Shown here: piece after piece, positions 1-64,000 of the stretch
Position numbering within the stretch: the first letter of the stretch is position 1
How the letters are laid out: each line of letters opens with the position of its first letter
Source: Solwaraspora sp. WMMD1047
GTDB lineage: Bacteria > Actinomycetota > Actinomycetes > Mycobacteriales > Micromonosporaceae
Assembly (NCBI RefSeq): GCF_029626155.1
Contig: NZ_JARUBL010000001.1
Span: 6,848,501 to 6,912,500, forward strand
Length of the DNA stretch: 64,000 nucleotides
Direction of reading: 5' to 3'
Notes under the pieces: generated by a model
Database searches by the model: none
What the model saw: only the letters and a program-made list of their open reading frames with translations
What the model was told of the DNA's origin: nothing
Program-made: the position numbers and the translations under genes

Positions 1-721
1 CGTCGGCCGACCGGCCGCTCTTGGCGCGGGCCGCCCCGCCCTCGGCCATCTTCCGGATCGCGCCGCCGAGCAGTCCGCCGTGCAGCGGCGACCAGGGAAT
101 GAGCCCGAGCCCGTAGTGCCGGGCGGCGGGCAGCACCTCCAGCTCGACGTGCCGGGTCAGCAGGTTGTAGATCGACTGCTCGGAGACCAGGCCGAGGAAG
201 TGCCGGCGGGCCGCCGACTCCTGCGCGGCGGCCAGGTGCCAGCCGGCGAAGTTGGACGACCCCACGTAGAGCACCTTGCCCTGGGCGACCAGGGTCTCCA
301 TCGCCTGCCAGATCTCCTCCCACGGCGTGGTGCGGGAGACGTGGTGCATCTGGAACAGGTCGATCCAGTCGGTCTGCAGCCGCCGCAGCGAGTCCTCACA
401 GGAGCGGATGATGTGCCGGGCGGAGAGCCCCTGCTCGTTGGGCCAGTCGCCCATCCGCCCGTACACCTTCGTGGCGAGCACGACCCGGTCGCGGCGGCCG
501 CCGCCCTGGGCGAACCAGCGGCCGATGATCTGCTCGGTGACCCCCTCGCCGACCTTCCACCCGTAGACGTTCGCGGTGTCGTAGAAGTTGATGCCGTGCT
601 CCAGCGCCCGGTCCATGATCGCGAAGCTGTCGCCCTCTTCGGTCTGCGGCCCGAAGTTCATGGTCCCGAGGCAGAGCCGGCTCACCGACAGTCCGGTCCG
701 TCCAAGATTCGTGTAGTCCAT
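1..721 (-). CDS. aldo/keto reductase (3' end outside window)
   Basis: NAD(P)H-dependent oxidoreductase of the aldo/keto reductase superfamily; the substrate cannot be told from sequence. Reading leftward from the ATG at 721 the protein begins MDYTNLGRTGLSVSRLCLGT, a classic AKR opening. It continues with DTANVYG (catalytic Asp and Tyr), LATKVYG (catalytic Lys) and QMHHVS (active-site His), then VGSSNFAGW and QSIYNLL. About 240 residues are present and the C-terminal part lies beyond position 1. A GGGTG element sits upstream of the start. Its neighbour is an MFS exporter on the same strand, with a 54-bp gap. Family assignment is secure. Confidence 0.9.
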   Translation of the reverse strand, partial: MDYTNLGRTGLSVSRLCLGTMNFGPQTEEGDSFAIMDRALEHGINFYDTANVYGWKVGEGVTEQIIGRWFAQGGGRRDRVVLATKVYGRMGDWPNEQGLSARHIIRSCEDSLRRLQTDWIDLFQMHHVSRTTPWEEIWQAMETLVAQGKVLYVGSSNFAGWHLAAAQESAARRHFLGLVSEQSIYNLLTRHVELEVLPAARHYGLGLIPWSPLHGGLLGGAIRKMAEGGAARAKSGRSAD

Positions 722-775
722 CCGTTCACCCTGCCACGCGGAGAGTTCGAGTGACGATCGCCCGCCGGCAGCCGG

Positions 776-2062
776 TCAGTGTTCGGCCGCCGCGACCACG
801 TAGAAGCGCGGGGAGGGCAGCATCCGCAACCGCAGCCTGGCCCCGGTGCGGTGCAGCTGCCAGGTCAGCGCCACCAGCGCGGTGGTCAGCGAGACCAGCC
901 CGCCCAGCCAGATGCTCGCGCCGGCTCCGTAGTGCTCGGCGATCCAGCCGAGCAGCGGCGCGCCCACCGGGTTGGTGCCGAGGAAGACCAGCACCCACAG
1001 CGCCATCACCCGGCCCCGGAAGGCCGCGTCGACGCCCAGCTGCACCCGCTGGTTGGAGGCCTGCCCGAAGAAGACCATGAAGAACCCGGTCGGCACCAGC
1101 AGCGCCACCACCAGCCAGTACGACGGCGCCAGCCCGACCAGGGTGCCGAAGGCCGAGCAGGCCACCGCGGCGCCGAGCACCACGTAGACCGACGGGCGGC
1201 CCCGGCGACCGGTGCCGGCCAGCGCACCGGCCAGCGAGCCGGTGGCCAGCGCGGTGGTGAACAGCCCGAACGAGGCGGCTCCGGTGTCGAACACCGTCTT
1301 GGCCAGCGCCGCGAGGGTGAGCTGGAAGTTGAACAGCGTCATCCCGATCACCGACATCAGGGCCATCGGCAGCAGCAGGTCCGGCCGGCGCGCCACGTAG
1401 CGCAATCCGTCGACGACCCGGGCCGACGCCCGGTCGGCGAGCGGCAGCAGTTCGTCGCGGTGCAGTTCGTCGGCCCGCATCCGCAGCAGGAACACCAGCG
1501 GCGCCACCGAGCTGACCGCGCTGATCAGGAAGACCGGGCCGACGTCGAAGGCGGCGATTCCCACCCCGGCCACGGCCGGGCCGGTGATCCGCGCCGAGTT
1601 GAAGGTGGCGGCCGAGAGCGACAGCGCGTTGGGTAGCAGCGGGGTGCCGACGAGTTCGGAGACGAACGACTGCCGCACCGGGGTCTCGACGGCGTTGGCG
1701 ACCCCGAGCAGGGCGGCGAAGACGAAGACGTGCCAGAGCACGACCAGGTCGGTGAGGACCAGCAGGCTCATCACCAGGGCCAGCACGCTCCAGGCGGAGT
1801 TGGCCACGAAGAGCAGCAGGCGCTTGTCGTACCGGTCGGCCAGTCGCCCGGAGAGCAGGGTGAGTAGCAGCACGGGGGTGAACTGCAGCGCCACCACCAC
1901 GCCGAGCGCGGTCGCGGAGTTGTCCGACAGCTCCAGGACGAGCCAGTCCTGGGCGATGAACATCATCCACACGCCGATCAGCTTGATCAGCTGACCGGTC
2001 GCGAAGAGCCGGTAGTTACGGACCCGTAGGGACTGGAACATGGTGTTCAGCTTCGCCCGCAC
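776..2062 (-). CDS. MFS transporter (DHA3/EntS-like exporter)
   Basis: Twelve-helix major facilitator of the enterobactin-exporter/DHA3 type (428 aa), probably a proton-driven drug or metabolite exporter in the cytoplasmic membrane. The N-terminus MFQSLRVRNYRLFATGQLI is typical of this family, and the loop GRLADRYDKR after helix 3 is the MFS A-like motif. The GTG at 2062 is preferred because AGGAGG lies about 10 nt upstream; an internal ATG at 2041 is the alternative. It lies 70 bp downstream of a marR gene on the same strand, so the regulator plausibly controls it. The substrate is unknown. Confidence 0.88.
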   Translation of the reverse strand: MRAKLNTMFQSLRVRNYRLFATGQLIKLIGVWMMFIAQDWLVLELSDNSATALGVVVALQFTPVLLLTLLSGRLADRYDKRLLLFVANSAWSVLALVMSLLVLTDLVVLWHVFVFAALLGVANAVETPVRQSFVSELVGTPLLPNALSLSAATFNSARITGPAVAGVGIAAFDVGPVFLISAVSSVAPLVFLLRMRADELHRDELLPLADRASARVVDGLRYVARRPDLLLPMALMSVIGMTLFNFQLTLAALAKTVFDTGAASFGLFTTALATGSLAGALAGTGRRGRPSVYVVLGAAVACSAFGTLVGLAPSYWLVVALLVPTGFFMVFFGQASNQRVQLGVDAAFRGRVMALWVLVFLGTNPVGAPLLGWIAEHYGAGASIWLGGLVSLTTALVALTWQLHRTGARLRLRMLPSPRFYVVAAAEH

Positions 2063-2132
2063 TCGGGGTGCGCCTCCTCGTCGTACGCGTCATCCACATC
2101 GGTGGACGAAGCGAACGCGATGGTCGGCGCCG

Positions 2133-2564
2133 TCAGGCGCGGGCCACCCGCTGCAGGATTTCCGCGGCCCGCCCGAGCGTGTCGCGTTCCTCCGGAGTCA
2201 GGTCGGCGAGGCGCCGGGCCAGCCACTCGTCGCGTACCCGCTCGAACTGCGCGAGCACCTCGTGGCCGGCCTCGGTCGCCGAGAGGATGACCTGCCGCCC
2301 GTCGGTCGGATGGGGGGTACGCCGCACCAGGCCGCGCTCCTCCAGCTTCGCAACGATCTTGGTCATCGTCGGCGGCTGGACCCGTTCCGTGTCGGCGAGC
2401 TCCCGGGGAGTCAGCGCGCCCGCCAGCTGAAGGCTGGTCAGGGCGGAGAGCTGGGTCACCGTGAGGTCGCCGACCGGACGGGCCTGCCGTACCCGTCGAT
2501 TGAGCCGGGTGATCGCGTCGCGCAGCAGGGTCGCCAACTGCGCCGGTGGCACGCGCTTCGCCAT
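2133..2564 (-). CDS. MarR-family transcriptional regulator
   Basis: Winged-helix MarR repressor, 143 aa from the ATG at 2564, which has GGAG about 8 nt upstream. A GTG at 2582 would add six residues and has no comparable ribosome site. The recognition-helix region LADTERVQPPTMTKIVAKLE and the wing RRTPHPTDGRQVILSATEAG are diagnostic. It probably represses itself and the MFS gene that follows, because a palindromic site lies just upstream of its start (2586-2615). The effector is unknown. Confidence 0.9.
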   Translation of the reverse strand: MAKRVPPAQLATLLRDAITRLNRRVRQARPVGDLTVTQLSALTSLQLAGALTPRELADTERVQPPTMTKIVAKLEERGLVRRTPHPTDGRQVILSATEAGHEVLAQFERVRDEWLARRLADLTPEERDTLGRAAEILQRVARA

Positions 2565-2585
2565 CACCGTCCGCTCCGTCACGAT

Positions 2586-2615
2586 CGTTAGCTTAACTAA
2601 TAAGCCAGGCTAACG
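2586..2615. promoter_or_regulatory. Putative MarR operator
   Basis: CGTTAGC (2586-2592) and GCTAACG (2609-2615) form a perfect 7-bp inverted repeat. A second, overlapping one is TTAG-N5-CTAA (2588-2600). The stretch is markedly AT-rich against its surroundings and lies 22 bp upstream of the marR ATG. It is the natural site for autoregulation; protein binding is inferred. Confidence 0.6.
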
Positions 2616-2654
2616 ACCACCGATATGACCACCATCACGGTACGACCGCGGCCG

Positions 2655-4133
2655 CTAGAAGAGCACGGATTCTATCGGTCCCCGCAGGTAGTAGAGGACG
2701 AAGAGGGCGGCCACGCCGTACAGCAGGGGGTGCACCTCGCGGGCCTTGCCCCGGGCCAGCTTGAGCAGCACGAAGGTGATCACCCCGGCCCCGATGCCGT
2801 TCGAGATCGAGTAGGTGAACGGCATCAGCACGATGGTCAGGAACGCCGGGATCGCGATCTCGTAGTCCGCCCAGTCGATGGTGCGGATCGCCGTCATCAT
2901 CAGGAAGCCCACCACCACCAGCGCGGTCGACGCCGCCTCGAACGGCACGATCACCACCAGCGGGGCGAGGAACATCGCCAGCAGGAACAGACCGCCGGTG
3001 ACCAGGTTCGCGGCGCCGGTCCGGGCGCCCTCGGCCACCCCCGCCGCGCTCTCGATGTAGGAGGTGTTGCTCGACGTGCTCGCCGCACCGCCGGCCGCCG
3101 CCGCGATCGAGTCGACAAGCAGGATCTCCTTCGTCCGGGGCGGCATGCCGGACCCGTCCAGCAGGTCCCCCTCCTGGCCGACCGCCACCATCGTGCCCAT
3201 CGTGTCGAAGAAGTCCGTGATCATCAGGGTGAAGATGAACATCAACGTCACCAGCACCCCGGCCCGCTCCCACGAACCCAGGACGTTGAACTGCCCGAGC
3301 AAAGACAGGTCCGGCACGTCCACCACGGTCGCCGGCAGCTCCGGCACGTTCAGCGACCACCCGGCCGGGTTCGGCTTCCCGTCGACGAACGACGGGCCGA
3401 CCTGGGCGATCGCCTCCACGATGATGGCCAGCACCGTGGTGGCCAGGATGCCGATCAGGATCGCACCCTTGACCCGCCGGACCACCAGCACCAGGGTCAG
3501 CAGCAGACCGAGCACGAACACCAGGCCCGGCCAGGTGACCAGCTTCCCGCCGATGCCCAGCCCCACCGGGACCGTGGTGTTCGCGGCATCCGGAATCCGC
3601 CGCACGAAGCCCGCGTCGACCAACCCGATGATCGTCAGGAACAGCCCGATGCCGACCCCGATCGCCGTCTTGAGCTGCGTCGGCACCGACCGGAACACCG
3701 CCGTACGCAGCCCGGTCAGCACCAGGATGCCGATCAGCACCCCCTCGATCACCACCAGGCCCATCGCGTCGGCCCAGGTCATCTCCGGCGCGATCTCATA
3801 CGCCACCAGCGCGTTGACGCCCAGCCCGGCCGCCAACGCGAGCGGGAACCGGCCGACCACCCCCATCAGGATGGTCATCAGGCCGGCGACCAGCGCGGTG
3901 GCCGCCGCCAGCGCGGGGATCGCCAGGCTCGCGTTGTCGCCGTCCACCGCGCTGCCGATGATCAGCGGGTTGAGCACCACGATGTAGGCCATCGTGAAGA
4001 AGGTGGCCAGGCCACCACGAAGCTCCCGGTTCACCGTCGAACCCCGGGCGGTGATCTCGAAATACCTGTCGAACGCGTTACGCGGTCGGGGTGCCTCGGT
4101 CGTCGGTGCGTCGGTGCTCTGCCCTGTCGCCAT
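2655..4133 (-). CDS. NCS2-family purine permease (AzgA/PbuG-like)
   Basis: Membrane permease of 492 aa for adenine, guanine or hypoxanthine uptake by proton symport. The N-terminal FFTMAYIVVLNPLIIG and GVNALVAYE segments, and DFFDTMGTMVAVGQEG in the middle, are hallmarks of the AzgA-like branch of the nucleobase:cation symporter-2 family. About a dozen hydrophobic helices are visible. The ATG at 4133 has a GAGG element about 5 nt upstream. It is transcribed towards the marR/MFS pair but separated from it by the operator. No purine riboswitch was recognised upstream. The exact purine is not determinable. Confidence 0.92.
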   Translation of the reverse strand: MATGQSTDAPTTEAPRPRNAFDRYFEITARGSTVNRELRGGLATFFTMAYIVVLNPLIIGSAVDGDNASLAIPALAAATALVAGLMTILMGVVGRFPLALAAGLGVNALVAYEIAPEMTWADAMGLVVIEGVLIGILVLTGLRTAVFRSVPTQLKTAIGVGIGLFLTIIGLVDAGFVRRIPDAANTTVPVGLGIGGKLVTWPGLVFVLGLLLTLVLVVRRVKGAILIGILATTVLAIIVEAIAQVGPSFVDGKPNPAGWSLNVPELPATVVDVPDLSLLGQFNVLGSWERAGVLVTLMFIFTLMITDFFDTMGTMVAVGQEGDLLDGSGMPPRTKEILLVDSIAAAAGGAASTSSNTSYIESAAGVAEGARTGAANLVTGGLFLLAMFLAPLVVIVPFEAASTALVVVGFLMMTAIRTIDWADYEIAIPAFLTIVLMPFTYSISNGIGAGVITFVLLKLARGKAREVHPLLYGVAALFVLYYLRGPIESVLF

Positions 4134-4231
4134 GGGTGCCTCGCAACCTGGTCACATGATGATCAGCGCATCGTCCCAGAGGCGGTGTTTCCGGCAAAGC
4201 ACTGCGCGGTTACGAACCTCGATCCCGTACG

Positions 4232-4696
4232 TCAGAAACCGCGCTGGGTCTTGGCCCAGCGGACGGCGGCGGCCACCAGTTCGGGAAGTTCGGTGGGCGT
4301 GGGCAGTTCGGCGAGGTCGGCGACCGGGACCCAGCGGGCGCCCGCGACCTCCGCCAGTTGCGCGACCGGGTCGCCGCCGGGGGCCCGGCACACGTACACG
4401 AAGTCGATGTGCCGGTGTTGGCCGTCGCGGGAGTCGGTGACGTCCATCTCGATGATGGCCCAGGGTGTCGGGTGGCTGGCCACCGCCAAGTGGCTGAAGG
4501 TGGGGTCGCCGAGGATGGTGGCGCGGATTCCGGTTTCTTCTCGCACCTCGCGGAGTGCGGCCTGTGCGGGGTCCTCGTTGGGGTCGATGTGCCCGCCGGG
4601 GTAAAGCCACAGTCCGATCTTGTTGTGGTGGACGAGTAGTACCCGGTCCCGGTGGTCGAGGACGACGGCGGATGCGGTGTTGTGCCGGATCGTCAT
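4232..4696 (-). CDS. NUDIX hydrolase (last gene of the five-gene cassette arm)
   Basis: Pyrophosphohydrolase of 154 aa. The Nudix box runs from G35 to about residue 57 (GGHIDPNEDPAQAALREV then REETG), giving G-x5-E-x7-REVREETG with all metal-binding glutamates present. The ATG overlaps the stop of the upstream aminotransferase gene by 4 bp (ATGA), implying translational coupling. In this context it may hydrolyse a nucleoside diphosphate-linked intermediate or clean up a side product; that is inference. The fold is certain, the substrate unknown. Confidence 0.9.
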   Translation of the reverse strand: MTIRHNTASAVVLDHRDRVLLVHHNKIGLWLYPGGHIDPNEDPAQAALREVREETGIRATILGDPTFSHLAVASHPTPWAIIEMDVTDSRDGQHRHIDFVYVCRAPGGDPVAQLAEVAGARWVPVADLAELPTPTELPELVAAAVRWAKTQRGF

Positions 4697-5823
4697 GGGA
4701 GTTGCCCTTCGGCGAGGACGCGGACGCGGTCAGCGACCCATCCTAGAGTTGTCGGGGACATATCGGGGTGAACGGGAAGTTGGAAGGTGGTCGCGGCGAG
4801 GTGTTCGGCGTGAGGGCAGGCGGTGGCGTAGGGGGCGAAGATCTGTTGGTGGTAGAGCGGCCGGTAGCCGTAGCGGGTCGAGTCCGGGGCCAGGCCAGCT
4901 CTCGCGAATGCCTCGCTGAGTCGTGGGGCGAGGTGGGCCGCGCTGGTGGTGAGGACGAGGTTGTAGTAGTTGGGCTCGTCCTGCGCGTCGCCGTGGCCGA
5001 GTTCGGTGAGGTGGCCGCCGACGGGCAGGGCGGCGAGGAGCTGGTGGGCGTTGGCGCGGCGGGTTCGGAGCTGTCCGTGCAGACCGGGTAGCCGGCGCAG
5101 GCCGATGGCTGCGAGCGGTCCGGCGAGTTTGTAGTTGACGCCGTGGGTGCGGCCGGTGAGGTGGCCGAGGTGGGTGTAGTGGTCGATGCGGTCGGCGAGG
5201 TTGTCGTCGTCGGTGAGGACGAATCCGCCTTCGCCAGTGCTGAGGAGTTTGCGGTCGTGGGTGGAGAAGCAGCCGGCGCGGTGGTTGGTGCCGGCGTAGC
5301 GGCCCCGGGAGCGGGTGCCGTGGGCCTGGCAGGCGTCTTCGATGACGGGCACGCCAGCGGCGGCGAGGATCGCCGCGGCGGGGGTGTCGTCGGCTGGGTA
5401 GCCCCACAGCGGCAGGCTGATGGCGGCCCTCACCCGTGGGGTGAGTCTGGCCGCTACGGCGTCGGGGTCCATGGCGAGGCTGCCGGGTGCGGTGTCGACG
5501 ATGACGGGGGTGGCGCCGCAGGTGAGGATCGGCATCGCGGTTGGTAGGGGTGCGGTGGCTGGTACCAGTACCTGGTCGCCGGCGCGTACGCCGAGGGCGA
5601 CCAGGGTGGCGTGCAGCGCGGAGCTGCCGGAGTTGACCGCGACCGCTCGCTTGACCCCGAACCAGTCAGCCAGGGCCTGTTCATACCTGGGCAGGACGGG
5701 GGCACCGCCGGACAGGCGACCCTCGGCGAGGACCTCGGCGATCTCGTCGAGTTCCCCGCAGGGGGATGGGGTGTACCGGTCGTTGACGGGACGGGCCGCG
5801 TCATGGGTGAGCTCAGGTGTCAT
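4693..5823 (-). CDS. DegT/DnrJ/EryC1/StrS-family PLP aminotransferase
   Basis: Aminotransferase of 376 aa of the sugar/cyclitol type, which transfers an amino group from Glu or Gln to a keto-sugar or keto-cyclitol. Landmarks are NSGSSALHATLVALGVRAGD (phosphate and cofactor contacts, around residue 64), VIEDACQAHG (Asp163 against the PLP ring nitrogen) and STHDRKLLSTGEGG, whose Lys192 is the expected Schiff-base lysine. The start overlaps the upstream dehydrogenase by 11 bp and the stop overlaps the NUDIX start by 4 bp. Pairing a dehydrogenase with a StrS-type aminotransferase is the logic of aminocyclitol and amino-sugar pathways (oxidise, then aminate). Confidence 0.9.
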   Translation of the reverse strand: MTPELTHDAARPVNDRYTPSPCGELDEIAEVLAEGRLSGGAPVLPRYEQALADWFGVKRAVAVNSGSSALHATLVALGVRAGDQVLVPATAPLPTAMPILTCGATPVIVDTAPGSLAMDPDAVAARLTPRVRAAISLPLWGYPADDTPAAAILAAAGVPVIEDACQAHGTRSRGRYAGTNHRAGCFSTHDRKLLSTGEGGFVLTDDDNLADRIDHYTHLGHLTGRTHGVNYKLAGPLAAIGLRRLPGLHGQLRTRRANAHQLLAALPVGGHLTELGHGDAQDEPNYYNLVLTTSAAHLAPRLSEAFARAGLAPDSTRYGYRPLYHQQIFAPYATACPHAEHLAATTFQLPVHPDMSPTTLGWVADRVRVLAEGQLP

Positions 5824-6904
5824 AGGTCAGCACCACCTTGATGGTGTCCTGGGGGGTGTCGGTGATCAGCGCGTACGCCTCGGCGGCGTGGTCGAACGGG
5901 ATGCGGTGGGTGATCAGCCCATCGACGCGCACGACGTCCTCGGCGATGAGCCGCTGGGCGGTCTGGTTGAGCCGGTCGAGGGTCCACAGCGGATGGGTGC
6001 GCTGGTCGCAGCCGTTGATCGTCATGGAGGAGATGAGGGTGATGCGGTTGCGGTGGTATTCCTCGCCGAGGCGCAGGCCGGCCTGGTCGCCGTGGTAGGA
6101 GGCGACGGTGGCCACCCGGCCGCCAACGCGCAGGCACCGGATCGCCTCGTGCAGTCCGCGGTAGGAACCTGAAGCCTCGATCGCCGCATCCGCACCTACA
6201 CCGTCGGTCAGATCATGCACTGCCGCGGCGACGTCGAGACCGTCGTGGGAGTGGATGGCGGATACGCCGAGGGCGTGGGCAGCCTGGACGCGTAGCGGGT
6301 ACCGGTCGACGCCGATGACCAGCGCTCCGGCGTGGCGTGCCTGCTGGATGGCGAGTAGCCCCACGGTGCCCAGGCCCATCACCACCAGGGTGTCGCCGAC
6401 CTGCGGGCGCGCGTCGTGGACGCCACCGAGCGCGACCCGGGCCAGGATGTGAAAGACCGCCCGCTGCGGATCGGTCCCCTCGGGCAGCAGCCCGACCGCG
6501 GCGGTCTGCTCGGTGAGCAGGTGACCGGTGGCGTGTGGGGCGTCGACGGCGATGAGATCCCCGGCCCTCACCGAGGTGACTGCCGACCCGGTGACGGTGA
6601 CGCGGGCGATGGACTCGTAGCCGGGCGCGACGGGATAGTCCCGACCACGGCCGTGTGAGTAGAAGCGCCGCTGGGGGTCCCAGCAGCGGTGCAACGAGGC
6701 TGCCGAGCCCTGCAGCCACGCCATCTCGGTGCCGTGACTGACGCCAGAAATGACCGTACGGGCATACACGTCGTGCTCACCCAGCGGCGGGAGCCGCTGT
6801 TGGAGTAGTTCAACCTGGCCAGGTCCGGTGATCAGCAGCCGGGCGCACGCAGGCCCGGCATCGGTCGGTTCGCCGCCGACGGCGGCAGGTGCGGGCGATG
6901 TCAT
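5813..6904 (-). CDS. MDR-superfamily (zinc-type) alcohol dehydrogenase
   Basis: Medium-chain dehydrogenase/reductase of 363 aa with a C-terminal Rossmann domain (VVMGLGTVGLLAIQQARHAG, then an acidic GVDRYPLR, suggesting NAD). The catalytic domain reads SGVSHGTE and APGYES where classical zinc enzymes carry Cys and GHE. The catalytic zinc ligands are therefore not evident, a pattern seen in the BchC-like branch. The ATG at 6904 overlaps the upstream kinase stop by 4 bp and has GGAG 5 nt before it. The frame is open further upstream, but that overlaps the kinase gene and is rejected. It likely supplies the ketone for the aminotransferase. Confidence 0.85.
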   Translation of the reverse strand: MTSPAPAAVGGEPTDAGPACARLLITGPGQVELLQQRLPPLGEHDVYARTVISGVSHGTEMAWLQGSAASLHRCWDPQRRFYSHGRGRDYPVAPGYESIARVTVTGSAVTSVRAGDLIAVDAPHATGHLLTEQTAAVGLLPEGTDPQRAVFHILARVALGGVHDARPQVGDTLVVMGLGTVGLLAIQQARHAGALVIGVDRYPLRVQAAHALGVSAIHSHDGLDVAAAVHDLTDGVGADAAIEASGSYRGLHEAIRCLRVGGRVATVASYHGDQAGLRLGEEYHRNRITLISSMTINGCDQRTHPLWTLDRLNQTAQRLIAEDVVRVDGLITHRIPFDHAAEAYALITDTPQDTIKVVLTYDT

Positions 6905-7521
6905 CTCATCTCCGAGGGGAGCGATAGCTGCCTCACCTGGCGGGCAAGCTCGCGCAGGTGCGGCCGGTGGAAGGTGTCGAAGGTGGCCACGTCCAACCGG
7001 ATCAACGGTCGCTCCCAGACCGCGTACGCGGCGTCGAACGCGGCAGACAAGGCGTCCAGGTGAGCGCCGGTTATGACGGTTTCCATCGCACGGCCCCGTC
7101 GGCGCACCCGCTGGCGGATCACCGGCGTCGGCCCGGACATGCCCACCAGTACGTCGGGGCGGACAACACTGTCGACCCACACCCGCACGGTCGCCGTGAT
7201 CCGGGCGACGTCGTCGGGGCCGAGGGTGGTGGCGGCGAAGATCGGCTGTTTGATCAGCGCCCAGTCGGCCACGACCGTGTGGCCGGCGGCGAGTAGCCCG
7301 GCGATGTACCGCAACTGGGCAACCCGTAGCGCCACAAAGGTCAACTCGACCCGCAACGCCGACCCGTCGGACCGGTCAGCGGCCAGCATCTGAGGTAGGA
7401 ACGGATTGGCGTCGAACGGGTCGTACACCACCGTCGCGCCGAGCTCTGCGGCCAGTCGCGAGGCCAGAGTGGTCTTGCCGACCCCGGTCGGTCCCTCGAC
7501 TGCGATGTATAGGCCCTTCAT
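6901..7521 (-). CDS. deoxynucleoside kinase / thymidylate kinase-like P-loop protein
   Basis: P-loop phosphotransferase of 206 aa. It opens MKGLYIAVEGPTGVGKTTLA, a Walker A motif at residues 10-18 in the style of deoxynucleoside kinases and Tmk. ADWALIKQPIFA resembles the region holding the substrate-binding acidic residue of the dNK group, and RQRVRRRGRAMET is an Arg-rich lid-like segment. The ATG at 7521 overlaps the preceding small gene by 4 bp. The true acceptor could be a nucleoside, a nucleotide or the cassette's own product. Family-level call only. Confidence 0.8.
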   Translation of the reverse strand: MKGLYIAVEGPTGVGKTTLASRLAAELGATVVYDPFDANPFLPQMLAADRSDGSALRVELTFVALRVAQLRYIAGLLAAGHTVVADWALIKQPIFAATTLGPDDVARITATVRVWVDSVVRPDVLVGMSGPTPVIRQRVRRRGRAMETVITGAHLDALSAAFDAAYAVWERPLIRLDVATFDTFHRPHLRELARQVRQLSLPSEMR

Positions 7522-7796
7522 CGCAGGCCCGCAAGCAGCCGCCGCCACAGTGGGTTCCGTCGGGGAGGGGCCGCACAGGCCAGGACCGGCAGCGCCGTGG
7601 TGCTGTCCAGTAGCGCGAGTTTGTTCCGGTAGCGGTTCCGGGTTGCGGTGGCGTGCTCCTCGACGGTGCACGGTAACTGCTTGCCGCACGAGCACCAGCC
7701 GCCAGGGCCCTGCCGGTGACCGGCAAGGATCTGATCGGCCATCTCGATCTGACCGTTCGCGTATGCCGTGAACTGCTCTTTGCTCAGGGCTCGCAC
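7518..7796 (-). CDS. small conserved protein with CxCGx(4)C motif
   Basis: Ninety-two-residue protein, first gene of the leftward arm of the cassette. The GTG at 7796 is chosen because AAAGGAG lies 8 nt upstream. The middle of the protein reads GGWCSCGKQLPCTVEEH, a cluster of three Cys and a nearby His that could bind metal. The N-terminal half is helical (SKEQFTAYANGQIEMADQIL) and the C-terminus basic (RRNPLWRRLLAGLR). I do not recognise a characterised family; similar short CxCG proteins accompany XRE regulators in actinomycetes. Coupled by a 4-bp overlap to the kinase gene. Confidence 0.75.
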   Translation of the reverse strand: MRALSKEQFTAYANGQIEMADQILAGHRQGPGGWCSCGKQLPCTVEEHATATRNRYRNKLALLDSTTALPVLACAAPPRRNPLWRRLLAGLR

Positions 7797-7956
7797 GTGC
7801 GGTCTCCTTTCCGGTGAGGGGTAGGCGACGGTCACCGTTGGAGCGTGGCGCGCGCCCGTCGCGACATCTGCGACAGTTCCGTCGTGCAGCCATAAGATTT
7901 CTGCCGGGCCGGTGACGCCGCCGCCGTGGAGTCCACTCAAGCCGGGCGGTACCGAT

Positions 7957-7995
7957 GTCGAACAGTCTCGACACGGGTTTCGACACGACGTCGAC
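7957..7995. promoter_or_regulatory. Cluster of GTCGA/TCGAC half-sites in the divergent promoter
   Basis: The 310-bp gap between the two cassette arms (7797-8106) contains GTCGA-N6-TCGAC (7957-7972) and TCGAC-N5-GTCGA (7980-7994). The latter overlaps the 10-bp palindrome ACGTCGACGT (7988-7997). TCGACAC is also directly repeated (7968 and 7980). This is an operator-like layout for the XRE protein encoded immediately to the right. Binding is inferred. Confidence 0.5.
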
Positions 7996-8106
7996 GTTTA
8001 CAGCGAGCGGTCTGGCGTCCGTTGTCGCGTACCGTCCTGAAGGGATACGACCTGTCGTCCCATACCTACGATCCGGAACCATGCAGCGACGGAGGGGCGG
8101 AGTCTC

Positions 8107-9582
8107 ATGAGCGATGCCAAGCGGGTCGAGGAGGCGAGGAAGGCGCTGGGCGTGGCGCTGGCGAGGTGGCGCCACGCGCGTGGGTTGACCCAACTGGTCC
8201 TCGCGCGGCGGGTGCCGACATCCCGGACCACCATCGCCGGGGTGGAAGGTGGGCGGCAGTGTCCGGACCGGATCTTCTGGCGGCGATGCGACGTGATTCT
8301 GGGCACCGGTGGCGAGTTGCTGACCGCTCATGACCGGTATTGCCAGCTCAAGCAGCAACTCGACCGGCAACGGATCGATGCCGCGCAGCTGCGGCGGTGG
8401 GGCGAAGCTGAGGGTGGCCCTTCATCGGCCGGCGATCACGGTGGCCGCAGGCTCGCGGCTGCTCCACCGCTGCACGCCGACGCTGGGCCGGCTAGCGTTG
8501 TGGAATTTGCGTCCCGATTCGCCGACACGCGCGGCGAGGACCGTGACAGTGCCGGTGCGGCTACCCTTGCGATCATGGCCGGCGGACAGGCTTTCTCGTT
8601 CCCGTTGAGCCGTAGGGTGCTGTTCGAGATCGCCGCGGGCCTGACCACCCTCGGGGTCGTCAACGGCACGGATGCAGCGCCGCAGGGGGCCGTCGACCCC
8701 GCGGTTGTCGGGCACTTCGCACAGTTGCGCGCGTTCCTGGTGCGGGCCGACGACCGGCTGGGCGGCTCCACCATCCTGTCGACCGTCGAGCAGCAGATCG
8801 CCCTGATCGCGCTCCTGCGCCGTCAGGCACGCGGGCAACTTCGTGACCAACTCCTCAGCGCCGAGGCGCGCTGGAGCGAGTTCGGCGGCTGGCTCAGTGA
8901 CGACCTCGGCGACCGGACGGCCGGTGAGCGGTGGCTGGACCGGGCGGCCAGCATCGCGCAGGAAGCCGATGATCGGGAGTTCAGCGCGTACGTGCTGGCC
9001 CGCAGGGCGCAGCGGATGGTCGGCGGCGGCGATGAGGACCGCGTCGTCGGGCTCGCCCAGGCGGCATCGCGCGTCCCGGACGCGCCTGTGCTCGTGCGCG
9101 CGTTCGCCGCCGTCCAGCAGGCGCACGGCCACGCCATCGCCGGGGACTCCACCGCGTTCCAGGCCGGCATCGAACGGGCCCGCGCCCTCGTCGCGACCGC
9201 CCCTGTGCCCGGCGACAGCGACGGCGACCCGCTCGGTTCCTTCTGCACCCCGCCGTACCTGGCGGCGCAGGAAGGCGAAGGATGGCTACGCCTCGACCAG
9301 CCACGCAGAGCCATCGACAGTTTCACCACGGCCGTCAACCAGTGGCCCGACCGCTACCGGCGGGAACGCGGCGTGTACCTGTCCCGTACCGCACACGCCT
9401 ACCTGGCAGCCTCCGAACCCGACCAGGCCGCCACCGTCGCGACCGAGGCGCTGACCCTGGCGGCCACCACCGGCTCCGCGCGCGCCCACCGCAACGTCAC
9501 CGCCCTGGCCCCACGACTGGCAGCCTTCGCCAACCGGCCGCAGGTACGGCACCTCCTCGACCACCTGGCCGCGACCGGATGA
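8107..9582 (+). CDS. XRE-family helix-turn-helix regulator with C-terminal TPR-like domain
   Basis: Regulator of 491 aa. Residues about 8-70 are an XRE/Cro HTH (LGVALARWRHARGLTQLVLA, then TSRTTIAGVEGGRQCPDRIF). The C-terminal 250 residues are Ala-rich paired helices, for example GEGWLRLDQPRRAIDSFTTA and SRTAHAYLAASEPDQAATVA, typical of the TPR ligand or peptide-sensing part of actinomycete regulators. ATG at 8107 has GCGGAG just upstream. Its stop overlaps the start of the PfkB kinase by 4 bp, so the two are co-expressed, and it is divergent from the five-gene arm. Most likely the cassette's own regulator. Confidence 0.85.
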   Translation: MSDAKRVEEARKALGVALARWRHARGLTQLVLARRVPTSRTTIAGVEGGRQCPDRIFWRRCDVILGTGGELLTAHDRYCQLKQQLDRQRIDAAQLRRWGEAEGGPSSAGDHGGRRLAAAPPLHADAGPASVVEFASRFADTRGEDRDSAGAATLAIMAGGQAFSFPLSRRVLFEIAAGLTTLGVVNGTDAAPQGAVDPAVVGHFAQLRAFLVRADDRLGGSTILSTVEQQIALIALLRRQARGQLRDQLLSAEARWSEFGGWLSDDLGDRTAGERWLDRAASIAQEADDREFSAYVLARRAQRMVGGGDEDRVVGLAQAASRVPDAPVLVRAFAAVQQAHGHAIAGDSTAFQAGIERARALVATAPVPGDSDGDPLGSFCTPPYLAAQEGEGWLRLDQPRRAIDSFTTAVNQWPDRYRRERGVYLSRTAHAYLAASEPDQAATVATEALTLAATTGSARAHRNVTALAPRLAAFANRPQVRHLLDHLAATG

Positions 9583-10457
9583 CCCACCCACCACCCGACG
9601 ACAGCCACCAGCGGGCACCGCACGTCGTCGTCATCGGGCGCGCCAACATCGACATCACCGTCCGGATCCCCCACCGGCCCGTACCCGGCCGCACCACGTT
9701 CGCCTCAGCGCCGGCCACCACCACCGCCGGTGGCAAGAGCCTCAACCAGGCCCTGGCCGCGCGGCGGGCGGGCGCGCACGTCAGCCTCATCAGCAACGCC
9801 GGCGCCGACCACTGGGGCGCCTTCCTGAGACAGACCCTCACCGACGCCGCCATCGACACAACGTTCTTCCAGCTCATCCCGTCCGCACCGACCGGCATCG
9901 CGATCGTCGAGGTTACCCCCGACGCCGAAAACCACATCGTCCTCGCCCTCCCACCGGCGACCGAACTCACCGCCGCCCACATACACGACGCCCTGCCGAC
10001 ACTGCGGGCACCGGTCGTGGTCACCCAACTCGACATCCACCCCGAAGCCGTCGACGCGGTACTGCGCCACCACCACGCCGAGATCCTGATCGGCAACCTC
10101 GTCCCACACCCGGCCCTGGAATCGGACGCGCTGGCGGCGCTCGACATCCTCGTCGCCAACGAACACGAAACCGCCGCCATCCTCGGCCGGCACCACACCG
10201 ACCCCACCACCGCCGCCGACCACCTCCGCGCACTCGGCCCCCGAACTGCCATCGTCACCGCAGGCCACCGCGGCGCCGCCTACAGCAACCCCCACCACAC
10301 CGGCCTCATCACCCCACCCCCCACCCACGCCACCAACACCACCGGCGCAGGCGACGTCCTCCTCGGCACCCTCGCCACACGCCTCGCCCAACACACCCCA
10401 CTACCGCACGCCATCAACGACGCCGTCACCGCCGCCACCAAGCACGTCGCCGACTAG
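9579..10457 (+). CDS. PfkB-family carbohydrate/nucleoside kinase
   Basis: Ribokinase-like kinase of 292 aa. It shows VIGRANIDITVRIPHRPVPG, the GGKSLNQALAARRAGAHVS motif near the N-terminus (compare GGKGANQA of ribokinase) and NTTGAGDVLLG near residue 260, with the catalytic Asp in GAGD. The ATG overlaps the regulator stop by 4 bp. Codon use in its second half is odd: the coding strand is extremely C-rich and G-poor (runs of CACCACC-type codons) compared with the downstream genes. Substrate unknown; a sugar, cyclitol or nucleoside fits both the fold and the neighbours. Confidence 0.87.
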   Translation: MTHPPPDDSHQRAPHVVVIGRANIDITVRIPHRPVPGRTTFASAPATTTAGGKSLNQALAARRAGAHVSLISNAGADHWGAFLRQTLTDAAIDTTFFQLIPSAPTGIAIVEVTPDAENHIVLALPPATELTAAHIHDALPTLRAPVVVTQLDIHPEAVDAVLRHHHAEILIGNLVPHPALESDALAALDILVANEHETAAILGRHHTDPTTAADHLRALGPRTAIVTAGHRGAAYSNPHHTGLITPPPTHATNTTGAGDVLLGTLATRLAQHTPLPHAINDAVTAATKHVAD

Positions 10458-10618
10458 AGGTCGCACGAGCACCTCGGTGTGGAATCCCAATCGGCCCAAC
10501 GCTGTATTCTCATCACGTCGCCGAGCAGGCTGGGGTAAGGGCAGCAACATCGGCGTCGTCCGCGCAGGAACCGGAGGGCGGGTTGTTGTGCTCCCGGCGC
10601 TCGTTTGGGCAGCCTGCG

Positions 10619-10624
10619 TAACCT
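10619..10624 (+). promoter_or_regulatory. -10 hexamer (leaderless)
   Basis: TAACCT lies exactly 6 nt before the GTG at 10631 and no ribosome-binding site is visible, which fits a leaderless transcript beginning at or next to the start codon. Confidence 0.5.
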
Positions 10625-10630
10625 GGAGCC

Positions 10631-10897
10631 GTGCCCATCCCGTCGAACTCGCCACTTACGCCGCAGCCTCGACCCGAGCCGCTCGACCCGCCGATGGTGC
10701 CGTTCGCGGTCGGCGGCACCCTGGTCTGGGCCGTGGCCGGGCTGGTGCTGCTGCTGTTCTTCCGGGACTGGCTCACCGCACACGGGCACCAGAACTGGCT
10801 CGGCATCTGCCTCGCCGGTTTCCTGCTCGGCTTCCCCGGGCTGGCCGTGATGCTCCGGCACGACGCCCACCGCCGCCGCCGACGCACCGGCAACTGA
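10631..10897 (+). CDS. DUF2530 membrane protein
   Basis: Small inner-membrane protein of 88 aa. A Pro-rich N-terminus (PQPRPEPLDPP) leads into two transmembrane helices (VGGTLVWAVAGLVLLLFF and LGICLAGFLLGFPGLAVML), then an Arg-rich cytoplasmic tail (RHDAHRRRRRTGN). This architecture and the PFAVGGTLVW segment match the actinobacterial DUF2530 family, whose function is unknown. GTG start with a -10 hexamer 6 nt upstream. It faces DUF3027, encoded convergently 62 bp away. Confidence 0.82.
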   Translation: MPIPSNSPLTPQPRPEPLDPPMVPFAVGGTLVWAVAGLVLLLFFRDWLTAHGHQNWLGICLAGFLLGFPGLAVMLRHDAHRRRRRTGN

Positions 10898-10959
10898 CCG
10901 ACTCACCCGCCCGGCGCGGGCCAACGTCACCTATGGCGTGGGCCAGCAGCGGCCGTGGT

Positions 10960-11781
10960 TCAGCTGTGGCCGTACGGCTCCGCCGGCTCGTCGGCCTCGA
11001 CCGAACCGGCCGGGCGGCTGACCGAGACCGCCTCCACCGCGCTGTCGTCGTAGATGGTCGGCAGCTCCTCCACCGGGACCTCCGGGGGCGCCGTCAGCGT
11101 CTCGGAGTGGGCGCCGCAGCCGTGGTCGGCGCTCACCGCCCGGCCGTCGTCGGGGGCGTAGTAGTTCCCGCAGACCCCGAAGATCTGCCGCATCGAACCG
11201 GCCAGCGGCAGGTAGAACCCGCAGGAACCGCAGCGGGCCGGCCGGGGTGCCGCCATCGAGATCGGCGCGGCGGGGCCGTGGTCGCCGTCGTACCACCGCT
11301 GCGCGGTGTCCATCCGGCCCTCCCGGGAGAGCACCCGGGGCCGACCCAGCCCCAGCTCCCAGGCGGTCTCCTCGACCGCCGGGTCGTCGGAGAGCAGGTA
11401 GCCCGGCGCGAGTCGCTCGTCGTCCTCCGGGGTCGGCATCAGGTCGCCGACCCCCAGGTCGCCCGGCTGCAGCCGCTCCTGCCAGGGCAGCCAGCTCGGC
11501 GCGAGCAGGGCGTCGGGGCCGGGCAGCAGCACCGTCTCGCAGACGGTGACCTGCTTGCTGCGGGCCACCCGGGTGACCGTGACCGCCCAGCGCCAGCCCC
11601 GGTAGCCGGCCAACAGGCACTCGAAGAGGTGGGTCACCAACCGCTCGCCCTCGGCCACCGCGGTCAGGTGCTCGCCGACGTCGGCGTCGTCCACCTCCGT
11701 AATGCCGGAGCGCGCCACCTCGACCGCGGCGGCACAGACCTGATCGAGACGAGCTGCGCGCACGGTGGTGCTCCTGGTCAT
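10960..11781 (-). CDS. DUF3027 domain protein
   Basis: Actinobacterial DUF3027 protein of 273 aa, function unknown. The opening TTVRAARLDQVCAAAVEVAR and the tract AGYRGWRWAVTVTRVAR are family hallmarks. A C-terminal Cys cluster (CGSCGFYLP, then CGNYYAP and HGCGAH) looks like a zinc-binding site. The acidic C-terminal tail is low complexity. The ATG at 11781 is chosen; another in-frame ATG six codons upstream cannot be excluded. Divergent from the MFS gene at 11885, an arrangement that belongs to the conserved menaquinone neighbourhood. Confidence 0.87.
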   Translation of the reverse strand: MTRSTTVRAARLDQVCAAAVEVARSGITEVDDADVGEHLTAVAEGERLVTHLFECLLAGYRGWRWAVTVTRVARSKQVTVCETVLLPGPDALLAPSWLPWQERLQPGDLGVGDLMPTPEDDERLAPGYLLSDDPAVEETAWELGLGRPRVLSREGRMDTAQRWYDGDHGPAAPISMAAPRPARCGSCGFYLPLAGSMRQIFGVCGNYYAPDDGRAVSADHGCGAHSETLTAPPEVPVEELPTIYDDSAVEAVSVSRPAGSVEADEPAEPYGHS

Positions 11782-11884
11782 CCGGCCATTGTTCCCCATC
11801 CCCCGCGACCGGTCACGGCGACTCCCCCGCGAGTAAGTCGGGCCACCGCCGACGACCGTCGCCGGGATGGGCGAGGATGGGGGT

Positions 11885-13579
11885 ATGTCTGTGCTCGGCC
11901 GTACCGTGGGGACGGCCATCCGGAGCGTACGCCTGCTGCTGCGGGGGTCCGTCGGCAGCGGACGCTGGATGGCCCGCCGGGTCGGCCGGGTCCGGGAGAA
12001 GGGCGCCGCCGGCGAGACCGGCATGATGCGCCTGTTCGACCTGCACGCCGTCTCCTGCGCCGGCGACACCCTGATCACCATCGGGCTGGCCGGGACGATC
12101 TTCTTCAACGCCCCGGTCGGTGAGGCGCGCAGCAAGGTGGCCCTCTACCTGCTGGTCACCATGGTCCCGTTCGCGCTGCTCGCCCCCGTCGTCGGCCCGC
12201 TGCTCGACCACTTCCGGCACGGCCGCCGGTACGCGCTGGCCGCCACCATGCTCGGTCGGGCCTTCCTGGCCTGGATGATCTCGGACTACATCCACGGCTT
12301 CGGGCTCTACCCGGCCGCGTTCGGTGTGCTCGCGCTCTCCCGGGCGTACGGCGTCGCCCGGTCGGCGGCCGTCCCCCGGCTGCTGCCGGCGGGCCTCGGG
12401 TTGTCCCAGGCCGGCGCCCGGGCCAGCCTCTACGGCACCATCGCCGGGGCGGTGGTGGCGCCGCTCGGCCTGGCCGCGTTCTGGTTCGGCCCGCAGTGGC
12501 CGCTCCGGGTCGCCTCGGTGATCTTCCTGGTCGGCATGGTGATCGCGCTGCGGTTGCCGCCCCGGGCCGATTCCGACCCGCCGGAGACCGTGCCCAGTCC
12601 GCTGCGCGCCATCCTGACCCGGGGTGGCCGGGGCGAGAAGGTGCTGGGTCGGGGCGAACCGTCCGGCCGACTGGTGATCGCCACCCTGGTCGGGGCGGCC
12701 AGCCTCCGGGCGCTCTACGGGTTCCTGCTGCTCTACCTCGCGTTCGCGATCAAGGCCGGTGACCTCGACACCGACCTGTTCGGCCGGGAGCTCAGCGCCG
12801 AGGCGGCCCTCGGCGTGGTCGGCGGCGCGCTGGCCGCCGGTACCTTCCTGGCCACCGCCGTCGGCACCCGGCTGCGCATCCCGTACCCGGCGGCGTTGCA
12901 GTCCAGCGGCATGATCATCGTCGCCGGGGTGGGGGTGCTGGCCACGCTGCGCTTCTCGCTGCTGATGGTGACCGTGCTCTGCCTGGTCACGGCGATCATC
13001 AGCGGCCTCGGCAAGCTGGCCGTGGACGTCTCGATCCAGGAACGGGTCCGGGAGCGGCTGCGGGCCAGCTCGTTCGCGCACTCGGAGACCGTGTTGATGC
13101 TCGCCTTCGTGGCCGGCGGCGCGCTCGGCCTGATCCCGTTCCCCGGCCAGGTCGGCATCGGGGTGGCCGCCGGCTTCGGCGCGCTCGCCGCCGTACGCGG
13201 TCTGATCGTCGCCGGCCGGCTACGCGGCGAGAAGCTCAACGGCCGCGCCGGGTCGGACCACGACCAGGAACCACTGGCCCGTGATCTGTCCCGCCAGCCG
13301 GACGGCGACCCGGTGCCCGTATCCCCCGCACCGGCCCGGCAGCGGCCCGCCCCGGACCGGTCCGCTGGCCGACGCCCGGCCGCCGGGCCGACCAGCCCGA
13401 CCGCCCGGCCGACCAGCCCGGCCGCGCCGGCCAGCCCGGCCACGGCTTCGGGGGCGGCGGGCGTCGGGGCCGACGACGAACAGCTGGCGCCGCCCGGTTA
13501 CCACATCTACCGGCCCTCGTCGGCCGGTCGCGGCGCCGGCCAGGACGACGAGAACTCCCGCCGGGAGCCGAGCAGTTGA
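11885..13579 (+). CDS. MFS transporter-like membrane protein
   Basis: Integral membrane protein of 564 aa with about ten to twelve hydrophobic segments. It resembles the MFS permeases encoded next to mqnB in actinomycetes. After a basic N-terminal stretch comes MRLFDLHAVSCAGDTLITIG, and later VGPLLDHFRHGRRYALAATM. The last 120 residues are a Pro/Ala/Thr-rich cytoplasmic tail with repeated TSPTARPTSPAAPASP-type sequence. ATG at 11885, with GAGG about 7 nt upstream; a second ATG 18 nt earlier is possible. Its stop overlaps the TTG start of mqnB. Transport substrate unknown. Confidence 0.83.
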   Translation: MSVLGRTVGTAIRSVRLLLRGSVGSGRWMARRVGRVREKGAAGETGMMRLFDLHAVSCAGDTLITIGLAGTIFFNAPVGEARSKVALYLLVTMVPFALLAPVVGPLLDHFRHGRRYALAATMLGRAFLAWMISDYIHGFGLYPAAFGVLALSRAYGVARSAAVPRLLPAGLGLSQAGARASLYGTIAGAVVAPLGLAAFWFGPQWPLRVASVIFLVGMVIALRLPPRADSDPPETVPSPLRAILTRGGRGEKVLGRGEPSGRLVIATLVGAASLRALYGFLLLYLAFAIKAGDLDTDLFGRELSAEAALGVVGGALAAGTFLATAVGTRLRIPYPAALQSSGMIIVAGVGVLATLRFSLLMVTVLCLVTAIISGLGKLAVDVSIQERVRERLRASSFAHSETVLMLAFVAGGALGLIPFPGQVGIGVAAGFGALAAVRGLIVAGRLRGEKLNGRAGSDHDQEPLARDLSRQPDGDPVPVSPAPARQRPAPDRSAGRRPAAGPTSPTARPTSPAAPASPATASGAAGVGADDEQLAPPGYHIYRPSSAGRGAGQDDENSRREPSS

Positions 13580-14256
13580 GCCCGCCGGAGCCGGCGTCCG
13601 TCCTGGTGGTCACCGCCGTGCCGGCCGAGGCGCGGGCCGTCCGCACCGGCCTGGACGGCGCCGGGCTGACCGCCGAGACCTGGTCGGTCGTACCGGTCGG
13701 GGTGGGCCCGGCGGCGGCCGCCGCCGGCACCGCCCGGCTGCTGGCGAAGGCGGAGGCCGCCGGCACCGGATACCGGGCGGTGATCAGCGCCGGGGTGGCC
13801 GGCGGCTTCCCCGACCGGGTCGAGGTCGGGACGCTGGTGCTGGCCACCCGCAGCGTCGCCGCCGACCTGGGCGCCGAGTCACCGGACGGTTTCCTCCCCA
13901 TCGACGAGCTCGGCATGACCCCGGAGCAGCTGCGCGGCGGCGGCGCCGTCACCGCCGACCCGACGCTGTCCGGCGCACTGGCCACCGCGCTGCCGTCGGC
14001 CACCGCCGGCGTGATCCTCACCGTCAACACCGTCACCGGCACGGTCCGCACCACGCAGGCCCTGCGCGCCCGGCACCCGGACGCGGTGGCCGAGGCGATG
14101 GAGGGGTACGGGGTGGGCGTGGCCGCCGCCCAGGCCGGGGTGCCCTTCGCCGAGCTGCGGGCGATCTCGAATCCGATCGGCCCCCGAGACCGGGCGGCCT
14201 GGCGGCTCGCCGACGCCCTCGCCGCCCTGACCGAGGCCGCCGCCGCCCTCGCCTGA
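13576..14256 (+). CDS. mqnB: futalosine hydrolase
   Basis: Cleaves futalosine to dehypoxanthinyl futalosine and hypoxanthine in the futalosine route to menaquinone. The 226-aa protein has the nucleosidase fold of the MTA/SAH family: ISAGVAGGFPDRVEVGTLVL, AMEGYGVGVAAA (catalytic/ribose-binding Glu) and AISNPIGPRD (general-acid Asp). The start is a rare TTG overlapping the stop of the MFS gene (TTGA), so translation is probably coupled. In Streptomyces the gene sits beside mqnD; here mqnD is 7 kb away at 21245. Confidence 0.92.
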   Translation: MSPPEPASVLVVTAVPAEARAVRTGLDGAGLTAETWSVVPVGVGPAAAAAGTARLLAKAEAAGTGYRAVISAGVAGGFPDRVEVGTLVLATRSVAADLGAESPDGFLPIDELGMTPEQLRGGGAVTADPTLSGALATALPSATAGVILTVNTVTGTVRTTQALRARHPDAVAEAMEGYGVGVAAAQAGVPFAELRAISNPIGPRDRAAWRLADALAALTEAAAALA

Positions 14257-14262
14257 GCGGTG

Positions 14263-15618
14263 TCACCCCAGCTCGGCGGCCTTGCGCAGCAGCACCGACC
14301 GTTCGCGGGCGTTGCCGCAGAGCCGGGCTGCCAACTCCAGCTCGCGTCGGGCCTCGGCGGTGCGGCCGAGCCGGTGCAGCAGCTCACCGCGCACGCTCGG
14401 CAGCAGGTACGACCCGGCCAGCCGGTCGGTGGCGACCAGTTCGTCCACCATCGCCAGCGCCACCCGCGGCCCGTCCGCCATCGCCACCGCGACCGCCCGG
14501 TTCAGCTCGACGACCGGTGACGGGGCCACCCGGCCGAGCGCCTCGTAGAGCAGCACGATCCGCTCCCAGTCGGTCTCCGGCACCGAGGCCGCCGCCGCGT
14601 GGCAGGAGGCGATCGCCGCCTGCAGGCCGTACGGGCCGAGCCCCCGACCCAGCGCCGAGGCGCGGCCGAGCGCGGCCAGTCCACGGCGGATCGCCGACCG
14701 GTCCCACCGGCGCCGGTCCTGCTCCGCCAGCAGCACCGGCTCGCCGTCCGGCCCGGTGCGGGCGGGAAACCGCGCGGCGGTGAGTTCGCAGAGGGCGAGC
14801 AGCCCGTGCACCTCCGGCTCGTCGGACAGCAACGCCGTAAGCATCCGGGCCAGCCGGATCGCCTCGTACGCGAGTTCCGGCCGCAACAGCCGGTCACCGC
14901 TGGTCGCCGTCGAACCTTCCGTGAAGATCACGTAGAGCACGCTGAGGACGCCGCCGAGCCGGTCCCGCCGCTGCTCGGCCGGCGGCAGCTCGAACGGCAC
15001 TCCCGCCGCGGCGATGGTCTTCTTCGCCCGGGTGATCCGGGCCTGGATCGTCGGCACCGGCACCAGGAACGACCGGGCGATCTCCTCGCTGGTCAGGCCG
15101 CCGACGGCGCGCAGGGTCAGGGCGACCCGGGCCTCGGGCGAGAGCACCGGATGGCAGGCCACGAAGATCAACGCCAGCACGTCGTCGTCGATCCGGTCGG
15201 GGTCCCACGGCAGATCATCCGGATTCTCCCGGTCGGGCACCGCACCGGAGCTGGTCTCACCCTCGACGAGCTGACCGGCGAGCATGGCGTACCGCTGGTC
15301 GAGGGCCGCCCGGCGGCGGAAGCTGTCGATGGCCCGCCGCCGGGCGGCCGACAGCAGCCAGCCGACCGGGTTGGCCGGGATGCCGTCGGTCTCCCAGGCG
15401 ACGAGCGCCGCCGCGACCGCCTCCTGCGCGACGTCCTCGGCCAGCGCGAAGTCCCCGGTGTAGCGGGTCAACGCGCCGACGATCCGGGCCGATTCGATGC
15501 GCCAGACGGCCTCGACGGCCCGCCGCGCCGCCCCGGCCCGCAGCTGGCCGGCCCCCGACCGCCCGGCCTCCGGCGGTCCGTGGTGGGCGGCGGGCGGGTC
15601 GCCCGAGACCGCGCTCAT
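14263..15618 (-). CDS. ECF-type sigma factor with C-terminal extension (ECF42/SigJ-like)
   Basis: RNA polymerase sigma factor of 451 aa. Sigma-2 region around residues 35-95 (LTRYTGDFALAEDVAQEAVA, then NPVGWLLSAARRRAIDSFRR). Sigma-4 region around residues 150-205 (LTLRAVGGLTSEEIARSFLV, then TIQARITRAKKTI). A long DUF6596/TPR-like C-terminal domain carries WERIVLLYEALGRVAPSPVV. This architecture plus an upstream DGPF/YCII partner defines the ECF42-like group, whose C-terminal domain is needed for activity in place of an anti-sigma factor. Its ATG shares one base with the stop of the DGPF gene (TGATG). Confidence 0.9.
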   Translation of the reverse strand: MSAVSGDPPAAHHGPPEAGRSGAGQLRAGAARRAVEAVWRIESARIVGALTRYTGDFALAEDVAQEAVAAALVAWETDGIPANPVGWLLSAARRRAIDSFRRRAALDQRYAMLAGQLVEGETSSGAVPDRENPDDLPWDPDRIDDDVLALIFVACHPVLSPEARVALTLRAVGGLTSEEIARSFLVPVPTIQARITRAKKTIAAAGVPFELPPAEQRRDRLGGVLSVLYVIFTEGSTATSGDRLLRPELAYEAIRLARMLTALLSDEPEVHGLLALCELTAARFPARTGPDGEPVLLAEQDRRRWDRSAIRRGLAALGRASALGRGLGPYGLQAAIASCHAAAASVPETDWERIVLLYEALGRVAPSPVVELNRAVAVAMADGPRVALAMVDELVATDRLAGSYLLPSVRGELLHRLGRTAEARRELELAARLCGNARERSVLLRKAAELG

Positions 15619-16037
15619 CAGAGCTGGCCGGTCCGCTCGCGCCAGGCACGCTCCTTGATGATCCACTCGTTGTCCTGCGGGAACTCGTCGATCGTCGGCA
15701 CCCGGCGGATCTCACACTTCGAGCCGGCCATCGCCGGGATCCGCTTGGCCCACTCGACGGCCTCCTCCTTGGTGGCCACGTCCAACACGTAGAAGCCGCC
15801 GAACAGCTCCTTGGTCTCGCCGTACGGGCCGTCGGTGACCACCGGGGTCTCGCCGCTGAAGTCGACCACGACGCCCTGCGACGGGTCATCGAGCCCTTCG
15901 GCGGCGACCAGTACGCCCGCCTTGATCATCTCGTCGTTGAAGCGCCCCATCGTGTCGAGCATCTCCTCGAACGGCGTCTCCATCATCTTCGCCATCGACT
16001 CGTCGGTGCCCCGCATGATCAGCATGTACTTCGCCAC
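15618..16037 (-). CDS. YCII-related (DGPF-domain) protein
   Basis: DGPF/YCII-related protein of 139 aa, a ferredoxin-like dimeric fold. It opens MAKYMLIMRGTDESMAKMME and has the signature TDGPYGETKELFGGFYVLDV that names the family, ending EWAKRIPAM and a tail rich in charged residues. Such proteins are the constant genomic partners of ECF42-type sigma factors and are thought to be part of the sensing pathway or a target; the biochemical role is unknown. Translationally coupled to the sigma gene. Confidence 0.9.
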   Translation of the reverse strand: MAKYMLIMRGTDESMAKMMETPFEEMLDTMGRFNDEMIKAGVLVAAEGLDDPSQGVVVDFSGETPVVTDGPYGETKELFGGFYVLDVATKEEAVEWAKRIPAMAGSKCEIRRVPTIDEFPQDNEWIIKERAWRERTGQL

Positions 16038-16190
16038 TTGTCCGCTCCTCGTTCGTCAGGTCGCGTCCCGACCCTCTCACCCCAAGGTCGAACGGCCCCG
16101 GACCGGATCGACACGACCCGTCAAAATTCTCGCTGCCAGGCGATCGGCCCCGCGGCCACCGGACGCGGGTCGGGGCTCGATGCTGGAACG

Positions 16191-16383
16191 TACGCTCTTG
16201 CGGTGCAGACGGCTGCCGACCGTCCACTGATCTTCCTTGATGTGGACGGACCGCTGATTCCGTTCCGTTCCCGCGAGGGAGAGCATCGCCGCACCACGGC
16301 CGGGCGTTGCTGCACCGCGTCGGTCCGACACGGGCCTCACGGAGACGGACTTCGCCGCCCTGCACCGCTCGCTCGTCGGATAG
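16191..16383 (+). pseudogene. Remnant of a HAD-like hydrolase gene (internal deletion plus frameshift)
   Basis: A TACGCT hexamer (16191-16196) precedes a GTG at 16203 by 6 nt. The frame then reads RPLIFLDVDGPLIPFRSR, the N-terminal catalytic motif DxDG of a HAD-like family. After about 30 codons it loses meaning. The expected family C-terminus then appears in other frames: RALLHRVGP at about 16307-16333 and TGLTETDFAALHRSLVG ending at TAG 16381-16383. The middle of the enzyme is missing and at least two frame changes are needed, so the gene is dead although its promoter-like element survives. Confidence 0.7.
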
Positions 16384-16419
16384 TCCCGGCGAAACGGCAC
16401 TGAGCGCGACGGGTCGGAC

Positions 16420-16974
16420 TCAGAAGAGGTCGTACTCGGCCGGGCTGGTGTTGAGGACCCACTTGAGCGGCATCGTCGCCCGCGCGGTGTAGTGGGCGTT
16501 AGTCAGGTAGTGCATGGTGATGTTCCGGACCGCGTCCTGGTCGACCACCCAGTACTGCGGGATACCGGCGGCGGCATACTCGGCGCGTTTTGTCACCGTG
16601 TCCACGCCCTCGGAGCCGGGTGACACGATCTCAACCGCCAGGAGCACGTCGGCGACCGGCAACCAGACCCCATCGGACTGGGCCTTGCTCCATACGACGA
16701 GGTCGGGAATACGCCCACCGACCCCGCCGGAACGACCGGGGATGCGTAGACCGACCGCCTGGGCGATCCGGTCAGCCGGTACACCGGCCGTCGCCAGCCA
16801 CACCGTGAGCGCGGTGGCGACAACCGCGTGGAAATATCCGGCCGGCGGCATGACGGAGAGGACCCCCTCGGGACCCAACTCGTACCGGTGCCGCTCGTCT
16901 GCGGCCGACATCGCAGTGAGATCGTCAAGCGTGACGACCGAGGGCATGTGCCTGCCGACAGCCTCCGCGCTCAT
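16420..16974 (-). CDS. Uma2-family (DUF820) PD-(D/E)XK nuclease-fold protein
   Basis: Uma2-type protein of 184 aa with the restriction-endonuclease-like fold. Active-site pattern visible: RIPDLVVWSK (Asp), LLAVEIVSPGSEG (Glu) and TKRAEYAAAGIPQYWVVD (Lys). Members are abundant in cyanobacteria and actinomycetes, often lineage-specific and of unknown biological role, possibly linked to mobile DNA. ATG at 16974 lacks a clear ribosome-binding site; ATG at 16947 is an alternative start. It lies in the accessory block between the two menaquinone genes. Confidence 0.85.
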   Translation of the reverse strand: MSAEAVGRHMPSVVTLDDLTAMSAADERHRYELGPEGVLSVMPPAGYFHAVVATALTVWLATAGVPADRIAQAVGLRIPGRSGGVGGRIPDLVVWSKAQSDGVWLPVADVLLAVEIVSPGSEGVDTVTKRAEYAAAGIPQYWVVDQDAVRNITMHYLTNAHYTARATMPLKWVLNTSPAEYDLF

Positions 16975-17032
16975 GCCGTGACCGTACCCGGCTCGGAGTT
17001 CTGCGGGCGTCTTCCCAGCCCGGTCGCGTCGT

Positions 17033-17311
17033 TCAGGATTCGGCGTTTCCGGTGTCCCGGCGTTCCACGCCCCCGGCCCGCAAGATCCGCCGGACCTGCT
17101 CGCGGCCATAGCCACTGACCCGGGCGATCTCGCCGACCCGCCACCCATCCCGATACGCGGCCACAATTGCGGCGGCAAGTCGCTCGCGCACCTTCGGCAC
17201 GTCCGCTCGGGCTGAAGCGACCTCGGCAAGCCCGCACCGACCGCGAGCGTGGGCCACCCTGCGGAAAAATCTTGCAGGGGCCGGTAGTGCGGCGGCCGTT
17301 CCGTTCGTCAT
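17033..17311 (-). CDS. small helix-turn-helix protein
   Basis: Predicted 92-aa DNA-binding protein. The C-terminal half, VPKVRERLAAAIVAAYRDGW, leads into a helix-turn-helix VGEIARVSGYGREQVRRILR resembling the HTH of resolvases and Hin. The N-terminal half is basic and unstructured (PARFFRRVAHARGRCG). There is no recombinase catalytic domain. The start is uncertain: ATG at 17311 has no obvious ribosome site. It could regulate the flanking Uma2 gene (58 bp downstream) or the divergent SRPBCC gene. Function not recognised. Confidence 0.6.
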   Translation of the reverse strand: MTNGTAAALPAPARFFRRVAHARGRCGLAEVASARADVPKVRERLAAAIVAAYRDGWRVGEIARVSGYGREQVRRILRAGGVERRDTGNAES

Positions 17312-17354
17312 CAAGGCGAGAACAACGAGGCGAGCAACGGAGCGGAGAGAGTTC

Positions 17355-17858
17355 ATGGACCTGATCACCGGCGCGGAGGTTACGGTGAGCCGGACCGTCG
17401 CGGTCCCGATCGACCGGATGTGGGAGTTGGTGACCGCCATCGAGCGGTACGGCGAGTGGAGCCCGGAGACCGTCGGCGGCCACTGGCTCGACGACGCCCG
17501 GGAGCCGGCCGTCTGGGCCCGGTTCGCCGGCCACAACCGGTTCCCGAGCGGCTTCGAAAGTAGGGTCACCTGCGTGGTGATCGCCGCCGAGCGGCCGGCA
17601 GCCTTCGCCTGGGTGGTGCCGGACGAGGCCGGTGTGGTCGGTTCGACCTGGCGTTACGAGCTGCGGGCAGGCCACCAGCCCGGCACCACGGTCGTGCGCC
17701 ACTCGTTCACCCACGGCCCCGGCGTGACCGGCGCCCGGGTGGAGGGCGAGACCGACCCGCGCACCTTCGAGGAGCGCCTGATCACGATCCTGCGCAACAT
17801 GACCACCACGATCAACGCGATGACCACCAGCGACAACCGGATTGGAGCCGTTCGATGA
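17355..17858 (+). CDS. SRPBCC-family (START/AHSA1-like) protein
   Basis: Ligand-binding helix-grip protein of 167 aa. It opens with VTVSRTVAVPIDRMWELVTA and continues ERYGEWSPETVGGHWLDDAR, typical of polyketide cyclase/AHSA1-like SRPBCC proteins that bind small hydrophobic molecules or act as co-chaperone-like domains. ATG at 17355 has GGAG about 11 nt upstream. The stop overlaps the next gene's ATG by 4 bp, putting it in an operon with a DGPF protein and an ECF sigma factor. It may supply a ligand-sensing function for that sigma module; this is inference. Confidence 0.85.
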   Translation: MDLITGAEVTVSRTVAVPIDRMWELVTAIERYGEWSPETVGGHWLDDAREPAVWARFAGHNRFPSGFESRVTCVVIAAERPAAFAWVVPDEAGVVGSTWRYELRAGHQPGTTVVRHSFTHGPGVTGARVEGETDPRTFEERLITILRNMTTTINAMTTSDNRIGAVR

Positions 17859-18196
17859 AGTACCTGATGCTGGTCTGCACCGACCCCGACTACACCCCCG
17901 GCCAGGACGACGGCGCCCCGGACGTGGAGGACTGGGTCACCGAGATGGACGGCAAGGGCATCCGGCTGATGGGCAACCGGACCCGGCCGGCCAGCGACGC
18001 GACCACGGTCCGGGTCCGCAACCGGGAGGTGCTGCTCACCGACGGCCCGTACGCGGAGACCAAGGACCAGATCGCCGGCTTCGACATCCTGGAGTGCGCC
18101 AACCTGGACGAGGCCATCGAGGTCGCGTCGAAGCACCCGATGGCCTGGGCCGGGATGATCGAGCTGCGGCCGTTCTGGCTCGACGACGAGGAGTGA
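17855..18196 (+). CDS. YCII-related (DGPF-domain) protein
   Basis: Second DGPF/YCII-related protein in the window, 113 aa. It reads MKYLMLVCTDPDYTPG at the N-terminus and TDGPYAETKDQIAGFDILEC at the signature. It is shorter than the copy at 15618-16037 and only distantly similar. Starts inside the stop of the SRPBCC gene (ATGA) and is followed 10 bp later by the sigma factor, the usual ECF42-like gene order. Confidence 0.9.
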   Translation: MKYLMLVCTDPDYTPGQDDGAPDVEDWVTEMDGKGIRLMGNRTRPASDATTVRVRNREVLLTDGPYAETKDQIAGFDILECANLDEAIEVASKHPMAWAGMIELRPFWLDDEE

Positions 18197-18206
18197 CCCG
18201 CACCGG

Positions 18207-19421
18207 ATGACCGTGCCGGAGCAGATCGCCGGGATCTACGCCGACGGATGGAGCCGGATCGTGGCCACCATGATCCGGTTCACCGGCGGCGACTGGGACC
18301 TGGCCGAGGAGTGCGCCCAGGACGCGTTCGCGCGGGCGCTGCAGCGGTGGCCGGCGTCCGGCGTACCGGATCAGCCGTTGGCGTGGTTGACCACGACGGC
18401 CCGGCGGTTGGCGATCGACCGGATCCGCCGGTCCCGGACCGAGGCGGCAAAGCTGCGGAAGGTGGCCGCGATGGAGCCCGAGCCGCCGCCCTACCTGCGG
18501 GACAGCGAGATCCCGGACGAGCGGCTGGAGCTGATCTTCACCTGCTGCCATCCGTCCCTGAACCTGGACGCCCAGGTGGCGTTGACGCTGCGCAGCCTGG
18601 CCGGGCTGAGCACCGCCGAGATTGCCCGCGCGTTCCTGGTGCCGGAACGCACCATGGGCCAGCGCCTGTTCCGGGCCAAGCAGAAGGTCGCGCACGCCCG
18701 GATCCCGTTCCGGGTGCCGCCCGCGCACCTGCTCCCGGAACGGCTGCCCGCCGTACTCCATGTGCTCTATCTGCTCTTCAACACCGGATATGGGGACCTG
18801 ACCCGGGCGCGACTGTGCCAGGAGGCGATCCGGCTGGCGCGGGTGCTGTCGGCGCTGATGCCCGACGAGCCGGAGGCGCTGGGGCTGCTCGCCCTGATGC
18901 TGCTGCACGACGCCCGCCGGGCGACCCGGGTCGACGCGGCCGGCGACCTGGTCACGCTCGCCGAGCAGGACCGTTCGAGGTGGGACCGGGCGCGGATCGC
19001 CGAGGGCGCCGCCCTCTGTGAGCGGGCGCTGCGCCGGGGACGGGCCGGGCCGTTCCAGATCCAGGCGGCCATCGCGGCCTGCCACGCCACCGCGCCCGTC
19101 GCGGCCGATACCGACTGGCCCCAGATCGTCGGCCTGTACGCGGAACTCGCGCGGATCGCACCCGGCCCGGTGGTGGAGCTGAACCGGGCGGTCGCGATCG
19201 CGATGGCCGACGGCCCGGCGGCGGCGCTGCCGCTTGTCGACGCGCTCACCGAGGCGGGCCAGCTCGACGGCTACCACCTGCTGCCCGCCACCCGCGCCGA
19301 CCTGCTGCGCCGGCTCGGCCGGACGGCGGAGGCCGCCGACAGCTACCGGGCGGCGCTCGCCCTGGCGCCCACCGACGCCGAACGCCGCTTCCTGGCCGAT
19401 CGGCTACGGGAGCCGGGCTAG
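18207..19421 (+). CDS. ECF-type sigma factor with C-terminal extension (ECF42-like)
   Basis: Sigma factor of 404 aa. Region 2 includes FTGGDWDLAEECAQDAFARA and AWLTTTARRLAIDRIRRSR. Region 4 includes LTLRSLAGLSTAEIARAFLV and ERTMGQRLFRAKQKVAHARI. The DUF6596-type C-terminal domain contains VLYLLFNTGYGDLTR and PGPVVELNRAVAIAMADGP. It forms an operon with SRPBCC and DGPF genes. Paralogous in architecture to the factor at 14263-15618 but clearly divergent, so it is not a recent duplication. Its last 4 bp overlap a convergent small gene. Confidence 0.9.
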   Translation: MTVPEQIAGIYADGWSRIVATMIRFTGGDWDLAEECAQDAFARALQRWPASGVPDQPLAWLTTTARRLAIDRIRRSRTEAAKLRKVAAMEPEPPPYLRDSEIPDERLELIFTCCHPSLNLDAQVALTLRSLAGLSTAEIARAFLVPERTMGQRLFRAKQKVAHARIPFRVPPAHLLPERLPAVLHVLYLLFNTGYGDLTRARLCQEAIRLARVLSALMPDEPEALGLLALMLLHDARRATRVDAAGDLVTLAEQDRSRWDRARIAEGAALCERALRRGRAGPFQIQAAIAACHATAPVAADTDWPQIVGLYAELARIAPGPVVELNRAVAIAMADGPAAALPLVDALTEAGQLDGYHLLPATRADLLRRLGRTAEAADSYRAALALAPTDAERRFLADRLREPG

Positions 19422-19594
19422 CCCCACTCCCGGCGCACCATCGGGTCGGCCTCCTCGTGCGGGGGATCCGTCTCGGCCGTCTCGACCAGCTCGGCCGGCA
19501 GGACCCGGGTGGGCAGCCGCCCGAACCTGACCCGTCGCAGGGTCTCGAAATCCTCGTCGCTCGACCGCTCGACGCGGTCCCGATGATCCGTCAT
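19418..19594 (-). CDS. small acidic hypothetical protein
   Basis: Fifty-eight-residue highly charged protein, MTDHRDRVERSSDEDFETLR at its N-terminus, ending with DPPHEEADPMVRREWG. It has no recognised domain. It is believed real because GAGGAGG lies 6 nt upstream of the ATG at 19594, one of the strongest ribosome-binding sites in the window. Transcribed towards the sigma gene and overlapping its stop by 4 bp. Confidence 0.6.
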   Translation of the reverse strand: MTDHRDRVERSSDEDFETLRRVRFGRLPTRVLPAELVETAETDPPHEEADPMVRREWG

Positions 19595-19688
19595 CGCCGA
19601 CCTCCTCGCCGGGATTCCATTCTCCACGGAAGGACAAGCCCACGTCAGCGGCAATTTCGGCCGTTCGGCAGAACGAGCCAACCGAGGT

Positions 19689-20600
19689 TCAGCGGGCGAC
19701 CGGGTAGCGGGTGCCGACGAGCTGTTCCGACACCGTCCAGAGGCGGTCGGCCAGTTCGGTGTCGTGGGCCCGACTGCCCAGCCGGACCGGGCCGGGCCGC
19801 ATCGGTCCGAGCAGCCGCTGCGGTCCGGCGTACGTCCCGCCGGGCAGGTCAGGTGCGGTGGCCGCATACAGGATGGGCAGGGCGCCGTCGGTGGCCGGGC
19901 GGGTGAGCAGCCAGCCGAACAGCGCGGTGAAGAGTCGGGGACCGAGGGTCCGGTTGCTGTAGTGCATCGGGGTGGCGGCCATTCCGGGATGGGCGAGCAG
20001 GCTGCGCACCGGCGAGCCGACGGCCCGCAGCCGGCGGTCGAGCTCCAGTCCGAACAGGACGTTCGCCAGCTTGGAGTCCGCGTACGCCCGGCCGGCGGAG
20101 TAGCCGCGGGTCGCCGCCGGGTCGGCGAGGTTCAGCCGGCCGATCCGGTGCAGGTCCGACGCGACGGTGACCACCCGCGGGTCGGTCCCCTCGGCCAGCG
20201 TCGGCAGCAGCTCCATGGTCAGCGCGAAGTGACCGAGGTGGTTGGTGGCGAACTGGCTCTCGTACCCCTGCGGGCTGAGCTGGTACGGCACGTCGAAGAT
20301 GGCGGCGTTGTTGATAAGCACGTCGACGCCGCGCCGCTCGTCGCGGAGGCGGTCGGTGAACCGGCGTACGGAGTCCAGGTCGAGCAGGTCCAGCTCACGC
20401 AGCTCGACGCTGGCCCGGGGTACGGCGGCCAGCAGTTCGGCGCGGACCCGCGCACCCTTGACCGGGTCGCGGACAGCCATGATCACTGTCGCGTCCCGGG
20501 CGGCGAGCTGCCGGGCGATGATCAGGCCGAGGCCGCTGCTGGCTCCGGTGACCACGACGGTCCGGCCGGCAAGGTTCGGAATATCCTGCTCGGTCCACAT
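19689..20600 (-). CDS. SDR-family oxidoreductase (retinol dehydrogenase-like)
   Basis: Short-chain dehydrogenase of 303 aa. NAD(P)-binding TGASSGLG (18-25), structural NNAA (97-100), catalytic Ser148, Tyr173 and Lys177 (YADSK) are all present, so the enzyme should be active. VMAVRDPVKG-type basic residues after strand 2 favour NADP. The family resembles eukaryotic retinol dehydrogenase/WW-oxidoreductase-like SDRs often found next to MarR or TetR regulators. Divergent from marR at 20680 with shared operators between them, which implies induction by a ligand of that regulator. Confidence 0.9.
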   Translation of the reverse strand: MWTEQDIPNLAGRTVVVTGASSGLGLIIARQLAARDATVIMAVRDPVKGARVRAELLAAVPRASVELRELDLLDLDSVRRFTDRLRDERRGVDVLINNAAIFDVPYQLSPQGYESQFATNHLGHFALTMELLPTLAEGTDPRVVTVASDLHRIGRLNLADPAATRGYSAGRAYADSKLANVLFGLELDRRLRAVGSPVRSLLAHPGMAATPMHYSNRTLGPRLFTALFGWLLTRPATDGALPILYAATAPDLPGGTYAGPQRLLGPMRPGPVRLGSRAHDTELADRLWTVSEQLVGTRYPVAR

Positions 20601-20615
20601 ATCGGTCCTCTTTTC

Positions 20616-20651
20616 CTTGAGCTTCTCAAGCTAATACTTGAGAGACTCATG
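20616..20651. promoter_or_regulatory. Tandem MarR operators between SDR and marR genes
   Basis: CTTGAG-CTT-CTCAAG (20616-20630) is a perfect 15-bp inverted repeat. CTTGAG-AGA-CTCATG (20637-20651) is the same site with one mismatch. Their centres are 21 bp apart, two helical turns, so two dimers could bind on one face. A consensus -35 TTGACA for the SDR gene (minus strand, 20657-20662) lies immediately beside them. Confidence 0.65.
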
Positions 20652-20679
20652 GAGTTTGTCAAGGGGATAGACTGCTTCC

Positions 20680-21120
20680 ATGGCCAGCGCGCACCTCGAC
20701 CGGAAGACGGCGTCCCTGGTCGACCAGGTGGTGGCACTCACCGCCCGATCCGTCGACCGGCTCCGCCCGGTGCTGCGCGAACTGGAGCTGAGCGAACCGG
20801 CGGGCAACCTGCTCTGGAGCGTCGACCCCGAGGCCGAGCCGGCCCCGCTACGACAACTCGCCGAGCACCTGCACTGCGACCCGTCGAACGTCACCCTGCT
20901 CGCCGCCAGACTGGAGGAACGCGGGCTCGCCGAGCGCCGGCCACACCCGCACGACGGCCGGGTCCGCACCCTCGTGCTCACCGAGGCCGGCCGCGCGGCC
21001 CGCGCCCGACTGGTCGAGCAGGCCGAGGCCACCTCGCCCTTCGCCGCCCTCACCGACGCCGAACAGCAAGCCCTGCACGACCTCCTCACCAAGGCCCTTT
21101 CGAGCCAGACCACGAGGTGA
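20680..21120 (+). CDS. MarR-family transcriptional regulator
   Basis: MarR repressor of 146 aa. Winged-helix core PLRQLAEHLHCDPSNVTLLA with wing ERRPHPHDGRVRTLVLTEAG. The N-terminal helix LDRKTASLVDQVVALTARSV serves dimerisation. ATG at 20680. Divergent from an SDR oxidoreductase, with two TTGAG-N3-CTCAA operators in the 79-bp gap, so it probably represses both genes and is released by a substrate of the SDR. Confidence 0.9.
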   Translation: MASAHLDRKTASLVDQVVALTARSVDRLRPVLRELELSEPAGNLLWSVDPEAEPAPLRQLAEHLHCDPSNVTLLAARLEERGLAERRPHPHDGRVRTLVLTEAGRAARARLVEQAEATSPFAALTDAEQQALHDLLTKALSSQTTR

Positions 21121-21232
21121 ACGCCAGGTACGCTACGCGCGCGTTCTGAGGTAACTGGTGTTCAAGTCACGAGCCGACCGACCACGGGCGGCGATCACCG
21201 CGCTGGCCGGGCCGCCGGCTGAGCTGTCGGGC

Positions 21233-21238
21233 TACGGT
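21233..21238 (+). promoter_or_regulatory. -10 hexamer of mqnD (leaderless)
   Basis: TACGGT ends exactly 6 nt before the GTG chosen as the mqnD start, matching the spacing seen at several other genes here and supporting that start over an ATG 87 nt upstream. Confidence 0.5.
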
Positions 21239-21244
21239 GGGGTC

Positions 21245-22078
21245 GTGCCGCTGAAGATGGCGTACTCGCCCTGCCCTAACGACACCTTCGTCTTTCACGC
21301 GCTGGCGCACGGGCTGGTCCCCGGCGCGCCGCCGGTCGAGGTGACCTTCGCCGACGTCGACGTCACGAACACCGCCGCCGAACGCGGGGAGTACGACCTG
21401 GTCAAGGTCAGCTACGCCGCCCTGCCCTGGCTGCTGGACGACTACGAACTACTCCCCTGCGGCGGCGCGCTCGGCCGGGGCTGCGGGCCGCTGGTGCTCA
21501 CCCGCGGCGGCCACCGGGCGGACCTGACCGGCGCCACCGTGGCGGTGCCCGGCGACCGGACCACGGCGTACCTGCTGTTCCGGCTCTGGTCGGCGCGGCG
21601 GCCACCGGCCCGGATCGAGGTGGTGCCGTTCCACGAGATCATGCCGGGAGTGGCCGCCGGCCGGTACGACGCCGGGCTGGTCATCCACGAGGCCCGGTTC
21701 ACCTACCCCCGGCACGGGCTGACCGCCCTGGTCGACCTCGGCGAATGGTGGGAGACCGACACCGGGCTGCCGATCCCGCTCGGCGCGATCCTGGCCCGCC
21801 GCGACACGGTCGACCCGGTCGCGGCGGCCGGTTGGATCCGCGACTCGGTCCGCCGGGCCTGGGCCGACCCGGCGGCGAGCCGCGACTACGTGCTGGCGCA
21901 CGCGCAGGAGATGGAGCCGGACGTGGTGGACCGGCACATCGCGCTGTATGTGAACGAGTTCACCGCCGACCTCGGCGCCGACGGCCGGGCCGCCGTGGCC
22001 GCCCTGCTCGAGCGGGCCGCGGCGGCCGGCCTGACCCCTCAGGTCTCCAGCTCGCGGGCCACCGCGTGGACGAGCTGA
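21245..22078 (+). CDS. mqnD: 1,4-dihydroxy-6-naphthoate synthase
   Basis: Converts cyclic dehypoxanthinyl futalosine to 1,4-dihydroxy-6-naphthoate, the step after MqnC in futalosine-dependent menaquinone synthesis. The 277-aa protein has a periplasmic-binding-protein-like fold with SPCPNDTFVFHALAHG (residues 8-23), DLVKVSYAALPWLL, VAVPGDRTTAYLLFRLW and EARFTYPRHGL. GTG at 21245 gives the usual N-terminus; an upstream ATG would add 29 atypical residues. The 3' end overlaps the convergent cold-shock gene by 40 bp. Normally adjacent to mqnB, it is separated here by an accessory block. Confidence 0.93.
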   Translation: MPLKMAYSPCPNDTFVFHALAHGLVPGAPPVEVTFADVDVTNTAAERGEYDLVKVSYAALPWLLDDYELLPCGGALGRGCGPLVLTRGGHRADLTGATVAVPGDRTTAYLLFRLWSARRPPARIEVVPFHEIMPGVAAGRYDAGLVIHEARFTYPRHGLTALVDLGEWWETDTGLPIPLGAILARRDTVDPVAAAGWIRDSVRRAWADPAASRDYVLAHAQEMEPDVVDRHIALYVNEFTADLGADGRAAVAALLERAAAAGLTPQVSSSRATAWTS

Positions 22079-22425
22079 GCCACCGTCTGCGCCGTCTTGC
22101 GGTCCGGGAACCGGCCCCGCCGCAGGTCCGGCTGCACCTTGGCCTCCAGCACCTTGATCATGTCCTCGACCAGCCCGTGCAGCTCCTCGGCCGGGCGGCG
22201 GCGCAGCTCCGCCATGGACGGCGGCGCGTCGAGCAGCTTGACGCCGAGCGCCTGCGCCCCCCGGCGACTGTCCACCACACCGAACTCGATGCGCTGACCG
22301 CCCTTCAGGTCGGTGACGCCAGCGGGCAGCGCGCCCTTCGGCAGGAACACGTCGCCGCCCTCATCGCTGGTGACGAACCCGTACCCCTTGGCCGCGTCGT
22401 ACCACTTCACTCGACCCGTCGGCAC
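22039..22425 (-). CDS. cold-shock domain protein with C-terminal extension
   Basis: Nucleic-acid-binding CspA-type OB fold in the first 65 residues: TGRVKWYDAAKGYGFVTSDE (RNP1-like KGYGFV) and GGDVFLPKGALP, which replaces the usual VFVH RNP2. An extra helical tail of about 60 residues (MAELRRRPAEELHGLVEDMI) is typical of the longer actinobacterial cold-shock proteins. GTG start with AGAGG 8 nt upstream. Lies 51 bp downstream of a HAD gene on the same strand and overlaps mqnD tail-to-tail by 40 bp. Confidence 0.9.
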   Translation of the reverse strand: MPTGRVKWYDAAKGYGFVTSDEGGDVFLPKGALPAGVTDLKGGQRIEFGVVDSRRGAQALGVKLLDAPPSMAELRRRPAEELHGLVEDMIKVLEAKVQPDLRRGRFPDRKTAQTVAQLVHAVARELET

Positions 22426-22476
22426 TTGTTGACCTCTACTTCGTTTGAGACGGTGACATCAGCTGACCGCTGACAG

Positions 22477-23103
22477 TCACAAGGCTAGCCCGAGCAGCCG
22501 GCGCAGCGCCGCCGGGAATCGGGTCAGGTCGGCCAGCACCATCGCCGCGCCCGCCGCCGCCAGCTCGTCCGCGGTGCAGGGGCCGGTCGCCACCGCGACG
22601 CCGGGCACCCCGGCGGCCCGCGCCGCGGCCATGTCGGCGACGTGGTCACCGACGTACAGCTCGGCGCCGAACCGGGTCAGCGCGGCCGCCTTCTCCTCCG
22701 CGAACACGTCGCCGGCCAGCTCGTCGACCGCCAACCCGACGTGGTCGAGGTGCAGCGCCGCCAGCCGGCCCAGCTTCGCGGTGACCACCACCACCCGACG
22801 TCCGTGGGCCCGGACCGCCGCCAGGGCGGCGGCGACCCCGGGCAGCGGCAGCGTCGGGGCGATCGCGTACGTCGGGTAGAGCGCCCGGTACGTGTCGACC
22901 GCGGCGTCCACCTCGTCGGCCGGGAACCACCTGGCGATCTCGTGGTGCAGCGGTGGGCCGAGTCGGGAGACCGCCTCGTCGGCGTCGACGTAGACCCCGG
23001 TGGCCCCGGTCAGCGCGCGGAAGGTGGCGGCGATGCCGGGGCGGGAGTCGATCAGGGTCATGTCCAGGTCGAAGCCGATCGCCGGTGCGGACATGTCGAT
23101 CAT
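22477..23103 (-). CDS. HAD-family hydrolase
   Basis: Haloacid dehalogenase-type phosphatase of 208 aa, similar to phosphoglycolate phosphatase/PMT-type enzymes. Motif I FDLDMTLIDSRPG is intact (nucleophile and acid Asp), motif II is VVVTAK, and motif IV is YVGDHVADMAAARAAG. The cap domain carries YRALYPTYAIAPTLPLPGV. ATG at 23103 was taken; ATG at 23094 is equally possible because neither has a strong ribosome site. Co-directional with the cold-shock gene. Substrate unknown. Confidence 0.87.
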   Translation of the reverse strand: MIDMSAPAIGFDLDMTLIDSRPGIAATFRALTGATGVYVDADEAVSRLGPPLHHEIARWFPADEVDAAVDTYRALYPTYAIAPTLPLPGVAAALAAVRAHGRRVVVVTAKLGRLAALHLDHVGLAVDELAGDVFAEEKAAALTRFGAELYVGDHVADMAAARAAGVPGVAVATGPCTADELAAAGAAMVLADLTRFPAALRRLLGLAL

Positions 23104-23210
23104 CGTCGCACGGACCCGGCCCGGGTCGACGCCGGCGCCCGCCCCGCCGATGACCGGGATCACCCGCACCCGGGGCGCCCGGATCTATAGGCTCTGGCCC
23201 ACCCCCGCCC

Positions 23211-23795
23211 ATGCCGGATTGGAGTCCGCAGTTGCCCGTTGCACTCCGGCCGGTACGCGACGAGGACTTCTGGATCTTCGAACGGCAGGCGGTCGATCCG
23301 GCCGCCGTGGGCAGCTTCAACTGGTCCGGATTCCGCGCCGTCGCCCGGCTGAAGCGCCAGCACGGCGAGAACAACCTCCTCGACCGGGACGGCGGCCGGC
23401 TGATCGTGCTCGCCGACGAGGCCGCGGTCGGCGACGTCACCTGGCGGAAGGTCAGCTACGGTGACCCCTCCTGGTGGTGTTGGAACATCGGCATCTCGCT
23501 GCTGCCCGAAGCCCGCGGCCGGGGCACCGGCACCGCGGCGCAACGCCTGCTGGTCAGCTACCTCTTCGACACCACGACCGCCAACCGGGTCGAGGCGTAC
23601 ACGGACGTCGCCAACGTGGCGGAACAGCGTGCCCTGGAGAAGGCCGGCTTCACCCGGGACGGACTCCTGCGGTCGGTGCAGTTCCGGTCGGGTGAGTGGC
23701 GCGACCTGTATCTGTACAGCCTGCTGCGGCGGGAGTTCGACGGGGCGACCGGCGACCGGTCGTCCGAGGGGCACGACGGCCGCCCGGCCGGCTAG
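23211..23795 (+). CDS. GNAT-family N-acetyltransferase
   Basis: Acetyltransferase of 194 aa of the RimJ/RimL-like type. VALRPVRDEDFWIFERQAVD begins the fold. GISLLPEARGRGTGTAAQRL is the acetyl-CoA pyrophosphate loop (R/Q-x-x-G-x-G/A). NVAEQRALEKAGFTRDGLLR is the conserved C-terminal segment. ATG at 23211 follows a TATAGGCT box. It sits 12 bp before the helicase-associated gene. Likely acetylates an amino group of a protein or small molecule; nothing more specific can be said. Confidence 0.88.
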   Translation: MPDWSPQLPVALRPVRDEDFWIFERQAVDPAAVGSFNWSGFRAVARLKRQHGENNLLDRDGGRLIVLADEAAVGDVTWRKVSYGDPSWWCWNIGISLLPEARGRGTGTAAQRLLVSYLFDTTTANRVEAYTDVANVAEQRALEKAGFTRDGLLRSVQFRSGEWRDLYLYSLLRREFDGATGDRSSEGHDGRPAG

Positions 23796-23798
23796 CGT
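23793..23798 (+). promoter_or_regulatory. -10 hexamer before the helicase-associated gene
   Basis: TAGCGT overlaps the GNAT stop codon and ends 9 nt before the ATG at 23808; no Shine-Dalgarno sequence is visible between them. Confidence 0.4.
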
Positions 23799-23807
23799 GG
23801 AAACACG

Positions 23808-26378
23808 ATGACCACGACCCTCGCCGACCACCTGCGGTCGCTCCCCGACGACGCGCTCGCCGCGCTGCTGCGGATGCGGCCCGACCTTGTCGTGCCGGTG
23901 CCGACCGACGTGTCCGCGCTCGCCGTCCGGGCCCAGTCCCGGATGTCGGTGGCCCGCGCCCTGGACGGGCTGGACGAGTTCACCCTGCGGATCCTCGACG
24001 CCGCCCGGCTGACCCGCGACCCGCAGACCGGGCTCACCTCGGTAGACGCGATGCTCGGCTACGCCGGCCCGCCCCCGCGCGGCGGCGACCCGGCGACGAT
24101 CCGGCCGGCGATCGACCGGCTGCGCGCCCTCTTCCTGCTCTACGGGCCGGAGCACGCGCTGCAGGTCGCGGCCGGCGTGGACGAGGTCTGCTCGGCGTAC
24201 CCGGCGGGGTTGGGGCGGCCGGCGGCGGAGCTGGACCCGGCCGCGGCCGAACTCTGCGCGGACCCGGCCCGGCTGCGCCGCACCCTGCTCGCCGCGCCGC
24301 CGCCGGCCCGCGCGGTGCTGGACCGGCTCGCCGCCGGCCCGCCGGTGGGCACCGTCCCGCCGGCCGGCTCGAACGGCGCGGCCCCAGCCGTGCGGTGGCT
24401 GGTGGAGAACCATCTGCTGGTGCCGGTCCCGCCGGCCGGCGGTGGGCTGCCCGCCCCGACCTCGCCGGTCGACGGCGGCTCCCCACCGGCCGCCGCCGGC
24501 ACCGTCGAACTGCCCCGCGAGGTGGGCCTGCTGCTGCGTCGCGACACCGGCCCGCTCGGGGCGCTCCGCCCGACGCCGCCGGCACCGACCGCCCCCGAGC
24601 GGGAGCCGAAGGCCGCCGACTCCGCCGGGGCCGGCCAGGCCATGGAGGTGGTACGCCACACCGAGGCACTGCTGGAGGCACTGTCGGCCGACCCGCCGCC
24701 GCTGCTGCGTACCGGCGGGCTGGGGGTGCGGGAGTCACGCCGGCTGGCCCGCGCCGTCGGGCTGGACGAGGAGACCCTGGCCCTGCTGCTGGAGGTGGCG
24801 TACGCCGCGGATCTGGCCGGCGAGGACGAGGTGCCGGGCACCGCCCGGCAGGGCGGCAGTGACCTGCAGCTGCTCCCCACCGCCGGGTACGAGCTGTGGC
24901 GGACCGGCTCACTCGCCCAACGCTGGGTCCGGTTGGCCCAGGCGTGGTTGATGATGCCCCGACAGCCGGGCCTGATCGGGCAGCGCGACGACCGGGACCG
25001 GGTGATCACCGCGCTCTCCACCGAGGTGCAGCGGGCCGGCGCGCCGGCCGCCCGGCTGGCCGTGCTCGCGCTGCTCGCCGGGCTGGACCCGGGCGCCGCG
25101 CCGGCGCCGGACGAGGTGCTGGCCCTGCTGGCCTGGCACACCCCGCGCCGGAGCCGGGGGCGGGAGCCGGCCCACCGGGAGGCGCTGGCCGAGGCCGCCC
25201 GACTCGGCGTGACCGGCCTCGGCGCGCTGACCGGATACGGCCGGCTGCTGCTGGCCGAGCAGACCGCCGACCAGACCAGCGGACCCGCCGACCCGCTCGG
25301 CGTCCGAACCGGCGGCGGCCGGGACGGCGGCGTCCGAGCCAGCGGCGGCCGGGACGTTGCTGGCGGTGCCCGCGACGGGGGCGTGTTGGGGACGGCCGAT
25401 CCCGAGTCGGCGGCGAACTGGGTTCCCGGGTCCACCGGCGGCGGGGCGGCGGCCCGGACGCTGGCCGGGCTGCTGCCGGCCCCGGTGGACCACTTCCTGG
25501 TCCAGGCGGACCTGACCGTGGTGGTGCCGGGGCCGCCGGAAGCCGGGCTCGCCGAGGAGCTGGAGCTGGTGGCCGAGCAGGAGTCCGCCGGTGGCGCGAG
25601 CGTGCACCGGGTCACCGGCGCGAGCGTGCGCCGCGCGCTGGACAACGGCTACCACGCCGAGGACCTGCACGCCCTGTTCCGCCAGCGGTCCCGCACCCCG
25701 GTGCCGCAGTCGCTGACCTACCTGATCGACGACACGGCCCGCCGGCACGGCGGGCTGCGGGCCGGGGCGGCCGGGGCGTACCTGCGCAGCGAGGACACCG
25801 CGCTGCTGGCCGAGGTGCTCGCCGACCGGCGGCTCGGCACGCTGGACCTGCGCCGGCTCGCGCCGACCGTGCTGATCACCCCGCTGAAGGTGCCCCGGAT
25901 GCTGGCCGCGCTGCGCGAGGCGGGCTACGCGCCGGTCGCCGAGGACGCCTCCGGCGCGCTGGTGCTGGCCCGCCCCAAGGTGCGCCGGGCGCCGGTCCGC
26001 TCGGCGACCGGCCGGGCCGACGGGCTGAGCGCCCCGAAGCTGAGCCGGCCCCGGCTGCTCGGCGTGGTGGAGCAGATCCGCCGGGGCGAGGCGGCCGCCC
26101 GGGCCGCCCGCCGCGCCCCCGGCGCCGTCCGGGCCGGCAACGGCCCGGCCCGGACCGAGACCCACGCGCACACCCAGGCCCTCGCCGTGCTGCAGCAGGC
26201 GGTCCGGGACCGGACGCTGGTCTGGGTGGGGTACGTGGACGCGCACGGCGCGACCGCTTCCCGGCTGGTCCGGCCGGTCTCGATCGGCGGCGGCTACCTG
26301 CGCGCCGAGGACGAGCGGACCGAGATGCTGCACACCTTCGCCCTGCACCGGATCACCGCGGCTGTCCTGGACGACTGA
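23808..26378 (+). CDS. helicase-associated (XPB-linked) domain protein with WYL-like C-terminus
   Basis: Protein of 856 aa belonging to the actinobacterial 'helicase C-terminal/XPB-associated' family encoded beside the XPB helicase. N-terminal winged-helix-like region: LADHLRSLPDDALAALLRMR and ALDGLDEFTLRILDAARL. The middle carries SVRRALDNGYHAEDLHALFR and QSLTYLIDDTARRHGGLRAG. The last 75 residues resemble a WYL sensor domain (QALAVLQQAVRDRTLVWVGY, then ASRLVRPVSIGGGYLRAEDE). Walker motifs are absent, so it is not itself a helicase. A Gly/Arg-rich insert around residues 490-545 is low complexity. Probably works with the XPB enzyme at 27068. Confidence 0.85.
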   Translation: MTTTLADHLRSLPDDALAALLRMRPDLVVPVPTDVSALAVRAQSRMSVARALDGLDEFTLRILDAARLTRDPQTGLTSVDAMLGYAGPPPRGGDPATIRPAIDRLRALFLLYGPEHALQVAAGVDEVCSAYPAGLGRPAAELDPAAAELCADPARLRRTLLAAPPPARAVLDRLAAGPPVGTVPPAGSNGAAPAVRWLVENHLLVPVPPAGGGLPAPTSPVDGGSPPAAAGTVELPREVGLLLRRDTGPLGALRPTPPAPTAPEREPKAADSAGAGQAMEVVRHTEALLEALSADPPPLLRTGGLGVRESRRLARAVGLDEETLALLLEVAYAADLAGEDEVPGTARQGGSDLQLLPTAGYELWRTGSLAQRWVRLAQAWLMMPRQPGLIGQRDDRDRVITALSTEVQRAGAPAARLAVLALLAGLDPGAAPAPDEVLALLAWHTPRRSRGREPAHREALAEAARLGVTGLGALTGYGRLLLAEQTADQTSGPADPLGVRTGGGRDGGVRASGGRDVAGGARDGGVLGTADPESAANWVPGSTGGGAAARTLAGLLPAPVDHFLVQADLTVVVPGPPEAGLAEELELVAEQESAGGASVHRVTGASVRRALDNGYHAEDLHALFRQRSRTPVPQSLTYLIDDTARRHGGLRAGAAGAYLRSEDTALLAEVLADRRLGTLDLRRLAPTVLITPLKVPRMLAALREAGYAPVAEDASGALVLARPKVRRAPVRSATGRADGLSAPKLSRPRLLGVVEQIRRGEAAARAARRAPGAVRAGNGPARTETHAHTQALAVLQQAVRDRTLVWVGYVDAHGATASRLVRPVSIGGGYLRAEDERTEMLHTFALHRITAAVLDD

Positions 26379-26394
26379 CCAAAATTCACGGCCG

Positions 26395-26673
26395 TCAGTC
26401 GCGCCGGCTGCGGCGTACGGTGCCGATGATCGAGACCGCCAGCAGCAGGGCGAACCCGGTGCCGAGCGACTCGCCGACCGAGTCGATGAAGCCCTGCTCC
26501 AGGATCAGCCAGCCGAACAGGAACCAGCTCACCAGCACCAGGCCGACCGCGGAATACCAGAAGACGGTGGCCCGACTCACCTCCGCCGGATCGGCGGCGG
26601 CCGGACCGCCCCGGTCCGCCGGCGACCGCTCCGGGGATCTGCCCGGTGCCATCGCCTCACGATCCACCGACAT
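26395..26673 (-). CDS. small two-helix membrane protein
   Basis: Predicted 92-aa inner-membrane protein with a charged N-terminus and two hydrophobic segments, ATVFWYSAVGLVLVSWFLFG and GESLGTGFALLLAVSIIGTV, ending in a basic tail RRSRRD. ATG at 26673 is supported by GGGAGG 5 nt upstream; an in-frame ATG 33 nt earlier is weaker. It is encoded opposite the helicase pair. No named family recognised. Confidence 0.7.
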   Translation of the reverse strand: MSVDREAMAPGRSPERSPADRGGPAAADPAEVSRATVFWYSAVGLVLVSWFLFGWLILEQGFIDSVGESLGTGFALLLAVSIIGTVRRSRRD

Positions 26674-26706
26674 CTCGCCTCCCGCCCGTTGGTCCCACCG
26701 GGTCAA

Positions 26707-27067
26707 GCGTTACACCTGTGGACGGGATATGACAGTCTCGACCGGGCGCGAGTCCTCACCGGGACAGCTCGGGCGCACCCGCTCCTGGCCCGGCGCGGGG
26801 GGCGCGCCCGCCCCCGAAGGCCCGCTCCGCGCCCGCCGGAACCACCTGCTCCTGGTACGGCGCGCCACGGATCGGGCGCGCCCGTCCCGCGCCGACCAGG
26901 TGATGGCGGACGACCCCCCGGCCGCGACAACCATCAGGTGCTAGACGCCCCAGCGGTCCGCCAGGTTGCGTCCGGCGCCGAATTTCTTCCGCCCGTCAGA
27001 GGTCGTGCAACACTTGTGGGTCGGGTACGGCACCAGCCCCGGTGCGCCCGAGGAGAGGACGGCACGG
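26707..27067. other. Gene-free interval upstream of the XPB gene
   Basis: About 360 bp without a convincing gene. It is very GC-rich in the middle (a GGGGGGCGCGCCCGCCCCC tract near 26797 and the palindrome CGGGCGCGCCCG near 26876) and lacks clear ribosome sites. The frame of the XPB gene is open back to 26966, but that extension is not family-like. Presumably holds promoters for the two divergent genes. Confidence 0.5.
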
Positions 27068-28729
27068 GTGAGCGGTGGCCCCCTGATCGTGCAGTCGGAC
27101 AAGACCCTGCTGCTGGAGATCGACCATCCGGACGCGCAGGCCTGCCGGATGGCGATCGCCCCCTTCGCCGAGCTGGAACGCTCGCCGGAGCACGTGCACA
27201 CCTACCGGCTGACGCCGCTCGGGCTCTGGAACGCCCGGGCCGCCGGGCACGACGCCGAGGGGGTGGTGGACGCGCTGCTGCGCTTCTCCCGCTATCCGGT
27301 GCCGCACGCCCTGCTTGTCGACGTCGCCGACACGATGGACCGGTACGGCCGGCTGCAACTGGTGAACGATCCGAACCACGGGCTGGTGCTGCGGGCACTG
27401 GACCGGATGGTGCTGATCGAGGTGGCCAAGAGCAAGAAGCTCGCCGGCATGCTCGGCAACAAGATCGACGACGACACCATCGCGGTGCACCCGTCCGAGC
27501 GCGGCCGGCTCAAGCAGGGGCTGCTCAAGCTCGGCTGGCCGGCCGAGGACCTGGCCGGTTACGTGGACGGCGAGGCGCACCCGATCGAGCTGGCCGAGGC
27601 GGGCCAGGACGGCAAGCCGGGCTGGACGCTGCGGTCGTACCAGCGGGAGGCCGTGGAGCAGTTCTGGGCCGGCGGCTCGGGCGTGGTGGTGCTGCCGTGC
27701 GGGGCGGGCAAGACGCTGGTCGGGGCCGCCGCGATGGCCGAGGCGAAGGCGACCACGCTGATCCTGGTGACGAACACCGTGGCCGGTCGGCAGTGGAAGC
27801 GGGAACTGGTGGCCCGAACCTCGTTGACCGCCGACGAGATCGGCGAGTACTCCGGCGAGCGCAAGGAAATCCGGCCGGTCACCATCGCCACGTACCAGGT
27901 GCTGACGGCGCGGCGCGGCGGCGCCTTCACCCACCTCGACCTGTTCGGCGCCCGCGACTGGGGTCTGGTCATCTACGACGAGGTGCACCTGCTGCCGGCG
28001 CCGATCTTCCGGTTCACCGCCGACCTGCAGGCCCGCCGCCGGCTCGGCCTGACCGCGACGCTGGTCCGCGAGGACGGCCGGGAGGGCGACGTCTTCTCGC
28101 TCATCGGCCCGAAACGCTACGACGCGCCGTGGAAGGACATCGAATCGCAGGGCTGGATCGCGCCGGCCGACTGCACCGAGGTCCGGGTCACCCTGACCGA
28201 CGCCGAGCGGATGGCGTACGCGACCGCGGAGCCGGAGGAGCGCTACCGGATGGCCGCCTCGGCCCGGACCAAGCTGCCGGTGGTCAAGGCGCTCGTCGAC
28301 CGGCACCGGGGCGACCAGGTGCTGGTGATCGGCGGCTACATCGACCAACTGCACCAGCTGGGGGAATATCTGGACGCCCCGATCGTGCAGGGCTCCACCA
28401 CCAACAAGGAGCGCGAGCGGCTCTTCGACGCGTTCCGCTCCGGCGAGGTCGCCACCCTGGTGATCTCCAAGGTCGGCAACTTCTCCATCGACCTGCCGGA
28501 GGCGGCGGTGGCGATCCAGGTCTCCGGCACCTTCGGCTCCCGGCAGGAGGAGGCGCAACGGCTCGGCCGGGTGCTCCGCCCCAAGGTCGACGGCCGGCAG
28601 GCGCACTTCTACACGGTCGTCTCCCGGGACACCATCGACACCGAGTACGCCGCCCACCGGCAGCGCTTCCTGGCCGAGCAGGGGTACGCGTACACCATCG
28701 TCGACGCCGACGACGTGCTCGCCGGATAG
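27068..28729 (+). CDS. XPB/Ssl2-type DNA repair helicase
   Basis: ATP-dependent 3'-5' DNA helicase of superfamily 2, 553 aa, homologous to archaeal and bacterial XPB. The N-terminal damage-recognition-like region begins GPLIVQSDKTLLLEIDHPDA. Walker A VVLPCGAGKTLVGAA is at about residue 207. The DEVH box (IYDEVHLLP) is at about residue 304, motif III LGLTATLVREDG follows, and motif VI FGSRQEEAQRLGRVLRPK is intact. GTG at 27068 gives the family-typical N-terminus. Likely a DNA repair or transcription-coupled translocase acting with the upstream helicase-associated protein. Confidence 0.93.
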   Translation: MSGGPLIVQSDKTLLLEIDHPDAQACRMAIAPFAELERSPEHVHTYRLTPLGLWNARAAGHDAEGVVDALLRFSRYPVPHALLVDVADTMDRYGRLQLVNDPNHGLVLRALDRMVLIEVAKSKKLAGMLGNKIDDDTIAVHPSERGRLKQGLLKLGWPAEDLAGYVDGEAHPIELAEAGQDGKPGWTLRSYQREAVEQFWAGGSGVVVLPCGAGKTLVGAAAMAEAKATTLILVTNTVAGRQWKRELVARTSLTADEIGEYSGERKEIRPVTIATYQVLTARRGGAFTHLDLFGARDWGLVIYDEVHLLPAPIFRFTADLQARRRLGLTATLVREDGREGDVFSLIGPKRYDAPWKDIESQGWIAPADCTEVRVTLTDAERMAYATAEPEERYRMAASARTKLPVVKALVDRHRGDQVLVIGGYIDQLHQLGEYLDAPIVQGSTTNKERERLFDAFRSGEVATLVISKVGNFSIDLPEAAVAIQVSGTFGSRQEEAQRLGRVLRPKVDGRQAHFYTVVSRDTIDTEYAAHRQRFLAEQGYAYTIVDADDVLAG

Positions 28730-28737
28730 ACCGAACC

Positions 28738-28764
28738 CCGGGTCGGTGGTGGTCACCGGCCCGG
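28738..28764 (+). terminator. Hairpin after XPB gene
   Basis: An 11-bp stem (28738-28748 with 28754-28764) with one G-U pair and a 5-nt loop starts 9 bp after the XPB stop. There is no T-tract, as is usual for actinomycete terminators. Confidence 0.5.
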
Positions 28765-28829
28765 GGCCCGATCTGTCGACCGTCAGTTGACGGGTCTGTG
28801 GTCGGCGGGCTGGGCGCCCGCCGCGGCGG

Positions 28830-30254
28830 TCAGCCGACCTGGAGGCGGAAGGAGTCGAACGCCGGGGTCTGGTTCGCCGCCTGCATCATCGGGATCCGGT
28901 GCGAACCGTCACCCGCCCAGGAGGAGCACTGGTACAGCCCGGCCGTGGGCAGCCCGCCGACCTGGATGTCGATCTGGTCGGGTTGGGCGCCGCCGCCGCC
29001 GTCCTCGGTGGCCACGAAGAACTCGGGCACCGGGTCCGAGGAGGGTGCCTCGTTGTCGTTGGCCAGCAGCCGGCAGGACGAGTGGAAGTGACCGCGGGTC
29101 AGGCCCTGGCCGTCGAGCACCGAGCTCTCGACGTAGTAGCCACCCTGGGCGGCCGCCAGGAAGCGGTCCCGAACCAGGTTGCGGGTGCTGACCCGGAAGC
29201 TGAACGGCTGGTTGACGTCGACCTGGTCCGGCGACTGGGTGATCAGCAGGGTGGGGTTGCGGTCGCGGCTGCCGACCTCGCCGAACGCGGTGCTGACGCA
29301 CCGGTTGCCGTCCTGGAAGCCGTTGTGCGCCTGGAGCTGGCTGTCGTCGCAGTTGTTGGCCAGGATGTCGAGGCCACCACCCTGGTCGTTGTCGCCACCG
29401 TTGTCGTTGCCGCCCTGGTCGCCGTCGTTGTTGCCGTCGCCCTGGCCGTCACCGTTGTTGTCACCGCCGTTGTTGTCACCGTCGCCGTTGTTACCGCCGT
29501 CGCCGTTGTTGTTGCCGTCGCCCTGGCCGTCACCGCCGTTGTTGCCGGGGTTGGTGACCGAGCAGTTGGCCAGTCCGCCCAGGCCGCGGGGCCGTTCGCC
29601 GACCCGGCTGAAAGCGATCTCGATCCGGTCGATGGTGGCGGTGCGCTTGCCTGCCAGCGGACCCAGGATGGCGTTGTCGACGAAGGCCGGGCCGCCCTCG
29701 CCCTGGCTGGACGCGAGTCGCCGGTTGGCCTCCTGGATCTGCGTCTCCAGCAGCGCCAGGTTGCGGTCCACCTCGCCGCGGGCCCGGCCCGGCACCCGCG
29801 GCAACCGGTCGGCCACACTCGGGCAGACCACCGTGTCGCCGGCGGCCAGAGTGGCCACCGTGGTCTCGCCGCATTCCTGGCCGTCACCCCAGTGATGACG
29901 GACCTGGCGCCCGTTCTGCCTGGTGACCGTCGTGCCAGCGCCCTCCGGCGCGTCCGCGCCGGGCACCGGTGCGGGACAGTCCACCGAGGAGGTCCGGTTG
30001 TCCTGGGCGTTTGATACCTGGGTGACCGCGATGATGCCACCGAACATCGCCAGCGTGCCGACCACCGCGATGACGCGCTTGTGCGCGGCGCTGAGGGACG
30101 AGGTCCGCCGGCTGGCAGCCACTCTGCGCCGTTTCGCCGATCTGTACACGGGATCCTGCTCCTTCGCATCGTCGGAGGCGCGGCTGGTTGGGGCGTCGTC
30201 CGAATGGGATTGACCTGAGCCGAACGCACTCCGGAGTCGATCGGCTACATTCAT
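28830..30254 (-). CDS. membrane-anchored exported protein with Asn/Gly/Asp-rich repeats
   Basis: Envelope protein of 474 aa, family not characterised. After a cytoplasmic basic region (RSAKRRRVAASRR) comes one transmembrane segment, VIAVVGTLAMFGGIIAVTQV (about residues 65-84). The extracytoplasmic part holds paired Cys residues, a low-complexity tract of N, G and D at about 236-291 (units like GDGQGDGNN), then a folded domain with GHFHSSCRLL and QCSSWAGDGSH. The Asp/Asn/Gly tract could bind calcium or be a flexible spacer. ATG at 30254 follows a good promoter. Long rightward gap and AT-rich leader suggest regulated expression. Confidence 0.75.
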   Translation of the reverse strand: MNVADRLRSAFGSGQSHSDDAPTSRASDDAKEQDPVYRSAKRRRVAASRRTSSLSAAHKRVIAVVGTLAMFGGIIAVTQVSNAQDNRTSSVDCPAPVPGADAPEGAGTTVTRQNGRQVRHHWGDGQECGETTVATLAAGDTVVCPSVADRLPRVPGRARGEVDRNLALLETQIQEANRRLASSQGEGGPAFVDNAILGPLAGKRTATIDRIEIAFSRVGERPRGLGGLANCSVTNPGNNGGDGQGDGNNNGDGGNNGDGDNNGGDNNGDGQGDGNNDGDQGGNDNGGDNDQGGGLDILANNCDDSQLQAHNGFQDGNRCVSTAFGEVGSRDRNPTLLITQSPDQVDVNQPFSFRVSTRNLVRDRFLAAAQGGYYVESSVLDGQGLTRGHFHSSCRLLANDNEAPSSDPVPEFFVATEDGGGGAQPDQIDIQVGGLPTAGLYQCSSWAGDGSHRIPMMQAANQTPAFDSFRLQVG

Positions 30255-30297
30255 CGCGATCCACTGCCGAAGCCGGCAAGCGTCCTTCTCGGCAGCC

Positions 30298-30327
30298 ACG
30301 CTAGAAAGAATCTTCGTGAATCGTCAA
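30298..30327 (-). promoter_or_regulatory. Promoter of the Asn/Gly/Asp-rich protein gene
   Basis: Reading the minus strand, TTGACG (30327-30322) is followed after 18 bp by TAGCGT (30303-30298), close to the actinomycete housekeeping consensus. Transcription would start near 30291, leaving a leader of about 37 nt before the ATG at 30254. Confidence 0.55.
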
Positions 30328-30403
30328 GGCATCGGCACGAATTAAATCCGGAGCAATTTTTTAAGCAAAACTTATGCCCCAGAACCTGAACCGACCAGGT
30401 CGT

Positions 30404-30464
30404 CCGTTCGGTTGATGCCAGCGGTTCAACGATGTTGTGAATCTCTCACCGGTGAACCGAACGG
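30404..30464. repeat. 10-bp inverted repeat with 41-bp spacer
   Basis: CCGTTCGGTT (30404-30413) and AACCGAACGG (30455-30464) are perfect reverse complements in the AT-richer gap between two genes. The rest of 30255-30567 contains an orphan start region (GGAGG then ATG at 30513, reading MQAPPAAGYARQPAIP), which runs out over the antisense strand of the LigD-like gene. I cannot tell whether that is a gene remnant. Confidence 0.5.
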
Positions 30465-30567
30465 GGTCCGCGTGCGATGAACCCGGTCGAGGAGAAACCA
30501 CTCGGAGGCATTATGCAGGCACCTCCGGCGGCTGGCTATGCCCGGCAACCTGCCATTCCGCGAATGG

Positions 30568-31491
30568 TCAGTCGGTGGGCACCTCCGGCCCTCCGTCGAG
30601 CAGCGGCGCGAGCAGATCGCCGTACCGGTCGACCCGGGCCAGCACCTCGGCGGCGGTGAACTGACGGGCGGTGCCGCCGGCCGCCGCCTCGACCTCCGGC
30701 CAGGAGAGCGGGGTCGACACGGTCGGCTGCGGCTGCGCCCGCAACGAGTACGCCGTGACCGTGGTCTTCGCGGCGTTGTTCTGACTCCAGTCGATGAAAA
30801 CCTTGCCCGGTCGCAGCCGGCGGGCCATCTTCGCGGTGATCGTGTTCGGCGACCGGGCGGCCAGCTCCTCGGCGATCCGGCGGACGTAGCCGGCGACCAC
30901 GTCGGCCGACTGCCGACCGGAGACCGCGGCCGAGACCTGCAGCCCCTTCTTGCCCGAGGTCTTCGCCAGCCCGGTCAGGCCGTCGTCGGCGAGCCGGTCG
31001 CGGATCAGCAACGCCACCTCGCAGCACTCGGTCAGGGCCGCCGGCGCGCCCGGGTCGAGATCGACCACCAGCAGGTCGGGTCGGGGTTCGGGGTCGTCGC
31101 CGGCCACCCGCCACTGCGGGGTGTGCAGCTCCAGCGCGGCCAGATTCGCCAGCCAGACCAGCGTCGGAAGGTCCTCGCCGACCACGTAGTCGAGCATCTC
31201 CCGGCCCCGGGACGAGCCGGGCACCGGCAGCCGCTCCAGCCGGACCCAGTCCGGCGTCCCGGCCGGCGCGTTCTTCTCGAAGAAGAACGGCCCGTCCACC
31301 CCGTTCGGGTAGCGGATCCGGGTCAGCGCCCGGTCGGCCAGGTGCGGCAGCAGCACCGGGGCGATCCGGGTGTAGTAGTCGATCACCTCGCCCTTGGTGA
31401 AGGCCGCCGCCGGGTAGAGCACCTTGTCCAGGTTCGACAGTTCCAGCTCGCGCCCGGCCACCTCGACCCGGATCCGGCCGTCAGCCGCCAT
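30568..31491 (-). CDS. stand-alone LigD-type polymerase domain (NHEJ)
   Basis: Primase-polymerase of 307 aa (AEP superfamily) that fills gaps at double-strand breaks during bacterial non-homologous end joining. It contains VDLDPGAPA (the catalytic DxD metal ligands), VFIDWSQNNAAKTTVTAYSL (third carboxylate and nucleotide site) and KTSGKKGLQV (phosphate-binding). No ligase or nuclease domain is fused, unlike mycobacterial LigD. It overlaps the upstream ligase gene by 11 bp, so both are expected to be translated together and to act with Ku. Confidence 0.92.
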   Translation of the reverse strand: MAADGRIRVEVAGRELELSNLDKVLYPAAAFTKGEVIDYYTRIAPVLLPHLADRALTRIRYPNGVDGPFFFEKNAPAGTPDWVRLERLPVPGSSRGREMLDYVVGEDLPTLVWLANLAALELHTPQWRVAGDDPEPRPDLLVVDLDPGAPAALTECCEVALLIRDRLADDGLTGLAKTSGKKGLQVSAAVSGRQSADVVAGYVRRIAEELAARSPNTITAKMARRLRPGKVFIDWSQNNAAKTTVTAYSLRAQPQPTVSTPLSWPEVEAAAGGTARQFTAAEVLARVDRYGDLLAPLLDGGPEVPTD

Positions 31492-32407
31492 CGTCGACCT
31501 CCCCCGCCGCCTTGTCCGGGCGCAGCCGGCGCAGGCGCGGGAAGCGCAGCCGCCCGTCCGGAGTGCGCTGGCCGTACTTGACCTCCACCACGACCTCCGG
31601 CTTTACCCAGATCGCGCCGCGGGCATCCTCGCGGGGAATCCCGCCGAGGAACGGCGAGTCGGCGGTGCGCAGCGGCTCCAGGACCGCCAGCAGTTCCCGC
31701 TCGGCGGCCGCCCCGATGCCGCCGCCGACCCGGCCCCGGTAGACCAGTCGACCACCGCCGGCCGGCACCCCGACCAGCAGCCCACCGATCCGGCGTACGC
31801 CGGGCCGCCAGCCGCCGACCACGAAGTCGGCGGTGACCTCCAACTTGACCTTCACCCAGTCCGGCGAGCGGGCACCCGGCCGGTAGACCGAGCCGAGCCG
31901 TTTGGCCACCACGCCCTCCAGCCCGTGCTCCCCGGCCGCCTGGTAGGTCGCCCGGCCGTCCGGGAAGACCGGCGGGACGGCCCAGCGCGGCCCGCCGACC
32001 CCGAGCTCCTCCAGCGCCGCCCGGCGGCGCTGGTAGGGCCAGCCGGTCAGGTCCTCGCCCCGCAACCGGAGCAGGTCGAAGATCATGTACGTCACCGGCA
32101 CGGTGGCTGCGAGCCGGGCCGCCCGGCCGGGCTCGCGGACGTGCATCCGCTCGGCCAGCGCGGTGAACGACGGCTGCCCGCTCTCGGTCAGCACCACCAC
32201 CTCGCCGTCGAGCAGGACGTCGTCCACCTGCCCGCCGAGCGCCGCCAGCTCCGGGTAGGCGGCGGTGATCCGCACCCCCGAGCGGGCGTAGAACTCGGCC
32301 ACGCCGCCGGCGACGGCGGTGATGGCCCGAACCCCGTCCCACTTGAACTCGTACCCCCAGCCGGGGCCGGCGGGCAGTTCCCCGGTCACGGCGAGCATGG
32401 GTTTCAT
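31481..32407 (-). CDS. ATP-dependent DNA ligase (LigC/LigD-ligase type)
   Basis: Seals breaks in NHEJ by adenylate transfer. Motif I EFKWDGVRAI carries the adenylated Lys22. DEVLLDGEVVVL-like motif III is present as DVLLDGEVVVL. HGLEGVVAKRLGSVY is motif IV and DWVKVKLE is motif V. An OB-fold C-terminal domain follows (KPEVVVEVKYGQRTPDGRLR). 308 aa from the ATG at 32407, which matches small bacterial ligases; earlier in-frame starts add a Pro-rich leader. Divergent from ku, 179 bp away. Confidence 0.92.
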   Translation of the reverse strand: MKPMLAVTGELPAGPGWGYEFKWDGVRAITAVAGGVAEFYARSGVRITAAYPELAALGGQVDDVLLDGEVVVLTESGQPSFTALAERMHVREPGRAARLAATVPVTYMIFDLLRLRGEDLTGWPYQRRRAALEELGVGGPRWAVPPVFPDGRATYQAAGEHGLEGVVAKRLGSVYRPGARSPDWVKVKLEVTADFVVGGWRPGVRRIGGLLVGVPAGGGRLVYRGRVGGGIGAAAERELLAVLEPLRTADSPFLGGIPREDARGAIWVKPEVVVEVKYGQRTPDGRLRFPRLRRLRPDKAAGEVDDGG

Positions 32408-32586
32408 CGGTGCGCCCGGCACGCTTGCGAGCCTAGAACGGCCCGGAACCCCTCGCGCGTCGTTCGATGGGATGCGATCCTTGCGACTACCAGGGAAGAT
32501 CCCCGCCCCGACCCGCCCGGGTCCGGCGCCGTCCGGGGGGCTTCCGAGCGGCTCGGGGAGGCCGGGCGGCGGGGGAAGGAGCGCAG

Positions 32587-33618
32587 ATGCGGGCAATCTG
32601 GAAGGGCGCGGTCTCGTTCGGCCTGGTCTCGATCGGGGTCCGGCTCTATTCGGCGACCGAGGAACGGGACATCCGCTTCCACCAGGTCCACCGCTCCGAC
32701 GGCGGCCGGATCCGATACAAGCGCACCTGCTCGGTCTGCGGCGAGGAGGTCAGCTACGACGACATCGCCAAGGGGTACGACCTGGGCGGCGGCGAGATGG
32801 TGATCCTCACCGACGAGGACTTCGCCGAGCTGCCGCTGAGCACCTCGCACGCGATCGACGTACTGGAGTTCGTGCCGGCCGAGCAGGTCGACCCGATCCT
32901 CTACAACAAGGCGTACTTCCTCGAACCGGAGCAGACCGCGACCAAGCCGTACGTGCTGCTGCGCGACGCGCTCACCGACTCCGAGCGGGTGGCGATCGTC
33001 AAGGTCGCGTTGCGGCAACGGGAGCAGTTGGCCACCCTTCGGGTCCGGGAGGGGGTGCTGCTGTTGAACACGATGCTCTGGCCGGACGAGATCCGCAAAC
33101 CCGACTTCGGGTTCCTGGACGACGAGATCACGGTACGCCCGCCGGAGCTGGCGATGGCCAGTTCACTCATCGACTCGATGGCCGGCGAGTTCGAGCCGGA
33201 CACCTTCACCGACGACTACCGGGCGGCGCTGCAGGAGGTCATCGACGCCAAGGTCGAGGGGCGCGAGGTGGTGGCGCCGGAGGAGGCCGAGGAGGCCCCG
33301 GCAGCGGCGGTGGACCTGATGGCGGCACTGCGGGCGTCGGTGGACCGGGCCCGGGCCGCGCGGGGCGAGGAGCCGTCCGGCGGGGCCGGCGAGGCGACGC
33401 CGATCTCCTCGGCCCGGTCCGCCAAGCGCCCCGCCGCGAAGTCGACCGGCGGTAAGGCGCCGGCCGCGAAGAAGGCGGCCGGTGAGAAGAAGACACCCGC
33501 CAAGAAGACCACCGGGGCGAAGGAGTCGACGAGCGCCAAGAAGACCGGCGCGAAGAAGACCGGCACCACGGCGAAGAAGACCACCGCGGCGAAGAAGGCC
33601 GCCCGCAAGTCCGCCTGA
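32587..33618 (+). CDS. ku: Ku protein (NHEJ) with Lys-rich C-terminal tail
   Basis: Homodimeric DNA-end-binding protein of 343 aa. The Ku core (about residues 1-260) begins MRAIWKGAVSFGLVSIGVRL and contains YNKAYFLEP and REQLATLRVREGVLLLNTML. The last 60 residues are a histone-H1-like tail of AKKxxGAKK repeats, an extended basic terminus known from some actinomycete Ku proteins to help bind DNA and thread along it. AGGAG lies 5 nt before the ATG. Divergent from the ligase-polymerase pair. Confidence 0.95.
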   Translation: MRAIWKGAVSFGLVSIGVRLYSATEERDIRFHQVHRSDGGRIRYKRTCSVCGEEVSYDDIAKGYDLGGGEMVILTDEDFAELPLSTSHAIDVLEFVPAEQVDPILYNKAYFLEPEQTATKPYVLLRDALTDSERVAIVKVALRQREQLATLRVREGVLLLNTMLWPDEIRKPDFGFLDDEITVRPPELAMASSLIDSMAGEFEPDTFTDDYRAALQEVIDAKVEGREVVAPEEAEEAPAAAVDLMAALRASVDRARAARGEEPSGGAGEATPISSARSAKRPAAKSTGGKAPAAKKAAGEKKTPAKKTTGAKESTSAKKTGAKKTGTTAKKTTAAKKAARKSA

Positions 33619-33695
33619 CCGGACGGTCCAGCCACGCTCGCCGATGCCCGACCACCGGCGGTTTCGCCGCCGCCGGGTCGGGCAGGATAGGTGGC

Positions 33696-34349
33696 GTGAC
33701 GGACGCGGTGATCTTCGACCTGGACGGCGTGATTGTTGACTCCGAACCGGTGTGGGAGGAGGTACGCCGCCGGTACGTCGCCGAACACGGCGGCACCTGG
33801 CAGCCGGACAGCCAACGGCGGCTGATGGGAATGAGCACCCGGGAGTGGGCCCGGTATCTCAGCGCCGAACTCGGCGTCGACCGGACTCCGGAGCAGGTCG
33901 CCGCCGACGTGATCGACGAGATGGCCCGCCGGTACGCCGAGCGGTTGCCGCTGATCCCCGGCGCGGACGAGGTGGTCCGGCGGATCGCCGCCGGCTGGAC
34001 CCTGGGGCTGGCCAGCTCGTCGCCGACCCGGTTGATCGACGCCGCGCTGGCCGCCACCGGGCTGGCCGAGGTCTTCGCGGTGACCCTCTCCACCGAGCGG
34101 GTGGAGCGGGGCAAGCCGGCACCGGACGTCTACGTCGCGGTCGCGCGCCGACTGGCCGCCGACCCGGTCCGCTGCGTCGCGGTCGAGGACTCGTCGAACG
34201 GGGTCCGGTCGGCGGCGGCCGCCGGCATGCGGGTGGTGGCGGTGCCGCACGAGGCGTACCCACTCGACCCCGATGCTGCGGAAAAAGCGACGATAGTGCT
34301 ACCCGGAGTAACCGAATTGACCGAAGAGACCATCCGTTCGCTGCCCTGA
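33696..34349 (+). CDS. HAD-family hydrolase (beta-phosphoglucomutase-like)
   Basis: HAD subfamily IA phosphatase or phosphomutase of 217 aa. Motif I AVIFDLDGVIVDSEPVWEEV is complete, motif II is LGLASSSPTRL, motif III Lys occurs in ERGKPAPDVYV, and motif IV is CVAVEDSSNGVRSAAAAGM. The helical cap sits between residues 16 and 80. GTG start at 33696. Substrate is probably a sugar phosphate. Lies downstream of ku but with its own spacing of 77 bp, so functional linkage to repair is doubtful. Confidence 0.9.
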   Translation: MTDAVIFDLDGVIVDSEPVWEEVRRRYVAEHGGTWQPDSQRRLMGMSTREWARYLSAELGVDRTPEQVAADVIDEMARRYAERLPLIPGADEVVRRIAAGWTLGLASSSPTRLIDAALAATGLAEVFAVTLSTERVERGKPAPDVYVAVARRLAADPVRCVAVEDSSNGVRSAAAAGMRVVAVPHEAYPLDPDAAEKATIVLPGVTELTEETIRSLP

Positions 34350-34415
34350 CGTCCACCAATGTCAGATCGCTGCTTGCGGTGCGGTAACGCCACGTTCCCA
34401 ACGCCGCCCGGCTGC

Positions 34416-34421
34416 TATACC
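34416..34421 (+). promoter_or_regulatory. -10 hexamer before the 74-aa protein
   Basis: TATACC ends 8 nt before the GTG at 34430, again suggesting a very short or absent leader. Confidence 0.4.
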
Positions 34422-34429
34422 GTGGCAAG

Positions 34430-34654
34430 GTGAGAGTTGAGCGGCACTGGTGGAACGGCAGTCGAGGACAGCTCGCGCGGCGTGACGTTTACATCCGCAC
34501 CGATGGCGAGCAATGGGAAGTGGAAGCACAGGTCGGTGGCGCCGAAGGGCGCTCGACAGTGCAACAGTGCCCAGGTCGGGCATCGGCGATGATTCTCGCC
34601 GACGCCTGGTTGGGCGGCCGTACCGACTGGCGGGAGCTGTCCCCCCGGCCCTGA
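34430..34654 (+). CDS. small conserved hypothetical protein
   Basis: Seventy-four-residue protein, VRVERHWWNGSRGQLARRDV at the N-terminus, then YIRTDGEQWEVEAQVGG and AMILADAWLGGR. The alternation of aromatic and charged residues suggests a small beta-rich domain. I do not recognise a named family. Believed real from coding-like composition, a defined start and the promoter-like TATACC just upstream. Followed by a strong hairpin region. Confidence 0.6.
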   Translation: MRVERHWWNGSRGQLARRDVYIRTDGEQWEVEAQVGGAEGRSTVQQCPGRASAMILADAWLGGRTDWRELSPRP

Positions 34655-34710
34655 GCCGGCGGCGACTCCTCTCCGCCACTCCAAACAAACAGCACACCCC
34701 CAACAGTCAG

Positions 34711-34754
34711 CGCCGGATGATTCCGGGTCCGGACGGACCTGGAATCATCCGGCG
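34711..34754. repeat. 20-bp near-perfect stem-loop
   Basis: Arms 34711-34730 and 34735-34754 pair over 20 bp with a single G-U position and a GGAC loop. The gap 34655-34980 otherwise shows only a smaller hairpin (34895-34914) and the promoter of the next gene. It could terminate the 74-aa gene, but it is far longer than a typical terminator and lacks a T-tract; a relic of a small palindromic element is the alternative. Confidence 0.7.
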
Positions 34755-34948
34755 AGACCGTGCCGCAGTCGGCCCGTGCCGACCCAGCGGTAATCCGGCG
34801 CGGATCCGAAGTGCGGTGCAGGAGATCATCGGCGGCTCGCCGGGCACCTCGACGAACTCGGGTATCCGCCGCTGTGCCACCTGACACCCCGGAGCCTGGC
34901 AGTATGGCGCCAGGCGCCCGGGGCCTACCACAGCCACCAACGGCCTCT

Positions 34949-34954
34949 TACAAT
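34949..34954 (+). promoter_or_regulatory. -10 hexamer of the glutaminyl cyclase gene
   Basis: TACAAT, near consensus, lies 26 nt before the GTG at 34981; the -35 candidate TACCAC, 17 bp further upstream, is weak. Confidence 0.45.
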
Positions 34955-34980
34955 GACCAGCATCAATGGAGGTGGCCCCG

Positions 34981-35769
34981 GTGAGCTGGCGGTGGGCGGC
35001 ACTTGCCGCGTTCACGTTCGTGGTACTGCCCGGCCCGACCATGGTCGCGCAGCCCACCGAGCAGACCGCGCCCCGGCTGCGCGTCGAGGTGCTCGGCACC
35101 GTGCCGCACGACACCAGCGCCTTCACCCAGGGCCTCGAACTGCACGACGGCATCCTGTACGAGGGCACCGGTCTGGAGGGACGGTCGCAGATCCGCGCCC
35201 TCGACCCGGACACCGGCCAGGTCCAGCAGCAGGTGGCGCTGCCGGCCGAGGTGTTCGGCGAGGGGATCACCGTCGTCGACGACACCATCTGGCAGCTGAC
35301 CTGGCAGGACGGGATCGCCTACCAGCGTGACCGGGCGACGCTCGCCGAACGGCGCCAGGTCACCTACCCCGGCGAGGGGTGGGGCATCTGCCACGACGCC
35401 GACCGTGACCGGCTGGTGATGAGCGACGGCACCGACCGGCTCACCTTCCGCGACCCCGACACCTTCGAGCCGGCTGCGACCGTGGCGGTCACCCTGGACG
35501 GCCAGCCGCTGCGGTCGCTGAACGAGCTGGAGTGCGTCGGCGAGAAGGTCTGGGCCAACGTCTGGCAGACCGACCAGATCGTCCGGATCGACCCGGCCAC
35601 CGGAACCGTCGACGCGGTGGTCGACGCCGCCGGCCTGCTCACCCCCGACGAGCGCGCCGGCGCCGACGTGCTCAACGGCATCACGGCCGTGCCCTGCACC
35701 GACAACTTCCTGATCACCGGCAAGCTCTGGCCGAAGATGTTCCGGGTCCGGTTCGTCCCCGCCGGGTGA
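34981..35769 (+). CDS. glutaminyl-peptide cyclotransferase (plant/bacterial type)
   Basis: Exported beta-propeller enzyme of 262 aa that cyclises N-terminal Gln to pyroglutamate. The first 30 residues form a signal peptide (WRWAALAAFTFVVLPGP). Family motifs: DTSAFTQGLELHDGILYEGT, YPGEGWGICHD, LNELECVGEKVWANVWQTDQ and GADVLNGITAV. GTG at 34981 is chosen because GGAGG is 8 nt upstream; an ATG 15 nt earlier overlaps that site. Likely acts outside the membrane on secreted proteins. Confidence 0.9.
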   Translation: MSWRWAALAAFTFVVLPGPTMVAQPTEQTAPRLRVEVLGTVPHDTSAFTQGLELHDGILYEGTGLEGRSQIRALDPDTGQVQQQVALPAEVFGEGITVVDDTIWQLTWQDGIAYQRDRATLAERRQVTYPGEGWGICHDADRDRLVMSDGTDRLTFRDPDTFEPAATVAVTLDGQPLRSLNELECVGEKVWANVWQTDQIVRIDPATGTVDAVVDAAGLLTPDERAGADVLNGITAVPCTDNFLITGKLWPKMFRVRFVPAG

Positions 35770-35773
35770 CGCG

Positions 35774-36850
35774 TCAGCCGGACGACCGGACGAACAGGAA
35801 CACGATCGCGGCGAGCAGCACCAGCCCGGCCAGCACCGCCGCGACGATCTTCGGGATGCTGTACGGCCGCTGCCCCACCACTTTGCCGGACCGCCCGTTG
35901 ATCAGCACCTGCCAGGTCCGTCCGCCGTACAGGTAGCAGGCGATCCAGACCGGCAGCAGCAACAGCTTGAAGGTGATGTCGAAGTGCCGGGTGTCGACGC
36001 TGTGCACCCGCTGGGTGTCGCCGCCGATGTCGGTCCGGCAGTCGCCCTCGATCACCGGCGCCATCCGCGCCTTCGCCGCCGCCAACCCGGCCGCCGGCTC
36101 GACGTCGTAGCGCAGCGTGTCGTACCCGGCCAGGTAGTCCGGCCGGTACGCCTGCGCCCGCTCCAGCGGCCACGGCGCGAGCGCGTCGAGGTCGTCGCCG
36201 GCCACCCGGCCGGTCCCCGGCACCAGCACGTCGTCGAAGTCCCGGCGTACGGTGCCGCTGGCCGGATACCAGCGGGTCCGGCGGACCTGCCGGGTCCGGG
36301 TCTCGGACCGGCCGTTCACGGTCACCGAGTACGTCTCGGTCACCCAGTAGTACTCACCGCGTTGCCCCTGGTAGTTCGAGACCGTCCGGGCGTCGAACGT
36401 CCAATGTGGCAGGTAGGTGCCCCGGACCGACTCGGCCGCGGTGACCTTCTTGAGGCGGTTCGGGGCGAACCAGCGCGACGACACCCAACCGCGCAACGCC
36501 GTACGCACCCCGGCCCGGTCGACCTCGAACGGCAGCACCGCCTCCGGCGCCACCTGCTGCACCGCCCCGGCGTCGGCCACCAGCGGGGCGCCGCAGAACT
36601 GGCAGCGCTGCGAGATCGCGTCGCTCTCGGTCCGCGCCCCGCACTTGCGGCAGGCCAGCACGTGCGCGCCGAGGCTGGCCACCGGCTTGGCCGGCAGGGC
36701 GGCGAACTCCGCGTACGAGTGCTCGCGGACCGCTCGGCCGGCGGCGCCGAGCTGGCGCTCGAAGCCGCAGTACGGGCAGCGGAGCACGGTCGTGCCCGGG
36801 GCGTACTCGACCCGGGCACCGCAGCGCTCACACGGGAAGGCTTCGGTCAC
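35774..36850 (-). CDS. zinc-ribbon membrane protein (YdjG-like)
   Basis: Protein of 358 aa with two zinc ribbons at the N-terminus (Cys7/10/25/28 and Cys67/70/83/86). A soluble middle follows (TYLPHWTFDARTVSNYQGQR, the usual primosome-N'-like zinc-ribbon family signature), then two hydrophobic segments near the C-terminus (ITFKLLLLPVWIACYLYGG and IVAAVLAGLVLLAAIVFLFV). GTG start overlaps the stop of the SPFH gene by 4 bp. In Bacillus subtilis a comparable pair, YdjG and YdjI, recruits a PspA protein to damaged membrane; a related role is inferred here. Confidence 0.8.
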   Translation of the reverse strand: MTEAFPCERCGARVEYAPGTTVLRCPYCGFERQLGAAGRAVREHSYAEFAALPAKPVASLGAHVLACRKCGARTESDAISQRCQFCGAPLVADAGAVQQVAPEAVLPFEVDRAGVRTALRGWVSSRWFAPNRLKKVTAAESVRGTYLPHWTFDARTVSNYQGQRGEYYWVTETYSVTVNGRSETRTRQVRRTRWYPASGTVRRDFDDVLVPGTGRVAGDDLDALAPWPLERAQAYRPDYLAGYDTLRYDVEPAAGLAAAKARMAPVIEGDCRTDIGGDTQRVHSVDTRHFDITFKLLLLPVWIACYLYGGRTWQVLINGRSGKVVGQRPYSIPKIVAAVLAGLVLLAAIVFLFVRSSG

Positions 36851-38019
36851 GGCTGCGGGGGCAGCGGCGGCGGGGCGCTGGCCAGCAGCGGCGCCAGTTC
36901 GGGCAGCTCACCGGCGGGCGTCCAGGCGGCCATCCCCGCCTTCCAGACCAGGGTCGTCCCGGTGACCGCGCCGCCGCTGACCCGCTCGGCCAGTCCGGCC
37001 CGGTCGAACGGTCCCTGCTGCTGGCCGCCGATGCCGGCGTACCACTGCTCCTGGGTCGGCAGCGGCGGCGGCCCGCCGCCCGGCGCCACGGCGCCGCTGC
37101 CGGCAACCGGCGTTACCGGGTCCGGGCTGTCGGTGCCCGGGGTGGGTGGTCCCTGGCTGGCCGGTGGGGTAAGGCCGGCGGCGAGCCGCTGGCCCATCGC
37201 CACCCCGAGACCGAGGCCGAGGCCCTCACTGGCCCCACCGCCCGGGTTGCGTACCGCGTCCCGCAGCGCGTCGGCGGTCTGCAACCGGGTGTAGCTGTCC
37301 AGGTCGCCGACGATGCCGAGCTGGCTGCGGCGGTCCAGGGCCTGCTCGACCTCGGGTGGCAGCGAGATGTTCTCGATCACGAAGGTCGGGATCTCGATGC
37401 CGACCCCGGCCAGCTCACCCGTGAGCGCCTCGGCGAGCCGCTCGCCCAGCGCCGACTGGTGGGCGGCCAGGTCGAGCACCGACACCCCGGCGGTGGCGAG
37501 CGCGTTGCTCAGCCGGGCCACGATCACCTGGCGCAGGTACTCCTGCACCTCGTCGGTGCGGAACTGGGCGTCGGTGCCGGCCAGCTCGCTCAGCAGCTTC
37601 TCCGGGTCGACGACCCGCACCGTGTACGCCCCGAACGCGCGCAGCCGGACCATGCCGAACTCGGCGTCCCGGACGATCACCGGGTTCTGGGTGCCCCACT
37701 TCAGGTCGGTGAACTGCCGGGTGTTGACGAAGTACACCTCGGCCTTGAACGGTGACTCGAATCCGTACTTCCAGCCCTTGAGGGTGCTCAGCACCGGCAG
37801 ATTCCGGGTTTCCAGGGTGTAGGTGCCGGGGTCGAAGGTGTCGGCGATGGTGCCCTCGTTGACGAAGACCGCCGCCTGCGACTCCCGGACCACCAGCCGG
37901 GCGCCCATCTTGATCTCGTTGTCGTGGCGCGGAAACCGCCAGACCAGGGTGTCCCGGCTGTCGTCCAGCCACTCGATGATGTCGATCAGCTCGCCCCGGA
38001 GCTTGCCGAACAGTCCCAC
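36847..38019 (-). CDS. SPFH-domain protein with C-terminal GYF_2 domain (YdjI-like)
   Basis: Flotillin-like protein of 390 aa. It begins VGLFGKLRGELIDIIEWLDD, the usual start of the 'virion core protein'/YdjI branch. The SPFH domain (about 30-250) contains RESQAAVFVNEGTIADTFDP and FVIENISLPPEVEQALDRR. A Gly/Pro linker leads to a GYF_2 module (EQWYAGIGGQQQGPFDRAGL). The GTG at 38019 has GGAGG 8 nt upstream. Couples by GTGA overlap to the zinc-ribbon gene. Likely forms membrane-associated oligomers in envelope stress response; no pspA is seen nearby. Confidence 0.87.
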   Translation of the reverse strand: MGLFGKLRGELIDIIEWLDDSRDTLVWRFPRHDNEIKMGARLVVRESQAAVFVNEGTIADTFDPGTYTLETRNLPVLSTLKGWKYGFESPFKAEVYFVNTRQFTDLKWGTQNPVIVRDAEFGMVRLRAFGAYTVRVVDPEKLLSELAGTDAQFRTDEVQEYLRQVIVARLSNALATAGVSVLDLAAHQSALGERLAEALTGELAGVGIEIPTFVIENISLPPEVEQALDRRSQLGIVGDLDSYTRLQTADALRDAVRNPGGGASEGLGLGLGVAMGQRLAAGLTPPASQGPPTPGTDSPDPVTPVAGSGAVAPGGGPPPLPTQEQWYAGIGGQQQGPFDRAGLAERVSGGAVTGTTLVWKAGMAAWTPAGELPELAPLLASAPPPLPPQP

Positions 38020-38173
38020 CAGTGCTCCCTCCGACCCGGTCTGACCTGCGCCGCAACCGACGGTAGCAGCCGGAGCCGGGCGGCCTGGCGCGCCTGTCGC
38101 ACCTCCCGGTGTCGGGTTGGCGCGGCAGACATGCAGTGCCGACACGGGGTCCCGGCCGGCGAGGAGGCTTCTG

Positions 38174-38370
38174 ATGACCGCGATCGTCGGGTTGGTGGTG
38201 AGGGTTCTGTCTACATCGGAGGGGACAGTGCCGGCTCGGACGGCAACCGCCTGACCGTCCGCGCGGACGGCAAGGTGTTCCGTAACGGGCGCTATCTGTT
38301 CGGCTTCACCACCTCGTACCGGATGGGTCAGCTCATCCGGTACGGGCTCACCCCGCCGAAGCCGAAGCCC
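38174..38370 (+). pseudogene. 5' remnant of an Ntn-hydrolase/proteasome-like gene (frameshifted, truncated)
   Basis: A strong GAGGAGG site precedes ATG 38174, which reads MTAIVGLV and then shifts frame. In the next frame the expected continuation EGSVYIGGDSAG, then RADGKVFRNGRYLFGFTTSY and RMGQLIRYGLTPPKP follow without interruption. After about 38370 the homology ends and only basic low-complexity sequence remains. A one-base deletion near 38200 plus loss of the rest of the gene explains it. The intact family consists of small actinobacterial proteasome-subunit-like proteins of unknown role. Confidence 0.65.
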
Positions 38371-38499
38371 CGCAAGGTTCGACGTGCCCGGTCCAGCCGA
38401 CGGAGGTGGGATCGCCGTCCCCGCGTTGCTCGCCCACGCCCGCCGTCCTACGGTCGCTCCGAAGGGGAGTTACCTCATCCGGGCCGGGGACGGCGAGCT

Positions 38500-40146
38500 T
38501 CAGCCGGCCAGCTCGCGGACCGACAGGGCGCCGTCGGCGTAGCTGGCCCGGACCCGCTTCTTGTCGAACTTCCCGACGCTGGTCTTCGGCACCGCCTCGA
38601 TGAACGCCCACCGCTCCGGTAGCTGCCAGCGGGCCACCCGTCCGGCCAGGAAGTCACGCAGCTCCTCGGCCGTGGCCGACGCCCCCGCCCGGAGCACGAC
38701 GGTGGCCAGCGGGCGCTCGTCCCAGCGCGGGTCCGGCACCCCGACGACGCACGCCTCCTGCACGGCGGGGTGCGCCATCAGCGCGTTCTCCAGCTCGACC
38801 GAGGAGATCCACTCACCGCCGGACTTGATCACGTCCTTGGCCCGGTCGGTCAACGTGATGTACCCGTCGGCGGAGAGCATGCCGACGTCCCCGGTCCGCA
38901 GCCAGCCGTCCCGGAACTTCTCCGGGTCCGGCTCCTCCTCGCCCAGGTAGGAGCCGGTGATCCAGGGACCGCGTACCTCCAACTCGCCGACGGCCACGCC
39001 GTCGGCGGGCAGCGGCTCGCCGAGCGGGCCGACGATGCGGGCCTCGACCCCGGCCGGCACCCGCCCCTGGCTGTAGCGGTACCGCCAGGCCAGCTCGCCG
39101 GTGGCGCCGGCCGGCGGGCGGGCCACCGAGCCGAGCGGCGACATCTCGGTCATTCCCCAGGCGTGGATCACGTCCACCCCGTGCCGCTCGGCGAAGGCGT
39201 GCATCAGCGCCGGCGGGCAGGCCGAACCGCCGACGATCACCTCGGCCAGCGAGGAGGTGTCGACCTCGTTGGCGTCCAGGTGGGCCAGCAGGTCGGTCCA
39301 GATGGTCGGGACCGCGCCGGCCAGCGTGGGCCGCTCGGCGGCGATCATGTCGGCGATCGGGGCGGCCTGCAGGAACCGGTCCGGCATGATCAGCGACGCG
39401 CCGGAGAGGAAGGCCGCGTACGGCAGTCCCCAGGACATCGCGTGGAACATCGGCACGATGGCCAGCTCCCGGGTGGTCGGGCCGAGCCCGAAGCTCTCCG
39501 GCAGGCAGATCTGCAGCGAGTGCAGGTAGATCGAGCGGTGTGAGTAGGCCACGCCCTTCGGGTTGCCGGTGGTGCCGGAGGTGTAGCAGAGCGCGGCGGC
39601 GTCGTTCTCGTCCAGCAGCGGCCAGTCGCACCGGTCCGGCTTGTCGCGCAGCAGCTCGGCCCAATCGTGTACGGCCACCCGCCCGCCGCCCGCGGCCAGC
39701 AGCGGCGCCGGATCCCCGCCCCCGACGACCACGATATGTTCTACTGTGGACATCTCCGGCAGGGACTTCGCGAGCAGCGGGATCAGGGTGGAGTCGACGA
39801 GCAGCACCCGGTCGGCCGCGTGGTTGGCGATGTAGGCGACCTGGTCCGGGAAGAGCCGCAGGTTGAGGGTGTGCAGCACGGCCCCCATGCTCGGCACCGC
39901 GAGGTACGCCACCAGGTGCTCGTTGTTGTTCCACATGAAGGTGGCGACCCGCTGGTCACCGGTGACCCCGAGCTCGTCGCGGAGCGCGTGCGCCAGCCGG
40001 GCCGCGTCGGCGCCGACCTGCGCGTACGTCATCCGGCGGGGTTCGGCACCGGTCCAGGTCACCACCTCGGCCCCTCCGTGCACCGTGCTGCCGTGGGTGA
40101 GGATCCGGGACACCTGCAGGGGCGTTGCCATCATCGTGCTACGCAT
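38500..40146 (-). CDS. long-chain fatty acid--CoA ligase (ANL superfamily)
   Basis: Activates a fatty or other carboxylic acid as an acyl-adenylate and thioesterifies it to CoA; 548 aa. Motifs: CYTSGTTGNPKGVAYSHRS (P-loop), GMTEMSPLGSV (A5-type YGxTE), GWLRTGDVGMLSADGYITL (A7) and DRAKDVIKSGGEWISSVELE (A8), with the catalytic Lys in PKTSVGKFDKKRVR near the C-terminus. The ATG at 40146 lies 7 nt after a -10 hexamer; an internal ATG 12 nt later is possible. Divergent from the NUDIX gene. A medium- or long-chain substrate is most likely. Confidence 0.92.
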   Translation of the reverse strand: MRSTMMATPLQVSRILTHGSTVHGGAEVVTWTGAEPRRMTYAQVGADAARLAHALRDELGVTGDQRVATFMWNNNEHLVAYLAVPSMGAVLHTLNLRLFPDQVAYIANHAADRVLLVDSTLIPLLAKSLPEMSTVEHIVVVGGGDPAPLLAAGGGRVAVHDWAELLRDKPDRCDWPLLDENDAAALCYTSGTTGNPKGVAYSHRSIYLHSLQICLPESFGLGPTTRELAIVPMFHAMSWGLPYAAFLSGASLIMPDRFLQAAPIADMIAAERPTLAGAVPTIWTDLLAHLDANEVDTSSLAEVIVGGSACPPALMHAFAERHGVDVIHAWGMTEMSPLGSVARPPAGATGELAWRYRYSQGRVPAGVEARIVGPLGEPLPADGVAVGELEVRGPWITGSYLGEEEPDPEKFRDGWLRTGDVGMLSADGYITLTDRAKDVIKSGGEWISSVELENALMAHPAVQEACVVGVPDPRWDERPLATVVLRAGASATAEELRDFLAGRVARWQLPERWAFIEAVPKTSVGKFDKKRVRASYADGALSVRELAG

Positions 40147-40153
40147 GTGTAAC

Positions 40154-40159
40154 AAGCTA
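40154..40159 (-). promoter_or_regulatory. -10 hexamer of acyl-CoA ligase gene (leaderless)
   Basis: On the minus strand TAGCTT ends 7 nt before the ATG at 40146 and no ribosome-binding site is present. Confidence 0.5.
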
Positions 40160-40189
40160 GTGGCGCGGATCACACGGAGGGAACCCCGG

Positions 40190-40195
40190 TAGGTT
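40190..40195 (+). promoter_or_regulatory. -10 hexamer of NUDIX gene (leaderless)
   Basis: TAGGTT ends 6 nt before the ATG at 40202. Both divergent genes therefore have the same arrangement within a 55-bp gap. Confidence 0.5.
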
Positions 40196-40201
40196 GATCA
40201 G

Positions 40202-40696
40202 ATGAGCAGCATCGGGTGGGCCGAGTCGTACCTCGGGCAGCTCCGGGCGCTGGCCGGCGACCGGACGCTGATGTTCGTCGGCGCCCGCGCCGTGGTCCGC
40301 GACGACGCCGGCCGGGTGCTGCTGATCCAGCGTTCCGACAACGGCTACTGGGCGATGCCGGCCGGCGCCATGGAGCTTGGCGAGTCGATCGCCGCCTGTG
40401 CGACCCGGGAGGTGTGGGAGGAGACCGGCCTGAGGTCGACGGTGGTGACGCCGTTCGCCCTCTACACCGGCCCGGATCGCACCTTCACCAACATGTACGG
40501 CGACACCTACCAGCTCTTCGTGGTCGCGTTCCGGGTCGACGTCTGGGAAGGAGAGCTGCTCACCGTCACCGACGAGACCACCGACGCCGCCTTCTACCGC
40601 TACGACCAGTTCCCGACGCCGCTCTCCTCCACCGTCGCCGAGACCCTGGCCGACCTGGCGTTCTTCGAAGAAACCGGGCAGACCGTTCTGAAGTAG
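40202..40696 (+). CDS. NUDIX hydrolase
   Basis: Pyrophosphohydrolase of 164 aa. The Nudix box spans G55 to L77 (GAMELGESIAACATREVWEE, then TGL), with all catalytic residues. N-terminal extension SSIGWAESYLGQLRALAGDR is typical of the ADP-ribose-pyrophosphatase-like/YjhB group in actinomycetes, which start with a substrate-recognition helix. VGARAVVRDDAGRVLLIQRS is strand A. Ends 1 bp before the convergent PfpI gene. Substrate unknown. Confidence 0.9.
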   Translation: MSSIGWAESYLGQLRALAGDRTLMFVGARAVVRDDAGRVLLIQRSDNGYWAMPAGAMELGESIAACATREVWEETGLRSTVVTPFALYTGPDRTFTNMYGDTYQLFVVAFRVDVWEGELLTVTDETTDAAFYRYDQFPTPLSSTVAETLADLAFFEETGQTVLK

Positions 40697-40697
40697 G

Positions 40698-41246
40698 TCA
40701 GTGCCGGCCCTCGCCGATCTCCTCCACCACCTTGGCGCAGAACGCCGGCAGGTCGTCCGGCTTGCGGCTGGTCACCAGCCCGTTGTCGACGTGCACCTCC
40801 TCGTCGACCCAGGTCGCCCCCGCATTCGTCAGGTCGGTACGCAGGCTCGGCCAGGAGGTGACCGTCCGGCCCCGGACCACGTCGGCGTCGATCATCGTCC
40901 ACGGCCCGTGGCAGATCGCCCCGACCGGCTTGCCCGCGGTGAAGAACGACCGGACGAAGCTCACCGCGTCCGGGTCGGCCCGCAGAAAGTCCGGGTTGGC
41001 CACCCCGCCCGGCAGCACCAGCGCGTCGTACCGGTCCGGGTCGGCCGCCGACACCACCGTGTCGACCTGGTACGTCTTTGACTTGTCCAGGTGGTTGAAG
41101 GCCTGGATCGAACCGGCTTCGAGGGAGACCAGCTCGACCTCGGCGCCGGCGTTCTCGATCGCCTCCCGAGGCTGGGTGTACTCCACCTCCTCGACGCCGT
41201 CGGTAGCCAGGAACGCCACCCGCTTGCCGGTCAGTTTCGCCGCCAT
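40698..41246 (-). CDS. DJ-1/PfpI-family protein (glutamine amidotransferase-like)
   Basis: Protein of 182 aa of the YhbO/PfpI group, related to protein deglycases and stress proteases. The nucleophile elbow AICHGPWTMIDADVV holds the catalytic Cys followed by His. VAFLATDGVEEVEYTQPREA supplies the conserved Glu, and VLPGGVANPDFLR is the family loop. AAGGAG lies about 10 nt before the ATG at 41246. Likely a cytoplasmic repair enzyme for glycated or oxidised molecules. Confidence 0.9.
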   Translation of the reverse strand: MAAKLTGKRVAFLATDGVEEVEYTQPREAIENAGAEVELVSLEAGSIQAFNHLDKSKTYQVDTVVSAADPDRYDALVLPGGVANPDFLRADPDAVSFVRSFFTAGKPVGAICHGPWTMIDADVVRGRTVTSWPSLRTDLTNAGATWVDEEVHVDNGLVTSRKPDDLPAFCAKVVEEIGEGRH

Positions 41247-41397
41247 CTCGTCCCACTCCTTCCGGTGTATCGCTGTTCGCGTACCGGTTGTCCTGCCCGG
41301 GTCGGAACCGCTCAAACCTGCCGTGACGGCCGCCACGAGGTCCGCCGCGGCGCCCGATGACCAGGTTTGGCGCGGGTGTCACCGGGGACCCGCCGGC

Positions 41398-43272
41398 ATG
41401 GCGACAGGGTCTACGGAACGGCGGCGGTTCGCCGAGGTCGTGGAGAGCTGGACCGGACGCGGGGTGCTGGTGGTCGGCGACGCCATGCTCGACGAGTGGC
41501 GGTTCACCGAGTCCGACCGGCTCTGCCGGGAGGCACCCGCGCCGGTGCTGACCCTGCGCCGACGGATCGCCTCGGCCGGCGGGGCGGCCAACGCCGCAGT
41601 CAACCTGACCGCGCTCGGCGCCCACGCGGCGCTGGTGGCCCCGGTCGGCGCCGACGTGGCCGGCGACGAGCTGCACGACTGTCTGGACCGGGCCGGGGTC
41701 TGCGACCGGACGGTGACCCAGGAGGGTCGGCCCACGCCGGTCAAGCGGCGGCTGCTCGCCGCCGACCAGATCCTGGTACGCGAGGACGAGGGCAACAGCG
41801 ACGAGCCGCTGCCGCAGCTCGGCGTACGCCGGCTGCTGACCGCCCTGAGCTGCGCGGTCGACGAGTTGCGCGCGGAGACCGGCGGGCCGGCGCCGACGCT
41901 CGTCATCTGCGACTACGGCCTGGGCGCGCTGCCGGAGCCGGTCCGGGCCTGGCTGATCTCCCACCGGGGCCGGTTCGCCACGGTGGCGCTCGACGCACAC
42001 GACCTGGCGCACTGGCAGGGCCTCGCCCCCACGGTGGTGACTCCGAGCTTCGCCGAGGCGATCCGGTTCCTGGACGGCCCTGGCCGCACCGGCGGGGCCC
42101 GGGCCACGGCCACCGGTCCGCTCGGACGCTCGACCTCCACCGGTCCGGCCGCCGGTGCGACCGCGAGCGTCAACGGACCGGCAGCGGCGGGCGGCCGGGT
42201 CACCGTGGTCGGGCCGGAGATGACGGCGGCCGGTACCGAGGTGGCGGTGGCCGGCACCGACGGGCGGGTGGGCAGCGACGAGGTGGCGCTGACCGGCGAC
42301 GACCGGGCCCGGCTGGCCCGCAGCCGGCTCGCCGAGCTGCGTGACCGGACCGGCGCCAAGGTGGTCGCGGTGACCCTGGACACCGACGGCGCGGTCGTCG
42401 GCGACGCCGACGGGAACCCCGAGCGCAGCCACGCCCGACCGGTGCCGGCCAGCTACGCGGTCGGGGCGGGAGACGCCTACCTGGCGACGATGGCCCTCGC
42501 GCTCACCGTCGGCACCCCGCTGGCCACCGCCACCCAGCTGGCCCAACTGGCCGCCACCACCACCGTCTCGGACACCGGCACCTGCGTCTGCCGCCGGGAG
42601 AGCCTGCTCGCCGCGCTCGGTTCGGCCGAGCACGACGACGGCTCGCCGATCGTGGTCGACCACGCCGGACTCGCCGAGCTGGTGGCCGGACACCGGCGGG
42701 CCGGCCGCAGCGTCGTGTTCACCAACGGCTGCTTCGACGTGCTGCATCCGGGACACGTTCGCTACCTGGCGCAGGCCGCCAGCCTCGGCGACCTGCTGGT
42801 GGTGGCGGTGAACTCGGACGACAGCGTCCGCCGGCTGAAGGGTCCGGACCGGCCGGTGAACCCGGTCGACGACCGGGTGGCCGTGCTGGCCGCACTCTCC
42901 TGTGTGGATCATGTGGTGGTGTTCGGGGAGGACTCCCCGACCGGGCTGATCGAGACGGTCCGCCCGGACGTGTACGTCAAGGGCGGCGACTACCCGCCCG
43001 AGATGGTGCCGGAGGCGCCGCTGGTCCGCCGTCTCGGCGGCCAGGTCCGCACCCTCGGCTACGTCGCCGACCGGTCCACCTCGGCGATCATCGACCGGAT
43101 CCGCGCCCAGGGCGAGCAGCGGTCCGGCGCCGCCGGCCGCAGCCCCGAGCCGGCCGGCCACACCCCGGCTCCCGAGCCGGCCGGCCGTGCCACGGAACCG
43201 GCTGGCCATGCCGCCGCTTCCGAGTCGGCCGGGGCGGTCCGGACCCCGCTCGGCTCGCCACCGGCGCCGTGA
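41398..43272 (+). CDS. hldE: bifunctional heptose-7-phosphate kinase / heptose-1-phosphate adenylyltransferase
   Basis: Two-domain enzyme of 624 aa that phosphorylates D-glycero-beta-D-manno-heptose 7-phosphate at C1 and then transfers AMP, making ADP-heptose. Kinase domain (PfkB fold, 1 to about 420): ASAGGAANAAVNLTALGAHA and SYAVGAGDAYLATMALAL with the catalytic Asp. It is interrupted by about 75 residues of Gly/Thr/Val-rich sequence (226-300). Adenylyltransferase domain: VVFTNGCFDVLHPGHVRYLA (HxGH) from about residue 440, then KGPDRPVNPVDDR and YVKGGDYPPEM. The tail after about 577 repeats EPAGH/R. Coupled by overlap to a GT2 gene. Confidence 0.9.
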   Translation: MATGSTERRRFAEVVESWTGRGVLVVGDAMLDEWRFTESDRLCREAPAPVLTLRRRIASAGGAANAAVNLTALGAHAALVAPVGADVAGDELHDCLDRAGVCDRTVTQEGRPTPVKRRLLAADQILVREDEGNSDEPLPQLGVRRLLTALSCAVDELRAETGGPAPTLVICDYGLGALPEPVRAWLISHRGRFATVALDAHDLAHWQGLAPTVVTPSFAEAIRFLDGPGRTGGARATATGPLGRSTSTGPAAGATASVNGPAAAGGRVTVVGPEMTAAGTEVAVAGTDGRVGSDEVALTGDDRARLARSRLAELRDRTGAKVVAVTLDTDGAVVGDADGNPERSHARPVPASYAVGAGDAYLATMALALTVGTPLATATQLAQLAATTTVSDTGTCVCRRESLLAALGSAEHDDGSPIVVDHAGLAELVAGHRRAGRSVVFTNGCFDVLHPGHVRYLAQAASLGDLLVVAVNSDDSVRRLKGPDRPVNPVDDRVAVLAALSCVDHVVVFGEDSPTGLIETVRPDVYVKGGDYPPEMVPEAPLVRRLGGQVRTLGYVADRSTSAIIDRIRAQGEQRSGAAGRSPEPAGHTPAPEPAGRATEPAGHAAASESAGAVRTPLGSPPAP

Positions 43273-44126
43273 ACCGGCCGCTGGAGCTCGGCGACCCGGC
43301 CGACTTCCGGCGCGGCCGGACCCTGGACGTACTCGTGCCTACCCGCAACCGGGCCGCGGAGCTGGCGGTGACGCTCAGCGGGCTGGCCGCGAACTCGGTG
43401 GCCGGGTTCGGGGTGGTGGTCAGCGACCAGTCCGACGGCGACCCGTCCTGGACGCATCCGGCGGTGGCCGCGATGGTCCGGGTGCTGCGCCACCGGGGGC
43501 ATCCGGTGCTGCTGACCCGCCGGCTGCCCCGGCGCGGTCTGGCCGAGCACCGGGCGTTCCTGCTCGACCAGTCGGCCGCCGGGTACGTGCTCTACCTGGA
43601 CGACGATGTCTGGCTGGAACCGGGCGCGGTGGCCCGGCTACTGATGGCCATGGTGGAACTCGACTGCGGCTTCGTGGGCAACGGCGTACACGGTCTGTCC
43701 TATCTGGATGACGTACGGCCGGAGACGCACCGGCACTTCGAACCGTGGCCAGGCCGGCCGGCGCCGGAGCGGATCCGGCCCGGTATGCCGCAGTGGGACC
43801 GGGCCCGGATCCACTCGGCGGCGAACCTGCTGCACGTGACGGACGCGTGCGACCTGGCCGATGGCGAATGGCTGGCGTACAAGGTCTCCTGGATCGGCGG
43901 CTGCGTGCTCTACCACGCGGGGCGGCTCCGGGCGGCCGGCGGATTCGACTTCTGGCACCGGCTGCCCGAGCGGCACCAGGGCGAGGACGTGGCCGCTCAG
44001 CTCGCCGTGCTGGACCGGTACGGCGGCGCCGGGATCCTACCCAGCGGCGCGTACCACCTGGAGTCGCCGACCACGGTCACCGAGCGGGAGGTGGAGGCCT
44101 GGGAGGTGGTCAGCCTGCCGGGATGA
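43269..44126 (+). CDS. family 2 glycosyltransferase
   Basis: Inverting GT-A glycosyltransferase of 285 aa. LDVLVPTRNRAAELAVTLSG is the nucleotide-binding strand. YVLYLDDDVWLEPGAVARLL contains the metal-binding DxD-type motif. SWIGGCVLYHAGRLRAAGGF and RHQGEDVAAQLAVLDRYGG form the acceptor/catalytic part (ED). GTG start overlaps the hldE stop by 4 bp, so the enzyme probably uses or extends a heptose-containing glycan. Overlaps the convergent GT9 gene by 17 bp. Confidence 0.88.
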   Translation: MNRPLELGDPADFRRGRTLDVLVPTRNRAAELAVTLSGLAANSVAGFGVVVSDQSDGDPSWTHPAVAAMVRVLRHRGHPVLLTRRLPRRGLAEHRAFLLDQSAAGYVLYLDDDVWLEPGAVARLLMAMVELDCGFVGNGVHGLSYLDDVRPETHRHFEPWPGRPAPERIRPGMPQWDRARIHSAANLLHVTDACDLADGEWLAYKVSWIGGCVLYHAGRLRAAGGFDFWHRLPERHQGEDVAAQLAVLDRYGGAGILPSGAYHLESPTTVTEREVEAWEVVSLPG

Positions 44127-45228
44127 GCTGGCTGCCGCCGGTCTCGGCCAGGTCGGCGACAGCCGCCAGCACCTCCACCACCGGCACGTCGGTCACGAAC
44201 GACTCCCGGTGCTCGCACTCACCGACGCCGTCGCGGTCCGGGTAGATGTCCCGACTGCCGTCCACCCCGCAGACCGGGCAGTGGATGGTCCAGGAGCCGA
44301 TTGGGCGGTGCCGGGCCCGCAGCGGCACGGCGCAGTTGATCAGGTTGCCGACCCAGAAGATGCCGACCGTCGGGGTACCGACCGCCGCCGCGACGTGCAC
44401 CGGCCCGGTGTCGTTGGAGACCACCACCCGGCAGCCGACGTAGAGCCCGATCAGGCCGCCGAGGGAGAGCTGACCGGCCAGCGACCGCACCGGGGCGCGG
44501 GCGGCGGCCACCACCCGGTCGGCGAGTTCGCGCTCGGCCACGCTGCCGGTGACCAGGACCTGGTACCCGTCGGCCGCCAGCGCGTCGGCCACCTCGGCGA
44601 AGCGCTCGGCGGGCCAGCGGCGGCGCGGGTCGCTGGCGCCGGGGTGCAGCGCGATCCTCGGCCGGTCCGGCTCACCCAGCAGGGTTCGCGCCTCGTCGAC
44701 GTCCGCGCGGGTGACCGCCAGCCGGGGCACCAGGGTCACCGGCTCGGCGCCGACCAGACCGGCGACCTCCAGATAGCGGACGATCTCCGGCTGGTAGTAG
44801 ACGTAGCGCAGCCAGCGGTCCAGCGGCGGGGCGTCGGCGGCCCGCAGTCCGGCGGTGACCCGGGCACCGAGCCCGGCGACGAGCGGGTTGGAGTTGGCGC
44901 CGCCGCCGTGCATCTGCAGCGCCAGATCGAAGCGTTCCCGCCGGGCGGCGGCGAGGAAGTCCGCCATCGCCATCGGCGGCTCGTCCGGGGCGGCGGCCCG
45001 GATCCCGTCCGCCGGCGGCACCACCAGCACCCGATCCACCGGGCCGGGTCGGTCGCGCAGCAGCCTGTCGTGCCACGGCGCACCGAGCAACACCAGCTCC
45101 GCATCCGGGTACGCGGACCGCAGCGCCTCCAGTGCCGGCAGGGTGAAGATGAAGTCGCCGAGAGCGTTCGCCCGCAGCACGGCGATCCGTTCGACCCCCG
45201 GCACCAGGTCCCGCACCCGGCCGATCAC
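44110..45228 (-). CDS. family 9 glycosyltransferase (heptosyltransferase-like)
   Basis: GT-B enzyme of 372 aa resembling LPS heptosyltransferases, which take ADP-heptose as donor. It opens with ERIAVLRANALGDFIFTLPA, and has IALHPGASDPRRRWPAERFA and VVSNDTGPVHVAAAVGTPTV, the GT9 donor-site signature. A Cys/Asp-rich segment near the C-terminus (CPVCGVDGSRDIYPDRDGVG) is shared by actinobacterial members. GTG start at 45228, 3 bp after the stop of the DUF2231 gene. Its neighbour hldE makes the expected donor, a coherent pathway. Confidence 0.9.
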   Translation of the reverse strand: MIGRVRDLVPGVERIAVLRANALGDFIFTLPALEALRSAYPDAELVLLGAPWHDRLLRDRPGPVDRVLVVPPADGIRAAAPDEPPMAMADFLAAARRERFDLALQMHGGGANSNPLVAGLGARVTAGLRAADAPPLDRWLRYVYYQPEIVRYLEVAGLVGAEPVTLVPRLAVTRADVDEARTLLGEPDRPRIALHPGASDPRRRWPAERFAEVADALAADGYQVLVTGSVAERELADRVVAAARAPVRSLAGQLSLGGLIGLYVGCRVVVSNDTGPVHVAAAVGTPTVGIFWVGNLINCAVPLRARHRPIGSWTIHCPVCGVDGSRDIYPDRDGVGECEHRESFVTDVPVVEVLAAVADLAETGGSQLIPAG

Positions 45229-45231
45229 CGG

Positions 45232-45864
45232 TCAGCGCAGTCCGGTGTCGGGGCGGTGCAGTTCCCGGTCTGCGGCCGGGTCGGCGGCGTCCGGTTCGAC
45301 CGGTTCGAGCTGGTCGACTGCGGTGGTGGCGGAACCCGCGGTGGGCTGTCCCGGCTCGGCCGACCGCCCCGGCGCGGCCGGCACGGTCGGGCCTGGTCGC
45401 AGCGAACTGGGTGCGTCGAGGTGCGCGTCGGAGTCCACGCCGACCCCGAGCCGGTCGACGAGTTCGCCGCCGAACCAGGCCCCGATGACGAGCCCGGCCA
45501 GGGCCACCACCTCGATGGTGACCAGGGCGCCGCCGGCATTCGGCTCGTCGGCCCCGGTGCGCAGCACCCAGATCCCGCCGAAGAGCAGCAGCACCGCCGC
45601 GTTGGTGAGCGAGTGCGCGACCGCGACCCGCTTGGCCCGGGTGCCGGCCGGGATCGCCAGCAGGTCGAAGATGCCCGCCACGGCCGCCACCAGACCGGCG
45701 AAGAAACCGACGCTGATGTTCCAGTAGGCCACCTCGCCGAGCACCCGCGGCCCGCCGAAGAGGTCGACCAGGTCAAAGATGACGCCGGTGGCCAGCAACG
45801 CCAGTGGGAACATCACCAGCATCGGGTGCACCGGATGGCCCAGTATCTTGAGTCGGCTCTCCAT
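45232..45864 (-). CDS. DUF2231 membrane protein
   Basis: Membrane protein of 210 aa. Starts MESRLKILGHPVHPMLVMFP, the defining GHPVHPML signature of DUF2231, with four hydrophobic segments (LALLATGVIFDLVDLFGG, VGFFAGLVAAVAGIFDLLAI, AAVLLLFGGIWVLR, VVALAGLVIGAWFGGELVDR). The C-terminal 65 residues are a Pro/Ala/Asp-rich cytoplasmic tail. ATG at 45864 with GGGAGG 6 nt upstream. Function unknown; may be haem- or redox-linked in some lineages. Possibly co-transcribed with the GT9 gene. Confidence 0.87.
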   Translation of the reverse strand: MESRLKILGHPVHPMLVMFPLALLATGVIFDLVDLFGGPRVLGEVAYWNISVGFFAGLVAAVAGIFDLLAIPAGTRAKRVAVAHSLTNAAVLLLFGGIWVLRTGADEPNAGGALVTIEVVALAGLVIGAWFGGELVDRLGVGVDSDAHLDAPSSLRPGPTVPAAPGRSAEPGQPTAGSATTAVDQLEPVEPDAADPAADRELHRPDTGLR

Positions 45865-45961
45865 GGTCGCCTCCCAGTCCGGCGGTAACCGGAGCGTCTT
45901 CATTACATTGCGCTGAGCTGATAATTCAGATGCGGTACCCCGATCCGGGCGAATCAAACCT

Positions 45962-45995
45962 GACCTACCGCCCACCAGGTCCGACCTACCGCCCA
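45962..45995. promoter_or_regulatory. Tandem 13-bp direct repeats in divergent promoter region
   Basis: GACCTACCGCCCA occurs at 45962-45974 and 45983-45995, a 21-bp period (two helical turns), in the 256-bp gap between the DUF2231 gene and the metallophosphoesterase. Candidate binding site for an activator or response regulator. Confidence 0.5.
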
Positions 45996-46120
45996 ATCGG
46001 GTGAACGACCCAGCGCCCCATCGGTCACACCGGACCGGGCACGACGCCCGGTCAGCCAAGGTGGGCGGTGCGCCAGAACGGATGGGATTAAGATCGTCCG
46101 GCATCTGGTATTGATGAGCC

Positions 46121-47677
46121 ATGTCGACAACAGTCCGGCGTTGGGCCGGGTCGTTGGTCGGGTTCGGGCGAGCCGCTGGACGGCGGATCGCCGCGGTCAC
46201 CGGCCCGGTGCGGCGGCATCGTGGTACGCGCCGAACCGGCCGCGCCGTCGTGATCCTCGTCGCCACCCTGGCCGGTCTGGTCGGCGGGATGCTGTTGGCG
46301 GGTCCGTCGTCCGGTGATGTCGGACCGTTCGAGGCGAAGTTCGCACTGACCCCGGCCTGGTCGGGAGGCACCGATGTGCAACTGCCGCCGCTGGGGGCGG
46401 TGTGGTTCGACAGCCACTACGGGCCGGTACGACTGACCGTACGGCTGGACTCGCTCGACCAGAACCGCACCCTCGCCCTGGCGTCCAGTCCCGACGCGTT
46501 GGCCGAAGCCAGCCGCACCGTGGTCGACGACGTCCGCAGCGGCATCATCCACGCGGTGATCCGCCACGTCGTAGCCGGGCTGCTGGGTGCGCTGCTGGTG
46601 GCCGTCTTCGTGCTGCGCACCCCGCGCAGGGTGGCGGTCAGCGCCGGGCTGGCGGTGGCGGTGATGGCGGCGACCGCGACGGTCGCGGTGACCACCTTCC
46701 GGCCGGAGTCGGTCGAGGAACCCACCTACCGCGGGCTGTTGACGAACGCGCCCGCGGTGATCGGCGACGCACAGGAGATCACCAGTCAGTTCGGCAGATA
46801 CCGCGACCAGTTGCAGCGCCTGGTGAACAACGTCAGCAAGCTCTACGGCACCGTCTCCACCCTGCCGGCGTACCAGCCGACCGCCGGCACCGTCCGAGTA
46901 CTGCACATCTCGGACCTGCACCTCAACCCGGTCGCCTGGCCGCTGGTCACCGCCGTGGTCCGTCAGTACGCGATCGACGTGGTCATCGACACCGGCGACA
47001 TCAACGACTGGGGTTCCCCACCGGAGTCCGCGTACGTCGACGCCATCGGCGACCTCGGGGTTCCCTACGTGTACGTCCAGGGAAACCACGACTCCCAGCT
47101 CACCGCCACCGCCGTGGCCCGGCAGCCGAACGCGGTGGTGCTCGACGACCAGATCGCCACGGTCAACGGTCTGACCATCGCCGGCATCGGCGACCCCCGG
47201 TTCACCCCGGACAAGCGCGACGCCGACGCCGAGGAGCCGGACGCCGACCCGGTCCGCGAGTCGGGGCGGCAACTCGCCACCACCGTCACCGCCGCCGGCG
47301 TCCCGGTCCACCTGGCCCTCGTGCACGACCCGGTCGCCGCCGAGCCGCTCAACGGCGTCGTACCCCTGGTGCTGGCCGGCCACCACCACGAGCGGAAGGT
47401 CAGCACCATGGAGCAGCTGCCCGACCGGCCGGCCACCCGGCTCATGGTCCAGGGATCGACCGGGGGCGCCGGACTACGCGGCCTGGAGAACGAGGAACCC
47501 ACCTCGCTGCAGATGTCGATCCTGTACTTCGGACCGCAGCAGGCGCTGGGCGCCTATGACGAGATCACCATCGGTGGCACCGGCCGCACCGACGTCACCA
47601 TCCAGCGCAAGATCCTCGATCCGGAGGACCAACCGCAGCCCTCGCCCTCCGGAACGCCGTCGAGCTCACCCCGGTGA
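46121..47677 (+). CDS. membrane-anchored metallophosphoesterase
   Basis: Protein of 518 aa with two or three N-terminal transmembrane segments (AVVILVATLAGLVGGMLLAG, HVVAGLLGALLVAVFVL, VAVSAGLAVAVMAATATVAV). A calcineurin-like phosphoesterase domain from about residue 258 follows: HISDLHLNP, DVVIDTGDINDWG, YVQGNHDS (321 onward) and LVLAGHHHE. All metal-binding residues are present, so it should be active, outside or at the membrane. TATTGAT ends 5 nt before the ATG. Substrate could be a phospholipid, UDP-sugar or nucleotide. Confidence 0.88.
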   Translation: MSTTVRRWAGSLVGFGRAAGRRIAAVTGPVRRHRGTRRTGRAVVILVATLAGLVGGMLLAGPSSGDVGPFEAKFALTPAWSGGTDVQLPPLGAVWFDSHYGPVRLTVRLDSLDQNRTLALASSPDALAEASRTVVDDVRSGIIHAVIRHVVAGLLGALLVAVFVLRTPRRVAVSAGLAVAVMAATATVAVTTFRPESVEEPTYRGLLTNAPAVIGDAQEITSQFGRYRDQLQRLVNNVSKLYGTVSTLPAYQPTAGTVRVLHISDLHLNPVAWPLVTAVVRQYAIDVVIDTGDINDWGSPPESAYVDAIGDLGVPYVYVQGNHDSQLTATAVARQPNAVVLDDQIATVNGLTIAGIGDPRFTPDKRDADAEEPDADPVRESGRQLATTVTAAGVPVHLALVHDPVAAEPLNGVVPLVLAGHHHERKVSTMEQLPDRPATRLMVQGSTGGAGLRGLENEEPTSLQMSILYFGPQQALGAYDEITIGGTGRTDVTIQRKILDPEDQPQPSPSGTPSSSPR

Positions 47678-48139
47678 ACCCGTCGGGGCCGGTTGGCTCG
47701 GCGTCGGCGACCCGGGCGTCGGTGCGACGGATTCCGGCAGATACCGGCGTACCGAGGTAGCCACGACCGCCAGCCCGCCGGAGATGCTCGACACCTGCGG
47801 GTCGGATACGCCGTACCGCGCCAATGCCGCCCTGTCGACCTTCTCGACCCGGCCGGCGACCGTCACCACATCGGTGACCCGGACCTCGACCGTCTGGTCG
47901 GAGACCACCACCTGCCCGTCCGGCGGGAGGTCGGTGTCGGCGACGAGAAACGCCCGGGCGCCCAGGACCCGGGCAACCGTGGCGGTCAGGTCCACCGACG
48001 TGCCGGGCGTCAGCAGCAGCGCACTCGCCGACGGCGCCGCACCCGTGGGATCGGGTGCCGGCTCCGGATCGTCACCGGTGCACGCCGCCGCCAACGCCAC
48101 CACGATCGCACCCACCAGCAGGGCAGGGAACCGTCGCAT
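47666..48139 (-). CDS. putative lipoprotein
   Basis: Exported lipoprotein of 157 aa. The signal sequence is MRRFPALLVGAIVVALAAAC with a lipobox (LAAAC), so the mature protein would start at Cys20 and be acylated. The mature part is mostly beta-strand-like (VDLTATVARVLGARAFLVAD and DQTVEVRVTDVVTVAGRVEK), then a Pro/Ser/Thr-rich tail. GGGAGG precedes the ATG. It overlaps the convergent phosphoesterase gene by 12 bp. No named family recognised with confidence. Confidence 0.78.
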   Translation of the reverse strand: MRRFPALLVGAIVVALAAACTGDDPEPAPDPTGAAPSASALLLTPGTSVDLTATVARVLGARAFLVADTDLPPDGQVVVSDQTVEVRVTDVVTVAGRVEKVDRAALARYGVSDPQVSSISGGLAVVATSVRRYLPESVAPTPGSPTPSQPAPTGSPG

Positions 48140-48425
48140 GGCTGATCCGCCTCCCGCCCCGCCCACCGCGGGGAGGGTGGACGTCTACTGACCCACTGTC
48201 TCACGGCACCGCCGTGGCCGCCCGGACGCTCACCGGGCGGGCTCGACCATGCGCGCACGGTCCGACCACCTACCCAGCCGCCCGGCCCTGGGACACCGTT
48301 CCCTCGACCAGGTGCTCGTGACCGCTCGGCCAGAGTCGATGCGTAAGCAGGCACGACCGGAGCCGGATACGGTGAATCCCTCGCGTCGCATCACGACCCC
48401 GGCTAGTCGGCAGGCACGGAACGAG

Positions 48426-48845
48426 GTGCAGAAATTGAATCCGACCGCGGCTCAGCGCATCGAGGCCGTCGCGCTCGCCGCCCTCGCCGTCGTCGTGACC
48501 ATCGCCGCCGGATACGCGTGGTGGTGGCCGCTGGCCCTCTTCCTCGTCTTCGACCTCTCCATGCTCGGCTACCTGCGCGGCCCTCGTTCGGGCGCGTTCT
48601 GGTACAACCTGGGGCACTCCTACACGCTGCCGGCGTTGCTCGGCGCGGTGGCGGTCGCCGCGGCCGCCATGGACGAACCGGCCGACTGGCTCGGGGTCCT
48701 GGCCGCCGCCTGGGTCTTCCACATCGCCGTCGACCGGGCCCTCGGTTACGGCCTCAAGACGCCGGAGGGATTCGAACACACCCACCTAGGCGAGATCGGA
48801 ACAGCCCGGCGGGCCCGGTCCGAGTCCCGGCGGAATCCCCGCTGA
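48426..48845 (+). CDS. DUF4260 membrane protein
   Basis: Membrane protein of 139 aa with four hydrophobic segments. It contains FDLSMLGYLRGPRSGAFWYN, LGHSYTLPALLGAVAVAAAA and FHIAVDRALGYGLKTPEGFE, then THLGEIG, all hallmarks of DUF4260. Function unknown. GTG at 48426 fits the family length; the open frame extends upstream to an ATG at 48339, but that part is not family-like. Confidence 0.78.
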   Translation: MQKLNPTAAQRIEAVALAALAVVVTIAAGYAWWWPLALFLVFDLSMLGYLRGPRSGAFWYNLGHSYTLPALLGAVAVAAAAMDEPADWLGVLAAAWVFHIAVDRALGYGLKTPEGFEHTHLGEIGTARRARSESRRNPR

Positions 48846-48893
48846 CCAACTGCCGAACCCTGTTGGACCTCGCCGGGCCACGGCTGATCTGCC

Positions 48894-50147
48894 ATGCTCG
48901 ATCGGATGACGGGGAACGGGCTCGGCGGGAGGTACTGGCGACTCTGGTCGGCATCGGCGGTGTCCAACCTCGCCGACGGGATCGTGAAGATCGCGTTGCC
49001 CCTGGTCGCCCTCGACTTCACCACCTCGCCGGTGCTGATCGCCGGGGTGGCCGCGGCGTTCAGCCTGCCGTGGCTGTTGTTCGCACTGCCGGCCGGCGCA
49101 CTGATCGACCGGCTGGACCGGCGCCGGGTGATGCTCACCGCCAACGCCCTGCGGGCCGCGCTGTTCGGCGCGCTGGCGACGGCGGCGGCCCTCGACGCGG
49201 GCTCGATCTGGCTGCTCTATCTGGTGGCGTTCGGCGTCGGCAGCGCCGAGACCGTCTACGACACCGCCGCCCAGTCGATCCTGCCGCAGGTGGTCGCCCG
49301 GGACCTGCTGCCCCGGGCCAACGGGCGGCTGCACGCCGTCGAACTGGCCGCGAACCAGTTCGTCGGCCCGCCGCTCGCGGGTTTCCTGGTGACCCTCGGC
49401 GCCGCAGTCGCCCTGGCCGGGCCGGCCGGGCTGTGGCTGATCGCCGTCGCGGCACTGCTGCTGGTGCCTGGCCGGTACCAGGTGGACCGGGAGACCGCGA
49501 GCACGCTGCGGGCCGACATTGCCGAAGGGCTGCGCTTCCTGCTCCGGCACCGGCTGCTGCGCACTCTCGCCGCCATGGTGGGCGCCAGCAACTTTCTCAG
49601 CAACGCGATGTTCGCGGTGCTGGTGCTCTACGCCGTCGGGCCGGAGTCCGCGATGGGCCTCACCGCGCCCGGGTACGGCGCCCTGCTGACCACGGTCGCC
49701 GCCGGCATCGTGCTCGGCTCGCTGGTCGCCGCCAGGATCGAGCGGCGACTCGGCCGGGCGCGGGCTCTCGGCGCGTCCGTGGTCGCGTTCGCGGCGGTCG
49801 CCGGCTCGCCCGCTGTGACCAGCAACGCGTACATCCTCGGGGTGGTTTTCTTCGTCGGTGGGATTCTGCTCGCCGCCTGGAACGTGATCACGGTGTCGCT
49901 GCGGCAACGGATCACGCCGGACCGGCTACTGGGCCGGGTGAACAGCGGTTACCGGCTGCTCGCCTGGGGCAGCATGCCGCTCGGCGCGCTCACCGGCGGC
50001 CTGCTGGCCGAGGCGTTCGGCCTCCGCACGGTCTTCGCCGTCACCGGCCTGCTCTCGCTCACCCTGCTACTCGGCATGCTCCGGGTCACCGACCCAGCCA
50101 TCGAGGCCGCCGAACGCGCCTCGCAGCCCCATGAACACCGGCGATGA
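48894..50147 (+). CDS. MFS transporter (DHA3-like)
   Basis: Twelve-helix permease of 417 aa similar to macrolide/enterobactin exporters. YWRLWSASAVSNLADGIVKI begins helix 1, PAGALIDRLDRRRVMLTANA is the MFS A-like loop, and GAALLLVPGRY-type spacing separates the halves; the second half has ITPDRLLGRVNSGYRLLAWG, a DHA3 signature. A second ATG 12 nt downstream (MTGNGLGGRY) may be the true start. Substrate unknown, efflux likely. Confidence 0.88.
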   Translation: MLDRMTGNGLGGRYWRLWSASAVSNLADGIVKIALPLVALDFTTSPVLIAGVAAAFSLPWLLFALPAGALIDRLDRRRVMLTANALRAALFGALATAAALDAGSIWLLYLVAFGVGSAETVYDTAAQSILPQVVARDLLPRANGRLHAVELAANQFVGPPLAGFLVTLGAAVALAGPAGLWLIAVAALLLVPGRYQVDRETASTLRADIAEGLRFLLRHRLLRTLAAMVGASNFLSNAMFAVLVLYAVGPESAMGLTAPGYGALLTTVAAGIVLGSLVAARIERRLGRARALGASVVAFAAVAGSPAVTSNAYILGVVFFVGGILLAAWNVITVSLRQRITPDRLLGRVNSGYRLLAWGSMPLGALTGGLLAEAFGLRTVFAVTGLLSLTLLLGMLRVTDPAIEAAERASQPHEHRR

Positions 50148-50330
50148 CCGAAACTCCTGCCCGAGCCGGTTCCGGGCCCGGTTACGGACCATGGAGCACG
50201 CCCTCCTGGTCGGCGTGACCACCCACCGACTGGACCTGGTAACCGCGCTCGGGCAGCCGCCGGCTGGCGGCGGCGTGCATCCTGGACGGGGCCGACCCGC
50301 CCGGTTGCCGTCGCCATCACCGTACGCAGA

Positions 50331-52913
50331 TCAGGCGAGCGTGACCTCGGCGCCCAGCGCGCCCTCCGCCACCTCGGTCCGCACCTCATGCACCACACCG
50401 GCCGTCTGGACGTCCCGGCTGACCAGGCCGAACGCCCGCGTCTCAGGGTCCTGGCCGCGCACCGTCAGCAGCGCCACCTCACTGCGCATCGACTGCTTCG
50501 CCTCGGACTTGGACTTGCGCACGACACCGAGCACCGTGCTGGCCAGGCTCAGCAGCGATGCCGGGGCCTTCTCCGGGTCCAGGGCGGAGGCGAACTCCTC
50601 CCGGGAGGGCCACGCGGCGCGGTGCACGGAACCGTCCTGCCACCAGGACCATGCCTCCTCGGTGACGAACGGCAGCATCGGGGCGAAGAGCCGCAGCAGG
50701 GTACGCAGCGAGACCGCCAGGGCGGCGTGCGCGGACCGGACCCCGGGAGCGTCGCTCTCGCCGTACGCCCGCCCCTTGACCAGTTCGAGGTAGTCGTCGC
50801 AGAAGGTCCAGAAGAAGTGCTCGACGCGCTCCAGGGCACGCGCGTAGTCGTACCCCTCGAAGTGCCTGGTGGCGTCGGCCACCACCGCGGCCAACTCGCC
50901 CAGCATGGCCCGGTCGAGCGGCTCGGTGACGTCCGCCGCGCCGAGGCCGGCGCCGGCGGCGACGCCAAAGCGCAGCACGAACTTCGTCGCGTTCAGGATC
51001 TTGATGGCGAGGCGGCGGCCCACCTTCATCTGCCCGGTGTCGAACGCGGTGTCGGTGCCCGGACGGCCGCTGACCGCCCAGTAGCGCACCGCGTCGGAGC
51101 CGAACTCCTCCAGTAACGCCATCGGGGTGACGGTGTTGCCCTTGGACTTGGACATCTTCTTGCGGTCCGGGTCCACGATCCAGCCGGAGAGCAGCGCGGT
51201 GTGCCACGGCAGGTCGCCGAACTCCTGGTGCGAGCGGAGCACGGTGGCGAACAGCCAGGTCCGGATGATCTCGTGGGCCTGCGGGCGCAGGTCCATCGGG
51301 AAGACCCGGGCGAACAGGTCGTCGTCCAGGCCCCACCGGCCGGCGATCTCCGGGGTCAGCGAGGAGGTGGCCCAGGTGTCCATGACGTCCGGGTCGCCGG
51401 TGAAGCCGCCCGGCGTGTCCCGCTGATCCGGCCGGTAGCCGGGCGGGATGTCGCTGCTGGGGTCGACCGGCAGTTGGTCCTCGGCCGGGGTAATCGGTGC
51501 CGAGTAGTCCGGCTCGCCCGCCGCGTCGAGCGGATACCACACCGGGAAGGGCACCCCGAAGAAGCGTTGGCGGCTGACGATCCAGTCGCCGGCCAGGCCG
51601 TCCACCCAGTCCTCGTAGCGGTTCCGCATGAAGCCCGGGGACCAGGTCATCTGGCGGCCCCGCTCGATCAGCGCGGCGCGCAGCGCGGCGTCCCGGCCGC
51701 CGTTGCGGATGTACCACTGGCGGGTGGTGATGATTTCGAGCGGCTTGTCGCCCTTCTCGTAGAACTTCACCTGCTGCTGGGTCGGCTTCGGGTCGCCGTC
51801 GAGCGCCCCGGCCGCGCGCAGTAGCTCGGTCATCTTCTCCTTGGCCGAAAAGGCGGTCTTGCCGGCCAGCTCGGCGTAGGCGGCGACCGCCTGCGGCGCG
51901 TCGATACCGGCCGGCGGCTGGGGAAGCAGGCGACCGTCGCGGCCCATCAACGGGCGGGTGGTCAGGTTCAGCTCGCGCCACCAGATCACGTCGGTGAGGT
52001 CACCGAAGGTGCAGATCATGGCGATGCCGGTGCCCTTGTCCGGCTGGGCCAACGGGTGCGCCCTGATCGGCACCCGGACGCCGAAGACCGGGGTGACCGC
52101 CTCGCTGCCGAACAGGTGCTGGTAGCGCTCGTCGTCGGGATGGGCGACCAGGGCCACGCAGGCCGGCAGCAGCTCGGGCCGGGTGGTTTCGATGTGCACC
52201 GCGCCGCCGTCGGCCAGGCCGAAGGCGATCCGGTGGTAGGCGCCCTGGCGCTCCCGGTCCTCCAACTCGGCTTGGGCGACCGCGGTCTGGAAGGTGACGT
52301 CCCAGAGAGTCGGCGCGTCCGCGAGGTACGCCTCCCCGCGTTCGAGGTTATGCAGGAACGCCCGTTGCGAGATGGCCCGACTGGCGTCGTCGATGGTGCT
52401 GTACTGGAGCGACCAGTCGACCGAGAGACCGAGCTGCCGCCAGAGGTCCTCGTACGCCCGCTCGTCGATCGCGGTGAGCTGCTGGCACAGCTCGACGAAG
52501 TTGCCCCGGGAGATCGGCAGCGGCCGGCTCGGCGGATTCTCCGGCAGGGTGAAGTCCGGCTCGTACGGCAGCGCGGGGTCGCACCGCACGCCGTAGTAGT
52601 TCTGCACCCTCCGCTCGGTCGGCAGACCGTTGTCGTCCCAGCCGATCGGGTAGAACACTTCCTTGCCGGACATCCGTTGGTAGCGGGCGATGGCATCGGC
52701 GTGGGTGTAGGAGAAGACGTGCCCGACGTGCAGAGAGCCGCTGACGGTCGGCGGCGGGGTGTCGATGGAGAACACTCGGTCCCGCGTCGCCGACCGGTCG
52801 AAGGTGTACGTGCCCTGCTCTGTCCATACCCCACGCCACTTGCGCTCGATGCCGTCGAGGGTGGGCTTGTCGGGCACAGAGGTCTGCAGCTGCGGCTTTG
52901 GAAGATCGGTCAC
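50331..52913 (-). CDS. valS: valyl-tRNA synthetase (archaeal-type)
   Basis: Class Ia aminoacyl-tRNA synthetase of 860 aa charging tRNA-Val. Rossmann HIGH motif is HVGH at 62-65 (PTVSGSLHVGHVFSYTHADA). KMSKS is complete in DRKKMSKSKGNTVTPMALLE (around residue 587). An editing domain lies between (TTRPELLPACVALVAHP). The protein lacks the C-terminal coiled-coil arm usual in bacterial ValS, and the FSYTHADA and SGWIVDPDRKKMSKSKGN style matches the archaeal/rickettsial branch. GTG start with a weak ribosome site. Confidence 0.93.
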   Translation of the reverse strand: MTDLPKPQLQTSVPDKPTLDGIERKWRGVWTEQGTYTFDRSATRDRVFSIDTPPPTVSGSLHVGHVFSYTHADAIARYQRMSGKEVFYPIGWDDNGLPTERRVQNYYGVRCDPALPYEPDFTLPENPPSRPLPISRGNFVELCQQLTAIDERAYEDLWRQLGLSVDWSLQYSTIDDASRAISQRAFLHNLERGEAYLADAPTLWDVTFQTAVAQAELEDRERQGAYHRIAFGLADGGAVHIETTRPELLPACVALVAHPDDERYQHLFGSEAVTPVFGVRVPIRAHPLAQPDKGTGIAMICTFGDLTDVIWWRELNLTTRPLMGRDGRLLPQPPAGIDAPQAVAAYAELAGKTAFSAKEKMTELLRAAGALDGDPKPTQQQVKFYEKGDKPLEIITTRQWYIRNGGRDAALRAALIERGRQMTWSPGFMRNRYEDWVDGLAGDWIVSRQRFFGVPFPVWYPLDAAGEPDYSAPITPAEDQLPVDPSSDIPPGYRPDQRDTPGGFTGDPDVMDTWATSSLTPEIAGRWGLDDDLFARVFPMDLRPQAHEIIRTWLFATVLRSHQEFGDLPWHTALLSGWIVDPDRKKMSKSKGNTVTPMALLEEFGSDAVRYWAVSGRPGTDTAFDTGQMKVGRRLAIKILNATKFVLRFGVAAGAGLGAADVTEPLDRAMLGELAAVVADATRHFEGYDYARALERVEHFFWTFCDDYLELVKGRAYGESDAPGVRSAHAALAVSLRTLLRLFAPMLPFVTEEAWSWWQDGSVHRAAWPSREEFASALDPEKAPASLLSLASTVLGVVRKSKSEAKQSMRSEVALLTVRGQDPETRAFGLVSRDVQTAGVVHEVRTEVAEGALGAEVTLA

Positions 52914-52993
52914 CCATCGACTCTACAAAGACTACTCAGAGATCGTCTCCCGGGACCGGGGCAGAGGCGGCGCACGCTCCCATAGAAGAATAT

Positions 52994-53028
52994 GAGGCCC
53001 TGACCAGCACCCCCGCTGGCAGGGCCTC
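52994..53028 (-). terminator. Rho-independent terminator of tRNA-Thr
   Basis: GAGGCCCTG-A-CCAGC (52994-53008) pairs with GCTGG-CAGGGCCTC (53015-53028), a 14-bp stem with one bulge. On the minus strand it is followed by ATATTCTTCT. It starts 6 bp beyond the tRNA 3' end. Confidence 0.85.
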
Positions 53029-53034
53029 GCTCCG

Positions 53035-53108
53035 AGCCGCCTGACGGAATCGAACCGTCGACCTACGCATTACGAGTGCGTCGCTCTGACCGACTGAGCT
53101 AAGGCGGC
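53035..53108 (-). tRNA. tRNA-Thr(CGU)
   Basis: 74 nt including the discriminator base. The acceptor stem GCCGCCT/AGGCGGC pairs perfectly, the D arm is GCTC...GAGC, the anticodon stem ACGCA/TGCGT encloses loop CTCGTAA with anticodon CGT (reads ACG, Thr), and the T arm GACGG-TTCGATT-CCGTC is intact. CCA is not encoded. A strong terminator follows on the same strand. Confidence 0.97.
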
Positions 53109-53257
53109 AACAGCGGTCAAGTGTACGGCACCGCCGGGCGCCGTACCCCACGGGTTTGCCTGCGGCCGGGACCGGCGCGACGGTGGCGCCGGCCCCGACC
53201 CGGCCGCAACGCCAAACCTTGACGTTCCCCCGTTCCGGCCACCTGACCCTAACGAAA

Positions 53258-53274
53258 TATGACTCTTAGTCATA
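53258..53274. promoter_or_regulatory. Palindromic operator upstream of padR
   Basis: TATGACT-CTT-AGTCATA is a perfect 17-bp palindrome about 90 bp before the PadR start, in the AT-richest part of the gap 53109-53363. Suited to a winged-helix dimer; likely PadR autoregulation. Confidence 0.6.
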
Positions 53275-53363
53275 GCGGTTAACGGTCACATGACCCGCCG
53301 GCCGCTACGCTCAGCGCTGAATTACGAGTCCCGACGAGCCGCGTCCCGCAGGGAGTGGTCGAT

Positions 53364-53960
53364 GTGAGTGCAGCCCCCGAGCCGGCCGGCGACGGCACCC
53401 CCACCGGCCGCTGCGATCTGCCGGCCACCGCGTACGCGGTGCTGGGGCTGCTCTCGTTCGGCCGTGAGCTGACCGGCTACGACCTGCGCAAGTGGGCGGA
53501 GCACATGCGGTTCTTCTACTGGAGCCCGGCGCAGAGCCAGATCTACGCCGAGCTGCGCCGGCTGAAGAGTCGGGGACTCGTCACGGAGCGTGGCGAACCG
53601 CAGCGCGGCCGCCCCGACAAGCGGTACTACCGCATCACCGCCGCCGGCCAGTGGGCCTTCCGCCACTGGGAGAACCAGAGCGAGCTGGAACCGCCGGTCA
53701 TCAAGCACTCGCCGATGCTGCGGCTCTTCTTCGGCCACCAGGCCGACCCGGACCGGCTCCACGAACTGCTGGCGGAGTATCTCGACTGGCTGGAGCAGCA
53801 GCGCGCCGAGCTGCACCAGATCCGCGCCGACCTGCTGCCGGAGTTCCCGTACCCGCACCTGGTCGCGGTCTGGGGGCACGCCTTCTACGACGCGGAGCTC
53901 GCCTCGGTGCAGGCGGTCCTCGACGAACTCGACCGGATGTCGGCCGACCCGCCGGACTGA
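53364..53960 (+). CDS. PadR-family transcriptional regulator
   Basis: Regulator of 198 aa. The N-terminal winged helix reads ATAYAVLGLLSFGRELTGYD and FFYWSPAQSQIYAELRRLKS, with wing VTERGEPQRGRPDKRYYRIT, the PadR signature. The C-terminal dimerisation helices include LAEYLDWLEQQRAELHQIRA (PadR C2, Vir-like). GTG at 53364 has GGGAG 8 nt upstream. A perfect palindrome lies upstream. Its target may be the phosphoesterase gene 57 bp downstream, or only itself. Confidence 0.92.
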   Translation: MSAAPEPAGDGTPTGRCDLPATAYAVLGLLSFGRELTGYDLRKWAEHMRFFYWSPAQSQIYAELRRLKSRGLVTERGEPQRGRPDKRYYRITAAGQWAFRHWENQSELEPPVIKHSPMLRLFFGHQADPDRLHELLAEYLDWLEQQRAELHQIRADLLPEFPYPHLVAVWGHAFYDAELASVQAVLDELDRMSADPPD

Positions 53961-54003
53961 TCCGGCGGTCCCCCACCCGACAGCCATCCACGACCGTCTC
54001 GGC

Positions 54004-54009
54004 TAGGCT
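54004..54009 (+). promoter_or_regulatory. -10 hexamer before second metallophosphoesterase
   Basis: TAGGCT ends 8 nt before the GTG at 54018; no ribosome-binding site is visible. Confidence 0.45.
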
Positions 54010-54017
54010 CCCGTCGC

Positions 54018-55721
54018 GTGACTCTGCAGCAGGCGCCCCCGGACCGACCCCGCAGTCTCGACCCGCTGGAGCTCGGCTTCACCCGCCGCAAGGCGGTCCC
54101 GTGGTTGGCGCCGCTGCTGCTGATCAGCACCGGCCTGCGTACCCTGCTCGCGCTGCTGTTCGGGGCGTATCTGGACAAGCGGGAGCTGCAGAACTCGTTG
54201 CCCAGCCACACCCATCGTCAGGTCGGGCCGGACGGCGGCCTCTGGCTCGACTACGTCGCCGACCTCGGCGACGGCTTCAACGCGACCTACTCGGTGGCGC
54301 ACCTGATGGCCCGCCCCGAACTGGACCTCGACGAGGGAGTCCGGCTGCCCCGCGCGCAGATGCTGGTGATGGGGGGCGACCAGGTCTATCCCGCGGCCAG
54401 CGGCAGCGGGTACGAGGATCGCTGTAAGGGCCCCTACCAGGCCGCCCTGCCACAGCCGCCGCCCGGCGCCGAGCCACCCGCGCTCTTCGCGATTCCCGGC
54501 AACCACGACTGGTACGACGGCCTCACCGCGTTCCTGCGGCTGTTCGTCCGGTCCCGCGACGACAACATCGGCGGCTGGGTCACCCCGCAGGCGCGGTCCT
54601 ACTTCGCCGTCGAGCTGCCCGCCGGCTGGTGGCTGTTCGGCCTGGACGAGCAGTCCGGCGCCTACCTGGACGATCCGCAACTGCTCTACTTCGAACAGGC
54701 CGCCCGCAACCTCGGGCCGGACTCGAAGGTCATCCTGGCGGTGCCGGCGCCGACCTGGCTCAAGGCCGTCGACAACCCGCACGCGTACGACGCCGTCGAC
54801 TACTTCATCCGGACGATCGTCACCCCGACCGGGGCGCAGGTGCGGCTCCTGCTCGCCGGTGACCTGCACCACTACGCCCGCTACACCAGCCCGGACCGGG
54901 AGCTGATCACCTGCGGTGGCGGCGGCGCGTACCTCTACCCGACGCACAAGCTGCCGGAGTGCATCGAGGTGCCGCCGAGGGACACCCTGGCCCGCCGGGC
55001 CAGCCGCTCCGAGCCGTACGAGCTGGCCGGCCGCTACCCGGAGCCGGCCCGTTCCCGCCGCTACGGCTGGGGGATCTTCGGCCGGCTGCCGCTGCGCAAC
55101 CCGGGTTTCGTGACGCTGCTGGGCACCCTGCAGACGATGCTGATGCTGGCCATCGCCGGCGCCACCGCACCCCGGGTCGGCGAGACCGACCAGCGGCTGT
55201 TCAGCATCCCGCTGGTGATGATCGTGGTGGTGGCGCTGCTGGGCGCCGCGTTCTTCGCCAAGCCGCCGACCGCGAGCGGGAAACGCAAGCTGCGGCACTG
55301 GCTGCTCGGCCTCTCCCACGGGCTGGCGCACGTCGGGCTGGCCGCCGCCGGCGCCTGGGTCTGGCTGGGCCTGCCGTTCCACCAGTGGGTCTGGCCGCTG
55401 CCGATCCTCGCGGCGGTCCTGCTCTTCGCGCCGGTCGCCGGGCTGGTGGCCAGCCAGTTGACGGCCGGCTACCTGGTGCTGGCCGGGCACTTCGGGGTGA
55501 ACCTCAACGAGCTCTTCGCCGGCCAGGGCATCGAGGACGCCAAGTCGTTCCTGCGACTGCGGATCGACCCGGACGGCACGCTCACCGTCTATCCGGTGGC
55601 GGTGGACCGGATCGGGCGGCGCTGGCGGATCAACCCCGACGACGCGGTGGACGCCTCCTGGATCGTGCCCGAGCGACCGCTACGGGCCCGGCTCGCCGAA
55701 CCGCCGATCGTCATCCGCTGA
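54018..55721 (+). CDS. metallophosphoesterase with C-terminal membrane domain
   Basis: Protein of 567 aa. The N-terminal half is a calcineurin-like phosphoesterase: DYVADLGDGFNATYSVAHLM, MLVMGGDQVYPAASG (about residue 120), FAIPGNHDWYDGLTAFLRLF (161 onward) and LLLAGDLHHYARY. The order and length fit actinobacterial 'metallophosphoesterase' proteins. The C-terminal half has four or five hydrophobic segments (LIMLAIAGATA-type, FSIPLVMIVVVALLGAAFFA, GLAHVGLAAAGAWVWLGLPF, ILAAVLLFAPVAGLVASQLT). Starts with GTG and a -10 just upstream. Substrate unknown. Confidence 0.87.
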   Translation: MTLQQAPPDRPRSLDPLELGFTRRKAVPWLAPLLLISTGLRTLLALLFGAYLDKRELQNSLPSHTHRQVGPDGGLWLDYVADLGDGFNATYSVAHLMARPELDLDEGVRLPRAQMLVMGGDQVYPAASGSGYEDRCKGPYQAALPQPPPGAEPPALFAIPGNHDWYDGLTAFLRLFVRSRDDNIGGWVTPQARSYFAVELPAGWWLFGLDEQSGAYLDDPQLLYFEQAARNLGPDSKVILAVPAPTWLKAVDNPHAYDAVDYFIRTIVTPTGAQVRLLLAGDLHHYARYTSPDRELITCGGGGAYLYPTHKLPECIEVPPRDTLARRASRSEPYELAGRYPEPARSRRYGWGIFGRLPLRNPGFVTLLGTLQTMLMLAIAGATAPRVGETDQRLFSIPLVMIVVVALLGAAFFAKPPTASGKRKLRHWLLGLSHGLAHVGLAAAGAWVWLGLPFHQWVWPLPILAAVLLFAPVAGLVASQLTAGYLVLAGHFGVNLNELFAGQGIEDAKSFLRLRIDPDGTLTVYPVAVDRIGRRWRINPDDAVDASWIVPERPLRARLAEPPIVIR

Positions 55722-55742
55722 ACCGCTGGCGGCGGTACGGGC

Positions 55743-56582
55743 TCAGCCGTACTGGTCGTCGAAGGCCCGGCGGGAGCCGCAGACCTCCGACAGGCTGCAC
55801 CGCCGGACCGCCCCGTCGGAGAGCTGCCGGACGGTGACGGTCTCGCTCGGCGGGTGCCGGGAGACGACCTTCGCCGTCCCCTCGTCGGTCTCCACCCGCT
55901 GGCCGCTCGTCGGGTAGCTGCCGCTCTGGGCGTACAGCGGATGTTCGTACTTCAGGCAGCACATCAGCCGGCCGCAGGCGCCGGAGATCCGCAGCGGGTT
56001 GAGCGGCAGATCCTGGTCCTTGGCCATCCGGATCGTCACCGGCTCGAAGTCGGTGAGGAAGGTGGCGCAGCACAGGTCCCGCCCGCAGGAGCCGATGCCG
56101 CCCTGCACCCGGGCCGAGTCCCGGGCGGAGAGCTGGCGCAGCTCGACCCGGCAGTGCAGGGTGGCGCCGAGATCGCGGACCAGCGACCGGAAGTCGACCC
56201 GGTGCGGGGCGGTGAAGTAGATGGTGGTGCGGGCCCCGGAGGAGGTGCCGCCGGTCGACTCCTGGACGTGATCGACGGCGATCACCTTCATCGGCAGGCC
56301 GTGTTCGCGGATCAGCTTCTTGGCCGCCACCTTCGCCTCGGCCTTGCGCCTGCGTTGGCTCTCGTCCCGCTGCAGGTCACGCTCGCCGGCCAGGCCGGCG
56401 AGCTTGGGAAACCCGGAGGTGTCCTCGGACACCCACTGCGGCGCCCAGACGCACTCGGCCACCTCGGTGCCCTCGTCGGTGGGGACCAGCACCCGGTCTC
56501 CGACGGCGGGGCGCAGCTCCCCGGGGTCGAGGTAGTAGAGGCGGCCATACCGGTTGAAGCTGACCGCGCACAGCATCCCCAT
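55743..56582 (-). CDS. PSP1-domain protein (RicT/YaaT-like)
   Basis: Protein of 279 aa of the PSP1 family. It begins MGMLCAVSFNRYGRLYYLDP. The conserved Cys-rich core reads GGIGSCGRDLCCATFLTDFE and SGACGRLMCCLKYEHPLY, with Cys166/171/172 and Cys203/208/209. These are family-invariant and in B. subtilis RicT contribute to Fe-S binding in a complex affecting RNA processing and sporulation phosphorelay. The usual actinomycete neighbours are holB and tmk, as here. Ends 21 bp from the convergent phosphoesterase. Confidence 0.92.
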   Translation of the reverse strand: MGMLCAVSFNRYGRLYYLDPGELRPAVGDRVLVPTDEGTEVAECVWAPQWVSEDTSGFPKLAGLAGERDLQRDESQRRRKAEAKVAAKKLIREHGLPMKVIAVDHVQESTGGTSSGARTTIYFTAPHRVDFRSLVRDLGATLHCRVELRQLSARDSARVQGGIGSCGRDLCCATFLTDFEPVTIRMAKDQDLPLNPLRISGACGRLMCCLKYEHPLYAQSGSYPTSGQRVETDEGTAKVVSRHPPSETVTVRQLSDGAVRRCSLSEVCGSRRAFDDQYG

Positions 56583-56644
56583 CAGCCCACCCTACGACGG
56601 CCGGCCGGCCAGGGCGAGAGCGGTCCGACGCCCGGCCGACCCGG

Positions 56645-57340
56645 TCAGAGCGCCAACCGGGTGGTGCCGTCGAGCGCCAGCCCTCCTCCGGTCGGGGCCG
56701 CCGGCCGGTACGCCAGCTCGCCGGCCGCCGCCGGCCACCGGTGCGCGAGCGCCTCCGCCTCCTCGTACGCGGTCGCGATGGTGCCCAGCACCCGGGCGCC
56801 CAGCTCCGCCGCGGCCGCCCCGCCCGGCGCCGGACCCGAGCCTGAGCCGGTGCCGGTGGCCCGACCGGCGTCGCCGGTCACCAGGGTCACCGCCTCGACC
56901 GAGCCGAGCGCCGCCGCCAGGGTGCGCGCCAGGCCGAGGCGGGTACGCGAGATCCAGTCGGCCACCGCGTCGGCGAAACCGGCGGTGGCGGTGAGCCGGC
57001 CGACCAGGCTCTCGCCGGCCCCGTCGAGGTGGGCGGCGAGCGCCGCCCGGTGCGCGGTGAACGCGTCCGCGCCGGCACCCCGCCACGGCAGCTCCCCGCG
57101 CAGGGCGGTGCCGGTGTGGTCGTACTCGCGAAGGAGGGTGCGGGCGGCGGTGCCGGCGGCGGCCAGCGGCGCCGGCCGCAACGCGCAGATCGCGCCGACC
57201 GCCGGCCCGGGCAGTGTCCGCAGGTGGCGCAGCAGCGGCCAGATCCGGTGGTCGGCCGGGGCGCCGCCATCGGTGAGGAGGTCGTCGACCCGGCCGAGCA
57301 GGTCGGCCGCCGGGGCGGCGAGGCGGTCCAGCGGGTCCAT
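56645..57340 (-). CDS. WxG-type ESX-associated hypothetical protein
   Basis: Alpha-helical Ala-rich protein of 231 aa. It contains LPWRGAGADAFTAHRAALAA, a W-x-G turn followed by helix like WXG100/ESX substrates, and later YEEAEALAHRWPAAAGELAY. No enzymatic motif recognised. ATG shares one base with the stop of the upstream EspC-like gene, so the two are translated together. It could be a type VII secretion substrate or its partner; no secretion ATPase is in the window. Confidence 0.65.
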   Translation of the reverse strand: MDPLDRLAAPAADLLGRVDDLLTDGGAPADHRIWPLLRHLRTLPGPAVGAICALRPAPLAAAGTAARTLLREYDHTGTALRGELPWRGAGADAFTAHRAALAAHLDGAGESLVGRLTATAGFADAVADWISRTRLGLARTLAAALGSVEAVTLVTGDAGRATGTGSGSGPAPGGAAAAELGARVLGTIATAYEEAEALAHRWPAAAGELAYRPAAPTGGGLALDGTTRLAL

Positions 57341-57645
57341 CACGGCTGCTCCGGTTGCCGACGGCGGGCCGTGTCGTCGGCGTTGGTGTAGCACTCGGCG
57401 ACCGCCCGCAGGGTGGCGGCGGTCTCGGCCAGTCGGGCGGCGAACGCCTCCGCCTCCCGGGTCCTGGCCACGGCGGCCGACAGCCACTGCTCGTGCAGTG
57501 CCCGGCCGACCTCGGCGAGCCGGCCGGGTCCGTCGGCGCCGAACGCCTCGGGAGTCGGACCGGTGTGGCCGATGGCCCGGGCGGCGGTGGGCAGTGTCTC
57601 CGCCGACCGGTCCAGCCGGCGGGCGAGCTCGGTGAGGGTCTCCAT
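57340..57645 (-). CDS. EspC-like type VII secretion target family protein
   Basis: Helical hairpin protein of 101 aa. METLTELARRLDRSAETLPT starts helix 1 and HEQWLSAAVARTREAEAFAA, then LAETAATLRAVAECYTNADD, forms helix 2, resembling the EspC/DUF2580 group of ESX-secreted proteins. It overlaps the genes on both sides by 1 bp (TGATG), giving a strictly coupled trio with YbaB and the WxG-type protein. Confidence 0.75.
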   Translation of the reverse strand: METLTELARRLDRSAETLPTAARAIGHTGPTPEAFGADGPGRLAEVGRALHEQWLSAAVARTREAEAFAARLAETAATLRAVAECYTNADDTARRRQPEQP

Positions 57646-57971
57646 CAGGCGCCCGCCAGCCGGCGGTACTCGCCGAACGTCTCGGTGTGCACCTTCTCGC
57701 GGGCCCACCGGGCGGCCTCCGCGGCGGCGGTGACCGCGGCCCGGACGGCGCGGGACAGTTCGTGGTTGGTCCGGCTCTGCACGGGGACGAGGAACCGGAC
57801 GTCGATGATGTCGCCGGTGGCGGCGACGACCACCTCGACCAGCCCGTCGGGTGAGTGCACCGAGACCTCGACGCCCCGGGCGGCCTGCTCGAATTCGGCC
57901 TGCAACGCCTCGATGCGGCGGTACCGCTCGATCGCCTCCTCCACCCAGGACTCGTCGAGCTCCCGTGCCAT
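57645..57971 (-). CDS. YbaB/EbfC-family protein
   Basis: YbaB/EbfC-fold protein of 108 aa, a dimeric 'tweezer' that binds DNA in the housekeeping version. DESWVEEAIERYRRIEALQA forms the long helix. VEVSVHSPDGLVEVVVAATG and DIIDVRFLVPVQSR form the sheet. This divergent type is common beside WXG100-like genes in Micromonosporaceae, where a chaperone or regulatory role is plausible. GGAGGAG lies 9 nt before the ATG. Confidence 0.8.
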   Translation of the reverse strand: MARELDESWVEEAIERYRRIEALQAEFEQAARGVEVSVHSPDGLVEVVVAATGDIIDVRFLVPVQSRTNHELSRAVRAAVTAAAEAARWAREKVHTETFGEYRRLAGA

Positions 57972-58101
57972 CGGCCGGCTCCTCCCCCGTGTCGGTCCAT
58001 GGACCGTCGGCGGACGCCAGAATGACACCCACCGTGGCGCGACGATCGCAGGCGGCATCGAAAATACCGATCGACGCTCCCGAACGGAAGAGGTGGGTGA
58101 C

Positions 58102-59337
58102 TCAACCCTTCCAGAGCGCGAGCATCATCGCCTCGACGGCGATCCGGGGCTTGACGTTCGTCTCGATCGCGGTCCGGCAGGCCAGCACGGCCTCCAGCCG
58201 GCGCAGCGTCCCCTCCGGGGTCCACTTGCCGGCGGCGGCCCGGGCCAACGGCTCGGTGTCGGTGTGCACCGGCGCCACCGGGGCGCCCATCGACACCGTC
58301 AGCACGTCCCGGTAGAAGCCCGCCAGATCGACCAGGGCGCGGTCCAGGGCGTCCCGCTGGGCCCGGGTGGCCCGCGACTTCTGCCGCCGTTCCAGGTCCT
58401 TGAGCTGGCCGGCCGAGCCCCGGGCGGCGCCGGCCGCGCCCTTGCCGGTGCCGCCCGCGCCGAGTGCCGTCTGCAGGGCGGCCTTTTCGGCGGCGTCGGC
58501 GTCGGCCACCGCGGCCGCCGCCTCCGCCTCGGCCGCGTCGATGAGCGCGGACGCGGCGTCGAAGCAGGCGCCGACGCCGGTGAGCCGGCGGGGCACCGCC
58601 AGCACCGCGTCCCGCCGCTGCCGGGCGTCCGGGTCGCGGGCCAGCCGTCGGGCCCGGCCGACGTGCCCCTGGGCGGCCGCCGCCGCCCAGCCGGCCACCT
58701 CCGGCGCCACCTGGTCCCGGCCGGTCAGCACGGCCGCGACGGCGGCGGCGGGCGGCTGCCGCAGCGGTACCAGCCGGCAGCGGGACCGGATGGTGACCGA
58801 GATGTCGTCCGGGTGGGTGGACGGCGCGCAGAGCAGGAAGACGGTCCGCGGCGGCGGCTCCTCGATCGCCTTGAGCAGGGCGTTGCTGGCCGCCTCGGTG
58901 AGCCGGTCGGCATCCTCGATGACCAGCACCTGCCAGCGCCCGCCGGAGGGGGTGCTGGCGGCGCGCAGCACCAGCGCCCGCATCTCGCCGACCCCGATGG
59001 AGAGCCCTTCGGGCACCACGAAGCGCACGTCGGCGTGGGTGCCGGTCAGCGTGGTGTGGCAGCCGGCGCAGTTGCCGCACCCGGTGCCGTAGGCGCACTG
59101 CAGGGCGGCGGCGAGGGCCCGCGCGGCGACCGACCGTCCCGAGCCGGGCGGGCCGGTGAAGATCCAGGCATGGGTCATCGCGCCGGTGCCCGGCCCGGCA
59201 CCGGCCGGCTCGACGGCACCCGGCTCGGTGCCGGTCGGGTCCGTGGCCGCGATCAGTTCGGCCGCGGCGGCGGCTGCCGCCCGCAGTGTCGCGACGGCGT
59301 CGTCCTGGCCGACCAGGTCGGCGAAGACATCGGCCAT
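58102..59337 (-). CDS. holB: DNA polymerase III subunit delta'
   Basis: Clamp-loader subunit of 411 aa. It opens MADVFADLVGQDDAVATLRA. The P-loop position reads GPPGSGRSVAARALA (GKS degenerate to GRS, usual for delta'). A zinc module CGNCAGCHTTLTGTHADVRF is followed by VIEDADRLTEAASNALLKAI and EEPPPRTVFLLC. The SRC motif is in TIRSRCRLVPLR. An Ala-rich insert sits around residues 275-320. Its ATG shares one base with the Tmk stop (TGATG), so the two replication genes are coupled. Confidence 0.93.
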   Translation of the reverse strand: MADVFADLVGQDDAVATLRAAAAAAAELIAATDPTGTEPGAVEPAGAGPGTGAMTHAWIFTGPPGSGRSVAARALAAALQCAYGTGCGNCAGCHTTLTGTHADVRFVVPEGLSIGVGEMRALVLRAASTPSGGRWQVLVIEDADRLTEAASNALLKAIEEPPPRTVFLLCAPSTHPDDISVTIRSRCRLVPLRQPPAAAVAAVLTGRDQVAPEVAGWAAAAAQGHVGRARRLARDPDARQRRDAVLAVPRRLTGVGACFDAASALIDAAEAEAAAAVADADAAEKAALQTALGAGGTGKGAAGAARGSAGQLKDLERRQKSRATRAQRDALDRALVDLAGFYRDVLTVSMGAPVAPVHTDTEPLARAAAGKWTPEGTLRRLEAVLACRTAIETNVKPRIAVEAMMLALWKG

Positions 59338-61661
59338 CAGGTCCGGCGCTCCAGCCCCGGTCCCCGGCCCGGTCCGGCCGCGGCGGCCCAGCCGGACCGG
59401 TCCGCCTCCGGCCCGCCGGCATCGGTGTCGGTCCGCCCGTCGACACCGTCGGCGGCCGCGGCGGCACCGTCCCGGTCGGCCGGACCGTCCCCGTCGGTCG
59501 GGTCATGCCGGTCGGCCGAACCGTCCCTGGGCGGCGTGGGCAGCAGGGCGGTCACCCGGGCCGCGACCGTCCCGGAGATCTCCGGGGCCGGGCGGGCGGC
59601 GTCGAGCACCAGGTACCGCTTGGGTTCGTTCGAGGCCAGGTCGAGGAAGGCGTACCGGACCCGCTCGTGGAAGGCGACCGACTCGCCCTCCAGCCGGTCC
59701 ACCCCGGCGCCCCGGCTGGCCACCCGGGCCAGCCCCACCGCCGGGTCGACGTCGAGCAGCACCACCAGGTCGGGGCGGAGGCCGCCGGTGGCCCAGGAGG
59801 AGAGCCAGGAGACCTCGTCGACCGGCAGGGTCCGACCGGCACCCTGGTACGCCAGCGACGAGTCGACGTACCGGTCGCTGATCACCACGGCGCCGCGGCT
59901 GAGGGCGGGCCGGACCACGGTGGCCACGTGGTGCGCCCGGTCGGCGGCGTAGAGCAGCGCCTCGGCCCGGGGAGAGAGCGCGGTCGGCTCCAACGCGCCC
60001 CCCAGCACCAGGCCGCGGATCCGTTCCCCGACCGCGGTGGCGCCCGGCTCGCGGGTCACCACGACGTCCCGGCCGTCCCGGCGCAGCGCCTCGGCGAGCG
60101 CGGTGACCTGGGTGGACTTGCCGGCGCCCTCGCCACCCTCGAAGACCACGAAGAGCCCCTGCGAGGCGAACGGTTCGGCCGGCGAGAGCGGCCGGCCCCG
60201 GATCGATCCCCACAGGTCGGCCAGCACCGGTACGCCGGGCTTGTCGTCCATCTGGCGGAAGGCGCTGACCCCGGCGAGGATGCCGGCCAGCCCGGCCGCG
60301 AGCAGCAGCAGCCGGGTCGAGGAGATCGAGATGCCCAGGTCGGCGATCCGGAGCTGGCGGGACCCGCCGAGGCCGACCAGCAGGCTGCTCAGCGAGATGG
60401 CGAGCATCAGCACCACCCGGGTGCCGGTCTGCACGACGGCGAAGACCCGGCCCCGGACGTCGTCGGCGATCTCGCCGCCGAGCAGGGTGGTGCCGGCGAG
60501 GAAGGCCATCCCGGCGCCGGCGCCGACCAGCACCGCGCCGAGGATCGCCATCGACAGGTGCAGGGAGGCGGCGAGCAGCAGCACCGAGGCGCTGGCGAGC
60601 ACGATGCTCATGCCGAACCAGCGCCGCCGGGACATCTCCCGGACGATCATCGGACCGAGCCCGATGCCGACCGCCAGCCCGATGAAGATCGACCCGAACA
60701 GCAGGTAGAAGGCGGCGTCACCGGCGCTGAGCGACCGGGTGAAGAAGTTCGCCGTGCCGATCACCACACCGCCGCCGGCGAACGCGCCGAAGATGCCGAA
60801 GACCAGGCCCCGGACCAGCGGCGTCTTGCCGATGAACTGCCAGCCCTCGATGAACTGCCGGGTCACCCCCTGGTCGGTGGACTCCCAGCGGCCGGCCCGG
60901 CCGCTGATCTCCTTGATGCCGAAGAAGACCACCAGCGCGGTGGCCAGCCGGGACAGCGCGTTGAAGTAGAGCGCCAGGGTGGCCGGTTCGGCCCAGCCGG
61001 GCGTGTCGCCGGCGATGCTGCGGACGCTGCCGTCCAGCAGGGCCAGGACGAGGGCGGCCAGCACCGGGGTGAGGCCGTAGGTGGTGATCAGGGTGAGCTG
61101 GTTGGCCATCTCCAGCCGGGCCCGGGGGATCAGGTTGGGGACCGCGGCCTCCTTGGCCGGAATCCAGATCAGGGTGATCGTCTCGATCAGGAAGGTGGCC
61201 AGCGCCGCCCAGGCGACGGTCGCACCACCGCTGAGACCGAAGAGCGCGACCAGCGGGATCGAGGCGAAGAGCGCGAACCGCAGCAGGTCGCAGATGACCA
61301 TCGTGTAGCGGCGGTCGAACCGGTCGGCCAGCACGCCGGCCACCGGGCCGAGGATCAGCGCGGGCAGCAGCCGGACGGCGATCACGCCGCCGAACGCGAC
61401 TCCCTTGGCGGTGTCGCCGGTGACCTGGGTGGCGGCGAAGACCGAGGTGGCCAGCAGTCCCAGCCAGTCGCCCAGCGAGGCCACCCCGAGCACGATCCAG
61501 AGCCGGCGGAACGGACGGATCCGCAGCACGGAGCGGAGGGCCTGGTAGCCGGTGCGGTCGACCGGAGATGGCGGCGGCCCCGACGGACCGCCTGGTCCGT
61601 CCGCGCTCGCCGCGCCGCTGGCATTCGTCTCGATGGCCGTACCCTCCGCGTGCCGGCCCAT
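59337..61661 (-). CDS. tmk: fusion of MFS-like membrane domain and thymidylate kinase
   Basis: Protein of 774 aa. Residues about 40-470 are a twelve-helix MFS-type domain (IRPFRRLWIVLGVASLGDWL, AGVLADRFDRRYTMVICDLL). Residues about 500-710 form dTMP kinase, which makes dTDP: Walker A VVFEGGEGAGKSTQVTALAE, TREPGATAVGERIR, ISDRYVDSSLAYQGAGR (DRY) and LDVDPAVGLARVASRG. The last 65 residues are an Asp/Ala-rich tail. All kinase motifs are intact. The fusion is known in actinomycetes; why a membrane domain is attached is not known. Overlaps holB by 1 bp. Confidence 0.93.
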   Translation of the reverse strand: MGRHAEGTAIETNASGAASADGPGGPSGPPPSPVDRTGYQALRSVLRIRPFRRLWIVLGVASLGDWLGLLATSVFAATQVTGDTAKGVAFGGVIAVRLLPALILGPVAGVLADRFDRRYTMVICDLLRFALFASIPLVALFGLSGGATVAWAALATFLIETITLIWIPAKEAAVPNLIPRARLEMANQLTLITTYGLTPVLAALVLALLDGSVRSIAGDTPGWAEPATLALYFNALSRLATALVVFFGIKEISGRAGRWESTDQGVTRQFIEGWQFIGKTPLVRGLVFGIFGAFAGGGVVIGTANFFTRSLSAGDAAFYLLFGSIFIGLAVGIGLGPMIVREMSRRRWFGMSIVLASASVLLLAASLHLSMAILGAVLVGAGAGMAFLAGTTLLGGEIADDVRGRVFAVVQTGTRVVLMLAISLSSLLVGLGGSRQLRIADLGISISSTRLLLLAAGLAGILAGVSAFRQMDDKPGVPVLADLWGSIRGRPLSPAEPFASQGLFVVFEGGEGAGKSTQVTALAEALRRDGRDVVVTREPGATAVGERIRGLVLGGALEPTALSPRAEALLYAADRAHHVATVVRPALSRGAVVISDRYVDSSLAYQGAGRTLPVDEVSWLSSWATGGLRPDLVVLLDVDPAVGLARVASRGAGVDRLEGESVAFHERVRYAFLDLASNEPKRYLVLDAARPAPEISGTVAARVTALLPTPPRDGSADRHDPTDGDGPADRDGAAAAADGVDGRTDTDAGGPEADRSGWAAAAGPGRGPGLERRT

Positions 61662-61815
61662 CGCTGGGCTCCCCCGACCACACTCTAGCCGCGGGGCGGA
61701 TCACCCCCACCCCGACATTCCCCTGATCCCGAGCGTAGGGGGCGGTGGCGAACGCCGATGCCCGGGCGCCGGGGCGGGCTTACGCGAGGGTGTTTCGCAT
61801 TTTTCCCCGGCGGGC

Positions 61816-61821
61816 TAGCGT
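61816..61821 (+). promoter_or_regulatory. -10 hexamer of racemase-like gene (leaderless)
   Basis: TAGCGT ends 6 nt before the GTG at 61828, with no ribosome-binding site between. Confidence 0.5.
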
Positions 61822-61827
61822 GCTCAG

Positions 61828-63048
61828 GTGCCCACCGAACGCGACCTGCTCCGCGACCGCCTGGACCGGGCGACCGCGCACCTCGATCCACCGTTCGCCG
61901 TCGTCGACCTGGCTGCCTTCGACGCGAACGCGACCGCCCTGGCGGCCCGCGCGGCCGGCAAGCCGGTCCGGGTGGCCAGCAAGTCGGTCCGCTGCCGGGC
62001 ACTGCTGACCCGGGCCCTGCAGCGGCCGGGCTGGGCCGGGGTGATGGCGTACACCGTGGCCGAGGCGAACTGGCTGGTCCGGGCCGGCGTCACCGGCGAC
62101 GCGCTGGTGGCGTACCCGAGTGCGGACCGGGCGGCGCTGGCCGAGCTGGCCGCCGACGCGGAGCTTTCGGCGGCGGTCACCGTGATGGTGGACAGCACCG
62201 AGCAGCTCGACCTGATCGACTCGATCGCCCCCGCCGACCGGCGCGAGCCGATCCGGGTCTGCGTCGACCTGGACGCCTCCTGGCGCCCGCTGCGGGGCGG
62301 GCCGGCCGGCCGGCTGCACATCGGGGTACGCCGGTCACCGGTGCACTCGGCCGCCGACGCCGGCGCGCTGGCCGCGCGGATCACCGCCCGGCCCGGCTTC
62401 CGGCTGGTCGGGCTGATGGCGTACGAGGCGCAGATCGCCGGGCTCGGCGACGCGCCGCCCGGACAGGCGGCCCGGGGCACGGTGATCCGGGCGCTGCAGC
62501 GCCGGTCGTACCGGGAACTGCTGGCCCGGCGCGGCGCGGCGGTGGCGGCCGTCCGCGAACACGCCGACCTGGAACTGGTGAACGGCGGCGGCACCGGCAG
62601 CGTGGCGGTGACCACCGCGGATCCGGCGGTCACCGAGGTCACCGCCGGATCCGGACTGTACGGCCCGACCCTGTTCGACGCGTACCGCGCCTGGCGGCCG
62701 ACGCCGGCCGCCTTCTTCGCCCTGCCGGTGGTCCGCCGGCCGAGCCCCGGGGTGGCGACGGTGCTCGGCGGCGGCTGGATCGCCTCCGGACCGGCCGAGC
62801 CGAGCCGGCTGCCGGCCCCGTGGCTGCCGGCCGGGCTGCGACTGACCGGCGCCGAGGGCGCCGGTGAGGTGCAGACGCCGCTGGTGGGCCCGGCCGCCGA
62901 CGCACTGCGGGTCGGCGACCGGGTCTGGTTCCGGCACGCCAAGGCGGGTGAGCTGTGTGAACACGTCGCCGAACTGCACCTGGTCGCGGGCGATCAGGTG
63001 GTCGAGACGGTCGCCACCTACCGGGGCGAGGGCCGGGCGTTCCTGTGA
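61828..63048 (+). CDS. alanine racemase N-terminal / D-threonine aldolase-like PLP enzyme
   Basis: Fold-type III PLP enzyme of 406 aa (amino acid deaminase/aldolase, DSD1-like). PPFAVVDLAAFDANATALAA begins the barrel. GKPVRVASKSVRCRALL carries Lys52, the expected Schiff-base residue. LELVNGGGTGSVAVTT supplies the phosphate loop. The C-terminal beta domain has RHAKAGELCEHVAELHLV, whose His/Cys pair matches the metal site of D-serine dehydratase/D-threonine aldolases. Likely acts on a D-amino acid or beta-hydroxy amino acid. Convergent with tetR. Confidence 0.87.
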   Translation: MPTERDLLRDRLDRATAHLDPPFAVVDLAAFDANATALAARAAGKPVRVASKSVRCRALLTRALQRPGWAGVMAYTVAEANWLVRAGVTGDALVAYPSADRAALAELAADAELSAAVTVMVDSTEQLDLIDSIAPADRREPIRVCVDLDASWRPLRGGPAGRLHIGVRRSPVHSAADAGALAARITARPGFRLVGLMAYEAQIAGLGDAPPGQAARGTVIRALQRRSYRELLARRGAAVAAVREHADLELVNGGGTGSVAVTTADPAVTEVTAGSGLYGPTLFDAYRAWRPTPAAFFALPVVRRPSPGVATVLGGGWIASGPAEPSRLPAPWLPAGLRLTGAEGAGEVQTPLVGPAADALRVGDRVWFRHAKAGELCEHVAELHLVAGDQVVETVATYRGEGRAFL

Positions 63049-63064
63049 CGGCGGCCGGCTGCGG

Positions 63065-63775
63065 TCAGGAGGCGGCCGGCTCGGGCTCCGGCTCGGGCTC
63101 CGCCACCACCTCGGCCGGCGGATCGGTGCGCGGGTGGTCGGCGGCCGGTTGGTCGACCTGGCGGTGCAGGTACTCCCGGATCAACGCCTTCGCCTCGGCG
63201 AGCACCTGGTCGTCACCCTCCGGATCGCGCCGGAACGCGAGCTTGATCAGCGCGTCGGCGGCCTCCACGGCGATCTCCAGGGCGAACCGCAGCTGCTGGC
63301 CGTCGACGATGCCGAACTGCTCCACCAGCACCTGAGCCAACTGCTCGGCGATGACGCCGTTGTTGTCGCGCTCCTCGTCGAGCAGGTGCAGGTCCACCAC
63401 GTCGCCGAAGTGCAGGGTACGAAAGCCTGGCACCGACCGGTGCATCGCGATGTACTCGTCGATGCCCGCGTCGACCCCGTCCCACCAGTGGTCGAGGTCG
63501 CCCTGGGAGAATCGGTCGTTCAGTCGCTGGAGGTAACTCTCCATATTACGCAGGGTCAGTGCCTGCACGATCGCACGCTTGTCTGGGAAGAACTGATATA
63601 CCGAACCGATGGCCACCCCGGCCCGCTCGGCGAGCAGGGTGGTGGTCAGCCCTTCATAGCCGACCTCATCGACCAGTTCGGCGCACGCGTCCAGCATCCG
63701 CTGGACGCGGGCGACGCTACGACCCTGCACCGGAACCCGGCGCAGCGGGCCGGTTGTGGCGGTTGACGTGGACAC
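63065..63775 (-). CDS. TetR-family transcriptional regulator
   Basis: Repressor of 236 aa. N-terminal HTH: VARVQRMLDACAELVDEVGY, EGLTTTLLAERAGVAIGSVY and QFFPDKRAIVQALTLRN. The ligand-binding helical domain follows, with a Glu/Pro-rich C-terminal tail (EPEPEPEPAAS). GTG at 63775 has GGGAG about 10 nt upstream. It is divergent from the oxidase-like gene at 63926 and convergent with the racemase-like gene; the oxidase is the more probable target. Confidence 0.9.
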   Translation of the reverse strand: MSTSTATTGPLRRVPVQGRSVARVQRMLDACAELVDEVGYEGLTTTLLAERAGVAIGSVYQFFPDKRAIVQALTLRNMESYLQRLNDRFSQGDLDHWWDGVDAGIDEYIAMHRSVPGFRTLHFGDVVDLHLLDEERDNNGVIAEQLAQVLVEQFGIVDGQQLRFALEIAVEAADALIKLAFRRDPEGDDQVLAEAKALIREYLHRQVDQPAADHPRTDPPAEVVAEPEPEPEPAAS

Positions 63776-63851
63776 TCGTCGCCACTCCCTTTCGACGGGA
63801 ATCAAGATATCTGCACGTCGCGAGTTCGACACGCTACCTGGGTTAACGAGC

Positions 63852-63879
63852 GGGCGAGAAAGGCGATATTTACTCGCCC
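63852..63879. promoter_or_regulatory. Inverted repeat between tetR and oxidase-like gene
   Basis: GGGCGAG (63852-63858) and CTCGCCC (63873-63879) are perfect 7-bp arms separated by 14 bp, lying in the divergent 150-bp gap. Candidate TetR operator or transcript hairpin. Confidence 0.45.
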
Positions 63880-63925
63880 CGGTGATCCTGATATGAAGGC
63901 TACTCACATTCGCGTTGGAGGTCAG

Positions 63926-64000
63926 ATGAGCGGCAGAGCACCGGCCGGCGGCCCGGCTCCGGCCGTTCGGCCGACCCCGACCGGGTGGTCCAACTGGGCC
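63926..64000 (+). CDS. start of probable FAD-dependent sugar-lactone oxidase (partial)
   Basis: Only 25 codons are present, reading MSGRAPAGGPAPAVRPTPTG and ending WSNWA. ATG at 63926 has GGAGG 4 nt upstream. A W-x-N-W-A-G opening is typical of D-arabinono-1,4-lactone/L-gulono-lactone oxidase-like FAD-binding proteins. With so little sequence the identity is a suggestion only. Divergent from tetR. Confidence 0.4.
   Translation, partial: MSGRAPAGGPAPAVRPTPTGWSNWA

Follow-up and report, generated by a model that had tools for sequence, protein, structure and literature searches.

We propose that four overlapping genes encoding a deoxynucleoside-kinase-family (dNK) P-loop kinase, a medium-chain dehydrogenase (MDR), a DegT/StrS aminotransferase and a NUDIX hydrolase form a self-contained operon, spread by horizontal transfer, that directs the synthesis of an amino-deoxynucleoside or of the corresponding nucleotide, a reading to which we assign a probability of roughly 0.45. 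These genes (the core) lie in a 64,000-nucleotide stretch of the genome of Solwaraspora sp. WMMD1047, hereafter the window. The nucleoside reading draws on the retained order and overlaps of the core, the kinase fold, the parallels in gene set to Pur/Adg and Thm, a gene run in Mycetohabitans and the varied surroundings of the core from one genome to the next.

Organisation of the locus

All seven open reading frames of the original prediction were found in the sequence, with overlaps of 4, 11, 4, 4 and 4 bp as claimed, and the family names given to them are backed by Pfam and NCBIfam profiles, the CxCG protein having no match in either:

4232–4696, minus strand: NUDIX hydrolase, last gene of the core operon (Pfam PF00293, 82 bits)
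4693–5823, minus strand: DegT/DnrJ/EryC1/StrS aminotransferase (PF01041, 221 bits)
5813–6904, minus strand: MDR (PF00107, 73 bits)
6901–7521, minus strand: dNK-family P-loop kinase (PF01712, 54.8 bits, cut-off 27)
7518–7796, minus strand: small, accessory CxCG protein, encoded at the head of the minus-strand operon
7797–8106, no strand: divergent intergenic (promoter) region between the CxCG and XRE genes
8107–9582, plus strand: XRE/TPR regulator of the NsdA family (PF13560; NF053720, 171 bits, cut-off 75)
9579–10457, plus strand: PfkB/ribokinase-like sugar kinase (PF00294, 142 bits)
4227–10659, no strand: stretch absent from relatives (approximate limits, from the G010 alignment)

The 4-bp overlaps join aminotransferase to NUDIX, kinase to MDR, CxCG to kinase and, on the plus strand, XRE to PfkB, whilst the 11-bp overlap joins MDR to aminotransferase. 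The CxCG gene was assigned a GTG start by eye, with GGAAAGGAG upstream; a homologue of 52% identity occupies the same position in one further core locus (L023), and none was found in the other 15 of the 16 core loci. The intergenic region contains an 11-bp direct repeat (copies at 7965–7975 and 7977–7987), which we would guess to be a putative operator.

In the original prediction all seven genes were taken as one regulated pathway, for which it can be said that they are adjacent, grouped around one promoter region and contained in one stretch missing from relatives. This was not borne out: comparison of gene order for the seven families showed that the four-gene core is kept together, but that XRE-PfkB is separate and the CxCG gene mostly absent. 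The XRE-PfkB pair was found without the core in 3 of the 6 PfkB loci opened, and a PfkB match is missing from all 16 other core loci; on this basis we reject a single seven-gene cassette and, on present evidence, leave PfkB out of the pathway enzymes. Amongst the 199 other genomes of the family, 15 carry PfkB homologues (E 1e-35) and 10 carry aminotransferase homologues (E 1e-80), with no genome on both lists, although with some 0.75 shared genomes expected by chance this zero only fails to support a linkage. Taken together, a pathway comprising all seven genes appears highly improbable. XRE-PfkB is a separate module that adjoins the core in this genome; no link to the chemistry was seen, and the two may share a promoter region.

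The site occupied by core and XRE-PfkB together, approximately 6.4 kb, holds no such genes in relatives. For three relatives besides G010, the match on the left stops at 4085–4116 and that on the right begins at 10666–10679, and in relatives without the insertion an NCS2 permease gene (2655–4133) lies 90–254 bp from a DUF2530 gene (10631–10897). This permease was considered as a cassette member and rejected, since relatives without the cassette at this site have it in one run with the DUF2530 and DUF3027 genes. Entry by way of a mobile element was also considered: ARAGORN found no tRNA in positions 1–20000 of the window, GC content shows no clear drop, and the check for integrases covered the ten proteins of the window that were compared with Pfam.

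Recurrence of the four-gene core

The proposal that the minus-strand operon is a conserved, dedicated oxidise-then-aminate unit was upheld in that the core recurs in independent genomes with its order and overlaps retained. Its carriers are scattered Micromonosporaceae, one Sporichthyaceae MAG and Candidatus Frankia meridionalis, with varying surroundings; an orthologue is present in 11 of 200 Micromonosporaceae genomes (own included). A NUDIX homologue follows the aminotransferase in all 16 other loci, the NUDIX-aminotransferase-MDR order is the same in 15 of them, and a kinase gene, whether open, edge-cut or masked, stands ahead of MDR-aminotransferase-NUDIX in 13. Amongst the named loci measured, 8/10 have an 11-bp MDR/aminotransferase overlap and 9/10 a 4-bp aminotransferase/NUDIX overlap; the kinase/MDR overlap is 4 bp in 8 of 9 loci and 77 bp in a frame-broken Asanoa copy, the Phytohabitans locus being left out of this count because its overlap was not measurable. 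Recurrence of order and near-identical overlaps in independent genomes indicates that the core is more than a chance arrangement. A phylum-wide search of 396 genomes (E 1e-75) returned a match in the own genome only, and phage records gave 21 matches, the best 20 of which show at most 30% identity where at least 80% of the protein is covered and up to 34.5% over half the protein.

Comparison of 17 stretches revealed, besides the core and ORFs antisense to the NUDIX gene, no protein cluster in more than 5 of them, the commonest being of XRE type; since the surroundings differ in this way between genomes, we saw no further enzyme that constantly accompanies the core, and neither a phosphatase nor an exporter belongs to it. 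Individual lineages do carry additions: in three loci of the M. endolithica type the kinase gene is immediately adjoined by one for a methyltransferase (PF04672, as tested in L030), and M. radicis and M. andamanensis have in common a five-ORF block with a PLP decarboxylase upstream (Pfam tested in M. radicis). Such neighbours would suit a tailoring unit that supplies a cluster elsewhere in the genome with an aminated building block, with a product larger than a simple aminonucleoside, but as they vary by lineage and are missing from most loci we see only a slim chance for this explanation.

Kinase

The kinase is the sole PF01712 protein found in the genome (E 0.001) and exhibits the motifs GPTGVGKTTL (P-loop), DPF..NPFL, DW and R...RGR.ME. 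The best structural match of its model is 8puu (Z 23.0, rmsd 2.6, 199 residues aligned), and its PDB neighbours comprise deoxyadenosine and deoxycytidine kinases, a dNK-like complex I subunit and AbmG from albomycin biosynthesis, with AbmG present in the Foldseek list and absent from the best 50 VIA-align rows, which were used for fold only. With a profile score above the cut-off and a predicted fold in agreement, the protein is, as modelled, a member of the deoxynucleoside kinase family. The D/E-R-S motif is absent: D86-W87 stands at the DRS/DRT position of the matched kinases and is invariant in 11/11 rows, whilst the P-loop and R.R..E are kept. The kinase is less conserved than its neighbours (42–60% over long matches), is a remnant in one locus (L022), is divided between two reading frames in Asanoa and was not found in NBRC 107566; given these losses, the lower conservation and the DW in place of DRS, it may be dispensable.

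Dehydrogenase, aminotransferase and NUDIX hydrolase

The MDR is the only dehydrogenase amongst the seven genes, none of which is of Gfo/Idh type. It exhibits SHGTE and GYES in place of the Cys and GHE of zinc MDRs, with the GLGTVGL cofactor stretch conserved; the catalytic zinc ligands are absent, with S-H-G-T-E and G-Y-E/D in 11/11 rows, at positions that we take to be those of the ligands, the GHE/GYE pairing having been shown by comparison. Its structure, predicted with intermediate confidence (mean pLDDT 75), matches generic alcohol, polyol and quinone dehydrogenases in the PDB, which say nothing of the substrate. The aminotransferase, of the DegT family and adjoining the dehydrogenase, looks intact, and K192 in the STHDRKLLSTGEGG stretch, presumably the PLP lysine, is invariant. 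Its profile gave generic best matches against the PDB, led by perosamine synthetase and scyllo-inositol transaminase with near-equal scores. In case of the NUDIX hydrolase in the same operon, the Nudix box GGHIDPNEDPAQAALREVREETGI is intact, as in 9/9 aligned cassette rows; the three best PDB matches of its profile carry no substrate in their names, with Ap4A hydrolases amongst the weaker ones.

These enzymes could also serve an aminocyclitol or amino sugar pathway, in which the MDR would oxidise inositol, a hexose or a sugar phosphate, the DegT/StrS enzyme would aminate, the kinase would phosphorylate the product and the NUDIX hydrolase would act on an NDP- or diphospho-form. Pairing of an MDR with a DegT enzyme is known from 2-deoxystreptamine pathways, the best NCBIfam model of the MDR is scyllo-inosose 3-dehydrogenase, albeit with a score of 67 bits, well short of the 450-bit cut-off, and the scyllo-inositol transaminase match points in the same direction. 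A Nonomuraea MDR relative (34%) is found amongst ORFs that look sugar-uptake and sugar-isomerase-like by eye, surroundings that fit a sugar substrate. However, the seven genes include neither 2-deoxy-scyllo-inosose synthase nor another cyclitol synthase, and neither the nucleotidylyltransferase nor the 4,6-dehydratase of a StrS/DesI-type NDP-deoxyamino sugar pathway, and a dNK-family kinase would be odd for a sugar substrate, so that we consider this alternative rather unlikely.

The surroundings of the Nonomuraea MDR relative count against the nucleoside reading to some degree, as do the generic PDB matches of the aminotransferase and NUDIX hydrolase, the core having no phosphatase or exporter, and a kinase that may be dispensable. 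For an amino-deoxynucleoside, the kinase would form the 5'-phosphate of a (deoxy)nucleoside, a substrate suggested by its family and fold; the MDR, judging by its family and constant pairing, would turn a single hydroxyl on the sugar of the nucleotide, at 2' or 3', into a ketone, which the DegT/StrS enzyme would then aminate. The NUDIX hydrolase would convert a nucleoside triphosphate into the monophosphate. This step would either supply an intermediate of the pathway, the role proposed for Pur7 and AdgD, or protect the producing cell against a chain-terminating triphosphate of its own making.

Comparison with characterised pathways

The expectation that the locus matches no characterised cluster stood in so far as no exact match was found, and no cassette of this make-up was found amongst the reviews and nucleoside or natural-product papers that searches listed, but close characterised parallels exist in Pur10/Pur4/Pur7 and adgB-E. 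These parallels, together with the dNK-type kinases in the albomycin and 4'-thiothymidine clusters, shift the best reading away from cyclitols and towards nucleosides. The core genes of puromycin, cystocin and A201A biosynthesis (Pur10, Pur4, Pur7, Pur3) have the dehydrogenase, aminotransferase and NUDIX set in common with the window core, likened by gene set and not by sequence; we take Pur10 to be of the Gfo/Idh type and Pur4 to be of the DegT family. In contrast, the window core has an MDR and an added dNK-type kinase and is without peptidyl or methyl tailoring, and no Pur3-like monophosphatase is found amongst the seven genes. In the 2'-amino pathway (to 2'-amino-2'-deoxyadenosine), synthesis begins with a NUDIX hydrolase. 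This 2'-amino cluster is mentioned in excerpts of PMC12648386 and PMC13055916, whilst the accessible text of PMC11641026 places the puromycin dehydrogenase, aminotransferase and NUDIX hydrolase (Pur10, Pur4, Pur7) in one cluster and counts Pur7 amongst resistance-mediating enzymes. In Photorhabdus luminescens, according to the available part of PMC9239236, the adgA-E operon for 3'-amino-3'-deoxyguanosine contains pur10, pur4 and pur7 homologues, a pur3 homologue (adgE) and an MFS exporter (adgA), and AdgB-E alone afford the product in E. coli. This minimal operon resembles the window core in gene set, not sequence (AdgB/C/D as dehydrogenase/aminotransferase/NUDIX), whereas the window core has a kinase and neither an adgE- nor an adgA-type gene.

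The thmA-C genes of Photorhabdus asymbiotica, for 4'-thiothymidine, encode the dNK relative ThmB and the nucleoside triphosphatase ThmC, which provides self-resistance to 4'-thiothymidine, and AbmG is described as catalysing phosphorylation and dehydration (both from the accessible portion of PMC12691670). As in the window core, a dNK-family kinase stands beside a sugar-modifying enzyme in both systems, in thm also with an NTPase; in these systems, however, sulfur enters the ring, in thm with a radical SAM enzyme, whereas oxidation and amination are predicted for the window core. Resistance conferred by ThmC also bears on a reverse scheme of detoxification or salvage, in which the kinase would trap aminonucleosides of competitors, the aminotransferase would deaminate them to a ketone, the MDR would reduce this ketone and the NUDIX hydrolase would act as a sanitiser destroying the toxic triphosphate. 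Patchy distribution, mixed surroundings and the lack of an exporter would suit such a role, but a lone NTPase can suffice, as the same excerpts indicate, four tightly coupled genes would be costly, and no result of our analysis favours this scheme, which we regard as improbable.

Returning to aminonucleoside synthesis, a more specific version that we advance tentatively is an undescribed, minimal, kinase-primed route, in which a zinc-less MDR would replace a Pur10-type enzyme and four translationally coupled genes would be passed on together amongst actinomycetes, both free-living ones and plant symbionts such as Candidatus Frankia meridionalis. No other dedicated gene would be needed, and the product would be a nucleoside antibiotic not yet described or a signal at the nucleotide level. 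Should this hold, the MDR-DegT-NUDIX overlap signature combined with a dNK would be a probe for a family of small operons for aminonucleosides that escape searches based on a Pur10 of Gfo/Idh type, the four-gene set would be small enough to be expressed whole, and oxidation before sugar amination in nucleosides would have been recruited more than once. That minimal operons can encode real antibiotics is indicated by the recent finds of 3'-amino-3'-deoxyguanosine and 4'-thiothymidine (parts of PMC9239236 and PMC12691670). If the product were a cyclitol or amino sugar, the core would still be an uncharacterised, mobile amination unit.

Related gene runs

When 392 genomes of a single genus were searched with a Gfo/Idh profile in order to reach a puromycin cluster, three loci emerged, none with a match to the DegT or NUDIX queries, and nothing similar to a Yersinia DegT-NUDIX piece was found in E. 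coli genomes. Gfo/Idh-DegT-NUDIX runs were identified in Mycetohabitans, Pantoea ananatis and plasmids of Rhizobium sp. BT04, with aminotransferases 32–42% and NUDIX hydrolases 29–46% identical to those of the window, but with a Gfo/Idh dehydrogenase and, in Mycetohabitans and Pantoea, larger clusters; a P-loop protein near the Rhizobium set had no Pfam match. In Mycetohabitans the Gfo/Idh gene, DegT (42%) and NUDIX (46% over 107 aa) form one gene run, and by sequence this aminotransferase and NUDIX hydrolase are the closest to those of the window found with a Gfo/Idh dehydrogenase. MDR-DegT pairs occur in an actinomycete (L046) and on the Rhodococcus opacus plasmid pCP135 (L042), with MDRs 37–41% and aminotransferases 43–45% identical to those of the window; the stretches examined contain no NUDIX or dNK match, luciferase-like monooxygenases follow, and both pairs form a sister clade in the tree (96/90).

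Gene content of the locus

Seven genes had been claimed for this region, and all were found as listed below; successive minus-strand genes overlap by 4, 11, 4 and 4 bp, the two plus-strand genes by 4 bp:

4232-4696, minus strand, NUDIX protein
4693-5823, minus strand, DegT/DnrJ/EryC1/StrS aminotransferase
5813-6904, minus strand, MDR enzyme (ADH_zinc_N)
6901-7521, minus strand, dNK-type kinase (PF01712)
7518-7796, minus strand, CxCG protein
8107-9582, plus strand, NsdA-family XRE regulator
9579-10457, plus strand, ribokinase-like PfkB

The family search gave no match for the CxCG protein, whose most likely start, judged by eye, is the GTG at 7796. In the source genome (8.16 Mb, two contigs) the kinase is the only PF01712 match at E 0.001, while there are eight DegT matches, the next-best being 34% identical to the window aminotransferase. 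Within the divergent promoter region, two 11-bp direct repeats (GTCTCGACACG and GTTTCGACACG, starts 12 bp apart) at 7965-7987 are a possible regulator site.

Conservation and spread of the core

The kinase, MDR, aminotransferase and NUDIX genes (the core) form a real, conserved and mobile four-gene operon that is in places extended by lineage-specific neighbours. At a threshold of E 1e-80, the aminotransferase was detected in 11 of 200 family genomes, own included; the NUDIX, aminotransferase and MDR genes adjoin with the same order and orientation in all ten other family loci opened, and are preceded by a dNK match in nine, with a 30-residue kinase remnant in the tenth (L022). A scan of named genomes returned 11 core loci, five already among those opened and six additional (Micromonospora endolithica, M. 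sicca, M. radicis, a Sporichthyaceae MAG, Candidatus Frankia meridionalis and Micromonospora sp. NBRC 107566), giving a comparison set of 16 loci besides the window, in which M. endolithica and G158 are possibly one species. The trio is kept in 15 of the 16, the exception being NBRC 107566 (L039 10001-11078), where the aminotransferase has lost its middle through an internal deletion and neither MDR nor kinase was found at the locus. The kinase frame is open across the matched stretch in 11 of the 16; elsewhere it is cut by a contig edge (one locus), masked (Frankia), in two frames (Asanoa, L019), a remnant (L022) or absent (NBRC 107566). The copies at L039, L022 and L019 are decaying versions of the cassette; the NUDIX match of M. 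sicca, split in two pieces, possibly reflects a sequencing error.

Overlap lengths, for which a script chose the in-frame start closest to the expected position, are 11 bp between MDR and aminotransferase in eight of ten measured named loci (14 and 17 bp in the other two), 4 bp between aminotransferase and NUDIX in nine of ten (1 bp in Asanoa) and 4 bp between kinase and MDR in eight of nine (77 bp in Asanoa, whose kinase frame is broken), the last count excluding Phytohabitans, where the MDR start was not found. Across these loci the core enzymes are conserved and coupled members of their families. The upstream genes of L030 and L033 are lineage-specific extensions of the core; in L030 the end of the S-adenosyl methyltransferase gene overlaps the kinase start. 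In M. endolithica a methyltransferase gene abuts the kinase gene, and in M. radicis a block of script-called ORFs including a PLP decarboxylase lies upstream of it.

L022 11677-11766, kinase remnant
L019 9964-10555, kinase in two frames
L030 3905-8309, upstream of core: amino acid permease, acetamidase-like, GPP34, S-adenosyl methyltransferase
L033 3371-8203, upstream of core: PLP decarboxylase and four ORFs without Pfam matches

In this genome 6.5 kb separate the NCS2 permease gene from the DUF2530 gene, and the MFS-MarR-NCS2-DUF2530-DUF3027-MFS-MqnB block is unbroken in the four relatives opened widely (G010, G003, G018 and G008). Homology with G010 extends to 4226 on the left and restarts at 10660 on the right; for the other three it ends at 4085-4116 and restarts at 10666-10679. 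When 28 NCS2 loci of other genomes were compared within 1.5 kb on either side, NCS2, DUF2530 and DUF3027 homologues stood together in seven (first two matches 90-254 bp apart), one weakly showed the same arrangement, one had a different order and the rest were without one or both partners; none held the aminotransferase or NUDIX gene in these flanks. The empty site in relatives therefore indicates that approximately 6.4 kb was gained in this genome, loss from many relatives being less likely. In G018 the site is empty and the core is present elsewhere in the genome. The varying surroundings of the core, close relatives excepted, together with the nesting of the Frankia aminotransferase (76% identical) within Micromonosporaceae (support 97/93), indicate horizontal spread.

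The XRE-PfkB pair as a separate module

The view of all seven genes as one cassette was not borne out, as the core recurs without PfkB and XRE-PfkB pairs recur without the core. Of the 200 family genomes, 16 carry a PfkB homologue at E 1e-35, among them the source genome itself, and the 15 others share no genome with the ten other aminotransferase genomes; since only about 0.75 shared genomes would be expected by chance, this fails to support linkage, but does not disprove it. An XRE homologue (46-52%) adjoins PfkB in three of the six PfkB loci opened (of 15), the core being found in none of the six, and the 16 other core loci gave no PfkB match. Gene-order comparison across relatives, as the original prediction had proposed, upheld a conserved order for the core, but never found PfkB and core together in the other loci opened. 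The NsdA-type XRE-PfkB pair is conserved on its own in Micromonosporaceae:

L103 8227-10544, XRE-PfkB pair
L104 6743-9066, XRE-PfkB pair
L105 8062-10298, XRE-PfkB pair

A partial NUDIX match (54 residues) lies approximately 6 kb from PfkB in L105. In the core locus L023 a weaker NsdA-type regulator (28%) occupies the equivalent divergent position, and hence a divergent regulator may be useful and exchangeable.

Enzymes of the core and a possible pathway

The closest structures to the predicted kinase model (mean pLDDT 89) are the deoxyadenosine kinases of Giardia and Mycoplasma, human dCK and the dNK-like complex I subunit; AbmG, the dNK-type kinase of albomycin, is also among its Foldseek matches. 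Conserved stretches comprise the P-loop, DPF..NP.L and R.R..E, with an invariant DW in place of the DRS motif. The MDR enzyme is without the usual zinc ligands, exhibiting SHGTE and GYE at the ligand positions; the GYE pairs with the GHE of zinc MDRs. The aminotransferase retains its lysine stretch, and the NUDIX box is intact in all nine cassette members aligned.

The presence of kinase and NUDIX together suggests a nucleotide substrate. The main rival reading, an aminocyclitol or amino sugar product, is countered by the defining synthase or dehydratase genes missing from the cluster, although these could lie elsewhere. With a nucleotide substrate, the core would phosphorylate, oxidise, aminate and then clear the triphosphate. 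The puromycin 3'-aminonucleoside is built by Pur10, Pur4, Pur7 and Pur3, in order an NAD-dependent ATP dehydrogenase, an aminotransferase, a NUDIX enzyme and a monophosphatase (PMC11641026). Their Photorhabdus homologues adgB-E sufficed for 3'-amino-3'-deoxyguanosine in E. coli, and the authors propose that oxidation comes first, followed by loss of two phosphates, then amination and finally dephosphorylation (PMC9239236). For 4'-thiothymidine, an AbmG-like kinase (thmB) and a triphosphatase (thmC), which alone conferred resistance, lie beside a radical SAM enzyme (PMC12691670). Set against these accounts, the core merges two plans, Pur/Adg-type oxidation-amination and a Thm-type kinase and triphosphatase; it works like a puromycin-type pathway, yet on the tested features is not a member.

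Related gene sets

An MDR-DegT pair that lacks NUDIX is present on a Rhodococcus plasmid, and another in one genome out of 392 from a species-rich genus, presumably Streptomyces. In L046 the pair is followed by an ORF with, by eye, a HAD-domain-like start and then by a luciferase-like monooxygenase; a luciferase-like enzyme also follows the pair of Rhodococcus opacus pCP135. Gfo/Idh-DegT-NUDIX runs occur on plasmid records of Mycetohabitans, Pantoea ananatis and Rhizobium.

L046 8385-13428 (actinomycete), MDR-DegT pair, ORF without Pfam match, luciferase-like monooxygenase, cytidine deaminase-family protein
L041 7935-18575 (Mycetohabitans rhizoxinica megaplasmid), long similar cluster
L043 7378-19056 (Pantoea ananatis plasmid), long similar cluster

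In the aminotransferase tree, where the paralogues and two Gfo-linked rows include long branches, the MDR-linked enzymes group as a single clade (96/90), distinct from the Gfo-linked enzymes, whose monophyly is unsupported (34/6), and the separation of both from the genome's own paralogues is moderately supported (81/94). By annotation, L041 and L043 contain Gfo/Idh, two DegT enzymes, an FAD enzyme, HAD, a fatty acid desaturase, an MTA-phosphorylase-like enzyme, two NUDIX proteins, a substrate-binding protein and MFS, a gene set that resembles a pathway, so far uncharacterised, to an amino-nucleoside or an amino sugar. The L041 host is a fungal endosymbiont and that of L043 an onion isolate. 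On a Yersinia frederiksenii plasmid (L055 7763-8468), part of a DegT gene and a NUDIX gene (38%), both related to those of the window, lie between genes for plasmid transfer and one for an IS6 transposase; this piece looks like the leftover of a larger operon.
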